A model generated the notes under the pieces. It did not search any database, was not told the origin of the DNA, and saw only the letters and a list, made by a program, of their open reading frames with translations. The position numbers were made by a program, and so were the translations under genes. Of a stretch of 64,000 bases of DNA, positions 1 through 64,000 are shown in pieces. Numbering within the stretch: position 1 is the stretch's first letter; the number at the start of each line of letters is the position of its first letter. This DNA comes from Micromonospora sp. NBC_01699 (GTDB lineage Bacteria > Actinomycetota > Actinomycetes > Mycobacteriales > Micromonosporaceae): assembly GCF_036250065.1 (NCBI RefSeq), contig NZ_CP109199.1, positions 1,736,001 to 1,800,000 of the forward strand, in the 5' to 3' direction.

Positions 1-1
1 G

Positions 2-199
2 CGGACGACCGGCGCCTGGCTCTTCGTCGTCTCGGCCCTGATCGCCTGGTACACCGCCACCGCGATGATGCTGGAGGCGACCTACGGGCGGGTCATCCTG
101 CCGATCGGCAAGCGCCACGGCGTCAACGTGCCCGGCCGACAGCCCCGCCAGAACATCCAGTTCGTCTCCGGCGAACCGGGCATCAAGGTCGGCCAGTAG
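2..199 (+). CDS. SatP/YaaH-type acetate-succinate transporter, C-terminal end only
   Basis: The window opens inside this gene; the last 65 codons are readable and end in TAG. They show one hydrophobic segment (FVVSALIAWYTATAMML), then EATYGR and a polar tail with IGKRHG. This is the usual C-terminus of the GPR1/FUN34/YaaH family, small six-helix membrane proteins that take up acetate or succinate. The N-terminal family signature lies outside the window, so the identification rests on the tail alone. A perfect 15-bp hairpin about 100 bases after the stop closes the unit. Confidence 0.75.
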   Translation, partial: RTTGAWLFVVSALIAWYTATAMMLEATYGRVILPIGKRHGVNVPGRQPRQNIQFVSGEPGIKVGQ

Positions 200-295
200 C
201 CTGGTGGTGGATTGAGCGGCGACTTCTACTCCGAAGACGACGCCGATACTGCAAGCAGTGCGCATGAGGGTGGAAAAACGGGTAGGTCGGCTACA

Positions 296-330
296 AAGAA
301 GGGCCCCAGCATCGCGCTGGGGCCCTTCTT
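296..330. terminator. Bidirectional hairpin terminator
   Basis: Perfect 15-bp stem (AAGAAGGGCCCCAGC at 296-310 against 316-330) with a 5-base loop. It ends in CTTCTT on one strand and, by symmetry, on the other. It lies between the convergent transporter gene and the DUF397/HTH pair and can serve both. Confidence 0.85.
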
Positions 331-382
331 AGCTGGAAATCTGTCTGACAGGGAGACCAAACTTCCGTAGTCGATCGAGTGA

Positions 383-598
383 CTAACTGGCACTCGACGC
401 GAAGCTGACGAACGCCCGCCACGCCTCCGGCCCGAAGGTCAGGGTACCGCCGTCGCGGTCCTTGGTGTCCCGGACGAGCACCCGGCCAGGGAGGTTGTCG
501 GCCACTTCCACGCAGTCACCGTTGCCGCTGCCGTTGCTGCGGCTGCTCTTGCGCCATGCGGCGTGGGTGAGATTCACGGCTAGCCTTCCTTCATCCAA
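383..598 (-). CDS. DUF397 domain small protein
   Basis: A 71-residue protein with the DUF397 signature: W-x-K-S-S-x-S near the N-terminus (WRKSSRSNGSG), then CVEVAD, VRDTKD and a C-terminal FxxxAWRAF block. In actinomycetes these proteins are typically encoded next to DUF5753 HTH regulators of the WhiJ type and are thought to act with them. The ATG lies 19 bases inside the end of the upstream HTH gene, so translation is probably coupled. The role as partner or antagonist of the regulator is inferred from this arrangement. Confidence 0.85.
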   Translation of the reverse strand: MDEGRLAVNLTHAAWRKSSRSNGSGNGDCVEVADNLPGRVLVRDTKDRDGGTLTFGPEAWRAFVSFASSAS

Positions 599-1434
599 TA
601 ATCGCGCGCACGTTCGATTGCCGTGCGTGACTCGTCGGGGCCTGTTGCTACCGCCCGTAGGTGGTCAAAGGCGAGCGTATACCGGCTCACATAATCCTCT
701 TGCTCGACGTGCGAATCACCGGTCAGGCTCTCCGTGAAGACGATCGACGGATGCTCCGGGAACGACATGACGCTGAACCCTCCGCCAAGACCGAAGTGCC
801 AGACTGTCTGCTGCTTGAGTATCTGGACTGTCACCTCGGGCGAGGGGTGAGCCAACCGGTCGAGCTGTTCGGCAAACACCTTCGGTCCGCCTATCGGGCG
901 GTGCAACAGGGACTCGTCGAGAACAACCCACAAGCTCAGGCTGCCATCGGTTAGCCTCACCTGCCTCGCCATCCGGGCGTCAACGAGCCGGTCGATCTCA
1001 TCCGGGTCGACGCGGCGGGGATCGCTGGCGAACAGGGCTCGGGCGTATCCCTCCGTCTGGAGCAGGCCCGGCATGAAGCCCCAGTTCCAGGAGTTGACGG
1101 CGGTCGCCTCGGCCTCAAATGCGATGTAGGTACTCAGGCCACCTGTGATCACGTGGCGGTAGTCCTCCCACCAGCCTCGGCCACGCCCCTCGCGTGCGAG
1201 CTGCCAGAACTGCTCGTGAGTCTCCTCCGGAACGTTGTACGTCTTGAGGATCAGGAACAGGTCACCCTTGCTGACACCCGACTGGGCCAGTTCAATCCGG
1301 CTGATCTTTCCTTGCGAACACCCGACCAGCCCGGCCGCCTCCTCAGCGGACAGTCCGGCTTCCGTGCGGAGCCTGCGCAGGTCAAGTCCGAGTTGTCTCG
1401 CGCGAACCGTGGGAGTTCGCTTCTGGTCAGGCAC
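580..1434 (-). CDS. HTH (XRE) regulator with DUF5753 domain
   Basis: 284 residues. An N-terminal helix-turn-helix spans roughly residues 10-65 (LRRLRTEAGLSAEEAAGLVG, then SQGKISRIE). A DUF5753 domain follows, with the typical MPGLLQTEGYARAL and a C-terminal SVMSFPEHPSIVF region. This is the WhiJ-like class paired with DUF397 proteins in streptomycetes and relatives, where members influence development or small-gene modules. I chose the GTG at 1434 because GGGAGAGG sits about five bases upstream; the longer frame to 1539 would run through the predicted promoter. It is co-transcribed with the DUF397 gene and diverges from a run of tiny genes that it may control. Confidence 0.88.
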   Translation of the reverse strand: MPDQKRTPTVRARQLGLDLRRLRTEAGLSAEEAAGLVGCSQGKISRIELAQSGVSKGDLFLILKTYNVPEETHEQFWQLAREGRGRGWWEDYRHVITGGLSTYIAFEAEATAVNSWNWGFMPGLLQTEGYARALFASDPRRVDPDEIDRLVDARMARQVRLTDGSLSLWVVLDESLLHRPIGGPKVFAEQLDRLAHPSPEVTVQILKQQTVWHFGLGGGFSVMSFPEHPSIVFTESLTGDSHVEQEDYVSRYTLAFDHLRAVATGPDESRTAIERARDYWMKEG

Positions 1435-1482
1435 CGTAACCTCTCCCTCGCTCGCCACGACCATGCGTTGCCCCGCGATGGA

Positions 1483-1512
1483 GCAATAGCCCGTCGTTGC
1501 GCGGTATGTCAA
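1483..1512 (-). promoter_or_regulatory. Sigma70-like promoter of the HTH/DUF397 unit
   Basis: Reading leftward, TTGACA (1512-1507), an 18-base spacer and TATTGC (1488-1483). The transcript would start near 1476, giving a leader of about 40 bases before the GTG at 1434. The palindrome AAGCGCTT (1511-1518) overlaps the -35 element and could be an operator. Confidence 0.55.
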
Positions 1513-1796
1513 GCGCTTGTTGGACGTTCGGCTTCCCAACCCCGTGATGCCGGGCTAGCCGATGCTGGGAGGGTAGCCGCTCACCGGCGCGGACATGTCC
1601 AGCCGCATCGCGTCTCTCAATCTGTCGGCTACCCCGCCGGGACGCTGCCAATGGACCGCTGTGGTCGATTGATCCTAAAGAGTCCAATTCTGCACCCACC
1701 GTCACCCCTCTCACTGATCGACGTTGAACGGGTTGTCTCAGCACCGTTGCGTTAGTCAGGGTGAATGATGCAAGCTAATTGGCAATAAGTCGAGCT

Positions 1797-1813
1797 GATC
1801 ACTATGAGTGATC
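1797..1813. promoter_or_regulatory. Inverted repeat, probable operator before the tiny-gene operon
   Basis: Perfect 7-bp inverted repeat GATCACT-atg-AGTGATC, 18 bases before the first small gene. It would overlap the -10 region of a weak promoter beginning with TTGGCA at 1779-1784. Its place between the divergent HTH regulator and the small genes makes it a candidate binding site for that regulator; this is inference. The rest of 1513-1831 shows no gene. Confidence 0.45.
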
Positions 1814-1831
1814 TTACCTGTGGGATGGTGT

Positions 1832-1984
1832 ATGGACCTCTTTGTCCCGTTGTTGACGCTACTGGTGGGTTTCGCCGTTGGGCTGACCATCTTCAAGGTC
1901 AAAAGCCGGTGGTGCCCTAAGTGCGGGTTGGCGACCACCGACCGCATGACCGACCCCAACCCCGGCAGGCATCACCATGTCTAG
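1832..1984 (+). CDS. Small membrane protein with a WCPKCG motif
   Basis: A 50-residue protein. Residues 4-22 form one hydrophobic helix (FVPLLTLLVGFAVGLTIF), followed by KSRWCPKCG and a polar tail ending HHHV. The CxxC could bind zinc or take part in redox chemistry on the cytoplasmic side. The ATG is preceded only by a weak GGGATGG. The stop overlaps the next start by eight bases, supporting both genes. I do not recognise a named family. It is the first gene of the overlapping series divergent from the DUF5753 regulator. Confidence 0.65.
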   Translation: MDLFVPLLTLLVGFAVGLTIFKVKSRWCPKCGLATTDRMTDPNPGRHHHV

Positions 1985-2267
1985 GCATCGGTTGCGGGTA
2001 GCGCCTGACCATCCACGACATCGCCGGAGTTGGCTCCGGCTGTTCCACTACTGCGTGCGCGGGCACCGTTGGCGCCGCCGGGCTCTGAGTCCCTTCCCTT
2101 GCCCGATGGCTGCAACGCGGCCGTCCGAGCTGCCCCCGGCACCGCCGGGGCCTGGTCCGCGTCCACGCCCCCTCAATGGTGGTCCGGCCTACCCTGTTCC
2201 GCCGCTCGGCCGGGGCGGGCCGGGTTCGTGCGGGCGCATCCGGCGGAACTCACGGGGTGACCGATGA
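1977..2267 (+). CDS. Hypothetical basic, proline-rich protein
   Basis: A 96-residue frame whose ATG lies inside the end of the preceding gene and whose TGA forms an ATGA overlap with the next. The first 35 residues (SWLRLFHYCVRGHRWRRR) look like real protein. The remainder is rich in Pro, Arg and Gly and could be disordered. No family was recognised. Support comes mainly from the two overlaps and the continuous small-gene series, so the assignment is moderate. Confidence 0.5.
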   Translation: MSRHRLRVAPDHPRHRRSWLRLFHYCVRGHRWRRRALSPFPCPMAATRPSELPPAPPGPGPRPRPLNGGPAYPVPPLGRGGPGSCGRIRRNSRGDR

Positions 2268-2473
2268 GTGGGGAGTTGAGCGTGGGCACGTTGGCGTGGA
2301 TCGCTCGCGCGGAGGTGAAACGACACCGCAGGGGAACCCTGTGGCGCCCGGTCTGCCTGCACTGCACCCAGTACGGATGCACGTACATGGATCGCGCGAT
2401 CGAGTTCCTACAGGCCCTCCCACGGGACGCGGGCATCGATGCGCAGGCCGGGGCCGGGGACGGGGAGTCATGA
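2264..2473 (+). CDS. Small Cys-motif protein, first of a tandem pair
   Basis: 69 residues, starting in an ATGA overlap with the preceding gene. It carries C-x2-C-x5-C (VCLHCTQYGCTY) followed by a helix containing DRAIEFLQALP. The same layout recurs in the next gene (CPQCVADYEC, then DWAIKEWIEARP), so the two are probably diverged paralogues with a small metal-binding knuckle. Function is unknown. The tight coupling suggests the products are made together. Confidence 0.65.
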   Translation: MSGELSVGTLAWIARAEVKRHRRGTLWRPVCLHCTQYGCTYMDRAIEFLQALPRDAGIDAQAGAGDGES

Positions 2474-2679
2474 GCAGGCAGGATGAGCCGCTGACGAGGG
2501 CCGGAATCTGGTGGGCCGTACGCATGACGCTTCAGGGGCATGTCAACGGGCGGCGCTGTCCGCAGTGCGTGGCCGACTACGAGTGCCGGCAGCTTGACTG
2601 GGCGATCAAGGAGTGGATCGAGGCGAGACCGACTTCGGCGGTGTCGGTGCTGCTCAGCGGCGCGGGCGTGATCGTGTGA
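2470..2679 (+). CDS. Small Cys-motif protein, second of a tandem pair
   Basis: 69 residues, beginning in an ATGA overlap. It has GIWWAVRMTLQGH, then C-x2-C-x5-C (RCPQCVADYECR) and the helix LDWAIKEWIEARP, parallel to the preceding gene. The stop overlaps a GTG that begins the ribbon-helix-helix gene. The short Cys knuckle suggests zinc binding, but the role is unknown. Confidence 0.65.
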   Translation: MSRQDEPLTRAGIWWAVRMTLQGHVNGRRCPQCVADYECRQLDWAIKEWIEARPTSAVSVLLSGAGVIV

Positions 2680-2948
2680 CTGACGGATTGATCGCAGCCA
2701 CAGCTCTCGCTGCCGAGGGTGGCGCCGACCAGAGCGGTCGGTCGCTGGTGAAGGTCACCGTCAACCTGGTACCGCGTTCGGTTCGTGCGCTTGAGCTGGC
2801 CTGCGGGCGTACCCGGGACACCAAGACCGACACGATCAACCGCGCGCTGGTCGCCTACCACCTGGTCCTCGACCTGATCGACCACGGGGACGGCAGCCTC
2901 ACCCTGCGAAACACCGACGGATCCCTCGAACGGGTGCACCTGATCTAA
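2676..2948 (+). CDS. Ribbon-helix-helix-like DNA-binding protein
   Basis: 90 residues from a GTG that shares its last bases with the preceding TGA (GTGA overlap). Residues 22-60 fit a ribbon-helix-helix fold: a short strand VKVTVNL, a helix VRALELACG, then TDTINRALVAYHLVLDLI. Such proteins bind operators as dimers and often act as antitoxins or local repressors. No toxin gene is obvious next to it. It may be a second regulator of this small-gene island. Confidence 0.65.
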   Translation: MTDGLIAATALAAEGGADQSGRSLVKVTVNLVPRSVRALELACGRTRDTKTDTINRALVAYHLVLDLIDHGDGSLTLRNTDGSLERVHLI

Positions 2949-2954
2949 CCGGAG

Positions 2955-3305
2955 GTGACAAACCATAAAGTACGACGAGGCAAGTCAAAGGCCAAAGCGA
3001 CCTCGGATGGTAGCCGGCACCCCACCGGACCCCGCCGTGAGAACTCACTCACATCGATCGACGGATCGCGTACTGGCGTGGCCGAGATCCACACCCCTGG
3101 ACCTGGGTGGGTCAATTTGCGCGGTGTTTCGAACGAGTGGGACGGGACGGACGGGCGAAACGTCGCGCTGTGGGGGCGGGTTGCCGCCCTTCGCCAAGCA
3201 CGAGAGTGGGCGTACCCGCCGAGTCCTCCACCTCCTCCGGTCATCTTAAAGATTCCAACTCAGCGCACCGGTAGCCGAGAGCGAGCGGAACTGCCCCGTG
3301 GATGA
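2955..3305 (+). CDS. Hypothetical protein of the small-gene series
   Basis: 116 residues from a GTG six bases after the preceding stop; the ribosome site is poor and the start is uncertain. The middle reads like real protein (TPGPGWVNLRGVSNEWDG, then GRNVALWGRVAALRQAREW). The N-terminus is basic (KVRRGKSKAKA) and the end is proline-rich. Its stop overlaps the next GTG by eight bases, the best evidence that it is translated. No family was recognised. Confidence 0.5.
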   Translation: MTNHKVRRGKSKAKATSDGSRHPTGPRRENSLTSIDGSRTGVAEIHTPGPGWVNLRGVSNEWDGTDGRNVALWGRVAALRQAREWAYPPSPPPPPVILKIPTQRTGSRERAELPRG

Positions 3306-3570
3306 CGACGACGAAGACGTGATAGCCCAGCACCAGCACGGCCCGGACTGGCGCTGTCGCGCCTGCCGCGATCCGTGGCCCTGCTGGTTCTTCCAGCGGC
3401 GGCTGTTGGCGGTGGCTCACGGGAGGCCGCAGAACCTCCGGATCTACATGAAGCAATACCGGAAGCTTGCGGGGGCCGAGCTGATGGACGTGGCCCCCGA
3501 AGAGTTGGACGCCCGTTTTCTCGGGTGGCTGACGTGTCCACCCATACGACGGCGATTGCGATCAATCTAG
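3298..3570 (+). CDS. Hypothetical protein with Cys/Trp-rich N-terminus
   Basis: 90 residues from a GTG overlapping the preceding stop. After an acidic start (DDDDED) comes DWRCRACRDPWPCWFFQRRLL, with three cysteines and four tryptophans, then a helical region with YMKQYRKLAGAELMDVAPEEL and RFLGWL. The CxxC may bind a metal. I recognise the general style of small proteins found near DUF397/HTH modules but not a named family. Confidence 0.6.
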   Translation: MDDDDEDVIAQHQHGPDWRCRACRDPWPCWFFQRRLLAVAHGRPQNLRIYMKQYRKLAGAELMDVAPEELDARFLGWLTCPPIRRRLRSI

Positions 3571-3734
3571 TGAAGAGAAACACCGTGCGGTACCCGGTCC
3601 GCAAGTGCAGCGTGTGTACGCGAACATTCGAGGTGCGGCCCGGAAAGGCGGCGCCCTTCCATGACGAGGTAGGCACGGAAAAGATCTGCTTCGGATCGGG
3701 GGGCCCGGCGCTCCCGATCGTTCCGACTAAGTGA
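3570..3734 (+). CDS. Small zinc-ribbon-like protein
   Basis: 54 residues starting in a TAGTG overlap (the G of TAG is the first base of GTG). It contains KCSVCTRTFEV and, 27 residues later, EKICFGSGGP, giving CxxC and a later single Cys with a possible His ligand (FHDE) between them. It is the last gene of the series. Further upstream the same frame looks non-coding, so the short start is preferred. Function is unknown. Confidence 0.6.
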   Translation: MKRNTVRYPVRKCSVCTRTFEVRPGKAAPFHDEVGTEKICFGSGGPALPIVPTK

Positions 3735-3861
3735 AGATTTTTAAGGAGCGTTCGTCGGCGGATCACTAGGGCTGGGCAGGAAATTGGGGCGACTGACAGT
3801 TGCCCGGATATCTGCTGGAATTGTCCCGTTCGGCTCCAATAATTTAATTGATCGACATCTA

Positions 3862-3890
3862 TTGACGGTCACTGACTGGGTACCTAGCGT
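3862..3890 (+). promoter_or_regulatory. Promoter for a leaderless transcript
   Basis: TTGACG (3862-3867), a 17-base spacer and TAGCGT (3885-3890), with only seven bases before the ATG at 3898. The transcript would therefore begin at or next to the start codon. No ribosome site is present upstream of that ATG, which fits leaderless translation, common in actinobacteria. Confidence 0.7.
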
Positions 3891-3897
3891 GATTGGC

Positions 3898-4509
3898 ATG
3901 AAGAACGCCTCACGTTGCCTAGTGGCGACATTCCTGGCCTTGACAACCGCGCTCGCGGTTGTCGTCGTCCCCCGATCGCCGGCCACAGCCCACGACGACC
4001 CGGCCGGCATCGACTACGTGTTGTTCTGGTGCAAGATGCCCTCGTCTACTGTCCGGTGGTCCGATGAGACGGGCGGCGGCGGCTACGGCCAACAGGCAAT
4101 CGAAGCAGCCGCAGCGTGGGACAACTACACCCCAGTCACGATGCAACTCGTTGGGACCACCCCCAATTTGATCGTGGATCAGGCATATTGGGGAAACACC
4201 GGATGGGCTGGTCAGACGCAAGCACCCGCAAGCAATCCATCATGTGCTGGCGGACTGGCCGTGTGGGAGCGCCTGCCGCTGACATCGATGCTGAACACGT
4301 ACTACACGGACGCGTACCCGGCAGACAAACGACAGAGCGTGTTCGGGCACGAGATCGGGCACGCGCTTGGGATCAACCACCAGAGTCACCCAGGAAACAC
4401 CTGCGGCGGCCTGGCGCTCATGTACTACACCGTGGCGTTCCGTTACGATACGTGTAGCCAGTTCCTCCCTCAGTCCGACGACGTGGCCGCAATTAATTTC
4501 ATCTACTAA
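3898..4509 (+). CDS. Secreted matrixin-like zinc metalloprotease
   Basis: 203 residues. The N-terminus is a Sec signal peptide (KNASRCLVATFLALTTALAV, cleavage near SPATAH). The catalytic zinc motif HEIGHALGINH is at residues 151-161, with a downstream Met-turn (LALMYY) and SDDVAAINFIY at the end. This is the HExxHxxGxxH pattern of metzincins; length and ending resemble bacterial matrixin-like enzymes. Four or five cysteines could form disulfides outside the cell. The promoter places the ATG at the 5' end of the mRNA. A lipoprotein gene follows after 14 bases and is probably co-transcribed. Substrate is unknown. Confidence 0.85.
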   Translation: MKNASRCLVATFLALTTALAVVVVPRSPATAHDDPAGIDYVLFWCKMPSSTVRWSDETGGGGYGQQAIEAAAAWDNYTPVTMQLVGTTPNLIVDQAYWGNTGWAGQTQAPASNPSCAGGLAVWERLPLTSMLNTYYTDAYPADKRQSVFGHEIGHALGINHQSHPGNTCGGLALMYYTVAFRYDTCSQFLPQSDDVAAINFIY

Positions 4510-4523
4510 CTGAGGGGCTGTCG

Positions 4524-5117
4524 ATGTTTTGGAAACTTCCGATCGCCGTTGCAGGGCTGGTCCTGCTCGCCGCGCCGATGGCGGGTTGCGGTGGTGTGGA
4601 CCGGGTAAACGGGTCGGCCTCCGCCCCCGCTGAACGAAGCGCGGGCGCGGGTCAAGGGGACATTCACGTTTCCCGCATCAAGGACTACAACACGTTTGCG
4701 GAACTCAAGGCAGAAAGCACGGTCGCCGTGCGGGCGACGGCCGGGGACGCTCGGGTCGAGATGTTGCACGGTGTGCCGTTTACCGTCACCAGCGTCAAGC
4801 TGATCGGGCCGGCAGTGTGGGGCCAGGTGCCGCCCCTGGGGGCGCTGGAGGTGCGGCAGACCGGGAGCGCGACGGCCGTAGCGGCGGATCTGTCGCCCCT
4901 GCTGGTCGAGGGCCGGGAATACCTCCTGTTCGTGACCCCATGGATCTATGAGAAGGGGGTGCCTACCGGGCAGTGGGTCATCACCGGCGATCAGGGGGTG
5001 TACGTCCTGGAGGGCTCCGGAGATTCCGCCCGGTACCGGTTTGCCGGTGCGCCGAAACCCAACCTCCCTGCTGAGTTGACCGTCGAACAGGTACACGCGG
5101 GAAGTTTTCCCGCCTAG
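4524..5117 (+). CDS. Lipoprotein of unknown function downstream of the metalloprotease
   Basis: 197 residues with a lipoprotein signal peptide: charged start, LVLLAAPMAGC lipobox (Cys near residue 22), then a small polar linker. The exported part has strand-like segments (STVAVRATAGDARVEML, VTSVKLIGPAVWGQVPP, GREYLLFVTPW) suggestive of a beta-sandwich. GAGGGG precedes the ATG by about six bases. The gene follows the metalloprotease by 14 bases and may assist, inhibit or retain it; that is inference from position only. Confidence 0.75.
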   Translation: MFWKLPIAVAGLVLLAAPMAGCGGVDRVNGSASAPAERSAGAGQGDIHVSRIKDYNTFAELKAESTVAVRATAGDARVEMLHGVPFTVTSVKLIGPAVWGQVPPLGALEVRQTGSATAVAADLSPLLVEGREYLLFVTPWIYEKGVPTGQWVITGDQGVYVLEGSGDSARYRFAGAPKPNLPAELTVEQVHAGSFPA

Positions 5118-5201
5118 GCACCTCGCCCCGCTCGGCGTGACTTTCTGCGGTGGCGCTCTCGGGGCGGGCCCTCCCTATCGGTCGGCGGGGGAGGGAAGAT
5201 C

Positions 5202-5223
5202 GGGAGCGGTCCGGACCGCTCCC
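5202..5223. terminator. Inverted repeat, probable terminator
   Basis: Perfect palindrome GGGAGCGGTCC/GGACCGCTCCC without a loop, about 85 bases after the lipoprotein stop and followed by GCTTTCCC. It probably ends the metalloprotease-lipoprotein transcript, although a loopless palindrome could also be a protein site. Confidence 0.5.
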
Positions 5224-5342
5224 GCTTTCCCGCTCGCTGTCTCGGTCAGGCGCTCGCCGGCTCCGGCCATGGCTCTCGGAGGCCCATCTCATCGAGCACG
5301 CGCCGCAGTCGGTCGATGGTCTGACAGGGCCTGAACGAACTG

Positions 5343-5386
5343 AAGGAGCGATCCCGGTTTACCTTGGCTGTCCGGGGTCGCTCCTT
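5343..5386 (-). terminator. Hairpin terminator of the 5393-6184 lipoprotein gene
   Basis: AAGGAGCGATCCCGG (5343-5357) pairs with 5372-5386 with one G-U type mismatch and a 14-base loop. It lies seven bases beyond the stop of the leftward gene, the expected place for its terminator. Confidence 0.7.
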
Positions 5387-5392
5387 GCGCTG

Positions 5393-6184
5393 CTACTTCG
5401 GTCGCCACTCCCCGCACCCCTCGGCATGGAACGCGTAGTCCGTCGACCGGATCGTCACCTGTACCCGTCGGGCCCCGGCGGTGAAGTAATTGTCGATCGT
5501 GCCGCCGTCTCGGTTCTGCCGCTCCCAGTAGCAGCCCTTCACGTCGGTGACTACGTACGTCCCGGGCTTGATTTCGCTGCCGACGAGGTAGGTGCCATCG
5601 GCGAACAGCCGCCCCTCCTTAGTCAGTTTGGCGTCCGCTGAGCCTCGTGCGATTGCCTGCTTCCACCTCGCCCCCAACGGATGCTTCGGACACAAGGTCA
5701 GGGCCCCGGTCAGCTCCGCGATTTGTTCGACGCTTGCCGCGTACTCCTCTTCGGTGTACATCTCTGTTGGGTCGTTTTCGGCGCAGATCGTGTACAAGGT
5801 CTCCACATCGTTGTCTATGTAGCCCGACGCCTTGTACGCCTGCTGCTCCAACGGGGTGGTGGGGGTGACGGCGGTGTCGGCATCACAGGAACTGGCCTTC
5901 GCTGACCAGATTTGGGTGAAGTCAGGGCCCTTGTTCGGGTCGATAAGGACGGCGTATCGTGCGGGTCCGCAGTCGAGAACCACCCGGCGAATGTTAGTCG
6001 GATCGTCGGGGAAGAGGTCCGCCGTGTTGGGGATGCCGTCGTTGTCCCTGTCAGCCGGAGGGGCGGTCGCTACGGCCGACGGTCGAGACGCCGCCGGTGA
6101 CGGCTGGGCGGCGGGCTCGGTGTTCCCGCATCCGGCAAGCGTCACGGTCAGTGCGGCGGCGAGTAGGTGGTGGCGTTTGGTCAC
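5393..6184 (-). CDS. Lipoprotein with calcium-binding-type repeat and C-terminal secreted domain
   Basis: 263 residues from the GTG at 6184, which gives a compact signal peptide (TKRHHLLAAALTVTLAGC) with lipobox LAGC; longer frames to 6253 exist and no clear ribosome site decides. After a Ser/Pro/Ala linker comes DRDNDGIPNTADLFPDDP, a thrombospondin-3-like calcium-binding motif. A central region has paired cysteines. The C-terminal domain (GTYLVGSEIKPGTYV, CYWERQ, EGCGEW) is a module seen in many actinobacterial secreted proteins. It is probably membrane-anchored outside the cell. Function is unknown. Confidence 0.75.
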   Translation of the reverse strand: MTKRHHLLAAALTVTLAGCGNTEPAAQPSPAASRPSAVATAPPADRDNDGIPNTADLFPDDPTNIRRVVLDCGPARYAVLIDPNKGPDFTQIWSAKASSCDADTAVTPTTPLEQQAYKASGYIDNDVETLYTICAENDPTEMYTEEEYAASVEQIAELTGALTLCPKHPLGARWKQAIARGSADAKLTKEGRLFADGTYLVGSEIKPGTYVVTDVKGCYWERQNRDGGTIDNYFTAGARRVQVTIRSTDYAFHAEGCGEWRPK

Positions 6185-6587
6185 CGTCGCAGTTTGCTGC
6201 CGGTCGATCACACCGGGCATGGGACGTTCGGGCCGGGTAGGTGTCGGGACCACGACACCCGTCGGCGCATCGGATACATGCCAGCAGTCTCTATCTTCCG
6301 GTCTACCTCCGGCGAACGAACACCGAAAAGGTTCGGATCGCCGGCTCCTCTAGTCATGCCGCACGGACGGACCCACGGTCTGTATGTTAGATCTCCAAGC
6401 CCTCGGCCCCGAGTTCGTTTCTCACACCGAGCAGGTTTCAACGTGATTGAACATGTGGATGTTGCTGCCACCGAACGAGGCTACCGCGAAGGCGCCCGTT
6501 GGCGGTTGGCGCGGCAGGAGAGTAGTTCGTCGGATAATAGGCAGCTGAATACGGTTCGCCGTATTCCCACTACTCCATAATGCATAA
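6185..6587. other. Non-coding stretch before a broken gene
   Basis: No convincing gene. The stretch is comparatively AT-rich for this genome. It contains an 8-bp hairpin GAATACGG-TTCG-CCGTATTC at 6547-6566 with a UUCG tetraloop, which could be a terminator or the end of a small RNA. A short frame at 6435-6580 ending PTTP is protein-like but too weak to call. Confidence 0.4.
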
Positions 6588-6883
6588 TCGCGGACGGCGG
6601 GCGTCATCGGCCGCTGCTGTCAGCTCTTTGGCACCGGAGACTGCGGCTTCTTAGTCTGCCCACCCGACTGGGAGACACTGTTTTTCGGGCCGATGAAAGC
6701 TTTTCCGGCGGCTGGAGCACCCGCCAATTCGAGTGGACCGACCCGTCCAGCTCGTACCCCGGCCGCTGGTGGGTGTGGTGGAAGTCCTCCAAGTTCAACC
6801 GGGAGAGCAGCGGACAGTACACCAGCCCGGATCCGCCCGCGTTGGGTGCCGAATCGTACGGATCCGGATGGTCGCAGTCGTAG
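6588..6883 (+). pseudogene. Frameshifted fragment of a secreted-type protein
   Basis: Two adjacent frames read like one protein. From about 6603 the first gives CQLFGTGDCGFLVCPPDW and TLFFGPMKAF. From 6692 a second frame gives ESFSGGWSTRQFEWTDP, SSSYPGRWWVWWKSSKF and YTSPDPPALGAESYGSGW before TAG at 6881. The join needs a frameshift near 6690-6700, and no start or signal peptide precedes the first part, so this looks like the decayed C-terminus of a larger protein. High Trp and Ser content suggests an exported or wall-binding origin. The family was not recognised. Confidence 0.4.
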
Positions 6884-6932
6884 AGGTTCCCCGGCAGGCA
6901 ACAAGCAGCACTAGTCGGTAACTATGGAGCCG

Positions 6933-6962
6933 AGCGGGCACGCCGTAGCGGGCGTGCCCGCT
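6933..6962. terminator. Hairpin terminator
   Basis: Perfect 12-bp stem AGCGGGCACGCC (6933-6944) against 6951-6962 with a 6-base loop, downstream of the broken gene fragment and 40 bases before the next start. Confidence 0.65.
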
Positions 6963-7001
6963 ACGGGGTCAGCGGCACGTAGGCGGCGATAGGGTGAGCC
7001 G

Positions 7002-7358
7002 ATGGAGAACGAACGCCGCCCGATCGCCCGGCACTATACGTCCGCGCCGCTGGATCACTTCGTGAATGAACCACAGCGACACGGATCACCCCGCCCCGGA
7101 CACGGCACCGTGTATGTAAAAGCTGAGGGCGGTGCCCCGCCTTATCCCGCCATAACCTATGCAGCTAGTTGGATCGACCAATACGACCGGCCGAACGAAC
7201 GGGACGAGTCGTTTGGGGCCGAAGATTTCGACGGCACCCGCGCGGAGGTCTTAGCTTGGGCACGATCCCGACCGGCGGCACAGCACCTACTTGCAGGCGA
7301 ACATGAGTGGGAGCCTCTGCCTGACGACGACAATGATGTACGGCTCCGAGGCGAGTAG
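7002..7358 (+). CDS. Hypothetical protein
   Basis: 118 residues with ATG at 7002 after a weak GGGTGAG. The composition is normal for a soluble cytoplasmic protein: an N-terminal ARHYTSAPLDHF, a central ITYAASWIDQYDRP, then GTRAEVLAWARSRPAAQHL and an acidic tail (EWEPLPDDDNDV). No family was recognised. It stands alone between two transcription units. Confidence 0.6.
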   Translation: MENERRPIARHYTSAPLDHFVNEPQRHGSPRPGHGTVYVKAEGGAPPYPAITYAASWIDQYDRPNERDESFGAEDFDGTRAEVLAWARSRPAAQHLLAGEHEWEPLPDDDNDVRLRGE

Positions 7359-7508
7359 CCCGCACCAGAAGGGCCCCGCACGGAGTTGCAGGACTGCCCC
7401 GCTCCGACGCCGTGCGCTTCACCGGTACCGATCGGCCCCGGGCCGGTCGGGTGCGGCCGTACCGTCAAATGGGTTGAGCCGGTGCCGGTGGCCGGTTGGG
7501 ATGGGGTC

Positions 7509-8699
7509 ATGAAGATCCGCCGATTGGCCAACGAGGAACGTCCCACCACGAGCTGGCGCTTGCAGTCGTACGCGTTCGAGCCGTCGCCGACGCAGCCGGA
7601 CGAGGTGGCGAGGTTCCACGACTTCCTGCCCTACCTCGCGGACAGCATCACCCTGGTCGTGCAGGACGGTGACGAAACACTGGCGGCGGTCAGCGCGATC
7701 CCGATGCGGCAGAACGTCCGGGGTGTGGTCCACCCGATGGCCGGCATCTCCGGGGTGGCCAGCCATCCGCTGGCCCGTCGCCAGGGCCACGTCCGTACGC
7801 TGCTCACCCAGCTTCTCGGCGAACTGCGCGACGAGGGGTACGCGGTCAGCTCGCTCTACCCGTTCCGCCCCTCCTTCTACGCCAGGTTCGGCTACGCCGC
7901 GCTGCCGCAGCCGCGTACGGTCAGTTTCTCCCCGGCCGACCTCGGCGAGTGGCTGCGCGCCGACCTGCCCGGTGAGCTGCGCCTGCAACGGATCCGGGAC
8001 GGGTACGACACCTATCGTGGTTTCACCGAGCGGCTGGTGGCGTCCCGGCACGGGTTCTGTGTGCTGCCCGACAGTCGGGCCGTCCACCTTCGCGACGACG
8101 ACAAACGCTGGCTGGTCAGCGCCTCGCACGAGGGTGAGGTGATCGGGGCGGTCACGTACCGGATCGACGATCACGGCGGCACCCTGCGGGCCGACGACCT
8201 GCTCACCGTCGGTCCGCTCGGCCGGGCACTGCTGTTGCAGTTCTTCGCCCGCCACGTCGACCAGGTGGCCCGGATCAGCGCGATCGTCGCGGCCGACGAG
8301 ACCCCGGAACTCTGGGCCGCCGACCTCGCCACCCACACCGAGAGTACGGTCGCCTTCCCCGGCGCGGTGGCACCGATGGCCCGACTGCTCACCCTGGACG
8401 GCCTGCACGGCCTCCCGACCGGCCCCGGCCGGGTACGCGTCGAGATCGTCGATGACCCACTCCTCGCCGGCTCCTACCTGCTCGACGGCACCGACGGCCA
8501 ACTGACGGTCAGCCGGGCCGACGCCCCGGCGCTACCCGCCGCCACCCTGACCGCCGCCGGCATCTCCGCCCTGGTCTACGGCGTCGCCGACCCCGACGAC
8601 CTCCCACTACGTGGCTTCGGCACCGTCCCACCCTCCGCCGCCACCCAACTCCGCTCCCTCTTCCCCCGCACCACCCCCCACCTCTCCACCACCTTCTAA
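7509..8699 (+). CDS. Eis-like GNAT N-acetyltransferase
   Basis: 396 residues, the usual length of the Eis family, which has two GNAT domains followed by a sterol-carrier-like domain. The acetyl-CoA site is in the first domain: ISGVASHPLARRQGHVRTLL, with the family Arg/Gln-x-x-Gly, then SSLYPFRPSFYARFGY. The C-terminal part (VEIVDDPLLAGSY, then LTVSRADAPALPA) fits the SCP2-like domain. Eis proteins acetylate aminoglycosides or other amines; the substrate here is unknown. The ATG at 7509 follows GGGATGGGG. The gene is a single unit closed by a 23-bp hairpin. Confidence 0.85.
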   Translation: MKIRRLANEERPTTSWRLQSYAFEPSPTQPDEVARFHDFLPYLADSITLVVQDGDETLAAVSAIPMRQNVRGVVHPMAGISGVASHPLARRQGHVRTLLTQLLGELRDEGYAVSSLYPFRPSFYARFGYAALPQPRTVSFSPADLGEWLRADLPGELRLQRIRDGYDTYRGFTERLVASRHGFCVLPDSRAVHLRDDDKRWLVSASHEGEVIGAVTYRIDDHGGTLRADDLLTVGPLGRALLLQFFARHVDQVARISAIVAADETPELWAADLATHTESTVAFPGAVAPMARLLTLDGLHGLPTGPGRVRVEIVDDPLLAGSYLLDGTDGQLTVSRADAPALPAATLTAAGISALVYGVADPDDLPLRGFGTVPPSAATQLRSLFPRTTPHLSTTF

Positions 8700-8725
8700 C
8701 CCCCCACCCCTCAAGATCCGCACTC

Positions 8726-8777
8726 ATGTAGAGAAAGAGTGGTTATCCGGGGCGGGATAACCACTCTTTCTCTACAT
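8726..8777. terminator. Long perfect hairpin between convergent genes
   Basis: 23-bp perfect stem (arms 8726-8748 and 8755-8777) with a 6-base loop; each arm contains GAGAAAGAGTGG or its complement. It is AT-richer than its surroundings. It lies between the convergent Eis-like and ElaA-like genes and can terminate both, but it is longer than most terminators here and may be a dispersed palindromic element. Confidence 0.75.
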
Positions 8778-8824
8778 CAGTCGCCGCCAACCGCCAACCG
8801 GCGGGCGGCGGGGCGGGGAGGGGG

Positions 8825-9274
8825 TTAGGCGGGGGTGCGGCGCATGGGGAGGTGGGGGATGCCGTCTTCCAGGTACTCGGGGCCGGTGGGGGTGAAGCCG
8901 TAGCGGGCGTAGAAGGCGGCTAGGTGTGCCTGCGCTTCCAGGACGCTGGTGCGGTTGCCGATGATGGTGAGCGCCTCGGCCATGAGTCGGCCGGCGTGGC
9001 CGTCGCCGCGCGCGTGCCGGGCCACCACCACCCGGCCGATCCGTTCCACGCCGTCCGGGTCGGCCAGAATGCGCAGGTACGCCACCGGCCCGCCGTCCTG
9101 CTCCAACCACAGGTGGCGGGTGCCGGGCTCGACGTCCCGCCCGTCCAGCTCGGGGTAGGCGCACTCCTGCTCGACCACGAACACGTCGACTCGCAGCCGG
9201 AGCAGGTCGTACAACGTACGGGCGTCGAGGTCGGCGAACGGGGCGAGGTGGAGGGTGATCTGCTGCGGCGGCAT
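8825..9274 (-). CDS. ElaA-family GNAT acetyltransferase
   Basis: 149 residues, close to the E. coli ElaA length. Signature blocks include LYDLLRLRVDVFVVEQ, AYPELDGRDVEPGTRHLW and the acetyl-CoA loop VVVARHARGDGHAGRLM, then AFYARYGFTPTGPEY. The family is predicted to N-acetylate small amines or peptides; the substrate is not known. It is a single gene facing the Eis-like gene. Confidence 0.88.
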   Translation of the reverse strand: MPPQQITLHLAPFADLDARTLYDLLRLRVDVFVVEQECAYPELDGRDVEPGTRHLWLEQDGGPVAYLRILADPDGVERIGRVVVARHARGDGHAGRLMAEALTIIGNRTSVLEAQAHLAAFYARYGFTPTGPEYLEDGIPHLPMRRTPA

Positions 9275-9347
9275 CCCTTGATCGTATGCGGGACGGCGGT
9301 GCGGCCCTCCGCCCTGGGGCCCGTACCGGTGCGAGTGCGGGCGCGGG

Positions 9348-9608
9348 TCAGGCTGGGCGGGCGCCGACGGTGTCCTTGATGGCGGCGCCCCGGTCGCCCT
9401 CGACCGCGCGGGCGCAGTGGGCGCAGCAGAAGAACCGGCCGGAGACCTCCACCCCGTGTCCGACGATCCGGACCCGGCAGTGCTCGCAGATCGGCGCGAG
9501 GCTCTGGATCGCGCACTCGAACGAGTCGAAGGTGTGCGAGTCGCCGCTCACCGTCCGTACCTCGAACGCGAGCCAGTAGTCGTTGCCGCAGACTTCGCAG
9601 GTTCCCAT
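9348..9608 (-). CDS. Small zinc-ribbon protein
   Basis: 86 residues with eight cysteines, seven of them in pairs or clusters: CEVC near the N-terminus, FECAI, CEHCRVRIVGHGVEV and FFCCAHCAR. The spacing fits two zinc knuckles. Similar small proteins are widespread in actinobacteria without an assigned role. It may mediate protein or nucleic-acid contacts. It begins with ATG at 9608 after a GGGGGTTTGTC stretch. Confidence 0.75.
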   Translation of the reverse strand: MGTCEVCGNDYWLAFEVRTVSGDSHTFDSFECAIQSLAPICEHCRVRIVGHGVEVSGRFFCCAHCARAVEGDRGAAIKDTVGARPA

Positions 9609-9766
9609 GACAAACCCCCCGTTTCAGACAGTGGATCCAGCTTGACCGGCCGACCGGGCGAAGGCGGCCGAAACCGATAAAACGCTCACCGCGACCGGCT
9701 CCCCGGCTGGCCCGTTGAACCGGGCAGCAGGTGTCGGATGCGGTGGCCGGAGGGCTGGAGGTCGAA

Positions 9767-10042
9767 ATGATCAAACGGAGTCGACTGTTCGGGAACCAGA
9801 CCCGAGTGACCTTCTCGCTGCCGAAGGACGCGCCCACCGGCGCGGTGAGCGTGGTCGGTTGCTTCAACGGGTGGGAGCCCGGCCGGCACGAGCTGGTCGC
9901 GCGTCGGGACGGCCGCCGTACGGTGACGGTCCGGCTCGGTCCCGGCGAATACCGCTTCCGCTACCTCGCCACCGGTGGGGTCTGGCTCGACGACGACCAG
10001 GCCGACCAGGTCGACCAGCAGGGCGGCCGGCTACTGCTCTGA
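9767..10042 (+). CDS. CBM48/AMPK-type glycogen-binding domain protein
   Basis: 91 residues, ATG at 9767 with GGAGG seven bases upstream. The whole protein is one early-set beta-sandwich: TRVTFSLPKDAPTGAVSVVG, CFNGWEPGRHEL, then GEYRFRYLATGGVWLDD. This is the pattern of isoamylase N-terminal and AMPK-beta carbohydrate-binding domains. As a free-standing domain it may bind glycogen or another alpha-glucan, or regulate a partner. No glycan-metabolism gene is adjacent. Confidence 0.85.
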   Translation: MIKRSRLFGNQTRVTFSLPKDAPTGAVSVVGCFNGWEPGRHELVARRDGRRTVTVRLGPGEYRFRYLATGGVWLDDDQADQVDQQGGRLLL

Positions 10043-10076
10043 GCGGGCCATTCGACGCGGCGGCTCCCCGGGTTTC

Positions 10077-10104
10077 CGGACGGCCGTCGGGCGACGGCCG
10101 TCCG
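10077..10104. terminator. Hairpin terminator between convergent genes
   Basis: Perfect 12-bp stem CGGACGGCCGTC (10077-10088) against 10093-10104 with a GGGC loop, between the convergent CBM48-like gene and msrB. Confidence 0.75.
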
Positions 10105-10120
10105 CCGTGGTGCGGGTGGG

Positions 10121-10534
10121 TCAGTGTACGTCGTTCGGATCGAGGCGCATCGACACGGAGTTGATGCAGTACCGGGCGTCGGCCGGGGTGAAGCCCTCGC
10201 CGTCGAACCGGTGACCCAGGTGGGAGTCGCAGTTGGCGCAGCGCACCTCGACCCGGACCATGCCCATCGAGCGGTCCTCGATGTAGCGGATCGCGCCCGG
10301 CAGGGCCTGGTCGAAGCTCGGCCAGCCGCAGTGCGAGTCGAACTTGGTGTCACTGGTGAAGAGTTCCGCGTCGCAGGCGCGGCAGCGATATGTCCCCGGA
10401 GTCTTGGTTTCGACGTATTCGCCGGTCCAGGCCCGCTCGGTGCCGGCCTGGCGCAGCACCCGGAACTCCTCGGGCGACAGGCGGACCCGCCACTCGTCGT
10501 CCGTACGGGGAAGCTCCTTCTTGTCAAGAGTCAT
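10121..10534 (-). CDS. msrB: Peptide methionine-R-sulfoxide reductase MsrB
   Basis: 137 residues, a standard single-domain MsrB. Zinc ligands are the two pairs CRAC (51-54) and CANC (99-102). The catalytic cysteine is in RYCINSVS (Cys123). SHCGWPSFDQAL and GHRFDGEGF are strongly conserved substrate-site blocks. The enzyme reduces the R-epimer of methionine sulfoxide in oxidised proteins, using thioredoxin. It appears to be a single-gene unit in the cytoplasm. Confidence 0.96.
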   Translation of the reverse strand: MTLDKKELPRTDDEWRVRLSPEEFRVLRQAGTERAWTGEYVETKTPGTYRCRACDAELFTSDTKFDSHCGWPSFDQALPGAIRYIEDRSMGMVRVEVRCANCDSHLGHRFDGEGFTPADARYCINSVSMRLDPNDVH

Positions 10535-10600
10535 ACCCCAACGGTACGGCGGCCGGGGGGTGGATGATTACCAACCGTCCCCGACGGTCGTTGACAGGGC

Positions 10601-11191
10601 ATGCGGACGGCCACCAGGCCGGGCGGGGACCGGGACGGCAGGCATCAGCTCGCGGTGCTGGCCAGCTTCCGGCCGACCTGGCGTCAGGTGATCGTCAGCG
10701 GGCTCTGGACCGGTTTCGTCGGCGCCGTCGCGTTGACCGGGGCGGCGCTGACCGGGCCGACCCTGCTGGCCGTACTGGTGGGCGGGACCTGGCAGTTGCG
10801 CGCCCCGCCGCACTCCACCTGGCTGGCCCTGCTGGTGCCGGTGCCGCTCGGCCTGATCTACGGCTTGGCCGTCCGGCGCCGGATCGGCGCCCGCCTGGAC
10901 GAACTGGGCGTACGCAGTGTGCCGCTCGGGCTGGACGGCTTCGCGCCCTGGCGGCTGGTGGTCGACATCCGGGCGGAACGCCGCCGCGGACGCACCCTGG
11001 TCGCCGTCTACCTGCACAACGGCGCCACCCTGCGGCTGCGCGCACCCTACGACGGGGTGCTCGGCCGGGACCCGAGGTTCGAGCGCAAACTCTTCCTGAT
11101 CTGCAACGTCTGGGCGACCCACCGGGACTGGCGGGTGCCGGGCGGCACCGCCGGACCGGCGGCGCGCCACGCGGCCCCCGACGGGGGCTGA
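10601..11191 (+). CDS. Two-helix membrane protein of unknown function
   Basis: 196 residues. After a polar N-terminus there are two hydrophobic segments, about residues 30-62 (GLWTGFVGAVALTGAALTG) and 74-90 (WLALLVPVPLGLIYGLAV). A cytoplasmic domain follows with WRLVVDIRAERRRGRTL and AVYLHNGATLRLRAPYDG, ending in an Ala/Gly-rich tail. No family was recognised. It lies just upstream of the LigD-type polymerase gene with about 90 bases between them. Confidence 0.7.
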   Translation: MRTATRPGGDRDGRHQLAVLASFRPTWRQVIVSGLWTGFVGAVALTGAALTGPTLLAVLVGGTWQLRAPPHSTWLALLVPVPLGLIYGLAVRRRIGARLDELGVRSVPLGLDGFAPWRLVVDIRAERRRGRTLVAVYLHNGATLRLRAPYDGVLGRDPRFERKLFLICNVWATHRDWRVPGGTAGPAARHAAPDGG

Positions 11192-11282
11192 ACCACCACC
11201 CGGCACGCCCACGGGGCGAAGTATCGGGCGGGACCGGCCCGCCGGGGCCGTGCCGGGCATCCGGTTGACATATGGTCGCGGC

Positions 11283-12320
11283 ATGGTTGGCAGCGCGAAG
11301 GCAGCGGCCGTCGAGGTCGCGGTGGCGGGACATCAGGTACGGCTGAGCAGCCCGGACCGCGTCATCTTCCCCAGTCGTGGCTACACGAAGAAGGACGTCT
11401 TCGACTACTACCTCGCCGTCGGCGACGGGATCATGCAGGCGTTGCGCTCGCGCCCCACCACCCTGCAACGCTTCCCCGACGGCATCGAGGGGGAGATGTT
11501 CTTCCAGAAGCGGGTGCCGGCCCGGGGCGTGCCGCCGTGGGTGCAGACCGCACAGATCAAGTTCCCGAGCGGTCGTACCGCCGACGAGCTCTGCCCGGCG
11601 GACCTGGCCCATGTCGCGTGGGCCGCGCAGATGGGCACCGTGGTCTTCCACCCGTGGCCGGTCCGGGCCGCCGACGTCGACCGCCCGGACGAGTTGCGGA
11701 TCGACCTCGACCCCCAGCCGGGCACCGACTTCGGCGACGCGGTGACGGTGGCCGGCGAGGTCCGGGCACTGCTCGACGAACTGGGCGCGACCGGCTGGCC
11801 GAAGACCTCCGGCGGTCGTGGCGTGCACGTCTACCTGCGGATCGAGCCCCGCTGGACCTTCACCGAGGTACGCCGGGCGGTGATCGCGTTCGCCCGCGAG
11901 ATCGAGCGGCGCCGGCCCGACCTGGCCACCACTGCCTGGTGGAAGGAACAGCGCGGCGAGAAGGTCTTCCTGGACTACAACCAGATGGCCCGCGACCGGA
12001 CCATCGCCTGCGCGTACTCGTTGCGGGCCAACGCCCGCGCCACTGTCTCCACCCCGGTCACCTGGGACGAGCTGCCCGACGTCGAGCCGGACGACTTCGA
12101 CCTGCGTACGGTGCCGGAGCGGGTGGCGAAGATCGGCGATCCGCACGCCGGGATGGACGAGGCGGCGTGGGACATCACCCCGCTGCTGGAGTGGGCCGAC
12201 CGGGACGACCGGGGCGGCTCGGGGGACCTGCCGTACCCGCCGGACCACCCGAAGATGCCGGGCGAGCCGAAGCGGGTCCAGCCCAGCCGGGCCCGACAGG
12301 ACGACACGAAAACCGAATAA
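11283..12320 (+). CDS. ligD: LigD-type DNA polymerase/primase domain protein
   Basis: 345 residues forming one archaeo-eukaryotic primase (PolDom) domain as in bacterial LigD. Markers include SSPDRVIFPSRGYTKKDVF at the start, FFQKRVPARGVPPWV, the metal-binding DLD in ELRIDLDPQPG (141-143) and KTSGGRGVHVYLRI. PolDom extends or fills DNA ends, with a preference for ribonucleotides, during Ku-dependent end joining. The ligase and phosphoesterase parts of full LigD are absent; an ATP-dependent ligase is encoded separately at 17084-18151. No ku gene is in the window. The start at 11283 was chosen over 11250 by protein similarity; no strong ribosome site helps. Confidence 0.9.
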   Translation: MVGSAKAAAVEVAVAGHQVRLSSPDRVIFPSRGYTKKDVFDYYLAVGDGIMQALRSRPTTLQRFPDGIEGEMFFQKRVPARGVPPWVQTAQIKFPSGRTADELCPADLAHVAWAAQMGTVVFHPWPVRAADVDRPDELRIDLDPQPGTDFGDAVTVAGEVRALLDELGATGWPKTSGGRGVHVYLRIEPRWTFTEVRRAVIAFAREIERRRPDLATTAWWKEQRGEKVFLDYNQMARDRTIACAYSLRANARATVSTPVTWDELPDVEPDDFDLRTVPERVAKIGDPHAGMDEAAWDITPLLEWADRDDRGGSGDLPYPPDHPKMPGEPKRVQPSRARQDDTKTE

Positions 12321-12714
12321 CGATGTATCGCTCGACCGGTTGCGGCTCGGCGTGATCGCCAAATGTGCCATTCTCTCCGCCGAGACGAAACCCCAGGTCA
12401 GGGCACTCGTTGCTTGAGGTAACGGCGTTGTCGGCAGGTGATCTGGACGTACTGACGTCCCCTGACCGGCGCGCACCGGGACCGGAAACCGGTGTGCTGT
12501 ACCCGTCGGATCGCCGGCCGGGCAACGCTGCCCGGTGACGGCCGGAGCAAGGTGGACCGGCCGGTAAGTCCTCGCCAGGTCGAGGAAATCATCGAACAGC
12601 AGACCACTGACCGGCCAGGTCGACCTCTCGGGCACCGCGTTCCTCGCCGCCGCCGGCGGTACGCCCCACCCTGCCCGCGAACCGGTCGGTACGTGTTCGG
12701 GAAGCGGTGCCTAC
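12321..12714. other. Intergenic stretch with no supported gene
   Basis: 394 bases between the LigD-type gene and the peptidase-like gene. A 69-codon leftward frame (12398-12607) reads as low-complexity basic protein with no ribosome site and was not accepted. No convincing promoter or strong hairpin was seen. GGGAAG about ten bases before 12715 is the only likely translation signal. Confidence 0.4.
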
Positions 12715-13527
12715 ATGGCCACGCAGGCAGAATTCAACGCCGATCCCTGGGTACGCCGCGAGATCGTCACCGCCGAGCTGAACTGGCTCGGGGACGAACT
12801 GTGCCGGCGTACCGGTCGCCCCCGTGGCGCGGCCGGGACCAAGGGCGACTACCAGCACCTCCGGGGGGCGCACCGGTCGCAGGAGTTCGTCGAGAAGAGC
12901 CCACTGTGTACCAGCCGTACCTACACCAAACAGACCGGACTGACCGCCGACCAACCACGACACATCGCCGGCTTCGACTTCACCCCCGGCGCGACCGAAG
13001 CCATGATCGCCCAGTCCGGGCGGCTGCTCGGCGCGATGAAGGCCGGGCAGTTGGAAGAGGTCCGGGAGATCTACTGCAACGTCGACGGCGACAAGGTGGT
13101 GGACGGCTGGGACAACGTACGCAACGTCGCGGCCACCTCGGACAGTTCACACCTGTGGCACTGGCACCTGAGCCTCGACCGGCGCCACTGCGCCAACCGC
13201 CCACTGATGGAACGGATCCTCGCGATCGCACTCGGCGACACCGCGAACAAGGAAGAAGAGGAGGACACCGACATGATGACCCCGGCGCAGGACGGCGCGT
13301 TGTCAGTGACCTGGCAGGCCAGTGACGCGCTGCTCGACATGCAGGAGACCACCGACGGCGGCACCCGGGAGATGAAGTTCGTCCGGGAGTTCAACCAGCT
13401 CCGCCGGGACGTCACCACCCTGCTCAAGCTCCAGGCGGCCGAGGCGGCGAAGCCGACGCCGATCGACTACGAGAAGTTGGCGGACGCGTTGCTCCGCCGG
13501 GTCGCGAGCACGCCGCGCGTGTCCTGA
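12715..13527 (+). CDS. Phage-type peptidase-like protein (M15-like, tentative)
   Basis: 270 residues. The N-terminal two thirds has TAELNWLGDELCRRTG, KGDYQHLRGAHRSQEF, ARHIAGFDFTPGATEA in variant form and SSHLWHWHLSLDRRHC. The spaced His and Asp residues with a final HxH recall the zinc site of M15-type D,D-peptidases, often used as phage endolysins, but the usual SxHxxGxAxD is not exact. The C-terminus carries a charged helix and a linker that may bind a partner. Two small membrane-protein genes follow, giving a lysis-cassette look. Confident as a gene, tentative as an enzyme. Confidence 0.6.
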   Translation: MATQAEFNADPWVRREIVTAELNWLGDELCRRTGRPRGAAGTKGDYQHLRGAHRSQEFVEKSPLCTSRTYTKQTGLTADQPRHIAGFDFTPGATEAMIAQSGRLLGAMKAGQLEEVREIYCNVDGDKVVDGWDNVRNVAATSDSSHLWHWHLSLDRRHCANRPLMERILAIALGDTANKEEEEDTDMMTPAQDGALSVTWQASDALLDMQETTDGGTREMKFVREFNQLRRDVTTLLKLQAAEAAKPTPIDYEKLADALLRRVASTPRVS

Positions 13528-13799
13528 GCACCGCTCGCGGGGCAGCCGGATCCGCCCCGTGCGCCGACGGCCCGCCGTACCTGGTTGTGGCGGGTCGTCG
13601 GCGTCCACCGGGCGGCGGGTCAGGCCCGTTCCGACGCACCCGACCCGGCCCGCCGCCCACCCACCCGCGGTCACCTCCGATCTGGCCGCGACCGGTATGA
13701 GTGCCGTCGGTATGGCATCTGACCTGCTGAAATGCGACACCGGTGTGGACCGGTGGAGGCTCGTCGGCCGTGCTACCACTTAAGGCCAGGGGGAACACC

Positions 13800-13919
13800 A
13801 TGACGTTCATCGCCCACCGCGTAGGCGGGCACGATCCAGCCGGTCGCGCCGGTTCCGACCAGACCTCGACGGGCGGCCACTGCCCCGCCGCGGACGGGAG
13901 TTTGCCATGCGTCCCTTAA
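13800..13919 (+). CDS. 39-residue leader peptide overlapping the holin-like gene
   Basis: The short frame MTFIAHRVGGHDPAGRAG... ends at TAA 13917-13919. AGGGGGGAAC lies four bases before its ATG, one of the strongest ribosome sites in the window. The next gene's ATG (13907) is inside its last codons and has only a weaker site of its own, so ribosomes on this leader could couple or time translation of the membrane protein. The peptide itself may have no function. Confidence 0.5.
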   Translation: MTFIAHRVGGHDPAGRAGSDQTSTGGHCPAADGSLPCVP

Positions 13920-14368
13920 TGATCATCTCGGGGCGGCAGCCGTTCGAGGTGACCCTGCTGGTCGCGGCGGCCGTCTGCGGCACGGGCCTGATCCTCATCG
14001 ACACCCGGCCCCGGTCGGTGAGCGTCGCCATGCCGGTGGTCGTCCAGGCGATCTGGGAGATCGGGTTGATCGTCGGCGGCATGGTCGGCCTGCTCGGCAT
14101 TGGCTGGCGCGGCCAGCTCTCCACCGGGCTGGGCCTGGAACTCGGTGCCGTCGTCATGCTCGGCACCACCACCGGGATGTACGCCATCGCCGTGTTCGCC
14201 ATCAGCGGCCGAGCCGGCCTGGCCGCCGGCACCTTCATCGCCGCCGTCTCGGCCGCGTCGTACTGGCGCGGTGGCCAGATCATCCGTGACCTGCGCCGGC
14301 TGCTGCGGGCCAGTAGCACCTACACCTTTGTCGACGTCCCCCTGCTCATGGAGAGAGATTTACCGTGA
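13907..14368 (+). CDS. Holin-like multi-helix membrane protein (tentative)
   Basis: 153 residues with about four hydrophobic helices: VTLLVAAAVCGTGLILI, IWEIGLIVGGMVGLLGIG, LGAVVMLGTTTGMYAIAVF and AAGTFIAAVSAASYW, then a basic tail RDLRRLLRAS. Small size, dense hydrophobicity and position after a peptidase-like gene suggest a holin or phage-derived membrane protein, but no sequence signature proves it. It overlaps a strong-SD leader upstream and the following GTG downstream. Confidence 0.6.
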   Translation: MRPLMIISGRQPFEVTLLVAAAVCGTGLILIDTRPRSVSVAMPVVVQAIWEIGLIVGGMVGLLGIGWRGQLSTGLGLELGAVVMLGTTTGMYAIAVFAISGRAGLAAGTFIAAVSAASYWRGGQIIRDLRRLLRASSTYTFVDVPLLMERDLP

Positions 14369-14772
14369 TCACCGCCGCATCCGCCCCGGCCGGTCCTCCC
14401 TGGGTCCAGATCCTGCTTTCCGCGGTGGGACTGCTCGGGGGCACCGGTGGGGTGACCGCAATCGCCACTGTCGCGTTGCAGAGACGCAAGTTCCGGGCCG
14501 ACGCCGCCGATGTACTGACCGACACCGCGCTGACCCTGGTCGACCCGCTCAAGACCCGGGTGGCCGAGTTGGAGGCGGAGACCAAACGGGCCCGTCGACA
14601 GGCCGCGGACGCCAGCCGGGAGATTCGCGAACTGCGGGCCGAGGTCCAGGAGATGACCGACCTGATCCGCCGGTGGCAGCGCGCCATCTTCGCCAGCGAC
14701 GCGACAATCGAGCATCTCCGGGAGTACATCCTCGCCGCTGATTCCGGCGGTGGTCCCGGCTCCCGCCCCTGA
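14365..14772 (+). CDS. Membrane-anchored coiled-coil protein
   Basis: 135 residues from a GTG overlapping the preceding TGA. One N-terminal helix (WVQILLSAVGLLGGTGGVTA) is followed by a long heptad-like coiled coil, about residues 60-110 (TRVAELEAETKRARRQAADA, then IRELRAEVQEMTDLIRRW). This layout recurs in actinophage and prophage genes between lysin and tail modules. It probably forms oligomers at the membrane with the holin-like protein. Exact role unknown. Confidence 0.65.
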   Translation: MITAASAPAGPPWVQILLSAVGLLGGTGGVTAIATVALQRRKFRADAADVLTDTALTLVDPLKTRVAELEAETKRARRQAADASREIRELRAEVQEMTDLIRRWQRAIFASDATIEHLREYILAADSGGGPGSRP

Positions 14773-14826
14773 CCCGGACCGACCCCCTGACCCGGACCGC
14801 CTGCGGCGGTCGGTGGCGCACGCTTG

Positions 14827-15285
14827 CTACAGCGAGAGCTTCAGGCCCTCGTGGCTGGCCCGGAAACCCAGCCCGGCGTAGAAGCGGTGCGCCGCCGTAC
14901 GTCGTTTGTCGGTGGTCAACTGGACCAGCCCGCAGCCCCGCTCCCGGGCCTGCTCCACCGCCCACCCGACCAGCAGTCGGCCGACGCCGGTGCCGCGCCG
15001 GTCGGCACGTACCCGTACCCCCTCGATCTCGGCGCGCTCGGCACCGCCGCGGGTGAGCGACGGGATGAAGGTGAGCTGCAACGTGGCGACCACCTCGCCG
15101 CCCTGCTCAGCCACGACCAGCACGTTGCGCGGGTCGGCGTCGATCGCCTCGAACGCGGCCCAGTACGCGGCGTCGGTGTCCTCACCGACGATCTCGCGGG
15201 TGGCGCCGAGTTCGTCGTCGGCGAGCAAAGCCACGATCGCCGGTACGTCGGTCCGCCGGGCGGCCCGGAAACTGATCTCCGTCAC
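14827..15285 (-). CDS. GNAT N-acetyltransferase
   Basis: 152 residues from GTG 15285, five bases after the stop of the upstream peptidase gene, so probably co-transcribed. Typical GNAT order: FRAARRTDVPAIVALL at the start, VVATLQLTFIPSL, the acetyl-CoA loop VRADRRGTGVGRLL (Q/RxxGxG/A) and HRFYAGLGFRASHEG. Upstream sequence in the same frame belongs to the other gene's tail. Substrate unknown; such enzymes often acetylate small amines or protein N-termini. Confidence 0.88.
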   Translation of the reverse strand: MTEISFRAARRTDVPAIVALLADDELGATREIVGEDTDAAYWAAFEAIDADPRNVLVVAEQGGEVVATLQLTFIPSLTRGGAERAEIEGVRVRADRRGTGVGRLLVGWAVEQARERGCGLVQLTTDKRRTAAHRFYAGLGFRASHEGLKLSL

Positions 15286-15290
15286 GCCGG

Positions 15291-16952
15291 TCAGCGGGCC
15301 GGACAGCGCGTGCCGGCGCTCGGCACGGTGAGGTCGAGCAGGTACGCGTCCACCGCCGCGTTGATGCACGGCGTCTGCGGGTACGCGGTGTGCCCCTCGC
15401 CCTCCCAGGTCAGGACCTTGCCGACGCCGAGCATCGCGGCCAGTTCCGGCGTGTGCTCGTACGGCGTGGCCGGGTCGCCGGTGGTGCCGACCACCAGGAT
15501 CGGAGGCGCCCCGGTCGCCGCCCCGGTCGGGTACGGGTCACGCTGCCCCGGCCAGTACCGGCAGCTCAGCAGGCCCACCGCCAGCAGCGGGCCGAACAGC
15601 GGGTACTTCGTCCGCCACTGCGACTGGAGTTCGCGGATCCGGGGCAGGTCGGGCACGCTGTCCTCGTCCGCGCAGTTGATCGCCAGGTTCGCGTCGAACA
15701 GGTTGGAGTAGCGGCCGTCGGGGCCGCGCTCGGCGTACGAGTCGGCGAGTTCGAACACCCGGTTCGGGTTGCCACCGGCCAACTCGTCGATCCCCTTCGC
15801 CAGCTCCTGCCAGCCGGACTCGGTGTAGAGCGAGGAGATCACCGCGTACATCACCCAGCCGCCGGTGGCGGTCCGGCCGTTGCCGGCGCGTACCGGGGAG
15901 ACGTCGGCCTTGGCCAGCGCGTCGGTCACCGCGCCGCGGGGGTCCGGTGCGATCGGGCAGCGGGCCGGCGTCCGGGTGCACCAGTTGGCGAAGTTCGTGA
16001 ACGCCAGCTCGAACCCCTTGGCCTGGCTCTCCGAACTGGCGACCACGTCCTGCTTCGGGTCGATCGCGCCGTCGAGCACCAGCGCCCGGACGTTGCGCGG
16101 AAAGAGCTGGGCGTACGTCGCGCCGAGCAGCGTCCCGTACGAGTAGCCCAGGTACGTCGTCTTCTCGTCGCCGACGGCCGCCCGCACCGCGTCCATGTCC
16201 CGGGCCGCCTGCTCGGTGGAGTAGAGGCGCAACTGGTCGCCGTACCTGTCGCCGCACGCCTCGCCGATCCGCTCGGACAGGGCCACCGCGCCGTCGAACT
16301 CGGCCTGGGTCCGCGGATCGGGGTCGTACCCGAAGTTCGAGTCCAGTTCGGCGTCGGAGATGCACTTGACCGGGCTGGACCGGGACACTCCGCGCGGATC
16401 GAAGCCGACCAGGTCGAACCGCTGCGTGATGTCGTCGGGCAGGCCGCCGAGGGCGGCGCCGAAGGAGAGGTAGACGGCGGTGTCGACGCCGGAGCCGCCC
16501 GGCCCGCCCGGGTTGATCAGCAGCGAGCCGATCCGGTCGTGTTGTTTGACGGAGCGGACCCGGATCAGGGCGATGTCGAAGGTCCCGCCGCCGCCGGGGC
16601 TGGCGGCGGCGCCCGCGGTCGCACCGGTCGCCTGCCAGTCGCGGGGTACGCCGATCGTCGCGCAGTCGTAGCGCATGTCCGGTGCCGCCCGGCCGACGAG
16701 TTCCCTCGGCGTCTCCGGGCAGGGCTTCCAGTCGGCCGTCGCGCCGACCGGTGCCCGGTCCGGGCCGCCGTCCGTACGCGGTGCGAGGACCGGCAGCGTG
16801 CAGCCGCTCAGCACCAGCGTGGCGGCGACGGCGGCGGCCGGCACCCGCCACCGGCGGCGCAGCAGCCCCGCCGCGCGCGAACCGGACGTACGGGCGACGC
16901 CGGGCGGACCGGTACGTCGGTCGGCCAGCGGTGGACGGGGCGTGCTGGTCAC
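15291..16952 (-). CDS. Exported tripeptidyl aminopeptidase-type alpha/beta hydrolase (S33/TAP)
   Basis: 553 residues. GTG 16952 has GGGAGG seven bases upstream; the longer frame to 17105 is not needed. A long basic N-region leads to a lipobox LVLSGC (Cys51), so it is probably a surface lipoprotein. The alpha/beta hydrolase fold shows the oxyanion NPGGPGGSG and the nucleophile in GYSYG (Ser271), with the TAP-like C-terminal domain (GTTGDPATPYEHT, then EGHTAYPQTPCINAAVDAY) carrying the Asp and His. The family (SlpD/SlpE/Tap of streptomycetes) removes tripeptides from exported proteins. A GNAT gene follows closely. Confidence 0.92.
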   Translation of the reverse strand: MTSTPRPPLADRRTGPPGVARTSGSRAAGLLRRRWRVPAAAVAATLVLSGCTLPVLAPRTDGGPDRAPVGATADWKPCPETPRELVGRAAPDMRYDCATIGVPRDWQATGATAGAAASPGGGGTFDIALIRVRSVKQHDRIGSLLINPGGPGGSGVDTAVYLSFGAALGGLPDDITQRFDLVGFDPRGVSRSSPVKCISDAELDSNFGYDPDPRTQAEFDGAVALSERIGEACGDRYGDQLRLYSTEQAARDMDAVRAAVGDEKTTYLGYSYGTLLGATYAQLFPRNVRALVLDGAIDPKQDVVASSESQAKGFELAFTNFANWCTRTPARCPIAPDPRGAVTDALAKADVSPVRAGNGRTATGGWVMYAVISSLYTESGWQELAKGIDELAGGNPNRVFELADSYAERGPDGRYSNLFDANLAINCADEDSVPDLPRIRELQSQWRTKYPLFGPLLAVGLLSCRYWPGQRDPYPTGAATGAPPILVVGTTGDPATPYEHTPELAAMLGVGKVLTWEGEGHTAYPQTPCINAAVDAYLLDLTVPSAGTRCPAR

Positions 16953-17083
16953 CAGAGGTCCTCCCGATCGACTCAGTGGCCAGGCTACGCGGTCACCGCC
17001 CCGCCCCCCCGCCGCCCGCCGCCCCCACCGCCGCACCGGCGATTCCGTGGACACGTCACCGGGCAGCGGGGACGATGGGCCGC

Positions 17084-18151
17084 ATGGATCTACCGGTGAT
17101 GCCACCCATCGCGCCCATGCTCGCCAAGCCGATCGGCGACATCCCCGCCGGGCAGCTCTACGAACCGAAGTGGGATGGCTTCCGGTCCGTCATCTTCCGC
17201 GACGGCGACGAGGTGGAGATCGGTAGCCGCAACGAGAAGCCGATGACCCGCTACTTCCCCGAGATCGTCGAGGCCGTCCGGGCCAACTTCCCGAACCGCG
17301 CGGTGATCGACGGCGAGATCATCGTGGCCGACACCGACCGGAACACGCTCGACTTCGAGGCGTTGCAGCAGCGGATCCACCCCGCCGCGAGCCGGGTGAG
17401 GCTGCTCGCCGAACAGACCCCGGCCAGCTTCGTCGCCTTCGACCTGCTCGCGCTCGGCGACGACGACCTGACCGACCGGCCCTTCGCACAACGACGGGAG
17501 CTGCTGGAACGCAGCCTGGCCGGCGCGTTGCCGCCGATTCACGTCACCCCGGTCACCGACAACGAGGACACCGCCCGGCGGTGGTTCGCCGAGTTCGAGG
17601 GCGCCGGTCTCGACGGCCTGATCGCCAAGGACCCCGGGCTGACCTACCAGCCGGACAAACGGGTCATGTCAAAGATCAAGCACAAGCGGACCGCCGACTG
17701 TGTGCTCGCCGGCTACCGGGTGCACAAGTCGGCCGACAACCGGATCGGCTCGCTACTGCTCGGCCTCTACGACGACCGGGGCGTACTGGTCTCGGTCGGT
17801 GTCATCGGCGCGTTCTCGATGGCCGTACGGGAACAGCTGTTCGTCGAGTTGCAGCCGCTGGTCACCTCGATGGACGGGCACCCGTGGAACAGCGCCGCGC
17901 ACGAGCAGGGCGAACGTACGCCGCGCAAGAACGAGGTGAGCCGGTGGAACGCCGGCAAGGACCTGTCCTTCGTGCCGTTGCGCCCCGAACGGGTGGTCGA
18001 GGTCCGCTACGACTACATGGAGGGTGTGCGGTTCCGGCACACCACCCAGTTCGAGCGCTGGCGGCCGGACCGGGACCCGCGCACCTGCACCTACGCCCAG
18101 CTCGAACGGGCGGTGCGGTTCAAGCTGGCCGACGTACTCACCAGCCGCTGA
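17084..18151 (+). CDS. ATP-dependent DNA ligase (LigC-like)
   Basis: 355 residues, the size of LigC-type minimal ligases: nucleotidyltransferase plus OB domain. The adenylated lysine is in EPKWDGFRS (Lys29, KxDG). Other ligase motifs visible are GSRNEKPMTRYF, IDGEIIVAD, DGLIAKDPGL and MSKIKHKRTADCVLAGYRVH; the OB domain ends in RPERVVEVRYDYMEGVRFRH. It seals nicks or double-strand ends, possibly with the separate LigD-type polymerase at 11283. An ATG nine bases earlier (17075) with GGGG just upstream is an alternative start. Confidence 0.92.
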   Translation: MDLPVMPPIAPMLAKPIGDIPAGQLYEPKWDGFRSVIFRDGDEVEIGSRNEKPMTRYFPEIVEAVRANFPNRAVIDGEIIVADTDRNTLDFEALQQRIHPAASRVRLLAEQTPASFVAFDLLALGDDDLTDRPFAQRRELLERSLAGALPPIHVTPVTDNEDTARRWFAEFEGAGLDGLIAKDPGLTYQPDKRVMSKIKHKRTADCVLAGYRVHKSADNRIGSLLLGLYDDRGVLVSVGVIGAFSMAVREQLFVELQPLVTSMDGHPWNSAAHEQGERTPRKNEVSRWNAGKDLSFVPLRPERVVEVRYDYMEGVRFRHTTQFERWRPDRDPRTCTYAQLERAVRFKLADVLTSR

Positions 18152-18213
18152 CCCTCGTCCGTCCCGGGAGTCCCCGGCGGCGCCGGACCCGGTAACCGCC
18201 CCCGACAGGGTGC

Positions 18214-19134
18214 TCAGAAGCGGGCGAACGAGCGGAGCGGCATCCGTGGCCCGAACCGGGGTGCGTGGATTCCGGCGGCGGCGAGCAGCACGCAGACCCG
18301 ACCACGATGGCCCCGGAACGGCTCCAGTAACTCCAGCATCCGGGCGTCGTCCGCCCGCGCCTGCCCGGCCAGCGCCCAGGCGACAGTGTTCGGGATGTGG
18401 TAGTCCCCGACGCTGACCGCGTCGGCGTCGCCGTACCCGATCCGGACCACCTCGGCGGCGGTCCACGGCCCGATGCCGGCGATGGCGGTCAGCCGGCGGG
18501 TGGCCTCGGCCGAGTCCGCGCACCGCTCCAGCCGGTCGGCGACCGCGGCGGCCCGGCGCAGCGTGTCGGCCCGCCGCTGCTCCACCCCGAACGGGTGGAA
18601 CACCCAGTAGGGCGCCGCCGCCACGGTGGCCGGGTCCGGCGGTGCCCACAGCGACGTCAGCGGCCCGGGGGCCGGGGTGCCGAAGTGGCGGACGGTCGCC
18701 GCGTACCCCCGGTACGCCTCCTTGCCGGTGACCTTCTGTTCCATGATCGTCCGCAGCAGCCGGGGGAAGACCTGCCCGGTGGCGGGTAGGCGCAGCCCAC
18801 GGTGAAGATGCGCGAGTTCGGCCACCACCGGATGCCGGGCGGCGAGGGCGGTGAAACCGGTGAGGTCGTCGCGGAGGCCGGCGACCGCGTCGGCCCGCTC
18901 GACCACCCAGTCGGCGCCGGGTCCGTACCCGGTGGCCAGCAACTCCCCACCGGTACGCCGCAGCGCGAGGGTCGCCGGCCCCGCCGGGGTACGGGTGGCC
19001 CACCAGAACGCCCCGTCGGCGAACCGGGCACAGGGGTCGTGCGCGCCCATCGCCAGTTGCCCGACCGAGGCGGCCAGCGCGTAGCCCTCGGGCGGACGGA
19101 TCGTCCGCGTCGCCGCCGGCCCGGTCTCGGTCAC
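18214..19134 (-). CDS. AlkA-like DNA-3-methyladenine glycosylase
   Basis: 306 residues of the HhH-GPD superfamily. The helix-hairpin-helix is LTAIAGIGPWTAAEVV (about 215-230) and the catalytic aspartate is in SVGDYHIPN (Asp244). Upstream, RLLRTIMEQKVTGKEAYRGY is the conserved helix preceding it. The N-terminal domain is of the AlkA-like beta type without an Ada methyltransferase part. It would excise alkylated purines in base-excision repair. It faces the ATP-dependent ligase gene, and the region holds several repair genes. Confidence 0.88.
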   Translation of the reverse strand: MTETGPAATRTIRPPEGYALAASVGQLAMGAHDPCARFADGAFWWATRTPAGPATLALRRTGGELLATGYGPGADWVVERADAVAGLRDDLTGFTALAARHPVVAELAHLHRGLRLPATGQVFPRLLRTIMEQKVTGKEAYRGYAATVRHFGTPAPGPLTSLWAPPDPATVAAAPYWVFHPFGVEQRRADTLRRAAAVADRLERCADSAEATRRLTAIAGIGPWTAAEVVRIGYGDADAVSVGDYHIPNTVAWALAGQARADDARMLELLEPFRGHRGRVCVLLAAAGIHAPRFGPRMPLRSFARF

Positions 19135-19219
19135 CGCCCCACTGTGCCACGCACCCTCCGCCCCACCCGGCCACGGGGTTCGGACCGGCGCAGCGGTGGC
19201 GGGTCGGGGTACGGAGAAA

Positions 19220-19261
19220 GGGCAGGCACCGGAACGCCCGTGCGCGTTCCGGTGCCTGCCC
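19220..19261 (-). terminator. 18-bp perfect hairpin
   Basis: Arms 19220-19237 and 19244-19261 (GGGCAGGCACCGGAACGC and complement) with a 6-base loop. It lies downstream of the leftward gene ending at 19455 and upstream of the AlkA gene, and separates these two units as a terminator. Confidence 0.75.
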
Positions 19262-19417
19262 TACCCGGAGCAGGTCAGCTGTCCTGGCTGGTGGGGCCGT
19301 CCTTCCTGTCCGTCCGCATGGTCGCCGGATCAGCTGTGGGGATGGTTGGGGACCTCTGACACACCGACGTGGAGGGGACCGATGTCGATGTGCCCGCGCC
19401 TGCTCGGGGAAGTCCCG

Positions 19418-19445
19418 CCCCCGGCGCCGGTAGCGGCGCCGGGGG
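19418..19445 (-). terminator. Hairpin immediately after the stop of the 19455 gene
   Basis: Perfect 11-bp stem CCCCCGGCGCC (19418-19428) against 19435-19445 with a 6-base loop, ten bases past the stop of the leftward secreted-protein gene. With the hairpin at 19220 it forms a double terminator. The remainder of 19135-19454 shows no gene. Confidence 0.65.
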
Positions 19446-19454
19446 AGAGCCGGA

Positions 19455-20462
19455 TCACCGGGTGACGGTCACCCGTACGACGTCGAAGGCCGGGACCTGG
19501 TTGGCCCGCTGCATCATCGGTATCCGGTGCGAGCCGTCGCCGGCCCAGGAGGCGCACTGTGCCTCACCCGCGGCCGGCAGGCCGGGCACGGTCACCGTGA
19601 CCTCGTCGGCCTGGGCGCCGCCCTTGCCGTCCTCGGTCGCCACGAAGAACGCGGGCACCGGCGCCGGATCGGGCGCGGCCCGGTCGCTGGTCAGCATCCG
19701 GCAGGCGGTGTGGAAGTGCCCACGGACCAGGCCGTCGGCGGTCAGGAACGAGCTCTCCTTGTAGTAGCCGCCCTGACCGGCCGCGAGGAACCGGTCCCGG
19801 ACCAGGTTGCGGGTGCTGACCCGGATGGTGAACGATTGGTTCACCCGGACCCGGCGCGGTGCGTTGGTGATCAGCAGCGACGGGTTGTCCTCGGCCGTAC
19901 CGACCTCACCGAACTCGGTGCTGACGCAGCGGTCGCCGTTCTGGAAGCCGTCGTGCGCCGTCTTCTGGCTCTGCTCGCAGCTGTTGCCGAGGATCTCCAG
20001 CGGGGCACCCGGGTTGGCCGGGTTGCCGACCGGGGGAGCGCTGCTCGACGTACCGGGGCGCGGGGTGCAGTTGCGGCCCTTGTTGCGGTCCTGCTGGCGG
20101 TTCTGCGTACCGGCGATCGGTGCTTCCTGCCCGTCGCCGGGGTGCTGGATGGCACCGTGGTCGTGGTACGCCGCGGCCGGGTTCGCCGGGTTCGGTGCGC
20201 TACCGGTCGGTGCCGGGGCGCCGGGGCTCAGCGTCGCCGCCGGAGCGCTCGCGCCGGGTGACGCGGTCGCCTGTGCCGGGGTGGTCGCCGGTGGGCATGG
20301 CGCGCCTCTACCGCGCCAGTTGGTTCCCGCCGACGAGACCTGGGTGACCGCGACGATGCCGCCGAAGACCACCACCGTGGCAAGTACGGCGATCAGCCGG
20401 GTACGGCGTTGCGGGCGGGGCGACCGGCTCTGCCGGTTACTGCGAGCGGGGCTGTCGTACAC
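19455..20462 (-). CDS. Membrane-anchored or secreted protein of unknown function
   Basis: 335 residues from GTG 20462 with GGAAGAGG about nine bases upstream. A basic N-terminus precedes one transmembrane or signal helix (LIAVLATVVVFGGIVAVTQV). A long Pro/Ala/Gly-rich linker follows, then a Cys-containing extracellular domain (NSCEQSQKTAHDGFQNGDRC, FTIRVSTRNLVRDRF, GHFHTACRMLTS, VPAFFVATEDGKGG). The second half resembles conserved secreted proteins of Micromonosporaceae with no assigned role. It sits 29 bases downstream of the DUF4142 gene and is probably co-transcribed with it. Confidence 0.75.
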   Translation of the reverse strand: MYDSPARSNRQSRSPRPQRRTRLIAVLATVVVFGGIVAVTQVSSAGTNWRGRGAPCPPATTPAQATASPGASAPAATLSPGAPAPTGSAPNPANPAAAYHDHGAIQHPGDGQEAPIAGTQNRQQDRNKGRNCTPRPGTSSSAPPVGNPANPGAPLEILGNSCEQSQKTAHDGFQNGDRCVSTEFGEVGTAEDNPSLLITNAPRRVRVNQSFTIRVSTRNLVRDRFLAAGQGGYYKESSFLTADGLVRGHFHTACRMLTSDRAAPDPAPVPAFFVATEDGKGGAQADEVTVTVPGLPAAGEAQCASWAGDGSHRIPMMQRANQVPAFDVVRVTVTR

Positions 20463-20491
20463 GTGGAGCCACCTCTTCCTTCGAGGGTTGA

Positions 20492-21490
20492 TCAGCGGGG
20501 GCGGATCAGGCGGACCATGCTGTAGGCGCCGGCGATCAGCGCGGCCAGCAGCACGAGCCAGACGACGGTCGGGTTGACGCCGCCGGTGGCGGCGCGGGTG
20601 TCGACACCGCTGAGAAGTGAGCCGGTCCCACCGACCACCGCCGCCGCGGCCGCCGCTGGGGCGGGCGCCGGCGGCAGCGGGAGGGATTCGTAGTCGACCA
20701 GCCCGGTGCTTTCCAACAGCGTGATGTGGGTCAGTACGAATGCGTTGGCCTGTGCGGCGAGTTCCCGGACGACCTCGTTGCGGGTGCCGGCCCGGACGGC
20801 ACCGATGGCCGGGAAAATCTTGCCGTGGGCGGCCCGGAGCCGCTCCACGAAGACCAGGTCGAACTGGGGGCCGGAGGCGCGCTGCATCTCGGCGAGCCAG
20901 CCCTTCTGTTCGGGCGTCGGCTCGGTCGGCAGCGGCACGCCCAGCTTTGCCGCGGCCTTGTTCACCAGATCGTCCAGCACCATGTGCTGGGGGCCGATCT
21001 TCCCGCCGACCTCCTTGACCTTGACCGAGGCGCCCTTGGCGACCGCCATGTCGCTGGCCGGCATCTCCCACAGCCCGGCCAGCTTGACCTTGACCAGCAG
21101 GTCCCGGTCGGCCGGACCGACCGGCCCGGCGGCCGACGGCTTGGCCGGCAGTTCGCCGAGCGGATTCGGCACGTCGCCGCTGACCGGGCCGCCGGACGGG
21201 TGCATGGCCGGGACCAGCGCCGGTGCCGCCACCTGCCGCACCGGCTGGGCCTGCACCGGCTGTGCCTGCATCGGCTGTGCCTGCATCGGCTGTGCCTGCA
21301 TCGGCTGTGCCTGCATCGGCTGTGCCTGCATCGGCTGGGCCTGCATCGGCTGGGCCTGCACCGGCTGGCCGGACAGTGGGGCGGCCACGGCCGCCACCGG
21401 CGCGCCGAGCACGCCGCCGAGCAGGGCACCGGCAATTGCGGTGATCATCGTCACCGGCCGACGCCGCGAACGGGGCAGTGCGGTCAACAT
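20492..21490 (-). CDS. Exported DUF4142 protein with QAQPM repeats and C-terminal anchor
   Basis: 332 residues; ATG 21490 follows GGGGAGGTGAGCCG. It has a signal peptide (TAIAGALLGGVLGAPVAAVA), then eight copies of Q-A-Q-P-(M/V). A DUF4142 domain follows: RDLLVKVKLAGLWEMPASDM, the GPQHMVLDDLV helix and LRAAHGKIFPAIGAVRAG, a ferritin-like helical bundle. It ends in a hydrophobic helix (TVVWLVLLAALIAGAYSMV) with a basic tail that would hold it in the membrane. DUF4142 proteins are periplasmic or surface proteins of unclear role. It heads a leftward unit opposite the ferric-reductase-like operon. Confidence 0.85.
   Translation of the reverse strand: MLTALPRSRRRPVTMITAIAGALLGGVLGAPVAAVAAPLSGQPVQAQPMQAQPMQAQPMQAQPMQAQPMQAQPMQAQPVQAQPVRQVAAPALVPAMHPSGGPVSGDVPNPLGELPAKPSAAGPVGPADRDLLVKVKLAGLWEMPASDMAVAKGASVKVKEVGGKIGPQHMVLDDLVNKAAAKLGVPLPTEPTPEQKGWLAEMQRASGPQFDLVFVERLRAAHGKIFPAIGAVRAGTRNEVVRELAAQANAFVLTHITLLESTGLVDYESLPLPPAPAPAAAAAAVVGGTGSLLSGVDTRAATGGVNPTVVWLVLLAALIAGAYSMVRLIRPR
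21241..21360 (-). repeat. Eight tandem 15-bp repeats inside the DUF4142 gene
   Basis: Units of the form TCGGCTGTGCCTGCA run from 21241 to 21360, five of them nearly identical and the outer ones with single changes (GGGC for GTGC, CC for TC). They encode the repeat QAQPM/QAQPV in the linker after the signal peptide. The near-identity at DNA level suggests recent slippage expansion and probable length variation between strains. Confidence 0.95.
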
Positions 21491-21537
21491 CGGCTCACCT
21501 CCCCTGACAATCAACAAATCTTCGACTGCCCGGAAAC

Positions 21538-21561
21538 CGTACGGATCATATTGTCCGTACG
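21538..21561. promoter_or_regulatory. Inverted repeat in the divergent promoter region
   Basis: CGTACGGA (21538-21545), an 8-base AT-rich spacer and TCCGTACG (21554-21561). The spacer region reads TATGAT on the minus strand. It lies 48 bases before the DUF4142 start and overlaps a TTGACG on the minus strand, so it looks like an operator for the leftward unit. The binding protein is unknown. Confidence 0.5.
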
Positions 21562-21825
21562 TCAATCCGGGGCCAACAAGATACGGAATTCTTAGGTCTT
21601 ACTTAAGTGGAACTTATGTCGGCGACCGTCAACCCCCGACATCGTCCGTTCGGCTGATGGGCACGGTTCAATGCCCAGGCCACAAGGTTGGTCAGGGTCG
21701 CCTTGACTTTTGCGCCCAGGGCACCATACTGGCTGGTAGCCCGGAATGATATAGACACCCGGCGTTGGGCTGGTGCCATCTGGAAGCAACGGGTCGGCAC
21801 CATCTGGAATAGGAGGACCGCTGGC

Positions 21826-22773
21826 GTGCGCAGTGCGCAGGAAAGTGTCCATCTCATCGCCGCGACCGTGGGATTTATTTCATTCTTCCTGCTCTGGCTC
21901 GCGGTGCTGTCCGGCCTGGTCCTGCGCAACGGCTGGGCACTGACCCGGATCCGCCATTCGACCGCGCACGCCACTCATTCCACGATCGCCCTGCTCGGGC
22001 TCTGCCTCGGCCTGGTGCACGCCCTCACCCAGCTCGCCTCACCGGGCGGCCCGGTCCGGCTGGTCGACCAGTTCATCCCCTTCCTCAACCCGGAGGACCC
22101 GATCGGCATCGGGGTCGGGGTGATCGCGCTCGAACTGCTGCTCGCCACCACGCTGTCCGTACTGATCCAGCGTCGGCTCGGATACTCCCGGTGGCGGGCG
22201 CTGCACGCGTTGACGTACGTGGCTTTCATGCTGCTCGTCGCACACGTGCTGATCTCCGGCTCCGATGTCGGGCCGCCCGCCGTCTGGGGCAGCGTACTGG
22301 TGGCCTGGCTGTCCACGGTGGCGCTGTGGTTCACCACCACACCCTGGGCCGGCGACCTGCGACGCGACCTCGGCGACCGGTTCGTCGCCCGACGACGCGG
22401 ACAGGAGATCTCGATCGACGTGGACGCCAACCGATGCGCCCGGTTCGGCTTCTGTGAACACGAGGCGCCGGACGTGTTCACCCTGCGCGGCGACGGGCGG
22501 CTGGCGTACAAGGCCATGGTTCCGGCCGACCAGACCAACGCGGTGCTCCGAGCCGTCGAGGTCTGCCCGGCCAGGGCGATTACCCTCAACCGGGTGCCGA
22601 CCACCGTGCTCACCCCGCTCCCGGTCGACCCCGACCTCGAACCGGCGTCGGCTCCCGACCCCGATCCCGACCGGCCCACTCGCGCCGCCCGCCGTCCCCG
22701 ACCCCGTCCGGGCCCGCGTTCCGTACCCTCGGGCAGCGGCACGGGGGTGCACCGCCGGGACGGTGCGCCGTGA
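21826..22773 (+). CDS. Ferric-reductase-like membrane protein fused to a ferredoxin
   Basis: 315 residues; GTG 21826 with AGGAGG nine bases upstream. Five to six helices fill residues 8-170, with paired histidines in helices (His65, His127, His140) that could bind haem b, as in ferric reductase-like transmembrane proteins. From about residue 190 a ferredoxin domain follows: ISIDVDANRCARFGFC, EHEAPDVF and AVEVCPARAI. Cysteines 204, 210 and 247 fit a [3Fe-4S]-type cluster. The overlapping next gene is a ferredoxin reductase, so electrons could run from NAD(P)H via FAD and the cluster to membrane haem. A Pro/Arg-rich tail ends the protein. Confidence 0.85.
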   Translation: MRSAQESVHLIAATVGFISFFLLWLAVLSGLVLRNGWALTRIRHSTAHATHSTIALLGLCLGLVHALTQLASPGGPVRLVDQFIPFLNPEDPIGIGVGVIALELLLATTLSVLIQRRLGYSRWRALHALTYVAFMLLVAHVLISGSDVGPPAVWGSVLVAWLSTVALWFTTTPWAGDLRRDLGDRFVARRRGQEISIDVDANRCARFGFCEHEAPDVFTLRGDGRLAYKAMVPADQTNAVLRAVEVCPARAITLNRVPTTVLTPLPVDPDLEPASAPDPDPDRPTRAARRPRPRPGPRSVPSGSGTGVHRRDGAP

Positions 22774-24089
22774 GACGGCGTGGACCACGCTCGGCGTACG
22801 ACCGGATTGTGGTGGTCGGTGCCGGACGGGCCGGGGTGGCCGCCGCCGAGGAACTGCGCCGGGCCGGCTTCCGGGGCGACGTACGCGTGCTCGGCGGCGA
22901 GCCGGACGCCCCGTACGACCGACCGGCCTGCTCGAAGGGGCTGCTCACCGGGCACCGACGGCCCAGCGACGTACGGATGCCGGTGCTCGATGGCGCCGAC
23001 ATCACCTGGCATCTCGGCCGGCGCGCGGTGCACCTGGACCCGGACCGCCGGATCGTCAGCACCGACACCGACGAGCGGTTCCGCTACGACGGCCTGGTGA
23101 TCGCCACCGGTGCCACCGCGGCGCTGCCCCCGGACTGGCCGGTCGGCGAACCGGGCCTGCACACCCTGCGCACCCTCGCCGACGCGTGGGCGCTGCGTGG
23201 CGCCCTGCGCGACGCCGACCGGGTGGTGGTCATCGGGGCCGGTCTGACCGGCTGCGAGGTCGCGTCCGCGGTACGCACCCTGGCCCGCGACGCCGTACTG
23301 GTCGACGCCAAGCCGTACGTCCTGGGACGCGCGGTCGGCGAGACGGTCGGCCGGCTGGTCACCAGGGAGGTGGCCCGCGACGGGGTGCAGTTGCGGCTCG
23401 GCCGCCGGGTCACCGGGCTGAGCCGGCGCCGCCGGGGCTGGCTGGTCGAGTTGGACGACGGCGACGAGATCCACGCCGACCTGGTCGTGACGACCACCGG
23501 CGAGCGACCCGACGTCGACTGGCTCGACGGCACCGGGCTCGACCTCACCGACGGGGTGCTGTGCGACGAGAGCCTGCGGGTGCTCGGCGCCGCCGGGATC
23601 GTCGCCGCCGGTACGGTCGCCCGCTGGCCCAACCTGCGCTACTCCGCCCGGCCGGTCCGGTGTGGACAGTGGATCGCCGCCCTGCAACAGGGACGGGCGG
23701 CCGCGCACACCCTGCTCGCCGGGGACCAGGAGACACCGCCGGTCACCGTCGTGCCCCGCTTCTGGTCCGACCAGTACGGGCTGCGCATCCAGGTCTGCGG
23801 CGAGCTGCCACGGCACGCCGAGGTGACCGTCACCGAGCTGCGTCCGGGCCGGCGCGACGTGGCCCGGGCCGGTGTGCTGGTCGGCTACCACGACGAGGGT
23901 CGCCTCGTCGGACTGGTCGCGGTCAACGCCCCGCACGCCTTCACCTCCGTCACCCGGTCCATGCTCGCCAGCGCCTCGGTCACCGTGGCCGCCCCTGTCT
24001 CCGTACCCGTGGTTTCCGAACCGGTCGCGGTCCCGGAGCCGGTCGCGGCGCCGGCCGCCCCACGGCGGCGGCTCGCCGCGGCAAGCTGA
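22770..24089 (+). CDS. FAD-dependent ferredoxin reductase
   Basis: 439 residues starting in a GTGA overlap with the ferredoxin-fusion gene. Two Rossmann motifs are visible: FAD site VVVGAGRAGVAAAEELRRAG near residue 14 and NAD(P)H site VVIGAGLTGCEVASAVR around 150. LVIATGATAALPP and IVAAGTVARWPN are further pyridine-nucleotide-disulfide reductase landmarks, and YDRPACSKGLL is typical of ferredoxin/putidaredoxin reductases. It should pass electrons to the ferredoxin domain of the preceding protein. The C-terminus has an unusual Val/Pro/Ala-rich extension of about 40 residues. Confidence 0.92.
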   Translation: MRRRGPRSAYDRIVVVGAGRAGVAAAEELRRAGFRGDVRVLGGEPDAPYDRPACSKGLLTGHRRPSDVRMPVLDGADITWHLGRRAVHLDPDRRIVSTDTDERFRYDGLVIATGATAALPPDWPVGEPGLHTLRTLADAWALRGALRDADRVVVIGAGLTGCEVASAVRTLARDAVLVDAKPYVLGRAVGETVGRLVTREVARDGVQLRLGRRVTGLSRRRRGWLVELDDGDEIHADLVVTTTGERPDVDWLDGTGLDLTDGVLCDESLRVLGAAGIVAAGTVARWPNLRYSARPVRCGQWIAALQQGRAAAHTLLAGDQETPPVTVVPRFWSDQYGLRIQVCGELPRHAEVTVTELRPGRRDVARAGVLVGYHDEGRLVGLVAVNAPHAFTSVTRSMLASASVTVAAPVSVPVVSEPVAVPEPVAAPAAPRRRLAAAS

Positions 24090-24171
24090 ACCGGCACCAC
24101 CACACCGACCACCGGCGACGGCCGGCCGCGCCCCTACGGCAACGGCCGACCGCCGCGTCGGTGGCCACCGG

Positions 24172-24834
24172 TCAGTACGAGTACGAGTCGCCGGTGCTCT
24201 CGGCGGCGCCGCCCTCGCCCTGCGGCAGCGGGACCGGCTTCGGGGTGCCCTCGGGCAGGCAGCTCAGGTTCTTTTTGCCGTCCGGGGCGACCACGAACCA
24301 GGTGCCGCCGACCTTCTGGCCCTTCCACTGGCCCGGCTTCAGGTCACCGATGTAGCGGTAGACCGGCCAACCGCCGATGGTGAGCTGACGGGTGCCGTCG
24401 TCGCGGGTCACCTCGCCGACCTTGTCCTCGGCGACCCCGGTCAGTTCGGTGTTGCCGTCGGTCAGGGCCGGCGGCCAGAGGATGGCACAGTCGCCGTTGC
24501 AGTTGCTGGTCGGCGGGTTGGCCGAGTCCTTGTCGAAGCGGTAGAGGATCCACCCCTTCTGGTCGGTGACCACCTCACCCATCTTGGCGACCTTCTTGCC
24601 GTTCAGTTCGGTGGTGAGAGGAACGTTCGACGGTGGCTTCGGCGCGGCCGACTCCGACGGTTCCGGTGTGGCGCTCGGCGCTGCCGCCGCCTCGGCCGCC
24701 GCATTCGCGACCGGCTCGGTGTTGGCGGTCTGGGTCGCGTCGTACCCGGCCGGGGCGCAGGCCGTCAGTGCGGCCACCACGGTCATTGCGGCCAGTGTGC
24801 TCGCAACGGTCGCGGTTCGCTTGATCAGTGCCAC
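24172..24834 (-). CDS. Exported lipoprotein with two COG4315/PF03640 repeats
   Basis: 220 residues; GTG 24834 follows GAGGAGGACAC. Lipobox VAALTAC gives Cys near residue 26. After an Ala/Glu/Pro linker come two copies of the secreted repeat: MGEVVTDQKGWILYRFDKD with CNGDCAILWPP, then RQLTIGGWPVYRYIGDLKPG with GTWFVVAPDG. Proteins of this class occur next to cytochrome or redox genes and are suspected electron-transfer or metal-binding surface proteins. Position opposite the reductase operon fits such a role, but this is inference. Confidence 0.88.
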   Translation of the reverse strand: MALIKRTATVASTLAAMTVVAALTACAPAGYDATQTANTEPVANAAAEAAAAPSATPEPSESAAPKPPSNVPLTTELNGKKVAKMGEVVTDQKGWILYRFDKDSANPPTSNCNGDCAILWPPALTDGNTELTGVAEDKVGEVTRDDGTRQLTIGGWPVYRYIGDLKPGQWKGQKVGGTWFVVAPDGKKNLSCLPEGTPKPVPLPQGEGGAAESTGDSYSY

Positions 24835-25162
24835 GTGTCCTCCTCAGCTTGGCAGGTCACCGGGAAGTACGCGGATCCCCGCCGAGCGGATGAGGTGATA
24901 GACGGTGGACAATTTCACAGCAAACCGTTGAACTGTTCCGTCCTGATTCCCGTACCAGCCTGGTTGGAGGGAGTTCGTCGGGTTCGCGGTCGTGTCGGCG
25001 CCCGGTCGGTGCGGACACGGACCCACCCGGCGTGGACGGCGAACTGACGGTCCGCCACCCCGGGCGATCCGGGTACCGGGCAGTGGTCCTTCGGACCTTT
25101 CGATAGCTTCGATGGAAGACCAAGCTCACTTGGGTGACGTACGGGTGGCTGGGGGAGAAGCT
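24835..25162. other. Divergent intergenic region before the putative defence operon
   Basis: About 330 bases between the leftward lipoprotein and the rightward four-gene operon. No gene was accepted; a frame from 25112 in phase with the next gene is possible but lacks a good ribosome site. No confident promoter was found. GGGGGAGAAG just before 25163 is the operon's ribosome site. Confidence 0.4.
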
Positions 25163-25810
25163 GTGACAGACGGTGCTACGCCGACGATCGCCTCCCTGAG
25201 ACCCTGCGCCGAGCGGCATCTGGCCGCCTACACCGATCCCGCCGCCGGATTCGCCTTCGGCAGCTACGACCGGTGGTACTCGACACCGGACCGGCTGACA
25301 CCGCTCGACTGTCTCGCCGCGAACCTGCTGAGCCTCAGACTCGGACACCCGCAGGTGCTGCCCCTGTTCCACCCCGGTCCGAGTCCGGCGACCAGCCTGC
25401 GGGACGCGATGCAGCTCGTACTCGACCGGACGGTCGACGGTACGGGCCCACGGTTTCTCGACCTCGACTCGATCGACGACGAGCCCTTCCGGATGCTCCG
25501 CCAGGCGAACACGTTGACCAAGGACGTTCGAGGCTGGACTGCGGTCACCGTCTGCAAGATCCTGCACCGCCTGCGGCCGGATTTCGTACCGCTCTACGAC
25601 AGCGTGCTGCGTGGCTTCTACCGGACCAGGGGACCGGCCGCATTCTTCACCGCCCTCCTGGTCGACCTCAGCGCCAGCCAGCAATGGTTGACCGCGATCA
25701 GCGACGGGGTCCGGACGCTCGATGACCGTCCACTGTCGGTTCTGCGGGCAGCCGACATCGTGATCTGGCATCACTGTCATGTCGGGTGTGCGGAAGGACC
25801 GACGGCGTGA
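25163..25810 (+). CDS. DUF6308-like protein, first gene of a putative defence operon
   Basis: 215 residues; GTG 25163 after GGGGGAGAAGCT. Recognisable blocks are DPAAGFAFGSYDRW, LDCLAANLLSL and, near residue 130, WTAVTVCKILHRLRPDFVPL followed by YDSVL, which matches the DUF6308 style in which a Lys-Leu-His segment precedes Pro and a conserved YD. No catalytic motif is known to me. Its stop overlaps the next start (GTGA), so it is translated with the DUF6361, nuclease and helicase genes. A role as sensor or specificity factor is possible but unproven. Confidence 0.7.
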   Translation: MTDGATPTIASLRPCAERHLAAYTDPAAGFAFGSYDRWYSTPDRLTPLDCLAANLLSLRLGHPQVLPLFHPGPSPATSLRDAMQLVLDRTVDGTGPRFLDLDSIDDEPFRMLRQANTLTKDVRGWTAVTVCKILHRLRPDFVPLYDSVLRGFYRTRGPAAFFTALLVDLSASQQWLTAISDGVRTLDDRPLSVLRAADIVIWHHCHVGCAEGPTA

Positions 25811-27093
25811 CCGTTGGCGTGTCGACAATTTCCTGGCTGGACATCGATGACGACCAGACCCGTCGGATCCAGGCCGCGATCGCGGCGCTGGACGACCGGG
25901 AGACCCTCGATCCGATCGGCACCGGCACCATCCGGGACGCGTTCTCGGAGGCCCTCTTTCCGGGTACGTCGACCATCCAGACCCGGCTGCGTTACTTCCT
26001 CTTCGTGCCCTGGACCTGTCAGGCGGTGGCCGCCCGACGGCCGGGTCGTACGACCTTCCAGGATCGGCTGCGTGAGCAGGAACTCCGGCTGATCGAGGCG
26101 CTGCGCCCGATCGGGCCGAACCAGGGGGTGATCGGCTACCGGGCGCGTAGGAACCTGGCCCGGATGCCCAGTTCGGTCTACTGGCACGGGCTCGGCGCGT
26201 GGGGCGTACGGACCCGACCGGAGGTCACTCTCGCCCAGTACGCGAACCTGGCGACCCGACCGGGCGGAGCGGACCGGACGATCCGCGACGACGGCGGTGA
26301 CGTGCTCGGTGGCTCGCCACCTTTCTGGGACCCGGGGCTGCCGGAACCGCCGGCCGAGTTCCCCGGAACGGGACTCACGATGGGGCTCACCGAGCCCGAG
26401 GCGCACTATCTGCGCGATCGCTTACGGTCGACCCGAATGCCCGGGGCGCATCCGGCGGGTGACCCCTCCATGCTCGCCTGCCTCGCCGAGGGCGCCGCAT
26501 CCTGGCAGGACAGCGAGGATCCCTGGTCGGACGAGCGGACAGACAGCCTCCCTGAGGCCGTCGCCCGAGTGCTGACCCACGCCCGTCACTTCTCGGAGAT
26601 CGTGTTCGGTGCGCAACTGCTCTACAACGTGCTGCTCGCCGAGCGGGCAGCGAAGGTGCTGCACGTCGACACGACCAAGCTGGTAAACGTGCTCAACGGG
26701 CAACTCGACCACTGGTTCGAGCGAGTCACCAAGCACACTGACGCGTTCACCGACTGGTGGGCGCGCCCCGAGGAGTTCTGGGCGACGGTCTCGGAGTGTG
26801 GCGGCCGAGTCCGGCCGGGCACCAGAGACCTGCTGCAACACTGGATCGGCGCGGCAGTCCTCGATCCACGGGCGGCGTTCGATGATGCCTCGTCGCGGAG
26901 CCGGATCAGGGAACAAGAGTTGGCCCTGAAGGGCCGGTACGCCCGGCTGACCCATCAGACCGCACTCCAGTCCTGGGACGGCGGCTCGATCGGGGCGGCG
27001 CCGCTGCGCTACCGCTGGCAGACCGTACGAAATCTCATGTCGGACCTGCACTTGGGCCTTGTCGGAGCGGAGGCCGCCGATGCTCCAGCCTGA
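25807..27093 (+). CDS. DUF6361 family protein
   Basis: 428 residues from a GTG overlapping the preceding stop. The N-terminus STISWLDIDDDQTRRIQAAI with LDPIGTGTIRDAFSEALFPG, then TRLRYFLFVPW, is the DUF6361 hallmark. Later blocks include IGYRARRNLARMPSSVYWHG and FSEIVFGAQLLYNVLLAE. The family has no established biochemistry, but members sit beside phospholipase-D-type nucleases and helicases in gene clusters thought to defend against phage. It overlaps the nuclease gene by 14 bases. Confidence 0.8.
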   Translation: MTVGVSTISWLDIDDDQTRRIQAAIAALDDRETLDPIGTGTIRDAFSEALFPGTSTIQTRLRYFLFVPWTCQAVAARRPGRTTFQDRLREQELRLIEALRPIGPNQGVIGYRARRNLARMPSSVYWHGLGAWGVRTRPEVTLAQYANLATRPGGADRTIRDDGGDVLGGSPPFWDPGLPEPPAEFPGTGLTMGLTEPEAHYLRDRLRSTRMPGAHPAGDPSMLACLAEGAASWQDSEDPWSDERTDSLPEAVARVLTHARHFSEIVFGAQLLYNVLLAERAAKVLHVDTTKLVNVLNGQLDHWFERVTKHTDAFTDWWARPEEFWATVSECGGRVRPGTRDLLQHWIGAAVLDPRAAFDDASSRSRIREQELALKGRYARLTHQTALQSWDGGSIGAAPLRYRWQTVRNLMSDLHLGLVGAEAADAPA

Positions 27094-28894
27094 CAGTCGG
27101 CGGACCCTGGTCGACAGCCTCCGGCCGCCGCCCGGCACCCGGCTCGACTGGGCGGTCGGGACCACCTACAGCCTCAACCTGACCACGCTGCTCGTGGTCC
27201 CCGCGGCGACCGCCCACTCCGCTGGCGGCGGGTGGGGTGATGACGACGACGATGAACCGGACGGGTTCACGCCCGTCGGCCTGCTCGACGCGCTGAACCG
27301 CGCTGCGGACCGGATCACGGTGTTCTGCGACGCGGGCCAGATCGCACCGCCACTGCACCGGCGCAGGGTCCTGCTCGGCTTCGTCGAGCAGGCGGTCGTC
27401 CCGGTCACCGCGCCGGAGGGCGGGGTGTTCCACCCGAAGCTGTGGGCACTGCGGTACGTCGACGCGGCCGGCGGCCCCACGTACCGGGTGCTGGTCGCCA
27501 CCCGCAACTTGACCTTCGACCGCTGCTGGGACACGATCACCGTGTTGGAGTCCGACCCGGACGGGCAGCCGCTACCCGGAATCGGCAACGTGGTCCGAGC
27601 CCTGCCCGACCTGTCGGTCAGCCCGTTGTCGTCGGCGCGCCGGGACCGGATCGGCGGGTTCGGCGACGAGTTGGACACCGTGCCGTTCGCGTCACCGGCC
27701 GGGTTCGGCGACCTTCGGCTGCACGCCTTCGGCCTGGGCGGCGGATCGTGGCCCTTCCCGAAAACCTGTCACCGGCTGCTCGTACTGTCCCCGTTCCTCA
27801 CCGCGCACACCCTGAAACGCCTGCCCCAGGCATCAATACGGCGCAGCGTCGTGTCCCGACCGGACGCCCTTGCGGCCGTCGGCCAGGCGGGCGAATCGTA
27901 CGACCGCTTCACCCTCAACCCGGCGGTCCTGGACGACGTCGGCGACCTGTCCGGAGCATCCCGGGACGATCCTCGGCGGGTGGACAACGGCCTGCACGCG
28001 AAGCTCTACGTCACCGACGACGAGACCGGTACGAGTTGGTGGACCGGCAGCGCCAACGCCACCAGCGCCGCCTTCGAACGCAACGTCGAGGTTCTGCTCC
28101 AGCTGCGTACGACAAACGAGCGGCACTCCGCCTCGGCGCTGCTGAGGGAACGGAAGGAGGGCGATCCGGAGGCGCGTACCCTGCGTGACCTACTGGTGCC
28201 CTGGGAAGACGACGGTACGGAGCCGGAGGAGCCGGTTGACGACAACCAGGACGAGCTCGACCGGCTTCGTCGGCTCGTGGCCGCCGTCGCCTTCTCGGCC
28301 ACCGTGGTCGAGTCCGAACCGGGCCGGTACGGCGTCACCTACCGTTCGGACGAGGCGCTACCCGTACCGGAAGATGTCGGGTTGCGCTGTTGGCCGGCGA
28401 CGGTCGGGCAGCCCGACCGACCGGCCGCGCTCGATTCCGACGGTCGCCTCGGGTACGAGACATCGGCCACCCTCACCACCCTCTCCGCCTTCCTGGTCAT
28501 CGAACTGACCCTGGCCAAGCTCTCCACCGCCTTCGTCGTCCGCTGCGCCATGCACGGCGAGCCGGACAACCGGCGGCAACTGCTGGTGGCCGAGTTGCTG
28601 GGCGACGAGCACCGGCTGGTTCGCTATCTGGTGGCCCTGCTCAGCGACGACGACGCGCCGCTCGACGGCGACGGGACTAACGGTGCCGGGGTCGATATCT
28701 GGAGCGGCGGCGACCTGGAACGGCTCCCGCTGACGGAGCTGATGATCCGGGCCCTGGCCCGGGACTCGGGACGGCTGCGCCAGATAGCCGACCTGCTTTC
28801 CACCGTTCGACACGGCGGCGGGCGTCTACCGGAGGGCTTGGACGACCTGTGGGACGCCGTGTGGCAGATCGCCCGGGAGGACGTTCGTGGCTGA
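27080..28894 (+). CDS. Phospholipase-D-type (HxK) nuclease
   Basis: 604 residues. Two HxK half-sites are visible: VFHPKLWALRY (His118, Lys120) with ATRNLTFDRCWD, and NGLHAKLYV (His306, Lys308) with TGSANATSAAFERNVEVL. The second is a complete HxK-x(n)-GSxN motif as in PLD nucleases of the DISARM DrmC and restriction-enzyme type; the first is of the same form with a changed tail. The two would form one active site within a chain. The C-terminal 250 residues are of unknown fold. ATG 27080 overlaps the previous stop and AGG-rich sequence precedes it. It probably cuts DNA loaded by the helicase. Confidence 0.85.
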   Translation: MLQPDSRRTLVDSLRPPPGTRLDWAVGTTYSLNLTTLLVVPAATAHSAGGGWGDDDDDEPDGFTPVGLLDALNRAADRITVFCDAGQIAPPLHRRRVLLGFVEQAVVPVTAPEGGVFHPKLWALRYVDAAGGPTYRVLVATRNLTFDRCWDTITVLESDPDGQPLPGIGNVVRALPDLSVSPLSSARRDRIGGFGDELDTVPFASPAGFGDLRLHAFGLGGGSWPFPKTCHRLLVLSPFLTAHTLKRLPQASIRRSVVSRPDALAAVGQAGESYDRFTLNPAVLDDVGDLSGASRDDPRRVDNGLHAKLYVTDDETGTSWWTGSANATSAAFERNVEVLLQLRTTNERHSASALLRERKEGDPEARTLRDLLVPWEDDGTEPEEPVDDNQDELDRLRRLVAAVAFSATVVESEPGRYGVTYRSDEALPVPEDVGLRCWPATVGQPDRPAALDSDGRLGYETSATLTTLSAFLVIELTLAKLSTAFVVRCAMHGEPDNRRQLLVAELLGDEHRLVRYLVALLSDDDAPLDGDGTNGAGVDIWSGGDLERLPLTELMIRALARDSGRLRQIADLLSTVRHGGGRLPEGLDDLWDAVWQIAREDVRG

Positions 28895-31800
28895 CACCCC
28901 CGACGAGCTGGCCGGTCTCACCGACTTCCAGCAGCGGACCGCGCGGTACGCGTTCCGCCGGCTGTACCTCGACCCCGACCCGACGAGGCGCTTCCTGGTC
29001 GCCGACGAGGTCGGCCTGGGCAAGACGCTCGTGGCCCGAGCGGTGGTCGCACAGGCGATCACGCACCTGCGCCAACACGGCAAACGGCGGATCGACATCG
29101 TCTACATGTGCTCGAACAGTGCGATCGTCAAACAGAATCTTCGGAAGCTGAGCCCGGTCGGACTCACCCCGACCAACATCACCGGCCGGCTGTCCCTGCT
29201 GCCCGGACAGCCGCCGGGACCGGCTGCCGGCGTCAACTTCGTGGCACTCACCCCGGGCACCTCGCTGCAACACGGAACCGCACTCGGCACCGTGGCCGAG
29301 CGGGCCCTCGCGATCGAGTTCGTGGCGAGCGTCTTCGGCCGCGACGAGGTGGAACACAGGGGGGTGTACCGGGCCTTCGCCGGCAACATCAAAGACCGGG
29401 AGGGCAGCCTCCGCGAGCTGCGTACGAGGTTCGCCGAGGCGCGCGGGTCGCTCACACCCGCGTGGGGGGCCAAAGGAATGTTCGCTCGCCATTTCCGGGA
29501 CGTGGATGCCGAATTTCGGGCCGTCACCGGGTGGCGGATGCGGGAGACGCTCGGCTGGCTCGCCGCCGAGTTCGACCGCGATGCCCGTCGGCGGGATCCG
29601 GACGCCGATGCCGTACGCAATGTCTTCATCGGCCGGGTACGGCGCGCGATGGCCGCCACCGGGGCCGAACTGCTCCGTCCGAACCTGGTCATCTTCGACG
29701 AGTTCCAGCGCTTCGCCGACCTGCTGCACAGCACGGAACCCGAGATCAAGCCGTTGATGGACAGCCTCACCGGCAGCGGCGGCGATGACGACACCGCCGC
29801 TACCCGGGCACTCCTGCTGTCCGCCACGCCGTACCGGATGCACACCACCGACGTGGAGCGGGCCGCGGGTGAGAACGATCATTATGGCGATCTTCTCCGT
29901 ACCGTCGAGTTCCTGGCCGGGAAGTCGGGCGCCGACGGGCTCGCCACCGACCTTCGCCAACTGCGGTCGGCGCTGAACCGCATCGCGGGCGACGGGCTCG
30001 ATCCCGTGGTGACCGCGACCCGATCCATCTCCGAACGCCTGCGTACGGTGATGGTGCGTACCGAGCGACTGGCCAGCACCGCCGACCGTGACGGGATGCT
30101 CCGAACGGTCACCCACACCGTCAACACCCCGGACGCGGACGAGATCCGGGGTTACCTCGCCGCGACCCGGCTGGCCGGTCAGGTCGCGCCCGGCGACCAC
30201 CCACGTGCCCTCGACCTGGTCGAGCTGTGGAAATCCGTCCCCTACCTCCTGAGCTTCCTGCACCGGGACAACTACCAGGTGAAGGCCACCCTCCACGAGG
30301 CGATCGCGGCGGCCGAGAAACCGGCGACACTCACCGACGGACTGGTCGGTACCACAGCCGTGGTGCCCTGGTCCGATGTCGACGCCTACCGTGAGGTCCC
30401 GCCCGCCAACGCCCGACTGCGGCAGCTGCTGTCCTCGGCGGCCGGGCCGGTGGCCCGCGACCTGCTGTGGATGCCGGCGTCCGCGCCGTACTACCGGGCC
30501 GACGGCGAGTTCGAGTCACCGCAGGCCCGCGAGTTCACCAAGCACCTGGTCTTCTCCGCCTGGCACGCGGTCCCGAACTCGATCAGCGCGATGCTCAGCT
30601 ACGAGGTCGAACGCGCGACGATCGGTGCGCACTCCGACGTGACCTACGCCGACGCCGCCAGCAAGGCCGTCCGTCCGCTCCGGATCGACGCGGAGACCAC
30701 CTACCTCCTGCTCTACCCGAGCGTGGCCCTGGCCGACCTGGTCGACCCACTGGCGATCAGGACCACCAGCGGCGGCGTACCGCCGACCTGGCACGCCGTC
30801 GCGGAGGCGGCCGGGCGGGTGCTGGGCGATCGGATCGACCGGTTGACGGCGGGGCACCGGGGCCGCCCGACTGATCCGCGCTGGTACTGGCTGGCACCAC
30901 TGCTGCTGGACCACGAGTCACACCGGCGCGGCAAGACCACCGCCGCCACCGTCGACCCGGTCGGCAGCTGGACGGAAGAGGGCGCCGACACCTACCGGAG
31001 CCGGATGGACGAGTGGCGGGGCATCGCCGCCTCGGGAGCGGTTCCGGGCGGCCTCGGCGCCCCGCCGGACGACCTGGTCGAGGTCCTCACCGAAGTGGCG
31101 CTCGCCTCGCCGGCCGTGTGCGCGCTACGGGCCATCCGGCGGGTACTGCCGGCGGCGACGCCGTACCAGACGCTGCCGGCGGCGGCGCGGGTCGCGTTCG
31201 GGATCCGCGCCATGTTCAACGGTCCGGAGGCGACCGCGATAGTAGCGGGGCGCGACCATGACGTGTTCTGGCGTGAGTGTCTGGGCTACGCCGCCCGGGG
31301 CAACCTCCAGGCCGTGCTCGACGAGTACCTGCACGTACTCGCCGAGTGGCAGCGCTTCGACGTGTCCACGCTGTCGGACCTCGCCGAGCACGTGTACCGC
31401 GCCGCGACCCTGCGGGCCGTGCCGTACCAGGTGGACGTGCTCGACGCGGCCGGCGGGCTGAACCAGCGGCACATGCGCGGACGGTACGCCGCCCGCTTCG
31501 GTCACGGACGCGACGACACCAACGGGGAGGTACGCGCCGAGCAGGTCTCCGAGGCGTTCAACTCGCCGTTCTGGCCGTTCGTGCTGGCCACCACCTCCAT
31601 CGGGCAGGAGGGCCTCGACTTCCACCTCTACTGCCATGCCGTGGTCCACTGGAATCTGCCGCACAACCCGGTCGACCTGGAGCAGCGCGAGGGTCGGGTG
31701 CACCGCTACAAGGGGCACGCGGTGCGGAAGAACGTGGCGGACCGCTGCGGGCTGCCCGCGAGCCCACTCGAAGACCCGTGGCGGGCGATGTTCGAGACCG

Positions 31801-32072
31801 CTGCCGGCCACCGGTCGGTGGGGGAGTCGGAGATCGTGCCGTACTGGGTCTTCGAGGGGCCGGCGAACATCGAGCGGCACCTGCTCGTCGCGCCTTACAC
31901 CCGCGACGCGTCGGTGCTGCCGCACCTGCTCGACTCGACGGTCATGTACCGCATCGCCTTCGGCCAACCGCGACAGGAGGAGCTGCTCCGCAACGTGGCG
32001 AGCGCGACGACTCCGGAGCAGCGGCAGGCGCTGTCGCGGATCCGGGTCGACCTGCGACCGCCGGCGGAATGA
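28887..32072 (+). CDS. SF2 (SNF2-like) helicase/translocase of the defence operon
   Basis: 1061 residues; GTG 28887 overlaps the nuclease stop and GGGAGG lies six bases upstream. Motif I ADEVGLGKTLVA (GLGKT 43-47), motif II IFDEFQRF (271-274, DEFQ in place of DEAH), motif III LLSATPYRM (about 311), motif V TSIGQEGLDF (about 903) and motif VI QREGRVHRYKGHAVR (about 933). The Q-motif-like FQQRTARYAF is at residue 14. A 580-residue insert between the two RecA lobes is unusual and may bind the other subunits or DNA modification marks. It likely translocates on double-stranded DNA. Its stop lies 18 bases from the convergent SDR gene. Confidence 0.9.
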   Translation: MADTPDELAGLTDFQQRTARYAFRRLYLDPDPTRRFLVADEVGLGKTLVARAVVAQAITHLRQHGKRRIDIVYMCSNSAIVKQNLRKLSPVGLTPTNITGRLSLLPGQPPGPAAGVNFVALTPGTSLQHGTALGTVAERALAIEFVASVFGRDEVEHRGVYRAFAGNIKDREGSLRELRTRFAEARGSLTPAWGAKGMFARHFRDVDAEFRAVTGWRMRETLGWLAAEFDRDARRRDPDADAVRNVFIGRVRRAMAATGAELLRPNLVIFDEFQRFADLLHSTEPEIKPLMDSLTGSGGDDDTAATRALLLSATPYRMHTTDVERAAGENDHYGDLLRTVEFLAGKSGADGLATDLRQLRSALNRIAGDGLDPVVTATRSISERLRTVMVRTERLASTADRDGMLRTVTHTVNTPDADEIRGYLAATRLAGQVAPGDHPRALDLVELWKSVPYLLSFLHRDNYQVKATLHEAIAAAEKPATLTDGLVGTTAVVPWSDVDAYREVPPANARLRQLLSSAAGPVARDLLWMPASAPYYRADGEFESPQAREFTKHLVFSAWHAVPNSISAMLSYEVERATIGAHSDVTYADAASKAVRPLRIDAETTYLLLYPSVALADLVDPLAIRTTSGGVPPTWHAVAEAAGRVLGDRIDRLTAGHRGRPTDPRWYWLAPLLLDHESHRRGKTTAATVDPVGSWTEEGADTYRSRMDEWRGIAASGAVPGGLGAPPDDLVEVLTEVALASPAVCALRAIRRVLPAATPYQTLPAAARVAFGIRAMFNGPEATAIVAGRDHDVFWRECLGYAARGNLQAVLDEYLHVLAEWQRFDVSTLSDLAEHVYRAATLRAVPYQVDVLDAAGGLNQRHMRGRYAARFGHGRDDTNGEVRAEQVSEAFNSPFWPFVLATTSIGQEGLDFHLYCHAVVHWNLPHNPVDLEQREGRVHRYKGHAVRKNVADRCGLPASPLEDPWRAMFETAAGHRSVGESEIVPYWVFEGPANIERHLLVAPYTRDASVLPHLLDSTVMYRIAFGQPRQEELLRNVASATTPEQRQALSRIRVDLRPPAE

Positions 32073-32090
32073 CCCCGCCCGGCGACGGGA

Positions 32091-32846
32091 CTACCAGGGC
32101 AGTACGCCGTACTCGTTGTTGCCGCCGTCCATCACGAAGCCCCACAGCAGGCCACTCGGCCCGTCCTCGCCCAGCGTGGCAAGGTGGACGCTCACCTCGG
32201 CACCCTGTTCCGGCGTACGGAATCCGCCGTGGTTGTTCAGGTCGGTCGCGCAGTAACCGGGATTCGCCGCGTTCACCTTGATTCGGCCGTCCCGCAGTTC
32301 CTTCGCGTACATGGCGGTGACCATGTTCAGTGCCGACTTCGACGACGGGTACGGCACCGAGGCGATCGGGAACAGCGGGTGCGCCGGATCGCTCAGCAGG
32401 CCGATCGAGCCGACCTCGCTGGAGACGTTGACGATCCGCGCCGCCGGGGCGGCCCGCAACAGCGGCAGCAGCGCGTTGGTGACCGCGACGACGCCGAAGA
32501 CGTTCGTCTCGTACACCGCGCGCAGGGTGGCGAGCGTGGTCTCGCTCGGCCGGCCGGTCCCGTCGCCCCGGGCGATCCCCGCGTTGTTCACCAGTACGTC
32601 CAGCTGGGCGTACCGGTCGGTGATCCATTTTGTCGCGCGCGCGACCGACTCCTCGTCGGTGACGTCGACTTCGACGGCGTGGGCGTCGGCGCCGCCGTCG
32701 CGCAGCGTCCGCTCGGCCTCCCGACCCCGCTGCGGGTCGCGGGCGCCGACCAGCACGGTGTAGCCGCGTTCGCCGAGCTGCCGGGCGGTGGCGAGTCCGA
32801 TTCCCTTGTTCGCCCCGGTGATCAGGGCGGTCATGTCGGTGGTCAT
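32091..32846 (-). CDS. Short-chain dehydrogenase/reductase
   Basis: 251 residues; ATG 32846. NAD(P)-binding TGANKGIGLATA at the start, DVLVNNAGIARG, catalytic Ser in VNVSSEVGSI and Tyr-x3-Lys in PYPSSKSALNM, then AANPGYCATDLNN. It resembles carbonyl reductases of the classical SDR type. It is transcribed away from a regulator gene 103 bases distant, which probably controls it. Substrate unknown. Confidence 0.92.
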   Translation of the reverse strand: MTTDMTALITGANKGIGLATARQLGERGYTVLVGARDPQRGREAERTLRDGGADAHAVEVDVTDEESVARATKWITDRYAQLDVLVNNAGIARGDGTGRPSETTLATLRAVYETNVFGVVAVTNALLPLLRAAPAARIVNVSSEVGSIGLLSDPAHPLFPIASVPYPSSKSALNMVTAMYAKELRDGRIKVNAANPGYCATDLNNHGGFRTPEQGAEVSVHLATLGEDGPSGLLWGFVMDGGNNEYGVLPW

Positions 32847-32949
32847 GGGTCGAGCGTGCCGCCGGGCGAGCCGGGGCGGGAGAGACCGGCCGAGGCTGGT
32901 ACCGGCGGTACCACCCACGGTCGGTCGGGCAGGGGGGACCATGGGAGCC

Positions 32950-33810
32950 ATGACCACGGCGAACTCCTCCGGGCTGCGGCGTGACGAGCTGGCCGCGTTC
33001 CTGCGCAGTCGGCGGGCGAGGCTGCGTCCGGGCGACGCCGGTCTGCCCGAGGGCATCGGTCGTCGTACGCCGGGGCTGCGGCGGCAGGAGGTGGCCCAAC
33101 TCGCCGGGATGTCGATCGACTACTACATCCGGCTGGAGCAGCGGCGGGGCCCGCATCCGTCCCGGCAGGTGCTGCTGGCGTTGTCCCGGGCGCTGATGCT
33201 CACCCGGGACGAGCGGGAGTACCTGTTCCGGATCGCCGGGGAGAACCCGCCCGCGACGGTCGGGCCGAGCCGGGAGGTGACGGCGGGCGTACGGCACCTG
33301 ATCGACGCGATGGTCGAGACCCCGGCGTACGTCGTCGACGCCAAGTACGACGTGCTGGCCTGGAACCGGTTGGCGACGTACTTCGTCGGGGACCTGTCGG
33401 CGGTACCGGAGTCGGACCGGAACATGATCCGCTGGATGTTCCGCCAGCCCGCCACCGACCCGCACTGGGACGACGCCCACACGCTGCGGTTCGCCCGCAG
33501 TTCGCTGGCTGACCTGCGGGCCGCCTACGGGCGTTATCCGGGAGATCCGGGCATCGAGGAACTCGTCACCGAACTGCTCGGCAGCTCGTCCCGGTTCGCC
33601 GAACTGTGGGCGGACCACGAGGTCGAGGTCCGGCGGCGGATAGTGAAACGGGTGTCGCACCCCGAGATTGGCGCACTCGCGTTCGAGTGTCAGGTGCTGC
33701 ACCTGGCCGACACCGACCAGCGGCTGATCGTCTACGTGGCCGAGCCCGGCTCACCCACCCACGATGCCTTCCGCCGGCTCGGTAGCCGGGCCGACCTGCC
33801 CAGCGCCTAG
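32950..33810 (+). CDS. HTH regulator with MmyB-like ligand-binding domain
   Basis: 286 residues. An N-terminal XRE helix-turn-helix (LRSRRARLRPGDAGLP, RRQEVAQLAGMSIDYYIRLE) is followed by the MmyB-like domain (VRHLIDAMVETPAYVVDAKY, DVLAWNRLATYF, VLHLADTDQRLIVYVAEPGS). The type is widespread in actinobacteria and usually encoded divergently from the oxidoreductase it represses, as with the SDR here. An ATG at 32941 is an alternative start; GGGGGG lies just upstream of both. Confidence 0.92.
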   Translation: MTTANSSGLRRDELAAFLRSRRARLRPGDAGLPEGIGRRTPGLRRQEVAQLAGMSIDYYIRLEQRRGPHPSRQVLLALSRALMLTRDEREYLFRIAGENPPATVGPSREVTAGVRHLIDAMVETPAYVVDAKYDVLAWNRLATYFVGDLSAVPESDRNMIRWMFRQPATDPHWDDAHTLRFARSSLADLRAAYGRYPGDPGIEELVTELLGSSSRFAELWADHEVEVRRRIVKRVSHPEIGALAFECQVLHLADTDQRLIVYVAEPGSPTHDAFRRLGSRADLPSA

Positions 33811-33819
33811 CCTCTTCTT

Positions 33820-33851
33820 CCGCTCACCCCGGCGCCGTCGCGGGTGAGCGG
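33820..33851. terminator. Hairpin terminator between convergent genes
   Basis: Perfect 10-bp stem CCGCTCACCC (33820-33829) against 33842-33851 with a 12-base loop, ten bases after the regulator stop and facing the anti-sigma gene. Confidence 0.7.
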
Positions 33852-33885
33852 CCCGGCGTCATCTGCGGGCGTTCCGGTCGGCGGC

Positions 33886-34662
33886 TCAGAGTGGCACGGT
33901 GACCAGTGCCGTTGCGGCTCCGTTGGCGTCGACCGCCTGCACCTGCATCCGGTCGATGTCGGCCCGGCGCGTCGCGGTGGTGGCCTGCAACAGCAGCGGC
34001 TCCGGACGGGCCGGTGTGCCGTAACCCTCGGCCGGCACGGTCCAGCTCGACAGCACCTCCGGCTCGCCGTTCTTGCGCAGCACCACCAGCCGGCAGAGCC
34101 GTGGACCGGTGAGCTTGCTCAGCGCGAACGAGATCTGGGTGCCGAACGGCCGGTCGTCGAGCAGCAGGTCGGCCCGGACCCCGGTGTTCTGGTCGGTGAC
34201 GGTCAGCTTCTCGCCCGCACCCAGCTCGGGGCCGCCGAAGCCGCCGCCCGGGTTCGGCGGGTTGCCCGCCGAGGCCGACGGCGGTGCGCTGGGCAGCGCG
34301 TTCGTCTGCGGACCGTCGCCGACCCAGCTCGCCCCGGCCACCAGGGCCAGTCCGCTCAGCAGCGCCACCACGACCACGCCCGCCGCCAGGCTGAGGATCC
34401 GCTGGCTGCGGGCCCGCTTGCGGTCCAGGCTGACCACGTTCAGCGCGCGGGTGACCATGGTGTCGTCGGCGGTCGCCCGCTCCATCACCGCCAGGTCGTC
34501 CCGGTCGACCTCGGCGAGCAGGTCGACCACCGGCAGCAGCGACTCCAGTTCACCGGCGCAGGCCCAGCAGTCGACCAGGTGCTCCTCGAACCGTACGGTG
34601 TCCTCTTCGTCGAGCACGCCGAGCGCGTACGAGGCGACGTCGAAGTGGTCGGACCGGCTCAT
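33886..34662 (-). CDS. Zinc-binding anti-sigma factor, membrane-bound
   Basis: 258 residues. The cytoplasmic ZAS domain has HLVDCWAC (His28, Cys32, Cys35; HxxxCxxC). One transmembrane helix (LAAGVVVVALLSGLALVAGA) lies near residues 92-111. The outer domain starts with a Pro/Gly/Ser linker and ends in a strand-rich part (FALSKLTGPRLCRLVVLRKN) like the RskA C-terminal domain. It should hold the ECF sigma encoded just upstream (ATGA overlap) until a surface signal triggers proteolysis. Confidence 0.9.
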   Translation of the reverse strand: MSRSDHFDVASYALGVLDEEDTVRFEEHLVDCWACAGELESLLPVVDLLAEVDRDDLAVMERATADDTMVTRALNVVSLDRKRARSQRILSLAAGVVVVALLSGLALVAGASWVGDGPQTNALPSAPPSASAGNPPNPGGGFGGPELGAGEKLTVTDQNTGVRADLLLDDRPFGTQISFALSKLTGPRLCRLVVLRKNGEPEVLSSWTVPAEGYGTPARPEPLLLQATTATRRADIDRMQVQAVDANGAATALVTVPL

Positions 34663-35351
34663 TCGGTCACCCCCCGCTGTTGCAGCGCGGTCCGCAGGGC
34701 GCGTAGCGCGTAGTAGACCCGGGACTTGGCGGTGCCCAGTGGCAACCCCAACTCCTCGGCGGCCTCCGGCACCGTACGGCCCCGGAAATAGGTGGCGACC
34801 AGGATCTCCCGATGCGAGTCGCTCAGCGTACGGAGTGCGTCGGTAACCGTCATCAGGCGTAGCACCCGTTCGGTTTCGTCGGCTTCGGAGAAGGTTTCCA
34901 GATCTCGGTCGTAGGTTTCCGCCGGCCGGGCCTGTCCGCTGCGATGTTCGTCAATGACGATCCGCCGGGCGACGGTGACCAGCCAGGGCCGCAGGGACGT
35001 CTGCCCCTGGGCACCGAGCCGGTGCGCGTTGCGCCAGGCACGCAACAGCGTTTCCTGTACGACGTCCTCGGCCCGCTGCCGGTCGCCGCCGGTGAGCCGG
35101 AGCACGAACATCAGCAGAGGGCCGGCATGCTGCTCATAGAGAAGCCGGACCAGATCGTCGGAACGGTTGGCCTCGGCTGACCCGGATTGGTGGCGGCCGG
35201 TAGCCGATCGTGGCGTCACGCGCTCATCATTGCCGGCAGCGATTCGGGCGTCGATACCGCCCCCGGCTTCAATTTCCCGCCGGGGTCGAGGGGCGCGCAC
35301 CCAGTCCGCCCGGACCAGGTCGACAGGCCGTTCTTCGGTCACCGTGTGCAT
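34659..35351 (-). CDS. ECF RNA polymerase sigma factor
   Basis: 230 residues; ATG 35351 with GGAGGGG just upstream. Region 2: LLYEQHAGPLLMFVLRLTGG, AEDVVQETLLRAWRNA and SLRPWLVTVARRIVIDEHR. Region 4: LRTLSDSHREILVATYF and TVPEAAEELGLPLGTAKSRV. It resembles the SigL/SigK-like ECF group with cognate ZAS anti-sigma. The N-terminal 60 residues are unusually long and basic; a GTG nearer region 2 is an alternative start. It overlaps the anti-sigma gene by four bases. Confidence 0.92.
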   Translation of the reverse strand: MHTVTEERPVDLVRADWVRAPRPRREIEAGGGIDARIAAGNDERVTPRSATGRHQSGSAEANRSDDLVRLLYEQHAGPLLMFVLRLTGGDRQRAEDVVQETLLRAWRNAHRLGAQGQTSLRPWLVTVARRIVIDEHRSGQARPAETYDRDLETFSEADETERVLRLMTVTDALRTLSDSHREILVATYFRGRTVPEAAEELGLPLGTAKSRVYYALRALRTALQQRGVTE

Positions 35352-35478
35352 TCACCCCTCCGCTGTCCCGTTATCCGGCCACCGTGGGGTACGGATCCCG
35401 ACCGGCAACGGATCAACCCCGGCGGACCGGATCCCGGTCGAGCCGAAATCGCCCCGCTGCGAGGCGGCTCACCCGGCC

Positions 35479-35500
35479 CCGGGTGACCCAGATCACCCGG
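35479..35500 (-). terminator. Hairpin overlapping the stop of the spermidine-synthase-like gene
   Basis: Perfect 8-bp stem CCGGGTGA (35479-35486) against 35493-35500 with a 6-base loop. The stop codon of the leftward gene is inside the right arm, so the hairpin forms right at the end of the message. Confidence 0.5.
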
Positions 35501-36350
35501 CCACGCCGAAGGTGCCGGCCGGCGGCGGGGCGGAGGCGGTCGCGGTGGCGTCCACCACGATTCTGGCGCCGCCGGTGAACCGATCCAGCTCCTCGTCGGC
35601 CAGCACCCGGCCGGGAAACCAGTCACCGGCCGCACGGCGGGTCAATTCGGCCACCGGCGGTGGCACCCGCCCGGCGACCAGCACCAGGTTGCCGTACCGG
35701 CGGCCGCGCAGCACCGCCGCGTCGGCGACCAGGCAGGCCAGCGGCAGCACCGACCGGACCGTGACGACCTGACCCCGGACGTGCTTGAGGGGCGGCCCGT
35801 CGGCGACGTTCACCAGGTACGTGCCGGCCGGGCGGAGCACCCGCGCCACCTCACCGGCGAACTCGACCGAGGTGAGCCGGGCCGGGGTCCGGGCACCGGC
35901 GAACACGTCGGCGACCACCAGGTCGTACGAGTCGTCGGGGGTGCCGGTCAGCGCCTCGCGGGCGTCGGCGACCCGTACCTTCAGCCGGGCCTGCGGGGGC
36001 CAGGGCAGTTCCCGCCGGACCAGTTCGACCAGGGCACCGTCGACCTCGACCACCCGCTGGGTGGAGCCGGGACGGGTCCGGGCCACGTACCGGGGCAGGG
36101 TCAGCGCGCCGCCGCCCAGGTGCAGCACCCGCAGCGGCGTACCGGCCGGGGCGACCAGGTCGATCGCGGCGGCCATCCGGCGGATGTACTCGAACTCCAG
36201 GTGGGTCGGGTCGTCCAGGTCGACGTGCGACTGCGGGGTGCCGTCGAGATTGAGCGTGAACGATCGCGGCCGGTCGGGGTCGGGCACCAGCTCGGCGAGC
36301 CCGGTGTCGACCCGTACGGCGAGCCGGTCCGGACCTCGCTTACGTGCCAT
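35493..36350 (-). CDS. Spermidine-synthase-like methyltransferase-fold protein
   Basis: 285 residues. The nucleotide-binding core has LRVLHLGGGALTLPRYVA, VVEVDGALVELVRREL, RVADAREAL and YDLVVADVFAGA, the order seen in spermidine-synthase-like proteins of actinobacteria. The classic polyamine-site residues are not all evident, so the substrate is uncertain. It starts 45 bases downstream of the nurA-like gene and may be the last gene of that operon. Confidence 0.85.
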   Translation of the reverse strand: MARKRGPDRLAVRVDTGLAELVPDPDRPRSFTLNLDGTPQSHVDLDDPTHLEFEYIRRMAAAIDLVAPAGTPLRVLHLGGGALTLPRYVARTRPGSTQRVVEVDGALVELVRRELPWPPQARLKVRVADAREALTGTPDDSYDLVVADVFAGARTPARLTSVEFAGEVARVLRPAGTYLVNVADGPPLKHVRGQVVTVRSVLPLACLVADAAVLRGRRYGNLVLVAGRVPPPVAELTRRAAGDWFPGRVLADEELDRFTGGARIVVDATATASAPPPAGTFGVAG

Positions 36351-36395
36351 GTCGCCCAGTATCGTCGGTCGGCCCGCCCACGTATGGCGGCCGGG

Positions 36396-37370
36396 TCAGC
36401 GCGGCGGCCGGTTGGCGGCGACGGTCAGCGTGCGGTGCAGCAGCCGGGCGTCGCCGAGCAGGGCGCGCAGCCGCCGTTCCAGTCCGGCGATCGGGATCAG
36501 GTTCTGCGGCGCCCGAGGATCCTTGTACGGCGACGAGGCGAACCGGGGCAGCGTCACCAGGGACCGGTCGGCGAGCCCGATCGCCTCCGGCGCGTCCAAC
36601 TCGGCCGAGCACTCGACCCGGACGATCCCGGCCCACGGGGCGCCGGTGCTGCCCGGCAGCCGCATATACCAGGAGTAGCCGCCCCAGGCGGTGCCGAGCT
36701 TGAACACCGGTGACCGTTGACCCGGTGCCAGCCGGGTCACCACGGCGGTCAGCCCGGCGTCGAGGTATTGGCTGTGCTGGGTCTTGATGTAGCCGATGGT
36801 GCGCGGCAGGTGGCGCCGGTTGCGCAGCGGCCCGTCCAGCACCAGCAGGTCGTCGTCGGTCCTGGCCGCGTCGGAGACCTCGACCTCCAGCGCGGTCAGC
36901 GGCCCCTGTACGGCCGCCGGCAGCTTGCTCAGCTCGCCGGTGCCGCCGACCCGGTGCAGGGTGTAGCGGATCCGGCCGGCGAGCACGTCCCCGGCCGACG
37001 GGCTGGCGGTGAACAGGCCCCGGGCGACCCGCGCCCCGGCCAGTTCGGCCACGCCGCGCCGCAGGTCGCAGCGGACCACGCCGGCGGCGTACGAGGCGGC
37101 GATGCCCGGGTACGAGGCGCCGTCGTCCTCGCGGGTCCAGACGCTGGCGTCGATCCGGCGCACCCCGTCGACCAGCAGCACCACGTCCGGCGCCGCCAAC
37201 CCGTCCGGTACGCCGACCGCCCGCCACTCGTCGGCGGGCATTTCGACGGTCGCGTCGACCTGTGCGCTGCTCGGTGCCGCCGGCCCGCCGGCCGCCTCGA
37301 ACGAGGCCCCGTAGGACGGGTCCCAGCCGTCGACGTAGTACCGGGGCGGCGGCGCCTGCACGCCGGTCAT
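36396..37370 (-). CDS. nurA: NurA-type nuclease
   Basis: 324 residues starting in an ATGA overlap with sbcC. NurA landmarks: LLVDGVRRIDASVW (VDG 67-69, first metal-binding Asp), DDLLVLDGPL (Asp179, second), IGYIKTQHSQYL, GQRSPVFKLG and YSWYMRLPGSTGAPWAGIVR followed by VE. NurA forms a ring nuclease that works with HerA on DNA ends opened by Mre11-Rad50. All three partners lie immediately upstream in the same transcription direction. An extra N-terminal YYVDGWDPSYGASFE block is characteristic of this actinobacterial version. Confidence 0.85.
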   Translation of the reverse strand: MTGVQAPPPRYYVDGWDPSYGASFEAAGGPAAPSSAQVDATVEMPADEWRAVGVPDGLAAPDVVLLVDGVRRIDASVWTREDDGASYPGIAASYAAGVVRCDLRRGVAELAGARVARGLFTASPSAGDVLAGRIRYTLHRVGGTGELSKLPAAVQGPLTALEVEVSDAARTDDDLLVLDGPLRNRRHLPRTIGYIKTQHSQYLDAGLTAVVTRLAPGQRSPVFKLGTAWGGYSWYMRLPGSTGAPWAGIVRVECSAELDAPEAIGLADRSLVTLPRFASSPYKDPRAPQNLIPIAGLERRLRALLGDARLLHRTLTVAANRPPR

Positions 37371-39847
37371 CCGATCCGCTCCACCCGTGCGGTCCGGGCG
37401 TCCTTGCGGACCTCGAACCGGACCGGCACCCGTTCGGCCAGCGCCGGTACGTGGGTCACCACGCCGACCATCCGGTCACCGCGCGCCGCCAGTGTCTCCA
37501 GGGTCGCCGCGACGGTGTCCAGGGTGGCCACGTCGAGGGTGCCGAAGCCCTCGTCCAGCAGGATCGACTCCAGGCTGGCGGTGGTGGTGGACAGGCCGGC
37601 GAGCTGTTCGGACAGGGCCAGTGCCAGGGCCAGCGAGGCTTGGAAGGTCTCCCCGCCGGACAGTGTGCGTACGCCCCGGCGCAGGCCGGCGTCGTGCTGG
37701 TCGACCACGTAGAACTCGCCCTTGTCGTGGGTCAGCTCGTACTGCCCGCCGGTGAGTTCGCGCAGGATCCGGGAGGCGCCGTCGACCAGCAGGTCGAGTG
37801 CCTCGGCGAGCAGCCAGCGTTCGAAGTTGTTGGCCCGCAGGTGCCCGGCCAGCGACCTGGCCGTACGGGCCGCTGCCTCGTGTTCGGCCCGTTTCCCGTT
37901 GAGCTGTTGGGCCTGCTCGTGTCGCTGGGCCAGCCGCTTCTGTTCGGCCTCGGCGGCCACCACCGCGACGGCCGCCGCGCCGACCGGGTCGGTGCCGGCC
38001 CGGCCGGGTTCGGTTCCGGCGGCGGTGAACAGGGCGGCGATCGCGGCGGCGGCGGTGTCGACGGCGTCGCGGGCGCGGGCCACCTCGGCGGCGGCGTCGA
38101 CCCGGTCGGCCCGTCGCCGGTCGGCTTCCCGCCGGGCCCAGTCGCGCAGGGCCGCCCAGGCGGCGGCGAGGTCGTCCCGGTCGGCGGCGGGCGGGCCGAG
38201 TCGGGCGATCCGGTCGCGGGCGGTGTCGAAGTCCCGCCCGGCCAGCCTGACCCGTTCCTCGGCCGACTCGACACCGGCCCGAGCCCGCCGGGACGCCTCC
38301 CGGGCGGTGCGCACCGCCGTGCCGGCCCGGTCGAGTTGGCCGCGCAGTTTGTCCAGGGCGGCGAGTTCGCGGCGCAGGGCGGCCGGGCCGGGGGAGTCGG
38401 TCAGTCGGGTGTCCAGTTCGGACAGGGCGGCGGCGAGCTGGTCGTGCCGCGCGCGGGCCCGGTCGAGGTCACGTTCCAGGGCGCGGGCGGCCCGGTCCCG
38501 TTCGGTGAAAAGCTTGGTCGCGGCGTCGGCGGCGGTCCTGGCCGCGTGTCCGGCGGCCTCGGCGGCGGTCACCGCCGAGCCGGCCGGTACCGCCGGCACC
38601 AGGTGCACCTCCTGCTCGCAGACCGGGCACGGGGCCCCGGCGGTGAGGTGGCCGCGCAGCGCGGCGGCCCGGTCGGCGGTCTGCGCCTCCTGGTACGCCC
38701 CGCGCGCCGTCTCCAGTTCCAGGCTCGCCCGTTCGGCGGCGACGCGGGCCCGGTCGAGGGCGGCCAACGCGGCGGTGTGGTCGGTCGCGGCGGCGGTCAG
38801 CCCGGCCGCGAGGGCGTCCGCCTCGGCGGCCACCCGGTCCCGTTCGGTGTGTGCCTGCAACAGCAGCCGCAGCAGGGTCGGGTCACCGGCCGAGGCCAGC
38901 TCACCGCGTACCTTTTCTTCCTGTTCCTCGGCCAGGGTGACCGCCGCGACGGTCTCGGCCGCGGCGGCCCGCGCGTCGTTGACCGCCAGCGCCACGGCGG
39001 CGACGTCGGCCGGCGGGTGGATCCGGTCCAGTTCGGCGAGTTCGCCGTCGAGGGCGGTCAGCCGGGCCGCCGCCGTCTCCGCCGACGCACGGGCCCGATC
39101 CAGTTCGGGTACGGCGGCCCGCACGTCCTCGGCCAGCCGGTGCATCGCCTCGACGCGCTGCCCGGCGGCGGCCAGGGTCGCCTCGTCGGCGTCGATGAGC
39201 CCGGCCAGCAGTCGATCGAGCGCGGCGATGTCCGCCTCCGCGTCGCCGGCCCGCTTGGTCGCCTTTTCCTGGACCTTCTGGTAGACGCCGAGGCCGAGCA
39301 GGTTGACCAGGATCTCCTGCCGGGCGGCCGGCTTGGCGTGCAGGAAGTCGGCGAACTGCCCCTGCGGCAGCACCACACAGCTGGTGAACTGCTCGTACGG
39401 CAGGCCGACCGCGACCTGCACGGCGGCGTCCATCTGGGCCGGGGTGCCGGCCAGGGCCTCGCCGAGGTCCTCCGGGCTCATCCCGGTGTCCAGTTTGGTC
39501 ACGTCGAAGCCGTCGGGCATCCGTTGCAGCCCGGCGTTGCCGGTCTTGACGTTGCCCCGGCTGTCCCGCCGGACCACCCGGGTCGCCACGTACCGGGAGC
39601 CGGCGGAGTCGAAGACCAGCCGGACGCGCGCCTCGACCGCCGACGGGGCGAGCGCGTTGGCGATGCCCCGGCTGCCGCCCCAGCGCGGCACGGTGCCGTA
39701 CAGGGCGAAGCAGATCGCGTCGAGCACCGTCGACTTGCCCGAACCGGTCGGACCGACCAGGGCGAAGAAGTCGGCGTCGGTGAAGTCGATCGTGGTGGGC
39801 TCCCGGAAGACGGTGAAGCCCGCCAGGTCCAGCCGGAGCGGACGCAC
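37367..39847 (-). CDS. sbcC: SbcC/Rad50 ATPase subunit
   Basis: 826 residues from a GTG sharing a base with the sbcD TAG (TAGTG overlap). Walker A GPTGSGKST (32-40), Q-loop PQGQFADFL (about 161), long Ala/Arg-rich coiled coils, a zinc hook APCPVCEQ (Cys407, Cys410), signature TLSGGETFQASLALAL and Walker B/D-loop ILLDEGFGTLD near the end. With SbcD it forms the tethering ATPase-nuclease that trims hairpins, blocked ends and double-strand breaks. It is somewhat shorter than E. coli SbcC, as usual in actinobacteria. Confidence 0.96.
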   Translation of the reverse strand: MRPLRLDLAGFTVFREPTTIDFTDADFFALVGPTGSGKSTVLDAICFALYGTVPRWGGSRGIANALAPSAVEARVRLVFDSAGSRYVATRVVRRDSRGNVKTGNAGLQRMPDGFDVTKLDTGMSPEDLGEALAGTPAQMDAAVQVAVGLPYEQFTSCVVLPQGQFADFLHAKPAARQEILVNLLGLGVYQKVQEKATKRAGDAEADIAALDRLLAGLIDADEATLAAAGQRVEAMHRLAEDVRAAVPELDRARASAETAAARLTALDGELAELDRIHPPADVAAVALAVNDARAAAAETVAAVTLAEEQEEKVRGELASAGDPTLLRLLLQAHTERDRVAAEADALAAGLTAAATDHTAALAALDRARVAAERASLELETARGAYQEAQTADRAAALRGHLTAGAPCPVCEQEVHLVPAVPAGSAVTAAEAAGHAARTAADAATKLFTERDRAARALERDLDRARARHDQLAAALSELDTRLTDSPGPAALRRELAALDKLRGQLDRAGTAVRTAREASRRARAGVESAEERVRLAGRDFDTARDRIARLGPPAADRDDLAAAWAALRDWARREADRRRADRVDAAAEVARARDAVDTAAAAIAALFTAAGTEPGRAGTDPVGAAAVAVVAAEAEQKRLAQRHEQAQQLNGKRAEHEAAARTARSLAGHLRANNFERWLLAEALDLLVDGASRILRELTGGQYELTHDKGEFYVVDQHDAGLRRGVRTLSGGETFQASLALALALSEQLAGLSTTTASLESILLDEGFGTLDVATLDTVAATLETLAARGDRMVGVVTHVPALAERVPVRFEVRKDARTARVERIG

Positions 39848-40992
39848 TACCCGCCCACCTCCTCGTACAGCTCGTCGAACAGGTCGCGTACGCCGTCGTC
39901 GTCCGGGGCCCGGCTGTCCAGGTAGTCGCCGAACAGTTCCCGCGCCGACCGGCCGGCCCGGGGCGCGGACCGGACCCGTCCGGCCGCCGCCAGCATCTCC
40001 GGGTCGACCCGGACCTCCAGCGCGCGGGGGAGCAGGGCCTGCACCTCCTCGCGCAGCCCGGCGCGGGGTGTCTCCCGGACGAAGACCCGCAGCCAGCCGT
40101 CCGGTGCCTCGATCTCGCCCAGCTCGGCCAGCGTGCCCCGGACCGTACGCAGCGGTGAGGCGGCGGTGATCGGCACCTCGCGGGTACGGGCGGCGGTGCT
40201 GGTGGTGACCTCGACGATGGTGACCGACGGCCGGTTCTCCTCCTCGCCGAAGTCGATCGCCAACGGGCTGCCGCTGTACCGGATCGGGGCCGGGCCCGGC
40301 ACCTGCTGGGACCGGTGCAGGTGACCCAGTGCCACGTAGTGTGCGTTGGTCGGGAAGATCGTCGCCGGCACCGCATACCCGAGTACGGTCTGCGACTCCC
40401 GCTCGCCGCCGCCGGCCATCGCCCCGACCACTGTCAGGTGGGCGGTGACCAGGTGCACCCTGTCCGGTTCGGTGAAACTCTCGGTGAGCCGCCGGAACAG
40501 CCGCCCGATGTGGTCGGCGTACGTCTGGTTCGCCTCGGCGGCGGTCAGCTCGTACATCTCGGTGGCGCGGATCGCGTACCGCTGGCTCAGGAACGGCAGC
40601 GCGACCAGCCGCCACCGTTCGCCACCGGCGGTGACCCCGTCGACCAGGTGTTCCTCCGGGGTGTCCCGGACACTGCCGCGCAGGGTCACCCCGGCCGCGT
40701 CGGCCCACGGCCGCAGCGCGTCCAGCGCCGGCCCGTTGTCGTGGTTGCCGCCGACCGCGACGACCTGCGCCCCGGTGTTCTGCAACGCGGTCAGCGCGCG
40801 GGTGACCAGTCGGGTCGCCTCCGGGGTGGGTGCGGCGGTGTCGTAGAGGTCACCGGCGACGATCACCAGGTCGGGTCGTTCGGCGCGGGCCACCTCGACC
40901 ACCTGGGTCAGCACCGTCACCTGCTCGGCGAGCCGTGACTGTCCCTTGAGGACCTTGCCGATGTGCCAGTCGGAGGTGTGCAGGATCTTCAC
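39847..40992 (-). CDS. sbcD: SbcD/Mre11 nuclease subunit
   Basis: 381 residues; GTG 40992 with GAGGA eight bases upstream, ten bases after the herA-like stop. Metallophosphoesterase motifs: HTSDWHIGK, IVAGDLYDTA, AVGGNHDNG, LVTAHLTVVG and ALGHLHRSQ. These supply the two-manganese site of Mre11-type exo/endonucleases. The C-terminal region is the SbcD capping and SbcC-binding part. It acts together with SbcC encoded directly downstream. Confidence 0.96.
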   Translation of the reverse strand: MKILHTSDWHIGKVLKGQSRLAEQVTVLTQVVEVARAERPDLVIVAGDLYDTAAPTPEATRLVTRALTALQNTGAQVVAVGGNHDNGPALDALRPWADAAGVTLRGSVRDTPEEHLVDGVTAGGERWRLVALPFLSQRYAIRATEMYELTAAEANQTYADHIGRLFRRLTESFTEPDRVHLVTAHLTVVGAMAGGGERESQTVLGYAVPATIFPTNAHYVALGHLHRSQQVPGPAPIRYSGSPLAIDFGEEENRPSVTIVEVTTSTAARTREVPITAASPLRTVRGTLAELGEIEAPDGWLRVFVRETPRAGLREEVQALLPRALEVRVDPEMLAAAGRVRSAPRAGRSARELFGDYLDSRAPDDDGVRDLFDELYEEVGG

Positions 40993-41002
40993 GGTGGGGT
41001 CC

Positions 41003-42772
41003 TCAGAACGGGATGTCGTCGTCGGTCAGCGCGCCGGCCCCGGAGCCGACCACCGCGAACGGGTCGGCCGCCTGGGTGATCGAGCGCAGCGTCTCCGATG
41101 GGGCCTGACCGGCCTCGGAAACCCTGGTCGCCCAGGCCGGGAAGGGGAATTCCAGGCAGAGCGGGACCGGGATGTCCGGCTGGTTGACGAACATGGTGCC
41201 GGGTTTGGCCAGCAGGGCGCGCTGGCGTTGCGCCGGGGGCAGGAAGCCGTACTCGGGGCGGGACGCCTCGGCCGGGTCGAGCCGGCCGACCACCCGGATC
41301 GCCGAGTTGGTGACGATCCGCCGTTCGACCTCGCTGGCGGTCTGCTGGGCGCCGATCAGGATCACCCCGAGCGAGCGACCGCGTTCGGCGATGTCGAGCA
41401 GCACCTCCTTGATCGGGGAGGAGCCCTCGCGGGGTGCGTACTTGTTCAGCTCGTCGAGCACGACGAAGAGCAGCGGCTTGGCGGTGCCGGTCTTCTCCTT
41501 GTTCTCGAACTCGGTCTTCAGCGTCACGCCGACCACGAACCGCTGCGCCCGGTCCGGCAGGTTGTGCAGGTCGACCACGGTGACCTGGGCGCTCTCGGCG
41601 GTGTTGATCCGGTGCGGCCGGCGGGTGGCCAGGTCGCCCCGGATCAACCGGGCCAGGTCCTTCTTGCTGTTGATCAGGCGCCGGGCGAAGGCGTTCACCG
41701 TGCCGGTGTTGATCGCGCTGCCGGCCCAGGTGGACCGGGTCTCCTCGTCGGTGAGCTGCTCCACCACCTGGTCGACCAGGTCGGGGTAGGAGTGCACCCG
41801 GACCCCGTCGATGCTCACCCCGCCGTCGGCCGGCTGGGCGTAGCGGTGCAGGTGGGCGGTGACCGAGTGGACCACCATCGTGTACTGCTGGCGTTCGTCG
41901 TCGGCGTCGGCGAAGACGTACGGCAGCATCCGGTCGGAGCAGAACTCGCTCAGCGTCCAGTAGAAGCTGTCCACCCCGGTCAGTCGACTGCTCACGTCCG
42001 GGGTGCCGGAGGCGTCACCGGCCCTCGGCGGCGCGTAGACCCGAACGTCGGGGAACGCCCCGGCGGTGAGCCCGAGCTTCGCGTACGCCGCCGTGGTGGC
42101 CGCGTCGAGCCGGGTGTTCGGGTGGTCGAGGAAGAGCAGGTCCTCGCCCTTGACGTTGAAGATCAGCGCCTTGGCGTTGACCGCGTCGCCGCCGAGCACG
42201 CCGGAGCGGAACACCGAGTAGAGCAGGAAGGTCGCGAAGCTGGTCTTGGTCGCCACCCCGGAGATGCCGGAGATCGACACGTGCGCGCCCCGGCTGCCGT
42301 CGAGAAAGTCGGCGTTGAGGAAGACCGGCACCCCGTCCCGGCCGGTGCCCATCGGCACCCGCCGTTCCATCCGGTCGAAGTGCAGCGCCGAGTCGCGCGC
42401 CTCGCCGGTGGCCCGGTAGACCAGCGCGCCGGGTGACGGCGGCACGTAGAACTCCGGGTCGACCCGGGTGGTGGTGATCTCGGCGGCCTCCTGCACCTGG
42501 GCCGGCAGGGTGCCGTCGGCGATGGCGAAGACGTCCGAGTCGAACTGCGCGCCCTCGTGCCGGGCCCGGACCTGGGTGACCACCCCGGCGATTGTCACCG
42601 GTTCCCGGTCGGGCAGCTCACGCCGGGTCACCACCACGTCGTCGAGTTGCAGGTAGCTGTCCGGCCCGACGGCGGTCCAGAACTGTAGCGGGGTGGCGTC
42701 GGCGGTGCCCAGCACCCGGCCGACGACCGCGCCGGGGTCGGTCGGGTCGACGCCGTCGGGCGGGGTGCTCAT
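41003..42772 (-). CDS. herA: HerA-like DNA translocase
   Basis: 589 residues. An N-terminal HAS-barrel-like domain (FWTAVGPDSYLQLDDVVVTR, then VTIAGVVTQV) is followed by a FtsK-HerA ATPase core. Walker A is ISGISGVATKTSFATFLLYS (169-178), a variant with Thr where Gly normally precedes the Lys. Walker B is LFVVLDELNKYAP. Further landmarks are RSLGVILIGAQQTASEVERR and NSAIRVVGRLDPAEA. HerA forms hexamers that translocate DNA and drive NurA. It heads the operon herA-sbcD-sbcC-nurA. Confidence 0.88.
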   Translation of the reverse strand: MSTPPDGVDPTDPGAVVGRVLGTADATPLQFWTAVGPDSYLQLDDVVVTRRELPDREPVTIAGVVTQVRARHEGAQFDSDVFAIADGTLPAQVQEAAEITTTRVDPEFYVPPSPGALVYRATGEARDSALHFDRMERRVPMGTGRDGVPVFLNADFLDGSRGAHVSISGISGVATKTSFATFLLYSVFRSGVLGGDAVNAKALIFNVKGEDLLFLDHPNTRLDAATTAAYAKLGLTAGAFPDVRVYAPPRAGDASGTPDVSSRLTGVDSFYWTLSEFCSDRMLPYVFADADDERQQYTMVVHSVTAHLHRYAQPADGGVSIDGVRVHSYPDLVDQVVEQLTDEETRSTWAGSAINTGTVNAFARRLINSKKDLARLIRGDLATRRPHRINTAESAQVTVVDLHNLPDRAQRFVVGVTLKTEFENKEKTGTAKPLLFVVLDELNKYAPREGSSPIKEVLLDIAERGRSLGVILIGAQQTASEVERRIVTNSAIRVVGRLDPAEASRPEYGFLPPAQRQRALLAKPGTMFVNQPDIPVPLCLEFPFPAWATRVSEAGQAPSETLRSITQAADPFAVVGSGAGALTDDDIPF

Positions 42773-42978
42773 CGCCGTGCTCCGGCTCGCTGCGACGCGC
42801 GGACCGGGGTCGATCCGTGGGTGGGTTCCGACGCGCGGACCGGGGAGGCTTTCTGCTCAAGACACGACACGTGTTGCATCCTGCCCCACCTGTACGACAG
42901 CACGCCAAGTCGACGCGCCTGGGCCGGGGCGTCGGAACGTCGTACCGGTGGCGGGTTTCACGTCGTGGCACCCGGTGC

Positions 42979-43020
42979 GCTGTCCGGGGTGACGGGACGG
43001 TGGGTGTCACCCCGGACAGC
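42979..43020 (-). terminator. 15-bp hairpin terminator of the esterase gene
   Basis: GCTGTCCGGGGTGAC (42979-42993) pairs perfectly with 43006-43020; 12-base loop. It starts seven bases beyond the stop of the leftward esterase gene. The stretch 42773-42978 upstream of herA shows no gene but has a 16-bp direct repeat GACGCGCGGACCGGGG at 42794 and 42830. Confidence 0.8.
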
Positions 43021-43027
43021 CGCCGGG

Positions 43028-44404
43028 TCAGCTGACGGTGCAGGCGACGCCGTTGAGGGTGAACGAGGTCGGTCGACCGGTGTTCCCGGTGTGGTTGGCC
43101 TGGAAGCCGATGCTGGTGGATCCGTTCGGGCCGATGGTGGCGTTGTAGCCGACGTTGCGGGCGGTCACCGCGCCGCTGCTCGGACTGAAGGTGGCGTTCC
43201 AGCCGGAGGTGATGGTCTGCCCGGCCGGCAGGGTGAAGGCCAGGGTCCAGCCGTTGATCGGCGTGCTACCCCGGTTGCCGATGGTGATGGCGGTGGTCAG
43301 GCCGGTGTTCCACGAGTTGACGGTGTAACCGACCGCACAGCCGGCACCCACCGGCGGCGTGGTCGGCGGCGGCGTGGTGGGCGGGGGCGTGACGGGCGGC
43401 GTCGTCGGCGGCGGCGTGGTGGGCGGCGGGGTGACGGGCGGCGTCGTCGGCGGGGGAGTGGTCGGCGGCGGGGTGGTCGGCGGGGTGGTGGTGTTCAGGC
43501 CGAAGAAGCGGATCGCCTCGGCCGCGTTCACCGGCAGGTTGTGCGGTACGCCCTGCATGCTGATCGCCTCGACCGGGGCGGTGCCGCCGCTGCCGCCGTA
43601 CCGGGTGCGGGTGTAGCCGGACTGCGGGGTGTCGGTGAACGTCGGGGTCTGACCCAGCCCGTGGACGTTGGTCCACTGCTTGATCTCCTCGCCGAAGTTC
43701 GGGTAGCGCAGTGTCTCGTCGTTGGTGCCGTGCCACAGCTGCATTCTCGGCCGGGCGCCGGTGTAACCGGGGTACGCGTTGCGGGCCAGGTCACCCCACT
43801 GCTGCGCGGTACGGATGATCTGCCCGGTGGCGCACTGGGTGTTCCAGAAGGAGCCGTCGGTGGTGGCGAAGCAACTGTGCGGTACGCCAGCGAAGGCGGC
43901 GCCGGCCTTGAACACGTCGGGGTAGTTGCCGAGCAGGACGTTGGTCATCATCGCGCCGGACGAGACGCCGGTGGCGAACACCCGGTCCGGGTCGCCGTTG
44001 TACCGCTGCTGGACGTACCTGATCATCGACAGGATCGAGACCGGGTCGCTGCCGCCGTCGCGGCGCAGCGACTGCGCCGAGGCGACGTCGAAGCACTGGC
44101 CGCTGCGGGTGGCCGACGGGTAGATCACGATGAACCCGTACTGGTCGGCCTGGGCGGCGAACTGGGTGCCGGAGTAGAGCGCCGGTCCGGTTCCGGTGCA
44201 GTAGTGCAGGGCCACCAGGATGCCGGGTCGGGCGGCGACCCGGTCCGGGACGTACAGGTGCATCCGCAGGTTGCTGGGGTTGGTGCCGAAACCGGTCACC
44301 TCGGTCAGGGTGGCCGCGGCGGCCGGGGTGGCGACGGTCAGGCTCAGCAGGGCCAGCGCCGCCGCGGCCCCGGCCGCGCCGAGCAGCCGGACGAGTCGTT
44401 TCAT
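43028..44404 (-). CDS. Secreted esterase/PHB-depolymerase-type enzyme with CBM2
   Basis: 458 residues; ATG 44404 with AAGGGGAACGC upstream. Signal peptide MKRLVRLLGAAGAAAALALL, cleaved near TPAAAA. The catalytic domain is of the LpqC/PHB-depolymerase (CE1-like) type with nucleophile in FATGVSSGAMM (Ser148), LVALHYCTGTG and LWHGTNDETL. A (Thr-Pro)-rich linker with repeated PTTPP runs about residues 308-355. A C-terminal family-2 carbohydrate-binding module (CAVGYTVNSW, GWTLAFTLPAGQTITSGWNA) would bind cellulose or xylan. It is likely an acetyl-xylan or feruloyl esterase in plant cell wall breakdown. Confidence 0.9.
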   Translation of the reverse strand: MKRLVRLLGAAGAAAALALLSLTVATPAAAATLTEVTGFGTNPSNLRMHLYVPDRVAARPGILVALHYCTGTGPALYSGTQFAAQADQYGFIVIYPSATRSGQCFDVASAQSLRRDGGSDPVSILSMIRYVQQRYNGDPDRVFATGVSSGAMMTNVLLGNYPDVFKAGAAFAGVPHSCFATTDGSFWNTQCATGQIIRTAQQWGDLARNAYPGYTGARPRMQLWHGTNDETLRYPNFGEEIKQWTNVHGLGQTPTFTDTPQSGYTRTRYGGSGGTAPVEAISMQGVPHNLPVNAAEAIRFFGLNTTTPPTTPPPTTPPPTTPPVTPPPTTPPPTTPPVTPPPTTPPPTTPPVGAGCAVGYTVNSWNTGLTTAITIGNRGSTPINGWTLAFTLPAGQTITSGWNATFSPSSGAVTARNVGYNATIGPNGSTSIGFQANHTGNTGRPTSFTLNGVACTVS

Positions 44405-44490
44405 GCGTTCCCCTTCATGGTGGTGGGGGCCGATAGCGCCGGAGGGCTTGCCGGATGGCCCATGGTGGTGAAACATTCCGAAGTATGGAT

Positions 44491-44503
44491 CGAAAGTTTT
44501 CAC
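44491..44503 (-). promoter_or_regulatory. CGAAA-type inverted motif upstream of the esterase gene
   Basis: CGAAAGTTTTCAC contains the imperfect palindrome GAAAGTTTTC about 90 bases before the esterase start, in an AT-rich patch that could hold the promoter. CGAAA-type elements are described upstream of xylan and cellulose genes in streptomycetes, so this is a candidate operator. Confidence 0.25.
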
Positions 44504-44583
44504 TACACAAGAGATAGATAGACACAAGTATCCTCAGGTGGAAGGCCGTATTCTGGGCCGTAAAGTTTCGGTCCGGGGCCGGC

Positions 44584-45339
44584 TCAGATTGCCGAGTGGC
44601 CGCCGTCGACGCTGAGTGTGGCGCCGTGGATGTTCGACGCGTCGTCGCCGACCAGGAAGACCACCGCCTTCGCCACCTCGTCCGGCGTGCTGGCCCGCCG
44701 GGACGGCATCCGCATGATCATCGGGGCCAGGTACTCCTCCAGCGCCGCGACCTTCTCGGTGAAGGTCGGGCCGGGCGCGACCGTGTTCACCCGTACACCG
44801 TGGGGTCCGTACTCGGCGGCCCAGGACTTGGTCAGCGAGTGGATCGCCGCCTTGGTGGTGCTGTAGAGGGCGGACCCGGCCGAGCCGGCGAGCCCGCTGA
44901 TCGAGCCGATGTTGACGATCGCGCCGCTGCCCCGCGCCGCCATCTCCGGTGCGACGAGGCCGGTCAGCAGGAACGCGGCCTTGACGTTGATCGCCAACGC
45001 GCGGTCGATCACCTCCTCGGGGACCTCCCCGGTCGGGGTGGGGGTGAGCAGCATGGCGGCGTTGTTCACCAGGATGTCGAGCGTCGCGCCGGTCGCGGTC
45101 CGGGCGGCCTCGGCGAGTTCGCGTACGGCGGTCGCGCCCCGCGCCAGGTCGGCGCGGACGAAGGTGGCCCGGCCGCCCCACTCGGCGATGCCGGCGACGA
45201 CCTTCTCGCCCCGGCCGGTGTCGCGGCCGCTGACCACGACGTGGGCGCCCTCGGCGGCCAGTGCTCGGGCGACGGCGACGCCGATGCCGTCGGTCGACCC
45301 GGTGACCAGGGCGGTGCGGTCCTGAAGACGTGCGGACAC
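44584..45339 (-). CDS. Short-chain dehydrogenase/reductase
   Basis: 251 residues; GTG 45339 after GAGGAGAAACGATC. Motifs: ALVTGSTDGIGVAVARAL, LDILVNNAAMLL (NNAA in place of NNAG), catalytic Ser in VNIGSISGLAG, YSTTKAAIHSL and the C-terminal IHGATLSVDGGHSAI typical of FabG-like SDRs. It is transcribed divergently from a TetR regulator with an operator between them, so it is probably induced by that regulator's ligand. Substrate unknown. Confidence 0.93.
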   Translation of the reverse strand: MSARLQDRTALVTGSTDGIGVAVARALAAEGAHVVVSGRDTGRGEKVVAGIAEWGGRATFVRADLARGATAVRELAEAARTATGATLDILVNNAAMLLTPTPTGEVPEEVIDRALAINVKAAFLLTGLVAPEMAARGSGAIVNIGSISGLAGSAGSALYSTTKAAIHSLTKSWAAEYGPHGVRVNTVAPGPTFTEKVAALEEYLAPMIMRMPSRRASTPDEVAKAVVFLVGDDASNIHGATLSVDGGHSAI

Positions 45340-45395
45340 GATCGTTTCTCCTCTGTGTGGGGGGAAGGTGTGCGATCCACGGTGCCCGCGATAAA

Positions 45396-45413
45396 CTGGA
45401 CCCGCAAGTCCAG
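45396..45413. promoter_or_regulatory. TetR-type operator between SDR and regulator
   Basis: CTGGAC-CCGCAA-GTCCAG, a perfect 6-bp inverted repeat with 6-base spacer. It overlaps a -10-like TAAACT (45392-45397) and lies 18 bases before the TetR start, so binding would repress the regulator and possibly the divergent SDR. Confidence 0.6.
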
Positions 45414-45431
45414 AAAAAGGAGGTGGTCGGC

Positions 45432-46076
45432 GTGACCGGGACACTGACCCCGAAGGGTGCGGCGACCCGACAGCGGATCGTCGAGGGTGCCGCCGCCGAG
45501 ATCCGTGAGCGAGGCATCGCCGTCACCACCCTCGACGACGTACGCGCCCGCACCGGCACCAGCAAGAGCCAGCTCTTCCACTACTTCCCCGAGGGCAAGG
45601 AGGAACTGCTGCTGGCGGTGGCCCGGTACGAGGCCGACCGGGTGCTGTCCGACCAGCAACCGTTCCTCGGCGACCTCACCTCCTGGCCCGCCTGGTACGC
45701 CTGGCGCGACGCGGTCGTGGCCCGCTACCTGGATCAGGGCCAGCACTGCCCGCTCAACCTGCTGGTCTCGCAACTCGGCCGCAGCACCCCCGGCGCCCAG
45801 GCGGTGGTGCAGGCGCTGATGCGCCAGTGGCAGTCGGAGATCGAGCGGGGGCTGCGGCACATGCGCGACGCGGGCGAGGTCGACCCGGAACTGGACACCG
45901 ACCGGGCGGCGGCGGCCCTGCTCGCCGGGATCCAGGGCGGCGTGGTGATCATGCTCTCCACCGGCCGGATCACCCACCTCGAAGCCGCGCTCGACCTGAC
46001 CATCGAGAACCTCCGCCGGGGCGGGCCGACCGGCGGCCGGGGCCTTCGTGTGTCGCGGCCGGAGACGCTAGCGTGA
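45432..46076 (+). CDS. TetR-family regulator
   Basis: 214 residues; GTG 45432 with AAGGAGGTG nine bases upstream. HTH: RQRIVEGAAAEIRERGIAVT and LDDVRARTGTSKSQLFHYF, ending in PEGKEELL. The C-terminal domain has CPLNLLVSQLGRS and ALLAGIQGGVVIMLST, as in the TetR_C subgroup around conserved cysteine. It faces the SDR gene 92 bases away, with a symmetric operator in between, and probably represses both. Confidence 0.93.
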   Translation: MTGTLTPKGAATRQRIVEGAAAEIRERGIAVTTLDDVRARTGTSKSQLFHYFPEGKEELLLAVARYEADRVLSDQQPFLGDLTSWPAWYAWRDAVVARYLDQGQHCPLNLLVSQLGRSTPGAQAVVQALMRQWQSEIERGLRHMRDAGEVDPELDTDRAAAALLAGIQGGVVIMLSTGRITHLEAALDLTIENLRRGGPTGGRGLRVSRPETLA

Positions 46077-46080
46077 CGCC

Positions 46081-46179
46081 GTGGACGTGACCGGAGATGG
46101 CGAACCGATCGCCGTGGACGTGACCGGGGATGGCGAACCGATCGCCGTGGACGTGACCGGGATTGGCGAACCGATCGCC
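46081..46179 (+). repeat. Three tandem 33-bp repeats at the 5' end of a gene
   Basis: Units at 46081-46113, 46114-46146 and 46147-46179, each GTGGACGTGACCGG then a variable base or two and TGGCGAACCGATCGCC. Only two or three bases differ between copies. The unit length is a multiple of three, so copy-number change would keep the reading frame. Confidence 0.95.
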
Positions 46180-46707
46180 GCGTCGCTGGCCGGACGGCTG
46201 GCCGCGCTCGCCTTCGTCGACCGCAGCCAGGAACAGGTCACCGCGCTGCTGGTGGAGGAGATAGCGGCCTGGGCGACCGGCCGGGGCTGGCGGGTCTACC
46301 GCCGGGCCGCGAGCGTGCTGCCGCTACCCCCGCCGTACGCGCACCGGCACTCGTTCCTCGACGTGGCCTGTGCCCGGCCGGACGGCCCACCGCTCGCGGT
46401 CGAGATCGACCGGACCGACCGTCGCCGCTCGGTGGAGAAGCTGCTGGCCGAGGCCGCCGCCGGCCGGATCCCGATCTGGGTACGGTGGGGCAGCCGTGGC
46501 TTCGAACCGCCGCCGTCGCCGATCCACCTGGTCACCTGCCCGGTCACCGCCCGGCCCGGCGCCGATCCGAAGGCCCGGCTCTACTCCCGGCAGCCGGTCC
46601 ACGACCGTCCCGCCCCGGCCCACGCGGCGGTGGGCCTGCGGGTCGACGAGCAGACCGACCTGTTCGCCGGCCCGGCCGCGCCACCGGGGGTCCCGTCCCC
46701 GGAATAG
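46081..46707 (+). CDS. Hypothetical protein with three N-terminal 11-residue repeats
   Basis: 208 residues if the first GTG is used. The first 33 residues are three copies of VDVTGxGEPIA. The remainder looks globular (LAALAFVDRSQEQVTALLVE, YRRAASVLPLP, HSFLDVACARPDGPPLAVEI, RRSVEKLLAEAA, IPIWVRWG). The DxA...(V)EID pattern in a strand-helix context recalls restriction-endonuclease-like folds, but I cannot assign it. Each repeat starts with GTG, so the true start could be any of the three. It begins four bases after the TetR stop. Confidence 0.65.
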   Translation: MDVTGDGEPIAVDVTGDGEPIAVDVTGIGEPIAASLAGRLAALAFVDRSQEQVTALLVEEIAAWATGRGWRVYRRAASVLPLPPPYAHRHSFLDVACARPDGPPLAVEIDRTDRRRSVEKLLAEAAAGRIPIWVRWGSRGFEPPPSPIHLVTCPVTARPGADPKARLYSRQPVHDRPAPAHAAVGLRVDEQTDLFAGPAAPPGVPSPE

Positions 46708-46720
46708 GCGCCGTGCCGGG

Positions 46721-48103
46721 TCACCAGTTCCAGCTGTGCCGGTCCGCCAGGTCGCGGTGTCCGCCGGCCGCCGCCGCCACCTGCCCGCCGAGCCGGCGCA
46801 GCAGCGGCACGACGAGCCAGAGCAGCAGTACGGCGTAGAACACCAGGGTTCCGCGCTGCAACCCGGTCAGCTCCGGGGTGTCCACGAAGGGGTACCACAG
46901 CGGGCTGAACTCGGGCGTGAAGTGGCACAGCCCCTCCAGGTGGTAGTTGTTCTCGTAACAGGTCCACGGCCGCAACTGCCCGTAGACGAGGCTGTTCGCC
47001 GCCCCCCAGACCGAGAGCGCGAGCGCGCCCAGCGTCGCCACGTTCACCCAGGGCCCGGCCCGCCCCGGTTCCAGGCTCACGGCCAGGGCCAGGGCGGCGG
47101 GCAGCATCGCGATCAGGAAGAACCTCGGCCCCCAGTACATGCCGCCGTACCAGCCCCACCACTTGGCGTACAGCAGCACCAGCCCGGCCACGAACACCGC
47201 CCACAGCAGCCAGACCGTCCACAGTTCCGGTGCGGCCTGCCGCAGCCGTTCGCGGACCGGCAGGAACAGGCCCGGGGTGAACCAGACCAGCCCCTTGCCG
47301 AAGGAGAACAGGATGGCGACCAACCCGAGCAGGAACGGGTACGAGAATCCCGGCTCCCCCGAGTACGGCAGCACCGTCGGGCCGCCACCGTGCCCCGCGT
47401 ACGAGCTGTGCAGTGGGTCGCCGAACCGCCACCACGACTCGCCGATGATCAGGGCGGCGGCGACCGGCAGGGCCGCGAGGTAGCGCACCCGGCGGCGGCG
47501 CAGGCAGAGCACTCCGACGACCAGTCCGAGCGCGACGATCGAGCCGGGGGTGTTGGCGACGCCGAGGACCACCGCCGCCCAGCCGGCCGCCCTGGTCGCC
47601 CACCTGGTGTCCGGCAGCACCACGGCCAGCAGGCCGACGCCGACCGTCGTCGCGGTGAACACCTCGCCGTAGAAGTCCGGTACGTGCGCCGCGATCATGC
47701 TCCCGCCGACCAGCAACAGCAGGAACCGACGGCGCGTACGGGCCGGCACCCGGCCGTGCAGCAGCAGGTAGATCGCGGCCAGCCCGACCATGAACAGCAT
47801 GAAGTTGTACTGCACCAGCCAGATCTGGGTGTTGCCGTACCAGTGCCCGATCACCCACAGCGGCGTCGCGAACAGCGGCCCGATCATCGAGTACTGGGTG
47901 CCCGGCAGCTGGTGTTGTTCGAGCAGTTCGAGCAGGGCCTGGTAGCGGGCGAGACCGTCGCCCATCATCGGTGGCTTCGGGGTGACGGCCAGCAGCATCA
48001 CCCCGATCCCGAACAGGATCCGCTCCACGGCCGCCCCGACCCGGCCCGGAGCGTCGGCTGCTGGCGCGATCGTCGCCGGAGCGTCGGCTACTGGCGCGGT
48101 CAT
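46721..48103 (-). CDS. Multi-pass membrane protein, possibly a GT-C-type glycosyltransferase
   Basis: 460 residues; ATG 48103 with GGGGAG eight bases upstream. About eleven hydrophobic helices. An early loop has PPMMGDGLARYQALLEL, reminiscent of the Asp-containing first loop of GT-C enzymes. Later loops include GESWWRFGDPLHSSY, KGLVWFTPGLFLPVRERL and KWWGWYGGMYWGPRFF. Such proteins add sugars from lipid carriers outside the membrane, but no decisive motif is visible, so the function is open. It converges on the repeat-bearing gene with only 13 bases between. Confidence 0.75.
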   Translation of the reverse strand: MTAPVADAPATIAPAADAPGRVGAAVERILFGIGVMLLAVTPKPPMMGDGLARYQALLELLEQHQLPGTQYSMIGPLFATPLWVIGHWYGNTQIWLVQYNFMLFMVGLAAIYLLLHGRVPARTRRRFLLLLVGGSMIAAHVPDFYGEVFTATTVGVGLLAVVLPDTRWATRAAGWAAVVLGVANTPGSIVALGLVVGVLCLRRRRVRYLAALPVAAALIIGESWWRFGDPLHSSYAGHGGGPTVLPYSGEPGFSYPFLLGLVAILFSFGKGLVWFTPGLFLPVRERLRQAAPELWTVWLLWAVFVAGLVLLYAKWWGWYGGMYWGPRFFLIAMLPAALALAVSLEPGRAGPWVNVATLGALALSVWGAANSLVYGQLRPWTCYENNYHLEGLCHFTPEFSPLWYPFVDTPELTGLQRGTLVFYAVLLLWLVVPLLRRLGGQVAAAAGGHRDLADRHSWNW

Positions 48104-48122
48104 CGACAGTCTCCCCGTAACG

Positions 48123-48160
48123 GTCTGCATGGGCGGACCGTCGGGTCCGCCCATGCAGAC
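48123..48160 (-). terminator. 17-bp hairpin in the leader of the membrane-protein gene
   Basis: GTCTGCATGGGCGGACC (48123-48139) pairs perfectly with 48144-48160 around GTCG. It lies 85 bases after the stop of the RibD-like gene and only 20 bases before the start of the membrane protein. It can terminate the first and would also lie in the leader of the second. Confidence 0.7.
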
Positions 48161-48245
48161 TGCCAGGAAACCGGGACCCGCTCTATAGACGAAGACTGAT
48201 TAATATCGCCCGGTTGGTCGAGTTGCCGCCGCGCCGGGTAGGTGC

Positions 48246-49124
48246 TCAGTCGCGGGTGTAGCGCAGCAGTAGCGTCGACTCGGCGGCGAGCAGGTGGCGC
48301 AACCCCATCCCGCGCGGTGGGCTCGGCGTACCGGCGGTGATCCGGCCCGCCCCGGCCCCGGCCAGCAGCGGGGACACGGTCAGGCAGACCTCGTCCACCA
48401 GGTCGTCGGTGGTGAGCGCGCCGAACAGGTACGGCCCGCCCTCGCAGAGCAGTTGCCGGTGGCCCCGCCGGTGCAGTTCGCCCAGCCCGGCCGCCAGGTC
48501 GACCCGGTCGACCAGGTCGGCCCGGTCGTTCTGGTCCACCAGTCCGACCCGGTTGACCAGGCCGATCTCGGTGGACTCCGCGCTGCGGCTGTTCGGGTCT
48601 TGCGGGTCGGCGCTGACCCGAATCAGGTCGGCGACGGCGGTCAGCCCGGCCGGCGGGGTGGAGCGCCCGTGGGTGAGCACCACCGGGCGGACCGGGGCGT
48701 TCGCGAACGCCGCCTGCCGGGGGTCGAGGTCCAGCGCCCCGGAGACCACCACCAGGGTCGGGTACTCGGCCAGCCCGTGCGCGCGCCGCCAGGCCCGGCG
48801 ACGCTCGTCGAGGCGTACCGGGCCGTAGTTCTCCTGGCGGAGGGTGCCGGCGCCGACCACCAGGGCGTCGCAGAGCATCCGGAGTACGCCGAAGACCCGC
48901 TTGTCCGGGCCACCGGACAGCCCGGCGGAGAACCCGTCGACGGCCACCGCCCCGTCGATGCTGGAGACGAAGTTGACCCGGAGGTGCGGCTGCTCGGTCC
49001 GGCCGTACAGCGCGGCGAGGGCGGCGTCGTCCAGTGGCGTACCGTCCGGCGCCGGCCAGAGCCGGTGGATCGGCGTACGCGGGTCGGTGGGTGGGGTGGG
49101 CGCGGCGGCGGTGGACTCGGTCAT
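48246..49124 (-). CDS. RibD C-terminal-type pyrimidine reductase family protein
   Basis: 292 residues. DHFR-like fold of the RibD_C family: LRVNFVSSIDGAVAVDGFSA, GPDKRVFGVLRMLCDALVVG followed by AGTLR, CEGGPYLFGALTTDDLVDE and CLTVSPLLAG. In riboflavin synthesis RibD_C reduces the ribosyl group using NADPH; free-standing members may do this or other pyrimidine reductions. Residues 170-210 include a NRVGLVDQNDRADLVDRVDL stretch unusual for the family. Its ATG overlaps the stop of a tiny Cys-rich gene (ATGA). Confidence 0.88.
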   Translation of the reverse strand: MTESTAAAPTPPTDPRTPIHRLWPAPDGTPLDDAALAALYGRTEQPHLRVNFVSSIDGAVAVDGFSAGLSGGPDKRVFGVLRMLCDALVVGAGTLRQENYGPVRLDERRRAWRRAHGLAEYPTLVVVSGALDLDPRQAAFANAPVRPVVLTHGRSTPPAGLTAVADLIRVSADPQDPNSRSAESTEIGLVNRVGLVDQNDRADLVDRVDLAAGLGELHRRGHRQLLCEGGPYLFGALTTDDLVDEVCLTVSPLLAGAGAGRITAGTPSPPRGMGLRHLLAAESTLLLRYTRD

Positions 49125-49240
49125 TCGCCGGCCGGTCCGGTCACCGGAGGGGTCGGCGCCGGGGCCCGGTGCTGGCAGTCGCACCAGTTCCGGCCGGGGC
49201 ACTGGCCATGCCGCCGCTCGCGGCACGCTCGGCAGATCAT
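49121..49240 (-). CDS. 39-residue Cys-rich protein coupled to the reductase gene
   Basis: Sequence starts MICRACRERRHGQCPGRNWC and continues DCQHR, then a Pro/Thr tail. It has five cysteines and two histidines, enough for a compact zinc site. Its TGA overlaps the ATG of the RibD-like gene, so it is translated just ahead of it. Similar tiny CxxC...WCDCQHR proteins occur in this group of bacteria, as I recall, but no function is known to me. Confidence 0.6.
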   Translation of the reverse strand: MICRACRERRHGQCPGRNWCDCQHRAPAPTPPVTGPAGE

Positions 49241-49422
49241 GCCCGAAACCCTATGCGGTACGACCGGCCGCGCGCCGGGGGTCGGCCCCGGTTGCGGCGA
49301 ATAGTTCCGGGGGCCGGACAGGCGCCCGGGTTTCCGGGCGTGCCGGACGGCGGCCCGTACGCGGGAAGTATGACCATGCACGCATGACGTGAACATGATG
49401 ATCTCGATTAGCATCGCCAATT

Positions 49423-50616
49423 ATGGATATCAAGAGGATCGTCGGCGCCCGTACGTGGCGACTGGCGGCCGGGCTCGCGCTTGTGCTCGGGGTGGGGTTG
49501 CCGGTCGCGGCGATCTCCGCCTCGGCGGCGGCGAGCCTGACGGTGGCCGGCGCACTCGCCGCCCAGGACGGTAGGTCCGCTTCGGTCACCGGGTACGTCA
49601 TCGGTCAGCCGACGGCCACCAACACGGTGCTCAGGTCCGGTTTCACCGGTGACACCGCCATCGCTATCGCCGACCTGGCCAGCGAGACCGCGACGTCGCG
49701 GATGCTCTATGTCCAGGTGACCAGTTCCTACCGGAGCACCTTCGGTCTCCTGTCCAACCCGAGCCTGCGCGGCCGGCTGGTCACCGTCACCGGGACGCTG
49801 ACCGCCTACTTCTCCCATGGCGGGTTGAAGGACCCGACGGCGATGAGTCTCGGCGGCTCCACCCCGACCCCCACCCCCACCCGTACGCCGACGACGGGTC
49901 CGACGACGAGCCCGCCGGGCGACTACGACCGGACCTACTACGCGAGCGCGATCGGCAAGACCGGCACCGCGCTGCGCAGCGCCCTGCACAATGTGATCAG
50001 GGTGCAGACCAAGCTCACGTACGACCAGGTCTGGGAGGCGTTGAAGGCCACCGACCAGGATCCGGCGAACTCGGGCAACGTCATCCTGCTCTACAGCGGG
50101 CGGTCGCAGAGCAAGAACACCAACGGCGGCAACCCGAACGACTGGAACCGCGAGCACGTCTGGGCCAAGTCGCACGGTGACTTCGGTACCGCGACCGGGC
50201 CGGGCACCGACGTACACCACCTGCGGCCGGAGGACGTCTCGGTCAACGCCTCCCGCGGCAACAAGGACTTCGACACCGGCGGCAGCACCGTCGCGGAGGC
50301 GCCGGGCAACTACACCGACGGCGACTCGTTCGAGCCGCGCAACGCGGTCAAGGGCGACGTGGCCCGCATGATCATGTACATGGCGATCCGGTACGAGGGC
50401 GGCGACGGCTGGGCGAACCTGGAGATGAACCAGGCGGTGAACAACGGCAGTGCACCGTACATCGGGAAGTTGTCGGTGTTGTTGCAGTGGAACCGTGCGG
50501 ACCCGCCGGACGCGTTCGAGAAGCGCCGCAACCAGGTCATCTACGACAACTGGCAGGGCAACCGCAACCCGTTCATCGACCACCCGGAGTGGGCGACCGC
50601 GATCTGGGGTAACTGA
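49423..50616 (+). CDS. Secreted endonuclease I (EndA/NucM type) with N-terminal OB-like domain
   Basis: 397 residues. Signal peptide (LAAGLALVLGVGLPVAAISA). Residues 37-145 form an OB-fold-like domain (VAGALAAQDGRSASVTGYVI, RGRLVTVTGTLTAYF). A Pro/Thr linker follows, then the endonuclease I domain: DYDRTYYASAIGKTGTALR, WNREHVWAKSHG (catalytic His245) and TDVHHLRPEDVSVN, ending with DHPEWATAIWG. These enzymes degrade DNA outside the cell non-specifically using Mg2+. It is a single gene with a strong terminator. Confidence 0.93.
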   Translation: MDIKRIVGARTWRLAAGLALVLGVGLPVAAISASAAASLTVAGALAAQDGRSASVTGYVIGQPTATNTVLRSGFTGDTAIAIADLASETATSRMLYVQVTSSYRSTFGLLSNPSLRGRLVTVTGTLTAYFSHGGLKDPTAMSLGGSTPTPTPTRTPTTGPTTSPPGDYDRTYYASAIGKTGTALRSALHNVIRVQTKLTYDQVWEALKATDQDPANSGNVILLYSGRSQSKNTNGGNPNDWNREHVWAKSHGDFGTATGPGTDVHHLRPEDVSVNASRGNKDFDTGGSTVAEAPGNYTDGDSFEPRNAVKGDVARMIMYMAIRYEGGDGWANLEMNQAVNNGSAPYIGKLSVLLQWNRADPPDAFEKRRNQVIYDNWQGNRNPFIDHPEWATAIWGN

Positions 50617-50621
50617 GCCAC

Positions 50622-50651
50622 GGGCGGTGGCGACCCCGATCGCCACCGCCC
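50622..50651 (+). terminator. Hairpin terminator of the nuclease gene
   Basis: Perfect 12-bp stem GGGCGGTGGCGA (50622-50633) against 50640-50651 with a 6-base loop, six bases after the stop. Confidence 0.8.
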
Positions 50652-50865
50652 CCTCCGGCGCGGTGACGGCGCGTAGTCCCGCCGAAAGCGATAACGCGGT
50701 TTTCCTCTACATACTCAGCCGAGTACGTACACCATCTTTGATGTACAACACTTTCGCGTTACCGCTCTGAACGAGCCCCATTCGGACGGGATTCGGTATG
50801 GTCGCCCCTGACCGTTCCGTACGCCGGCCCGCCGATCTCCGCCGGCTCAGCCCCTGGAGCGTCCG

Positions 50866-51648
50866 ATGGACCTGGCTGCCGCACGCCGTACCGAAGAAGT
50901 CCCCGCCCTGCTGTCCGCAGCGGCCGCGGTCGACACCACCGGGCCACTGCTCACCTACTGTGACGACGCGACCGGGGAGCGGACCGAGTTGTCCGTGGCG
51001 GCGTTGGGCCGCTGGGTCGCCAGGACGGCGAACCTGCTCGTCGACGGCTGCCGGCTCCATCCCGGCGACCGGGCGGCGGTGCTGCTCCCGCCGCACTGGC
51101 AGACCGCGGCGGTGCTGCTCGGCGCCTGGTCAGCCGGCGTGTCGGTGGCCTTCCACCCGATGGCCACCGCCGGGCTGCCGCGCATCGGCCCCGGCGCGGA
51201 CCTGCCGGTCGACGTCAGCTTCGTGGCCCACAACCGGATCGACAACTGGCTGGAGGACGTGCCCGAGGCGGAGCACCAGTTCGTGCTCGGGCTCGATCCG
51301 GGAGCCGAGCCGATCCGCGAGGTGCCCGCCGGCTACCGGGACTACCTGGTCGAGGTGCGCGAACACGGTGACAGCGCGCCGTCGTACGCCTCGGTCCGGC
51401 CCACCGACGCCGCCACGGTCGACGGCACCAGCTACCGGGAGTGGGCGACGGTGGCCCAGGGCATCGCCGAGTCCCGCGACCTGCGGCCCGGTGACCGGGT
51501 GCTGGTCGACACGGCCGGGCAGGAACAGCCGGTGGTCTGGCTGCTGGCCCCACTGTTCGCCGGTGCGTCGGTGATCCTCTGCCACAACCTCGCACCCGGC
51601 ACCGCCGAGTCCCGCGCCCGCACCGAAGGCGCCACCCGCGTCTTCTGA
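50866..51648 (+). CDS. TIGR03089 family protein (AMP-binding-like)
   Basis: 260 residues; ATG 50866 with TGGAGCG upstream. It matches the actinobacterial TIGR03089 family, a shortened relative of acyl-CoA synthetases: LLTYCDDATGERTELSVAAL, GRWVARTANLLVDG, GDRAAVLLPPHWQTAAVLLG and WSAGVSVAFHP. The phosphate-binding loop and C-terminal lid of true AMP-forming ligases are missing, so it is probably not an active ligase. Function unknown. Confidence 0.9.
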   Translation: MDLAAARRTEEVPALLSAAAAVDTTGPLLTYCDDATGERTELSVAALGRWVARTANLLVDGCRLHPGDRAAVLLPPHWQTAAVLLGAWSAGVSVAFHPMATAGLPRIGPGADLPVDVSFVAHNRIDNWLEDVPEAEHQFVLGLDPGAEPIREVPAGYRDYLVEVREHGDSAPSYASVRPTDAATVDGTSYREWATVAQGIAESRDLRPGDRVLVDTAGQEQPVVWLLAPLFAGASVILCHNLAPGTAESRARTEGATRVF

Positions 51649-51800
51649 ACGCCCCGCCCACTATCTGCCCTACGCCCGCCGGTTCTTCACCACCGCAGCC
51701 AGGCGCGGCGACGCCGTCATCTGCTGGATCGACTGAGCCGGGCGGGCCCGTCCCATCCGTGCCGGACCCGGTCTGTTCGTTCCACACATTGATGGCAGTC

Positions 51801-51838
51801 GTTCATTTGCGTACCGTTCCCCAGAAACAGCGTATCGT
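51801..51838 (+). promoter_or_regulatory. Possible PHO box and -10 element before the phosphatase gene
   Basis: GTTCATTTGCG (51801-51811) resembles one 11-bp PhoP repeat unit, followed in register by the poorer TACCGTTCCCC; TATCGT (51833-51838) is a fair -10. No -35 consensus is present, as expected when PhoP binds there. This suits a gene for a PhoX-like phosphatase. Only one repeat unit is convincing. Confidence 0.35.
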
Positions 51839-51873
51839 TACATTCCTCGGACCCACCCAAGAGGAGGTCCACG

Positions 51874-53034
51874 ATGGATCGACGGAACATGCTGCGCGCC
51901 ACGGTGCTCGGAGCGGGCGCGGTAGCGCTGCCGTTCACCGCCTGGTCGGCGGCGTACGCGGCACCGGCGCAGAACGCGTCCGGCCCGTACGGTCCGCTCC
52001 AGGCGGCGAACAGCCACGGCATCGCGCTCCCGGCCGGCTTCACCAGCCAGATCGTCGCCCGCTCCGGTCAGGTGGTGACCGGCACCTCGTACACCTGGCA
52101 CAGCGCGCCCGACGGCGGCGCCGTGTACGCGAACGGCACCGGCTGGGTGTACGTCTCCAACTCCGAGACCAGCTCCGGCTCCGGCGGCGGCGCGTCCCGG
52201 ATCCTGTTCAACGCAAGCGGAGCCGTCGTCGGTGCGTCCCGGATCCTGTCCGGCACCAACAACAACTGCGCGGGCGGCAAGACCCCGTGGGACACCTGGT
52301 TGTCCTGCGAGGAGGTCGACCTCGGCCGGGTGTGGGAGACGTACCCGTTGGGCGGCACCGCCGTGGTCCGCCCGGCGATGGGCCGGTTCAAGCACGAGGC
52401 CGCCGCGGCCGACCCGGACCGTCGGGTCATCTACCTCACCGAGGACGAGACCAACGGCAAGTTCTACCGGTTCATTCCGAACACCTGGGGTGACCTGTCC
52501 GGCGGTGCGCTCCAGGTGCTGGTCGCCGGCAGCGCCACGTCCGGCTCGTTCAGCTGGGCCGCCGTACCCGACCCGGACGGTTCCCCGACCGCCACCCGGT
52601 CGCAGGTCTCCGGCGCCAAGTCGTTCAACGGCGGCGAGGGCTGCCACTACTCCAACAACACGGTGTGGTTCACCACCAAGGGCGACAACCGGGTCTGGCA
52701 GCTCAACCTCACCAACAATACGTACGAACTCGCCTACGACGACAACCTCGTCAGCCCCGGCTCGGCCCCGCTGACCGGCGTGGACAACATCACCGGCTCC
52801 TCGTTCGGTGACCTCTACGTCGCCGAGGACGGCGGCAACATGGAGATCTGCGTGATCACGCCGGACGACAAGATCTCCGTCTTCCTGCGGATCACCGGCC
52901 AGGGCTCGTCGGAGATCTGCGGTCCCGCGTTCACCCCGGCCGGGAACCGGCTGTACTTCTCGTCCCAGCGCGGCACCTCCGGCTCCTCCTCCGGCGGCAT
53001 CACCTACTGCGTCACCGGCCCGTTCCGCACCTGA
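51874..53034 (+). CDS. PhoX-type (DUF839) secreted phosphatase-like protein
   Basis: 386 residues; ATG 51874 with AGAGGAGG upstream. Twin-arginine-like signal DRRNMLRATVLGAGAVALPF, cleaved near AYAAPA. The mature beta-propeller shows PhoX/DUF839 blocks: NCAGGKTPWDTWLSCEE, FKHEAAAADPDRRVIYLTED, FNGGEGCHYSNNTVWFTTKG, DNITGSSFGDLYVAEDGG and a final EICGPAFTPAGNRLYFSSQR. PhoX enzymes hydrolyse phosphate esters with Fe/Ca cofactors and are Tat-exported. It is shorter than classic PhoX and its activity is inferred. Confidence 0.88.
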   Translation: MDRRNMLRATVLGAGAVALPFTAWSAAYAAPAQNASGPYGPLQAANSHGIALPAGFTSQIVARSGQVVTGTSYTWHSAPDGGAVYANGTGWVYVSNSETSSGSGGGASRILFNASGAVVGASRILSGTNNNCAGGKTPWDTWLSCEEVDLGRVWETYPLGGTAVVRPAMGRFKHEAAAADPDRRVIYLTEDETNGKFYRFIPNTWGDLSGGALQVLVAGSATSGSFSWAAVPDPDGSPTATRSQVSGAKSFNGGEGCHYSNNTVWFTTKGDNRVWQLNLTNNTYELAYDDNLVSPGSAPLTGVDNITGSSFGDLYVAEDGGNMEICVITPDDKISVFLRITGQGSSEICGPAFTPAGNRLYFSSQRGTSGSSSGGITYCVTGPFRT

Positions 53035-53060
53035 GCCCCACCGCAACGGACGATCGGGAA

Positions 53061-53093
53061 GCGGAACCCCGGCCCGCCTGGCCGGAGTTCCGC
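53061..53093 (+). terminator. Hairpin terminator after the PhoX-like gene
   Basis: GCGGAACCCCGGCC (53061-53074) pairs with 53080-53093 with one mismatch and a 5-base loop, 27 bases after the stop. Confidence 0.65.
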
Positions 53094-53116
53094 ACCCCGG
53101 TGGCAAGCTGCGCGGT

Positions 53117-53246
53117 GTGGATGCTTACCGGGGCACCGCCTGGCTCGACTGGTGGACCAACTCGTCCCTGCGCTTCAGCACCGAGGTCACGGTGGTGATC
53201 AGTGTTCACCCTCAGCGAATACCGCGACGAGCCCGAAGAGGCCTGA
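53117..53246 (+). pseudogene. Possible frameshifted small gene remnant
   Basis: From GTG 53117 one frame reads DAYRGTAWLDWWTNSSLRFS and TEVTVVIS. A second frame continues VFTLSEYRDEPEEA and stops at 53244-53246. Joined, they look like a short protein end, but no ribosome site or family supports it. The rest of 53094-53422 shows no gene. Confidence 0.25.
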
Positions 53247-53422
53247 CCCGGCGTTACCCGGCCCGCTTCACGTCCCGCAGACCGTCTGGGTTGCTGTTTC
53301 CCGGCGCGGCCGTCGTGGCTGTCACCCACCGGCTCACAGTAAAAGTTCGGCCCGGCGGAAAATAGATTTCGGGCTATTCCGTTGAGTCTGCGTTACGCCG
53401 CTGACCTGCATGGTATTGATTG

Positions 53423-53989
53423 ATGGTGCGCGAACTGTCGAGCCCGCAGCGGCAGATCTTCCAACTGAAGATCTCGCTTTCCGATGTCACGCCCGTGGTG
53501 TGGCGGCGGGTGCTGGTGCCGGGGGGCTACACCCTGGACCGGCTGCACCGCGTCTTCCAGCACGTGATGGGTTGGCAGGACTGCCACCTGCACTCGTTCG
53601 AGATCGACGGCCTCCAGTACGGCGAGCCCGACCCCGACGGTGAGTTGACCCTGCGCGACGAGCTGGACACCCGGCTGGACGCGGTGATCGGCAAGGGGAG
53701 CAGGTTCCGCTACACGTACGACTTCGGTGACTGGTGGGAGCACGACGTCACGGTGGAGGACGCGTTCGGTGCCGATCCGGGGGAGCGGTACCCGATCTGC
53801 GTCACCGGTGCCCGCGCCTGCCCGCCGGAGGATGTCGGCGGGCCGTTCGGCTACCGCACCTTTCTGGTCGCGCTCGCCGACCCGGAGCATCCGGACCACG
53901 AGTCGATGCGGGAGTGGATCGGGCGGTCGTTCGACGCGGAGGCGTTCGCGCCCGACCGGGTCACGACGCTGACCCGCCGGCTCTGCTGA
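53423..53989 (+). CDS. Plasmid pRiA4b ORF-3 family protein
   Basis: 188 residues. The family (PF07929 style) is recognised from FQLKISLSDVTPVVWRRVLV, TLDRLHRVFQHVMGW, HLHSFEIDGLQYGEPD, FRYTYDFGDWWEHDVTVED and RACPPEDVGGPFGY. It is a small beta-rich cytoplasmic protein found widely in plasmids and chromosomes, with no established activity. It stands alone just upstream of the cellobiose operon, facing the same way. Confidence 0.93.
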   Translation: MVRELSSPQRQIFQLKISLSDVTPVVWRRVLVPGGYTLDRLHRVFQHVMGWQDCHLHSFEIDGLQYGEPDPDGELTLRDELDTRLDAVIGKGSRFRYTYDFGDWWEHDVTVEDAFGADPGERYPICVTGARACPPEDVGGPFGYRTFLVALADPEHPDHESMREWIGRSFDAEAFAPDRVTTLTRRLC

Positions 53990-54056
53990 CCGCCCCGACG
54001 ACCGGAAGTAACACCTTCTTCTCCCTTGGTGACCTTGGTCGGCGGCGGTAACGAAA

Positions 54057-54070
54057 TGGGAACGCTCCCA
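54057..54070. promoter_or_regulatory. CebR-type operator 1
   Basis: TGGGAACGCTCCCA matches the 14-bp CebR palindrome TGGGAGCGCTCCCA with one change. It lies just upstream of the -35 element of the operon promoter. Confidence 0.85.
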
Positions 54071-54078
54071 TTGGGGTC

Positions 54079-54107
54079 TTGACACTCCGGTAACCCCCCG
54101 GCAATCT
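54079..54107 (+). promoter_or_regulatory. Promoter of the cellobiose operon
   Basis: TTGACA (54079-54084), a 17-base spacer and CAATCT (54102-54107). CebR-type operators flank it on both sides, so it should be off without cellobiose. The leader to the ATG at 54247 is about 130 bases. Confidence 0.7.
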
Positions 54108-54109
54108 CA

Positions 54110-54123
54110 TGGGAGCGCTCCCG
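54110..54123. promoter_or_regulatory. CebR-type operator 2
   Basis: TGGGAGCGCTCCCG, one base from the CebR consensus palindrome. It covers the predicted transcription start, a place where a LacI-family repressor blocks initiation. Confidence 0.88.
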
Positions 54124-54246
54124 GCCCTGTGGCTCGCGCCACAGCATCGAGCCACGATCTCCGCCCCGGGCAGCCGTCCCGCGCCAGACCCGTACCACCA
54201 CCACCGCCTCCCCACCACACATACATGCGACCTGAGAGGGGTCAGG

Positions 54247-55560
54247 ATGAGCGTCACGTCCCGCCGTCGGCGGTTCGCGGCAATCGCGATCGCGTCCGCC
54301 GCCGTGCTCGCCACGACGGCCTGTGGCGACGACTCGTCAGCAGAATCGGCCGATCCCAACGCGCCCGTCACGCTGATCGTCGACGTCTTCGGCGACCAGG
54401 GCTTCGGGTACGAGTCCCTGTACGAGCAGTACAAGAAGGACCATCCGAACGTCACGATCCAGGAACGCGGCAAGGGCCTCGGGCTGGGTGACTACAACAC
54501 CCGCCTGACCCAGCAGATCACCGCCGGCTCCGGTGCCGGCGACATCGTCGCCCTCGAAGAGGGCACGATCGTGCAGTTCTACGCGCAGGCCGACAAGTTC
54601 GTGAACCTGGCCGACGAGGGCGCGAACGACCTCAAGGCCAACTACCTGCCGTGGAAGTGGGAGCAGGGCACCACGCCCGACGGCAAGGTCCTCGGCCTCG
54701 GCACCGACGTCGGCTCGATGGCGATCTGCTACCGCACCGACCTGTTCAAGGCCGCCAACCTGCCGACCGACCGGGAAGAGGTCGGCAAGCTCTGGCCGAC
54801 CTGGGACGCGTTCATCGAGCAGGGCGTCAAGTTCGCCGCCGCCGACCCGAAGAACAAGTTCGTCGACTCGGCGACCAACTTCTTCAACGTCGTACTGAGC
54901 CAGACGGCGGGCGCCGGCACCGGTTACACGTACTACGACAAGAGCAACAAGCTGGTGCTGGACACCAACCCGGACGTCCAGACCGCGTTCAACCTGACCA
55001 CCAAGATGATCGACGCGAAGCTCTCCAACAACCTCCAGTCGTTCTCGAACGAGTGGAACGCCGGCTTCAAGAACGGCACCTTTGCCACCATCGCCTGCCC
55101 CGCCTGGATGACCGGTGTGATCAAGGGCCAGGCCGGCGACGCGGCGGCCGGCAAGTGGGACGTGGCCAAGGCGCCCGGCAACGGCGGCAACTGGGGCGGC
55201 AGCTTCCTCGGCGTACCGAAGTCGAGCAAGCACCAGAAGGCGGCGGCCGAGCTGGCCAAGTACCTGACCAGCGCGCAGAGCCAGATCGAGGTGTTCAAGA
55301 AGCTGGGCAACCTGCCCTCGCAGCCGGCCGCGCTGAACGACCCGGCGGTGACCGCGGCGACGAACGACTACTTCAGCAACGCCCCGATCGGCAAGATCTT
55401 CGCCGCCGGTGCCACCGAGCTGAAGCCGGTCTACCTCGGCCCGAAGAACCAGGCCGTACGGACCGCGGTGGAGAACGCGCTGCGCGCGGTCGAGCAGGGA
55501 CAGGCCGCCGACGCGGCCTGGAAGGACGCGTTGAAGAACGGTGCGGCCGCCGGTAAGTGA
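54247..55560 (+). CDS. cebE: Cellobiose/cello-oligosaccharide ABC transporter binding lipoprotein
   Basis: 437 residues; ATG 54247 after GAGAGGGGTCAGG. Lipobox LATTAC puts Cys near residue 26. The mature part is a family-1 extracellular solute-binding protein with NAPVTLIVDVFGDQGFGYES, TRLTQQITAGSGAGDIVALE, WKWEQGTTPDGKVLGLGTDV and WGGSFLGVPKSSKHQKAA. Position before two permeases, a GH1 glucosidase and a CebR regulator, under CebR boxes, identifies it as CebE. No ATPase gene is in the operon; streptomycetes use the shared MsiK. Confidence 0.92.
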   Translation: MSVTSRRRRFAAIAIASAAVLATTACGDDSSAESADPNAPVTLIVDVFGDQGFGYESLYEQYKKDHPNVTIQERGKGLGLGDYNTRLTQQITAGSGAGDIVALEEGTIVQFYAQADKFVNLADEGANDLKANYLPWKWEQGTTPDGKVLGLGTDVGSMAICYRTDLFKAANLPTDREEVGKLWPTWDAFIEQGVKFAAADPKNKFVDSATNFFNVVLSQTAGAGTGYTYYDKSNKLVLDTNPDVQTAFNLTTKMIDAKLSNNLQSFSNEWNAGFKNGTFATIACPAWMTGVIKGQAGDAAAGKWDVAKAPGNGGNWGGSFLGVPKSSKHQKAAAELAKYLTSAQSQIEVFKKLGNLPSQPAALNDPAVTAATNDYFSNAPIGKIFAAGATELKPVYLGPKNQAVRTAVENALRAVEQGQAADAAWKDALKNGAAAGK

Positions 55561-55577
55561 CCCGGCCGTGAGCGCGG

Positions 55578-55610
55578 GTGGCGCCGACAGGTTTCCCCTG
55601 TCGGCGCCAC
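55578..55610 (+). terminator. Intra-operon hairpin after the binding-protein gene
   Basis: Perfect 13-bp stem GTGGCGCCGACAG (55578-55590) against 55598-55610 with a 7-base loop, 17 bases after the stop and 21 before the next start. Such hairpins often reduce read-through or protect the upstream message, so the binding protein is made in excess of the permeases. Confidence 0.7.
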
Positions 55611-55631
55611 GCCCTAGTTGAAGGACTTCCG

Positions 55632-56618
55632 ATGAGCCTGGATCTCGACCCGGCCCCGCCGGCCGGCCGGCACAGCCACCCGGCGGACGACGAGCGGGGC
55701 CGCCGGCGTGCCCCCCGCCGCTCGCTCACCCGGCTGGACCTCAGGGTCTCGCCCTACCTGTACATCCTGCCGTTCTTCGTCATCTTCGCGATCTTCAGCG
55801 CCTATCCGATCGGTTACACCGTCTGGATCGCGCTGACCGACCGGTCGCCGATGAACACCACCATCAGTTTCGTCGGACTGGACAACTTCGTCGAGATCAG
55901 CCAGGACCCGCAGTTCTGGAACGCGGTGGTCAACACCTTCGGCATGTTCGCCATGTCGACCGTGCCACAGCTGCTGATCGCACTGCTGCTGGCCAACGCC
56001 CTGAACCGGCGGATCAAGGGCCAGACGTTCTTCCGGATGGCGATCGCCATGCCGATCATCACCTCCACCGCGGTGGTGGCACTGATCTTCTCGATGATCT
56101 ACGCCCGCGAGTTCGGACTGGCCAACTGGCTGCTCGACCTGGTCGGCATCGACCCGATCGACTGGCGGGCCAACCGGTACGCCTCCTGGTTCGCCATCTC
56201 GACCATGGTCGACTGGCGCTGGGTCGGTTACAACGCACTGATCTACCTGGCCGCCATGCAGTCGATCAACAAGGACATCTACGAGGCGGCCGCGCTCGAC
56301 GGCGCGTCCAAGACCCGGCAGTTCTGGTCGATCACCATTCCGCAGCTCCGCCCGACGATCATCTTCACGCTGATCATCTCGACCATCGGCGGCCTGCAAC
56401 TCTTCACCGAACCGCTGCTGTTCACCAGCGGATCCGGCGGCATCTCCGGCGGCTCGCAGGGTCAGTTCCAGACGATCACCATGTACCTGCTCGACGTCAT
56501 GAACACCCGGTTCCGGTGGGGCTACGCCGGCGCGGTGGCGCTCGTGCTCTTCGTGCTGATCGCGGGCATGTCGCTGATCAACTACCTGCTGGCCCGCCGC
56601 ATCAGCTCGGACAAGTGA
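55632..56618 (+). CDS. cebF: Cellobiose ABC transporter permease
   Basis: 328 residues; ATG 55632 with AAGGA upstream. Six helices in the MalF-like arrangement, beginning PYLYILPFFVIFAIFSAYPI. The EAA loop that docks the ATPase is YEAAALDGASKTRQFWSITI. An N-terminal cytoplasmic extension of about 35 charged residues precedes helix 1. Operates with CebG as the membrane channel for cellobiose and cellotriose. Confidence 0.93.
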   Translation: MSLDLDPAPPAGRHSHPADDERGRRRAPRRSLTRLDLRVSPYLYILPFFVIFAIFSAYPIGYTVWIALTDRSPMNTTISFVGLDNFVEISQDPQFWNAVVNTFGMFAMSTVPQLLIALLLANALNRRIKGQTFFRMAIAMPIITSTAVVALIFSMIYAREFGLANWLLDLVGIDPIDWRANRYASWFAISTMVDWRWVGYNALIYLAAMQSINKDIYEAAALDGASKTRQFWSITIPQLRPTIIFTLIISTIGGLQLFTEPLLFTSGSGGISGGSQGQFQTITMYLLDVMNTRFRWGYAGAVALVLFVLIAGMSLINYLLARRISSDK

Positions 56619-56628
56619 GGACCCGACG

Positions 56629-57537
56629 ATGACTTCCACGACGCTGCGGCCCCGGCCCTCGCCACTCGCCCCGCCCCGCCCCGGCCGCCCGCCCCGCAAC
56701 CGGGCCGAACGGCTCTGGAAGGCCAGCCCGCTGACCTGGGTGGGATTGATCTTCGCGGTGTTCCTGTCGCTGTTCCCGTTCTACTGGATGATCGTCATCG
56801 CCTCGCGGACCAACGACGCGGCCAACTCCTGGCCGCCGCCGTTCCTGCCCGGCGGCAAGCTCGGCGAGAACATCGAGCGGGTGCTCGCCAACGGGGACGC
56901 GAACATCGTCAAGGGGCTGATGAACTCGTTCCTCGTCTCCGGCACGATCACCATCGCCACCGTCTTCTTCGGCTCGCTCGCCGGCTTCGCCTTCGCCAAA
57001 CTGAAGTTCAAGGGCAAGAACGCGCTGCTGCTGATCATCCTCGCCTCGATGATGGTGCCGATCCAGCTCGGCGTACTGCCGCTCTACATCCTGATGGCGA
57101 AGCTCGAATGGCTCAACACCATGCCGTCGGTGACCGTACCGTTCCTGATCGGCGGCTTCGGCATCTTCATGATGCGCCAGTACGCCGAACAGGCCGTCCC
57201 GAACGAGCTGATCGAGGCAGCGAGGGTCGACGGCTGCTCCACCTGGCGGGTCTACTGGCACGTGGTCGCCCCGGCACTGCGACCGGCGGCGGCCGTACTC
57301 GGGCTGCTCACCTTCATGGAACAGTGGAACCAGTTCTTCTGGCCCTTCGTCGTGCTGGCCGACCCGGCCAACCCGACCGTCCAGATCTCCCTGCGCAGTC
57401 TGAACTCGGCCTACTTCGCCGACAACTCGCAGATCTTCGCCGGCACGCTGATCGCCACGCTGCCGTTGTTCATCGTGTTCATCCTCTTCGGCCGCCAGAT
57501 CATCGGCGGCATCATGGAAGGCGCCGTCAAGTCGTGA
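56629..57537 (+). CDS. cebG: Cellobiose ABC transporter permease
   Basis: 302 residues, starting ten bases after cebF. MalG-like permease with FAVFLSLFPFYWMIVIASRT as helix 1 and an EAA loop IEAARVDGCSTWRVYWHVVA. Its TGA overlaps the GTG of the glucosidase gene. Partner of CebF; energy probably comes from an MsiK-type ATPase encoded elsewhere. Confidence 0.93.
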   Translation: MTSTTLRPRPSPLAPPRPGRPPRNRAERLWKASPLTWVGLIFAVFLSLFPFYWMIVIASRTNDAANSWPPPFLPGGKLGENIERVLANGDANIVKGLMNSFLVSGTITIATVFFGSLAGFAFAKLKFKGKNALLLIILASMMVPIQLGVLPLYILMAKLEWLNTMPSVTVPFLIGGFGIFMMRQYAEQAVPNELIEAARVDGCSTWRVYWHVVAPALRPAAAVLGLLTFMEQWNQFFWPFVVLADPANPTVQISLRSLNSAYFADNSQIFAGTLIATLPLFIVFILFGRQIIGGIMEGAVKS

Positions 57538-58925
57538 CCAACGAGCTCATCTTCCCGAGCACCTTCCTCTGGGGCGCCGCCACCGCGGCGTACCAGATCG
57601 AGGGCGCCGCCACCGAGGGTGGCCGTACCCCGTCGATCTGGGACACCTTCAGCCACACCCCCGGCCTGACCATCCAGGGGCACACCGGTGACGTCGCCTG
57701 CGACCACTACCACCGGTTCCGCGACGACATCAAACTGATGGCCGAGCTGGGGCTGAAGTCGTACCGGTTCTCGCTCTCCTGGACCCGGATCCAGCCCGGC
57801 GGCGTCGGTCGGGTCAACCCCGAGGGGGTGGACTTCTACCAGCGGCTGGTCGACGACCTGCTCGAACACGACATCGAGCCGTGGGTGACGCTCTACCACT
57901 GGGACCTGCCGCAGCCGTTGCAGGACGCCGGTGGCTGGCCGCTGCGGGACACCGCCGAGCGGTTCGCCGACTACGCGGTGCTGGCCCACCACGCCCTCGG
58001 TGACCGGGTCCGCTACTGGACCACCCTGAACGAGCCCTGGTGCTCGGCGTTCCTCGGTTACGGCTCCGGGGCGCACGCGCCCGGACTGAGCGACCCCGAG
58101 GCGGCGGTCCAGGCCGGTCACCACCTGATGCTCGGCCACGGTCTCGCCGTACGGGCGATCAAGGAGGCCCGGCCCGACCACGACCTCGGCATCACGCTCA
58201 ACCTGTACGCGGTCTCGCCGGAGCGGGACACCGCCGCCGACGCGGACGCCGCCCGACGCATCGACGGGCTGGCCAACCGGTTCTTCCTCGACCCGGTCCT
58301 GCTCGGCGAGTACCCGCCGGACGTGGTCGAGGACCTGGCCGAGGTGACCGACTTCAAGCACGTACGCGACGGCGACATGGAGATCATCTCCACTCCGCTG
58401 TCGGTGCTCGGGATCAACTACTACAGCCGGCACGTGGTGGCCGCCCCGGTCGAGGGCGTGGAGCCGGAGCCGTACTGGCGGGCACCGTCGAACTGGCCCG
58501 GCAGCGAACACGTCCGGTTCGTCACCCGGGGTGTGCCGGTGACCGACATGAACTGGGAGATCGACGCCCCCGGTCTGGTCGAGGTGCTGGAGCGGGTGTA
58601 CCGGGAGTATCCGGAACTGCCGCTCTACGTCACCGAGAACGGGGCCGCGTTCGTCGACGAGGTGGTCGACGGGGAGGTCGACGACATCGACCGGGTTGCC
58701 TACTTCGACGCCCACCTGCGGGCCTGCCACACCGCGATCACTTCGGGCGTGCCGTTGCGCGGGTACTTCGCCTGGTCCCTGATGGATAATTTCGAATGGG
58801 CGTGGGGTTACACGAAGCGCTTCGGCATGATCCACGTTGACTACGACAGTCAGCTTCGTACCCCCAAGTCCAGTGCCAGGTGGTACGCCGACGTGATCCG
58901 ACGTAACGGTCTGGCCGCACAATAA
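57534..58925 (+). CDS. bglC: GH1 beta-glucosidase
   Basis: 463 residues from a GTG overlapping the permease stop. GH1 landmarks: FLWGAATAAYQIEGA, YRFSLSWTRIQPGG, acid/base Glu167 in TTLNEPW and nucleophile Glu368 in YVTENGAAF, plus FAWSLMDNFEWAWGY. No signal peptide, so it acts in the cytoplasm, splitting imported cellobiose and short cello-oligosaccharides to glucose. It is the last structural gene of the transport operon, followed by the regulator. Confidence 0.96.
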   Translation: MTNELIFPSTFLWGAATAAYQIEGAATEGGRTPSIWDTFSHTPGLTIQGHTGDVACDHYHRFRDDIKLMAELGLKSYRFSLSWTRIQPGGVGRVNPEGVDFYQRLVDDLLEHDIEPWVTLYHWDLPQPLQDAGGWPLRDTAERFADYAVLAHHALGDRVRYWTTLNEPWCSAFLGYGSGAHAPGLSDPEAAVQAGHHLMLGHGLAVRAIKEARPDHDLGITLNLYAVSPERDTAADADAARRIDGLANRFFLDPVLLGEYPPDVVEDLAEVTDFKHVRDGDMEIISTPLSVLGINYYSRHVVAAPVEGVEPEPYWRAPSNWPGSEHVRFVTRGVPVTDMNWEIDAPGLVEVLERVYREYPELPLYVTENGAAFVDEVVDGEVDDIDRVAYFDAHLRACHTAITSGVPLRGYFAWSLMDNFEWAWGYTKRFGMIHVDYDSQLRTPKSSARWYADVIRRNGLAAQ

Positions 58926-58949
58926 CCGGGGCCAGCCAGTTTCCGGGGT

Positions 58950-58982
58950 GTCGGCACCAACCCGCGCCGGGTCGGTGCCGAC
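58950..58982 (+). terminator. Hairpin between the glucosidase and regulator genes
   Basis: GTCGGCACC (58950-58958) pairs with 58974-58982, and the flanking G-rich and C-rich bases extend it imperfectly. It probably ends most operon transcripts before the regulator gene. Confidence 0.55.
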
Positions 58983-59008
58983 CCACCCCACCGTCGGAGG
59001 AGCACACC

Positions 59009-60055
59009 ATGACAACCCAGCGCACCCGGTCACTCGGGCGACCCACCCTGGACGCGGTCGCCGCCCGTGCCGGGGTCGGCCGGGGCACTGTCTCCCGCGT
59101 CGTCAACGGGTCACCCCAGGTGAGCCCGGAGGCGCGGGCCGCGGTCCAACAGGCCATCGCCGAGCTGGGCTACGTACCCAACCGCGCCGCCCGCGCGCTG
59201 GTCACACAGCGTACGGACTCCGTCGCGCTGGTCGTGTCGGAGTCGGAGGAGCGGGTCTTCGGCGAACCGTTCTTCGCCGGCATCGTGCGCGGCATCAGCT
59301 CCGGGCTGCTCGACACCCCTATGCAGCTCTGGCTCGCCATGGCCCAGTCCCCGGCCGAACGGGAACGGGTCGAGCACCACCTCACCCCGCAGCACGTCGA
59401 CGGCGTACTCCTGCTCTCCCTGCACGACTCCGATCCGCTGCCGAACCTGCTGGAGCAGCGGTCCCTGCCGGCGGTGCTCGGCGGTCGCCCGGCCAGGATG
59501 CTGCAACCCGGTGCCCAGGCGGCCTACTTCGTCGACGTGGACAACGCCGGTGGGGCCCGGCAGGCGGTGGAATACCTGGTCGAGCGGGGGCGCACCAGGG
59601 TGGCCACGATCGCCGGCCCGCAGGACATGGGCGTCGGCGTCGCCCGGCTCGCCGGCTACCGCCAGGCCGTCCAGGCCAGTGGTCGACCGCTCAGCGAACA
59701 GCTGATCGCGTACGGCGATTTCAGTGAGAGCAGCGGCACGGCGGCCATGCGGCGGCTGCTCGAACAGTGCCCGGACCTCGACGCGGTTTTTGTCGCCTCC
59801 GACCTGATGGCCTGTGGCGCCCTGCGTGCCCTGCGCGACGCCGGCCGCCGGGTCCCCGAGGACGTGGCGGTCGTCGGCTTCGAAGACGCCCCCATCGCCC
59901 GCCAGTCCGACCCGCCCCTGACCACGGTCCACCAGCCGGTAGAGGAAATGGGCCGCCAAATGGCCCGCCTCCTCATGTCCCGAATCCGCCACGAAGACCC
60001 CCAAACCCCCCACATCCTCCTAGCCACCCACCTAGTCCACCGCGCCTCCGCCTAA
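59009..60055 (+). CDS. cebR: LacI-family cellobiose-responsive repressor
   Basis: 348 residues; ATG 59009 after GGAGGAGCACACC. The HTH is TLDAVAARAGVGRGTVSRVV with hinge YVPNRAARAL, and the periplasmic-binding-like core has FGEPFFAGIVRGISSGL, HVDGVLLLSLH and VFVASDLMACGALRAL. It resembles streptomycete CebR, which binds TGGGAGCGCTCCCA and is released by cellobiose. Two such sites lie at the operon promoter. In streptomycetes cebR is usually upstream of cebEFG; here it is downstream of bglC. Confidence 0.9.
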   Translation: MTTQRTRSLGRPTLDAVAARAGVGRGTVSRVVNGSPQVSPEARAAVQQAIAELGYVPNRAARALVTQRTDSVALVVSESEERVFGEPFFAGIVRGISSGLLDTPMQLWLAMAQSPAERERVEHHLTPQHVDGVLLLSLHDSDPLPNLLEQRSLPAVLGGRPARMLQPGAQAAYFVDVDNAGGARQAVEYLVERGRTRVATIAGPQDMGVGVARLAGYRQAVQASGRPLSEQLIAYGDFSESSGTAAMRRLLEQCPDLDAVFVASDLMACGALRALRDAGRRVPEDVAVVGFEDAPIARQSDPPLTTVHQPVEEMGRQMARLLMSRIRHEDPQTPHILLATHLVHRASA

Positions 60056-60109
60056 CCCCCTCCCCCCTTCCCCCTCCCCCCTCCCTCTCCCCCCGCGTGG
60101 CGCCCCCGT

Positions 60110-60179
60110 CCCCGTCGATCTAGGGCAAATGGGGGTGATTAGAGATCAACAAGCACGTATTTGCCCTAGATCGACGGGG
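60110..60179. repeat. Long palindromic element between convergent genes
   Basis: 21-bp perfect arms (60110-60130 and 60159-60179) around a 28-base loop that contains a small TGAT/ATCA inverted repeat. It is AT-rich for this genome. It can act as terminator for both convergent genes, but the right arm also supplies the last two codons and stop of the acyl-CoA dehydrogenase. It could be a dispersed repeat (REP-like or MITE-like). Confidence 0.85.
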
Positions 60180-61404
60180 AGAGGGGTGGGGGGGCGGGCC
60201 AGCGGCGGAGTTCGCGGCGGGCCAGGGAGGCGCGGTGGACTTCGTCGGGGCCGTCGGCTAGGCGGAGGGTGCGGGCCTGGGACCAGAGGGCGGCCAGGGG
60301 AGTGTCCTGGCTGACGCCGGCGGCGCCGTACGCCTGGATCGCCTTGTCGATCACCCACTCGGCCATCGCCGGGGTGGCGATCTTGATGGCCTGGATCTCG
60401 GTGTGCGCACCCCGGTTGCCGACCGTGTCCATCAGCCACGCGGTCTTGAACACCAGTAGCCGGGCCTGCTCGATCCGGACCCGCGACTCGGCGATCCAGT
60501 CCCGGATCACCCCCTGTTCGGCCAGCGGCCGACCGAACGCGACCCGTTCCGACGTACGTCGGCAGAGCAGCTCCAGCGCCCGTTCGGCCATCCCGACCAG
60601 GCGCATGCAGTGGTGGATCCGCCCCGGCCCGAGCCGCGCCTGGGCGATCGAGAACCCGTCCCCGGCCGCACCGACCAGGTTCTCCGCCGGGACCCGTACG
60701 CCGTCGAAGTTGACCTCGGCGTGCCCGCCGTGCGCGCCGTCGGTGTAACCGAAGACGGACATCCCGCGCTCGACCGTCACGCCGGGGGTGTTCCGGGGGA
60801 CCAGCACCATGCTCTGCTGCCGGTGCCGCTCGGCGCCCGGATCGGTCTTACCCATCACGATCAGGATCTCGCAGCGCGGGTCCATCGCCCCGGACGACCA
60901 CCACTTGCGCCCGGTCACCACGTACTCGTCGCCGTCGCGCTCGATCCGGGTGGCGATGTTGGTCGCGTCCGACGAGGCCACCTCGGGTTCGGTCATGCAG
61001 AAAGCGGACCGGATCTCCCCGTCGAGCAGCGGGCGCAGCCAGCGTTCCCGCTGCTCCGGCGTGCCGAACTCGGCCAGCAGTTCCATGTTGCCGGTGTCCG
61101 GGGCGGCGCAGTTGAGCGCCTCCGGCGCCAGGTACGGGCTGCGCCCGGTCAGCTCGGCCAGCGGTGCGTACTGCACGTTGGTCAGGCCGGCGCCGTACTC
61201 GGGGTGGGGGAGGAAGAGGTTCCACAGCCCACGTTCACGTGCTTTCGCCTTGAGTTCGGCGAGCACCGGCGGTCGGGTCCACGGGTCGGTCGCCCCGGCC
61301 ACCTGGGCGGCGTACACCGGCTCGGCCGGGTAGACGTGGTCGACCAGGAACTCGTGCAGTCTTGCGTGCAGCTCGGTGGTACGGGCGTCGAATCCGAACT
61401 CCAT
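60166..61404 (-). CDS. Acyl-CoA dehydrogenase (ACAD11-like)
   Basis: 412 residues; ATG 61404 after GGGAGGAGAACAG. Landmarks: [20 protein letters not shown] (FAD and substrate region), [40 protein letters not shown] and [20 protein letters not shown] with [10 protein letters not shown]. The [12 protein letters not shown] form and the partner phosphotransferase point to the ACAD10/11-LvaC branch, which completes removal of a phosphorylated 4-hydroxyl group, rather than simple beta-oxidation. The last codons and stop lie inside a palindromic element. Confidence 0.88.
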
Positions 61405-61452
61405 CTGTTCTCCTCCCAGGTCCGGTCCAACCGAGTTCCGATCAGGTCCGGT

Positions 61453-62136
61453 TCAGCCGAGTTCCGAGGGTTGCGGGAAACCGCCGTGCCACAGGCCGTA
61501 CCCGAGCAGCAGCGGCACCGCCGGTGCGTACCCGACCAGTAGTAGCCGGCCCAGCCGGGCCCGGGTCGCCCAGCCCCAACCACAGGCGACGATCGCGACG
61601 ACGAGGCCGAAGACGGCGGTGCCGCCCTCCAGCGAGTTCGTCGCGTGGGTCAGCCCGACCAGCAGCGCCAGCAGGTAGCCGCCGATCCCGCGCGGCGGGT
61701 CGGACCGGGCGAAGGTGACGGCCAGCGCGGCGAGGACGAGAGCCGTTCCGGCGTACCAGACGTAGTGCCCGACGATCTCGTCCCACAGGTGCGCCGCCGA
61801 TCCCGGTGCCACGTTGGCGATCGAGTTCGCGGCCACGTGTACGCCCTTGCCCTCGGCGTAGGCGAGGGCGCCGGCCAGGTAGACCGCCCACACCGTCCGA
61901 CCCGCGCCGCCGGCCGCGAGCGCCACCGCCGCCGGGACCAGCACCGCGTACGGGACCAGCAGTTCGGCCCAGTCGGCCCACCGGGTCGGCCCGACCGTAC
62001 CGAGCCCGCCGAGCGCCCCGCCGAGGTGATGCAGCAGCCCGTAGGCGAGCGCGAAGACGGCCAGTGACCGGGGAACGGGGGCGGCCGGTCCGTCGGTCAT
62101 GGCGTGTTCGCCGGTCACGGCGGGTTTGTCGGACAT
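61453..62136 (-). CDS. Multi-pass membrane protein between phosphotransferase and dehydrogenase
   Basis: 227 residues, about six hydrophobic helices (SLAVFALAYGLLHHLGGALG, LLVPYAVLVPAAVALA, YVWYAGTALVLAALAVTF, YLLALLVGLTHATNSLEG, AVFGLVVAIVACGWGW, LLLVGYAPAVPLLLGYG). Conserved-looking polar loops include AEGKGVHVAANSIAN and HLWDEIVGHY. It begins four bases after the phosphotransferase stop and ends 48 bases before the dehydrogenase, so the three form one operon. No family was recognised; it could be a transporter or lipid-related protein. Confidence 0.75.
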   Translation of the reverse strand: MSDKPAVTGEHAMTDGPAAPVPRSLAVFALAYGLLHHLGGALGGLGTVGPTRWADWAELLVPYAVLVPAAVALAAGGAGRTVWAVYLAGALAYAEGKGVHVAANSIANVAPGSAAHLWDEIVGHYVWYAGTALVLAALAVTFARSDPPRGIGGYLLALLVGLTHATNSLEGGTAVFGLVVAIVACGWGWATRARLGRLLLVGYAPAVPLLLGYGLWHGGFPQPSELG

Positions 62137-62140
62137 GACG

Positions 62141-63283
62141 TCAGGGCCGGGGTACGGCGGTCAGGCCGTGTTCGACCAGCGGGGCCACCATCTCGCCGAT
62201 CCGGTCGAATCCCTCGCCCACGGTCTGCCCGAGGGTGTGCCGGTAGTGGATGCCCTCGCAGATCACCGCGAGCTTGAAGCAGCCGAGCGCTATGTGCCAG
62301 TCCAGCGGGCCGACGTCGACGTCGCTGCGGCCGGCGTACCGCTCGATCAGCTCGGCGCCGGCCGGGAACCCGGCCCGTGGGCCCAGCCCGTCGGCGACCG
62401 GGTTGCCGGCCGCCTCGTCCCGGTCACCGAGAACGTCCCAGTACGTCAGCAGCAGCCCGAGGTCGGCCAGCGGGTCGCCGAGGGTGGCCATCTCCCAGTC
62501 CAGCACCGCCCGGACGGTCGCCAGCACCGGCTCGTCGCCGGTTGTCCGGGGGCCGGTTGTCGTCGGCTCGGCCACCGCCGGCTCGTTACCGGTTTCCGGC
62601 GGGCCGGGCTCGGTCAGCAGGTTGTCCAGGCGGTAGTCGCCGTGCACGATCCGGCCCGCGTTGGCGCCCTCGGGTGCGGTGTCGGCCAGCCGTTGGCGCA
62701 GTTCCGCCATGCCGGGCAGGGGCCGGCTGCGGGACTGGTCGAGCTGCCCGCCCCAGCGGCGTACCTGTCGGGCCAGGTATCCCTCGGGCCGACCGAAATC
62801 GGCCAGGCCGACCGAGGCGGGTTCGACCCCGTGCAGTACGGCCAGGGTGTCCATCATTGCCAGCGCCAGGCCACGCCGCTGGTGCGGGCTGAGCCGGTCG
62901 GTCTGGGCGCGGTCGCGGTAGACCACCCCCGGCACCCATTCCATCAGGTAGAACGGGGCCCCGATCACCGTGTCGTCCGGGCACAGCAGCAGGGCGGCCG
63001 GGACCGGCACCCCGGTGCCGGCCAGGGCGGAGATGACCCGGAACTCGCGGGTCATGTCGTGCGCGGTGGCCAGTACGTGGCCCAGCGGCGGGCGGCGCAG
63101 CACGAAGTCGCGGGCACCGGCCCGGACCCGGTAGGTCAGGTTGGACCGGCCACCGGCGATCAGCCGGGCCTCCGGTCGCCCGTCGAGCAGATCGGGACGG
63201 TGTGCGCGCAGGTGCCCGGCGAGCCGGTCGAGATCCAGACCGGCCGGCGACTCCCGGACGGCGCTGCCCGGCGGCTCGGTCAT
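62141..63283 (-). CDS. APH-family phosphotransferase (ACAD10/11 kinase-like)
   Basis: 380 residues from ATG 63283; an upstream ATG at 63343 would add 20 residues but lies beyond the predicted promoter. Kinase-fold motifs: RLIAGGRSNLTYRV (Gly-rich loop), FVLRRPP, Brenner-type IVHGDYRLDNLL and AVLDWEMATLGDPLADLGLL (metal-binding DWE). This is the FadE36/ACAD10-like phosphotransferase branch. With the dehydrogenase encoded two genes on it probably phosphorylates a 4-hydroxyacyl-CoA. Residues 255-275 hold a Pro/Thr insertion in the loop after HGDYRLDNL. Confidence 0.88.
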   Translation of the reverse strand: MTEPPGSAVRESPAGLDLDRLAGHLRAHRPDLLDGRPEARLIAGGRSNLTYRVRAGARDFVLRRPPLGHVLATAHDMTREFRVISALAGTGVPVPAALLLCPDDTVIGAPFYLMEWVPGVVYRDRAQTDRLSPHQRRGLALAMMDTLAVLHGVEPASVGLADFGRPEGYLARQVRRWGGQLDQSRSRPLPGMAELRQRLADTAPEGANAGRIVHGDYRLDNLLTEPGPPETGNEPAVAEPTTTGPRTTGDEPVLATVRAVLDWEMATLGDPLADLGLLLTYWDVLGDRDEAAGNPVADGLGPRAGFPAGAELIERYAGRSDVDVGPLDWHIALGCFKLAVICEGIHYRHTLGQTVGEGFDRIGEMVAPLVEHGLTAVPRP

Positions 63284-63289
63284 CCGAAC

Positions 63290-63318
63290 AGTTGATGGCA
63301 CCTGGGCCAACTTGTCAA
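63290..63318 (-). promoter_or_regulatory. Promoter giving a leaderless phosphotransferase transcript
   Basis: Reading leftward: TTGACA (63318-63313), 17-base spacer, TCAACT (63295-63290), then six bases to the ATG at 63283. No ribosome site precedes that ATG. The transcript would start at the codon itself. Confidence 0.55.
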
Positions 63319-63461
63319 GAACGGCTTGTTGCGGCTGGGACATGGTACGGCAACAGGGGCGAAATGGTCAGCGGGCAATCTTGCTTGAGATAAGCCGGCG
63401 CGCAGACGCCGCAAGCAGGCGCCCGGGGTTCCCGCGCCGACTCGTCGACGGAGGAACAGAC

Positions 63462-64000
63462 ATGCTGCTGAGGGTACGGGTGACCCTGCCAGACCGTCCG
63501 GGCGCGCTCGGACAGGTGGCCCGCACGCTGGGCGTGGCGGGTGCCGACATCGTCCAGGTGATCGTGTTGGAGCGGCTCGGTGGGCGAGCCGTCGACGACT
63601 TCACCGTGGTCTGGCCCGGTGCGTCCCGGGTCGAACGGCTGATGGCCGGGTTGGCGGCGATACCCGGCGTGCAGGTCGATGGCGTCTGGCGGGCGATCGG
63701 CGCGCCCACCAGCGGAGGCCAGGACGCCGAGTTGCTGGCCCAGGTCGCGGGAAACCCGGCCGACGGGCTGGCGACGCTGGTGGACGCCGTACCCGGTCTG
63801 TTGGCGGCGGACTGGGCGGCGGCTGCGGTGGTGCCGGCGGACTGGGCGTCTCGGCGGGGTTCGGCGTTCCCCGGGGCGCCCGGTGGGGCACCGGCGGTGG
63901 CGTACGCGAGTTGGCGTGCGCCGAGCCCGCTGACCCTGCCGGAGGTGACGCCACTTCGGGCCCGACCCCTGGACGGGCCGGTCGGCACGCACTACGTGGC
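63462..64000 (+). CDS. ACT-domain protein (3' end outside the window)
   Basis: 179 codons are visible with no stop. ATG 63462 follows GGAGGAACAGAC. The first 75 residues form an ACT domain: LLRVRVTLPDRPGALGQVAR, TLGVAGADIVQVIVLERLGG and AVDDFTVVWPG, the ligand-binding fold of amino-acid-sensing regulators. A second Ala/Pro-rich region follows that may be another domain. It diverges from the phosphotransferase unit. The cognate enzyme or ligand is unknown. Confidence 0.85.
   Translation, partial: MLLRVRVTLPDRPGALGQVARTLGVAGADIVQVIVLERLGGRAVDDFTVVWPGASRVERLMAGLAAIPGVQVDGVWRAIGAPTSGGQDAELLAQVAGNPADGLATLVDAVPGLLAADWAAAAVVPADWASRRGSAFPGAPGGAPAVAYASWRAPSPLTLPEVTPLRARPLDGPVGTHYV

Follow-up and report, generated by a model that had tools for sequence, protein, structure and literature searches.

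The 64-kb stretch of Micromonospora sp. NBC_01699 DNA analysed here (the window) carries four overlapping open reading frames (ORFs) on the + strand, spanning positions 25163-32072, which the original prediction had taken for a translationally coupled, unnamed four-gene defence set. The locus raises the question of whether these genes form a defence system, which system it is, and whether all four genes belong to it. Re-reading of the ORFs in the window confirmed all four, at unchanged coordinates, by their start and stop codons. Gene 1, the DUF6308 lead gene, lies at 25163..25810 (+; 215 aa), gene 2 (zacA, with DUF6361) at 25807..27093 (+; 428 aa), gene 3 (zacB, encoding a PLD-superfamily or HKD nuclease) at 27080..28894 (+; 604 aa), and gene 4 (zacC, encoding an SF2 DNA translocase or helicase of SNF2/RapA-like type) at 28887..32072 (+; 1061 aa). 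Genes 1, 2 and 4 start with GTG and gene 3 with ATG, and all four end with TGA. Gene 1 and zacA share 4 nt (GTGA, 25807-25810), zacA and zacB 14 nt, and zacB and zacC 8 nt. The GTGA junction at 25807 and the ATG at 27080 inside the preceding gene are as predicted, and the GTG at 28887, which had been placed inside the previous stop codon, is actually 5 nt upstream of the zacB stop codon. In addition, Shine-Dalgarno-like purine-rich stretches precede all four starts. The overlapping junctions uphold translational coupling of the operon, and the overlapping start and stop codons would keep the proportions of the products. In its longest open form gene 1 would start at 24992; the GTG at 25163 is the better start, because it is preceded by GGGGGAG and the homology to the Micromonospora orthologue begins at about that point. 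A promoter is presumed to lie in the leader (24957..25162, +), between the edge of the acquired block described below and the first start codon. No sigma-70 consensus was found on the + strand of the leader, and scanning of the GC-rich DNA of the locus for promoters and terminators gave nothing useful.

Families were assigned with Pfam and with PADLOC, whose models name defence proteins. The PADLOC model of ZacA matches gene 2 at 1.2e-111 (residues 13-425 of 435 against model positions 3-394 of 396), that of ZacB matches gene 3 at 5e-147 (residues 8-607), and that of ZacC matches gene 4 at 3.2e-288 (residues 6-1058). The corresponding Pfam matches are DUF6361 for gene 2 (PF19888, 3.8e-53), a match below the cut-off to PLDc_2 on the second half-site of gene 3 (E 2.7e-5), and DEAD and Helicase_C for gene 4. 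ZacA, a ZacB with both half-sites and a ZacC with intact motifs are all encoded, contiguously and in the order zacA-zacB-zacC, at 25807-32072. Judging from these matches, genes 2-4 are almost certainly Azaca (ZacA-ZacB-ZacC), an already catalogued defence system of three genes. The PADLOC matches thus bear out the prediction of a defence operon built on a DNA translocase and a PLD nuclease, and give most of the supposedly unnamed set an existing name. Chance ORFs are excluded, because each protein has a strong family match and the zacA-zacB-zacC order recurs in every intact relative. The primary report of Azaca is that of Millman et al. 2022. Azaca is catalogued as containing a PLD-like domain (PMC10952713), ZacC is its helicase (PMC12278908), and the system is counted among those enriched in Actinobacteria, with an unknown mechanism (PMC10482375). 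A literature search on DUF6361 and DUF6308 found no paper in the collection that was covered.

ZacA has no relative among solved structures, and its structure model, built from 3 sequences, is poor (pLDDT 43) and gives no functional clue. ZacB carries the two HxK half-sites that had been predicted. The first, HPK (H125/K127, in FHPK...RN), lies at 27431..27439 (+) with its partner R149-N150 at 27503-27508, and the second extends from HAK (H313/K315) to GSAN (330-333) at 27995..28057 (+), in the arrangement HAK...GSAN...E. Residues H125, K127 and N150 of the first, and H313, K315, N333 and E344 of the second, are invariant in 19 homologues. Both PLD half-sites of ZacB are thus kept in 19/19 homologues, as expected of a functional nuclease. 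In profile searches it matched 7clg, a PLD plus helicase protein (7e-5), and NucT (6ehi, 0.027), while the score with the BfiI-type structure 2c1l (0.31) was insignificant. Among solved structures, the relatives of both ZacB and ZacC are alike in their motifs only.

For ZacC, the nearest solved structure by profile is RapA (E 7.5e-5), and the full set of SF2 helicase motifs that had been proposed is present and kept across homologues. Motif I (Walker A, DEVGLGKT) lies at 29004..29027 (+), and 20-21 homologues all keep its K46 (the GKT lysine) and D40/E41/G43/G45; motif II (DEFQ, 29697..29708, +) and motif III (SAT, 29820..29828, +) are also invariant. Motifs V (TSIGQEGLDFH) and VI (QREGRVHR) form a near-invariant block at 31593..31706 (+), where Pfam Helicase_C matches residues 885-941. 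A motif-IV-like block with invariant K552, F556, S557, W559 and Y572 bears on the single 580-residue insert that had been placed between the two lobes. Two inserts are more likely, one of about 205 residues separating the lobes and one of about 300 inside lobe 2, since the motif-IV-like block marks the start of lobe 2 and Helicase_C matches only the second half of that lobe (885-941).

The window neighbours of the operon are ordinary metabolic and regulatory genes and form no defence island; as predicted, no transposase is among them. A DNA methyltransferase was likewise correctly said to be lacking nearby: none was found among the ten neighbouring genes scanned (19455-36287), of which the only methyltransferase-like one (35493-36287) matches Spermine_synth/Methyltransf_11. 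In relatives, zacABC is found beside a Druantia DruE fragment, HsdS, HsdR and SbcC-like ATPases, and also beside an AddAB-like pair, AbiE and an integrase; chosen genes were scanned there, which gives a pattern and not a rate. The plasmid cases illustrate this. On the conjugative plasmid p195_2 of Bradyrhizobium sp. 195 (L119), a PD-(D/E)XK nuclease and a UvrD helicase (the AddAB-like pair) directly precede Azaca, and SbcCD and AbiE genes follow it, while on the Cronobacter plasmid pA14-1 an integrase gene is located upstream of zacA. On both plasmids, the Azaca genes are annotated as DUF6361, phospholipase D family and helicase-related protein. As a separate observation, positions 1-7000 of the window have a G+C content of 0.63-0.65 (versus 0.70-0.74), few confident genes and no Rfam match.

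How such a system would spare the host is the next question. By analogy with other systems, Azaca on balance probably interferes by means of a DNA translocase plus a nuclease. ZacC would translocate along double-strand DNA at the expense of ATP, and it would load on phage DNA whose state is abnormal, with free ends, gaps or forks, and not on a methylatable sequence; ZacB, the PLD nuclease with two half-sites, would be the effector that cuts the DNA engaged by ZacC. ZacA may act as an adaptor or regulator dedicated to the system and produced in step with ZacB, and the DUF6308 protein would be an add-on of one lineage, changing recognition or supplying extra DNA binding. Self-protection must work by other means than site methylation, because no methyltransferase is nearby and none ever occurs in the three-gene core; loading of ZacC according to DNA state would explain host survival without a partner methyltransferase. 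The discrimination made by DrmAB of DISARM rests on DNA structure (PMC9142583), and that made by Hachiman on DNA damage (PMC12278908); it is from these analogies that we infer a ZacC that reads the DNA state and a ZacB that cuts. We propose only tentatively that sensing of DNA state is the self/non-self rule of Azaca. Moreover, the PLD protein of DISARM, DrmC, appears to be non-essential (PMC9142583), so the PLD gene of Azaca need not be an essential effector. The same parts might instead serve abortive infection or genome-integrity sensing as in Hachiman, the helicase sensing the DNA damage of infection and the nuclease destroying phage and host DNA alike. This would suit a helicase and nuclease without a methyltransferase, a pair that has been shown to act so in Hachiman (PMC12278908), as well as the association of Azaca loci with SbcCD- and AddAB-like end-processing genes. 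However, the PADLOC models detected no homology of ZacA or ZacB to HamA, and we regard this alternative as rather unlikely.

The extent of the system was judged from Azaca loci sampled in the same family, class and phylum, and from two plasmids and two named genome records. The genomic loci with a readable zacA and upstream region number 26, and in each of them zacA-zacB-zacC are contiguous, their genes overlapping or abutting. DUF6308 precedes zacA in two of the 26, namely this window and Micromonospora sp. BL4, whose DUF6308 orthologue is 68% and ZacC 74% identical to those described here. The co-occurrence expected of four families therefore holds for DUF6361, PLD and helicase (26/26) and fails for DUF6308 (2/26). 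In BL4 an extra gene (L021:6166-6912) is inserted between DUF6308 and zacA; its product has an HTH-like start and then a stretch, GTDIEA...VEVKG, of the type usual in PD-(D/E)XK nucleases, and gave no Pfam or PADLOC match. The slot before zacA is filled in various ways elsewhere. A DUF429 protein stands there, in the same slot as DUF6308 here, in three Micromonosporaceae loci of one ZacC clade (L043:6995-7765, L046:6662-7432 and L048) and, in a fourth locus from this family (L108), beside a truncated zacA. An EcsC protein fills the slot in two loci of different ZacC clades, and in other loci there is an ATPase gene or nothing coupled. The truncated zacA of L108 (genome G005, about 6800-7423) matches only the N-terminal part of ZacA, with no zacB or zacC match downstream in the fetched stretch, and is probably a decayed Azaca.

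A fixed system of four components with an essential DUF6308 would agree with the GTGA overlap of DUF6308 and zacA, with the position of both inside the acquired block, and with the repetition of the DUF6308-Azaca pairing in BL4. Against it, DUF6308 is missing from 24 of the 26 readable Azaca loci, another gene separates it from zacA in BL4, and it usually occurs without Azaca; in addition, two genomes that have both (G024 and G557) carry them far apart or on different contigs. A fixed four-gene system is thus quite improbable and was rejected on its occurrence in 2/26 loci.

The lead gene itself matches Pfam DUF6308 (PF19827, 5e-18) and no PADLOC model. Its structure model is all-helical and of low confidence (pLDDT 52; built from 2 sequences), and a PDB fold search with this model, which is too poor for the purpose, gave no match at E <= 0.001. 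The best-conserved stretch of the family is K-[IL]-L-H-x-[KR]-x-P-x-[FL]-[VF]-P-[LI]-x-D, with G-[IVL]-G ahead of it in some members; it is similar to the helix-hairpin-helix (HhH) plus aspartate signature of HhH-GPD glycosylases. Phage defence by DNA glycosylases is known (PMC11078745). In profile alignment the DUF6308 stretch falls in register with HhH..VDT, but with a probability of 1% (P 0.04), while the positive control reached 99%; the register is suggestive of an HhH-GPD glycosylase fold for DUF6308 and is statistically unsupported. Apart from Azaca, and among the chosen neighbours scanned, DUF6308 adjoins HsdR in one setting and a ResIII protein in another, closes an operon of an SNF2-type helicase, DUF4365 and a short pAgo (L090:3283-9832, -; PADLOC pAgo_I 1.5e-164), and is joined C-terminally to an AAA ATPase in a protein of 911 aa (L087:5512-8247). 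It is conceivable, though doubtful, that DUF6308 is a swappable HhH-like DNA-reading module used by several unrelated DNA-degrading defences (Azaca, a type I restriction locus, a pAgo operon), which would re-target Azaca here, perhaps to phage bases that are modified or damaged. Should DUF6308 turn out to be a specificity module common to such systems, the fitting of a single nuclease-helicase core to different phages would be explained.

The flanks of the operon bear on how it came to this site. The genes on either side are 85-91% identical and colinear in both congeneric genomes, and the operon and its leader (24957..32083, +; edges good to about 10 bp) are absent at the orthologous position in both. 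In blastn comparison with congener G002 the sequences are colinear to 24956 and resume at 32084, with about 10 bp between; with G001 they are colinear to 24955 and resume at 32091, with about 490 bp of other sequence between. ZacC was found in neither congeneric genome. The insert of about 490 bp in G001 (L118, about 7106-7596), at the junction orthologous to 24956/32084, contains an ORF that was read by eye as GIY-YIG-like, and this junction is possibly a small integration hotspot. The block carries no recombinase, and searches of its edges for an integrase and for att-like or terminal repeats found nothing beyond a shared word of 6 bp, TACCAG, that may have arisen by chance.

Distribution points in the same direction. 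Of 301 family genomes, 17 (about 6%) have ZacC, as do 9 of 395 class genomes, and ZacA occurs in 8 of 396 phylum genomes; the ZacC search also matched 47 plasmid records, and Azaca is plasmid-borne in other phyla. Among viral contigs there was no relative of ZacA, ZacC or DUF6308, and among phage records there was one match, an unannotated faecal scaffold. On the ZacC tree, the sequences of this window and Micromonospora sp. BL4 cluster at 100/100. Their clade joins sequences of other families and orders and lies apart from the main clade of the family they belong to, a position that fits lateral transfer. The empty site, patchy distribution, plasmids and ZacC tree together argue for lateral spread of a defence cassette. 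A housekeeping DNA-repair operon, which the RapA/SNF2-like lobes of ZacC and the ordinary surrounding genes might suggest, is barely credible and was rejected, since the empty site in congeners rules out a conserved repair locus in all relatives and Azaca occurs in only about 6% of family genomes, on plasmids and beside restriction or Druantia genes. Taken together, the sequence evidence indicates that the locus is very probably an Azaca anti-phage system that was acquired horizontally and has DUF6308 as a facultative lead gene. The precise empty site in two congeners offers a clean natural comparison, and the optional lead gene can be compared with phage range.

Among known systems, type I and type III restriction-modification are not represented, as none of the four proteins matched the REase_I or REase_III models and ResIII was sub-threshold in ZacC. 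Hachiman (HamAB) shares the methyltransferase-free design of helicase plus nuclease (PMC12278908); however, the Azaca nuclease is of a different family, ZacA is extra, and none of the four proteins matched the PADLOC models of HamA or HamB. ZacC matches the helicase motifs of the SNF2-type helicases of Dpd (DpdE, 7.6e-14) and BREX (BrxHI/II), but only short motif stretches align and the other Dpd and BREX genes are absent here. DISARM has the same logic of helicase and PLD nuclease, and half-site 2 of ZacB resembles DrmC (E 9e-5) and lobe 2 of ZacC resembles DrmD (E 1e-13), in motif regions only and far below curated cut-offs. In contrast to DISARM, the locus lacks DrmA, DrmB (DUF1998) and a methyltransferase; with the PADLOC models, DrmB matched none of the four proteins and DrmA only a short motif stretch of ZacC. 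Among PLD nucleases of the BfiI/NucT type, the HAK...GSxN half-site of ZacB aligns with NucT at E 0.027 and with BfiI at E 0.31, whereas ZacB has two half-sites per polypeptide and a long extra region, and such weak scores show no kinship beyond the superfamily. With Azaca, the agreement extends to three proteins that fit the family models from end to end and are encoded in the same order by overlapping genes, with intact catalytic motifs. The locus differs from it in the DUF6308 lead gene coupled to zacA, a pairing otherwise seen only in Micromonospora sp. BL4; this putative accessory is the only new element, the rest being already known.
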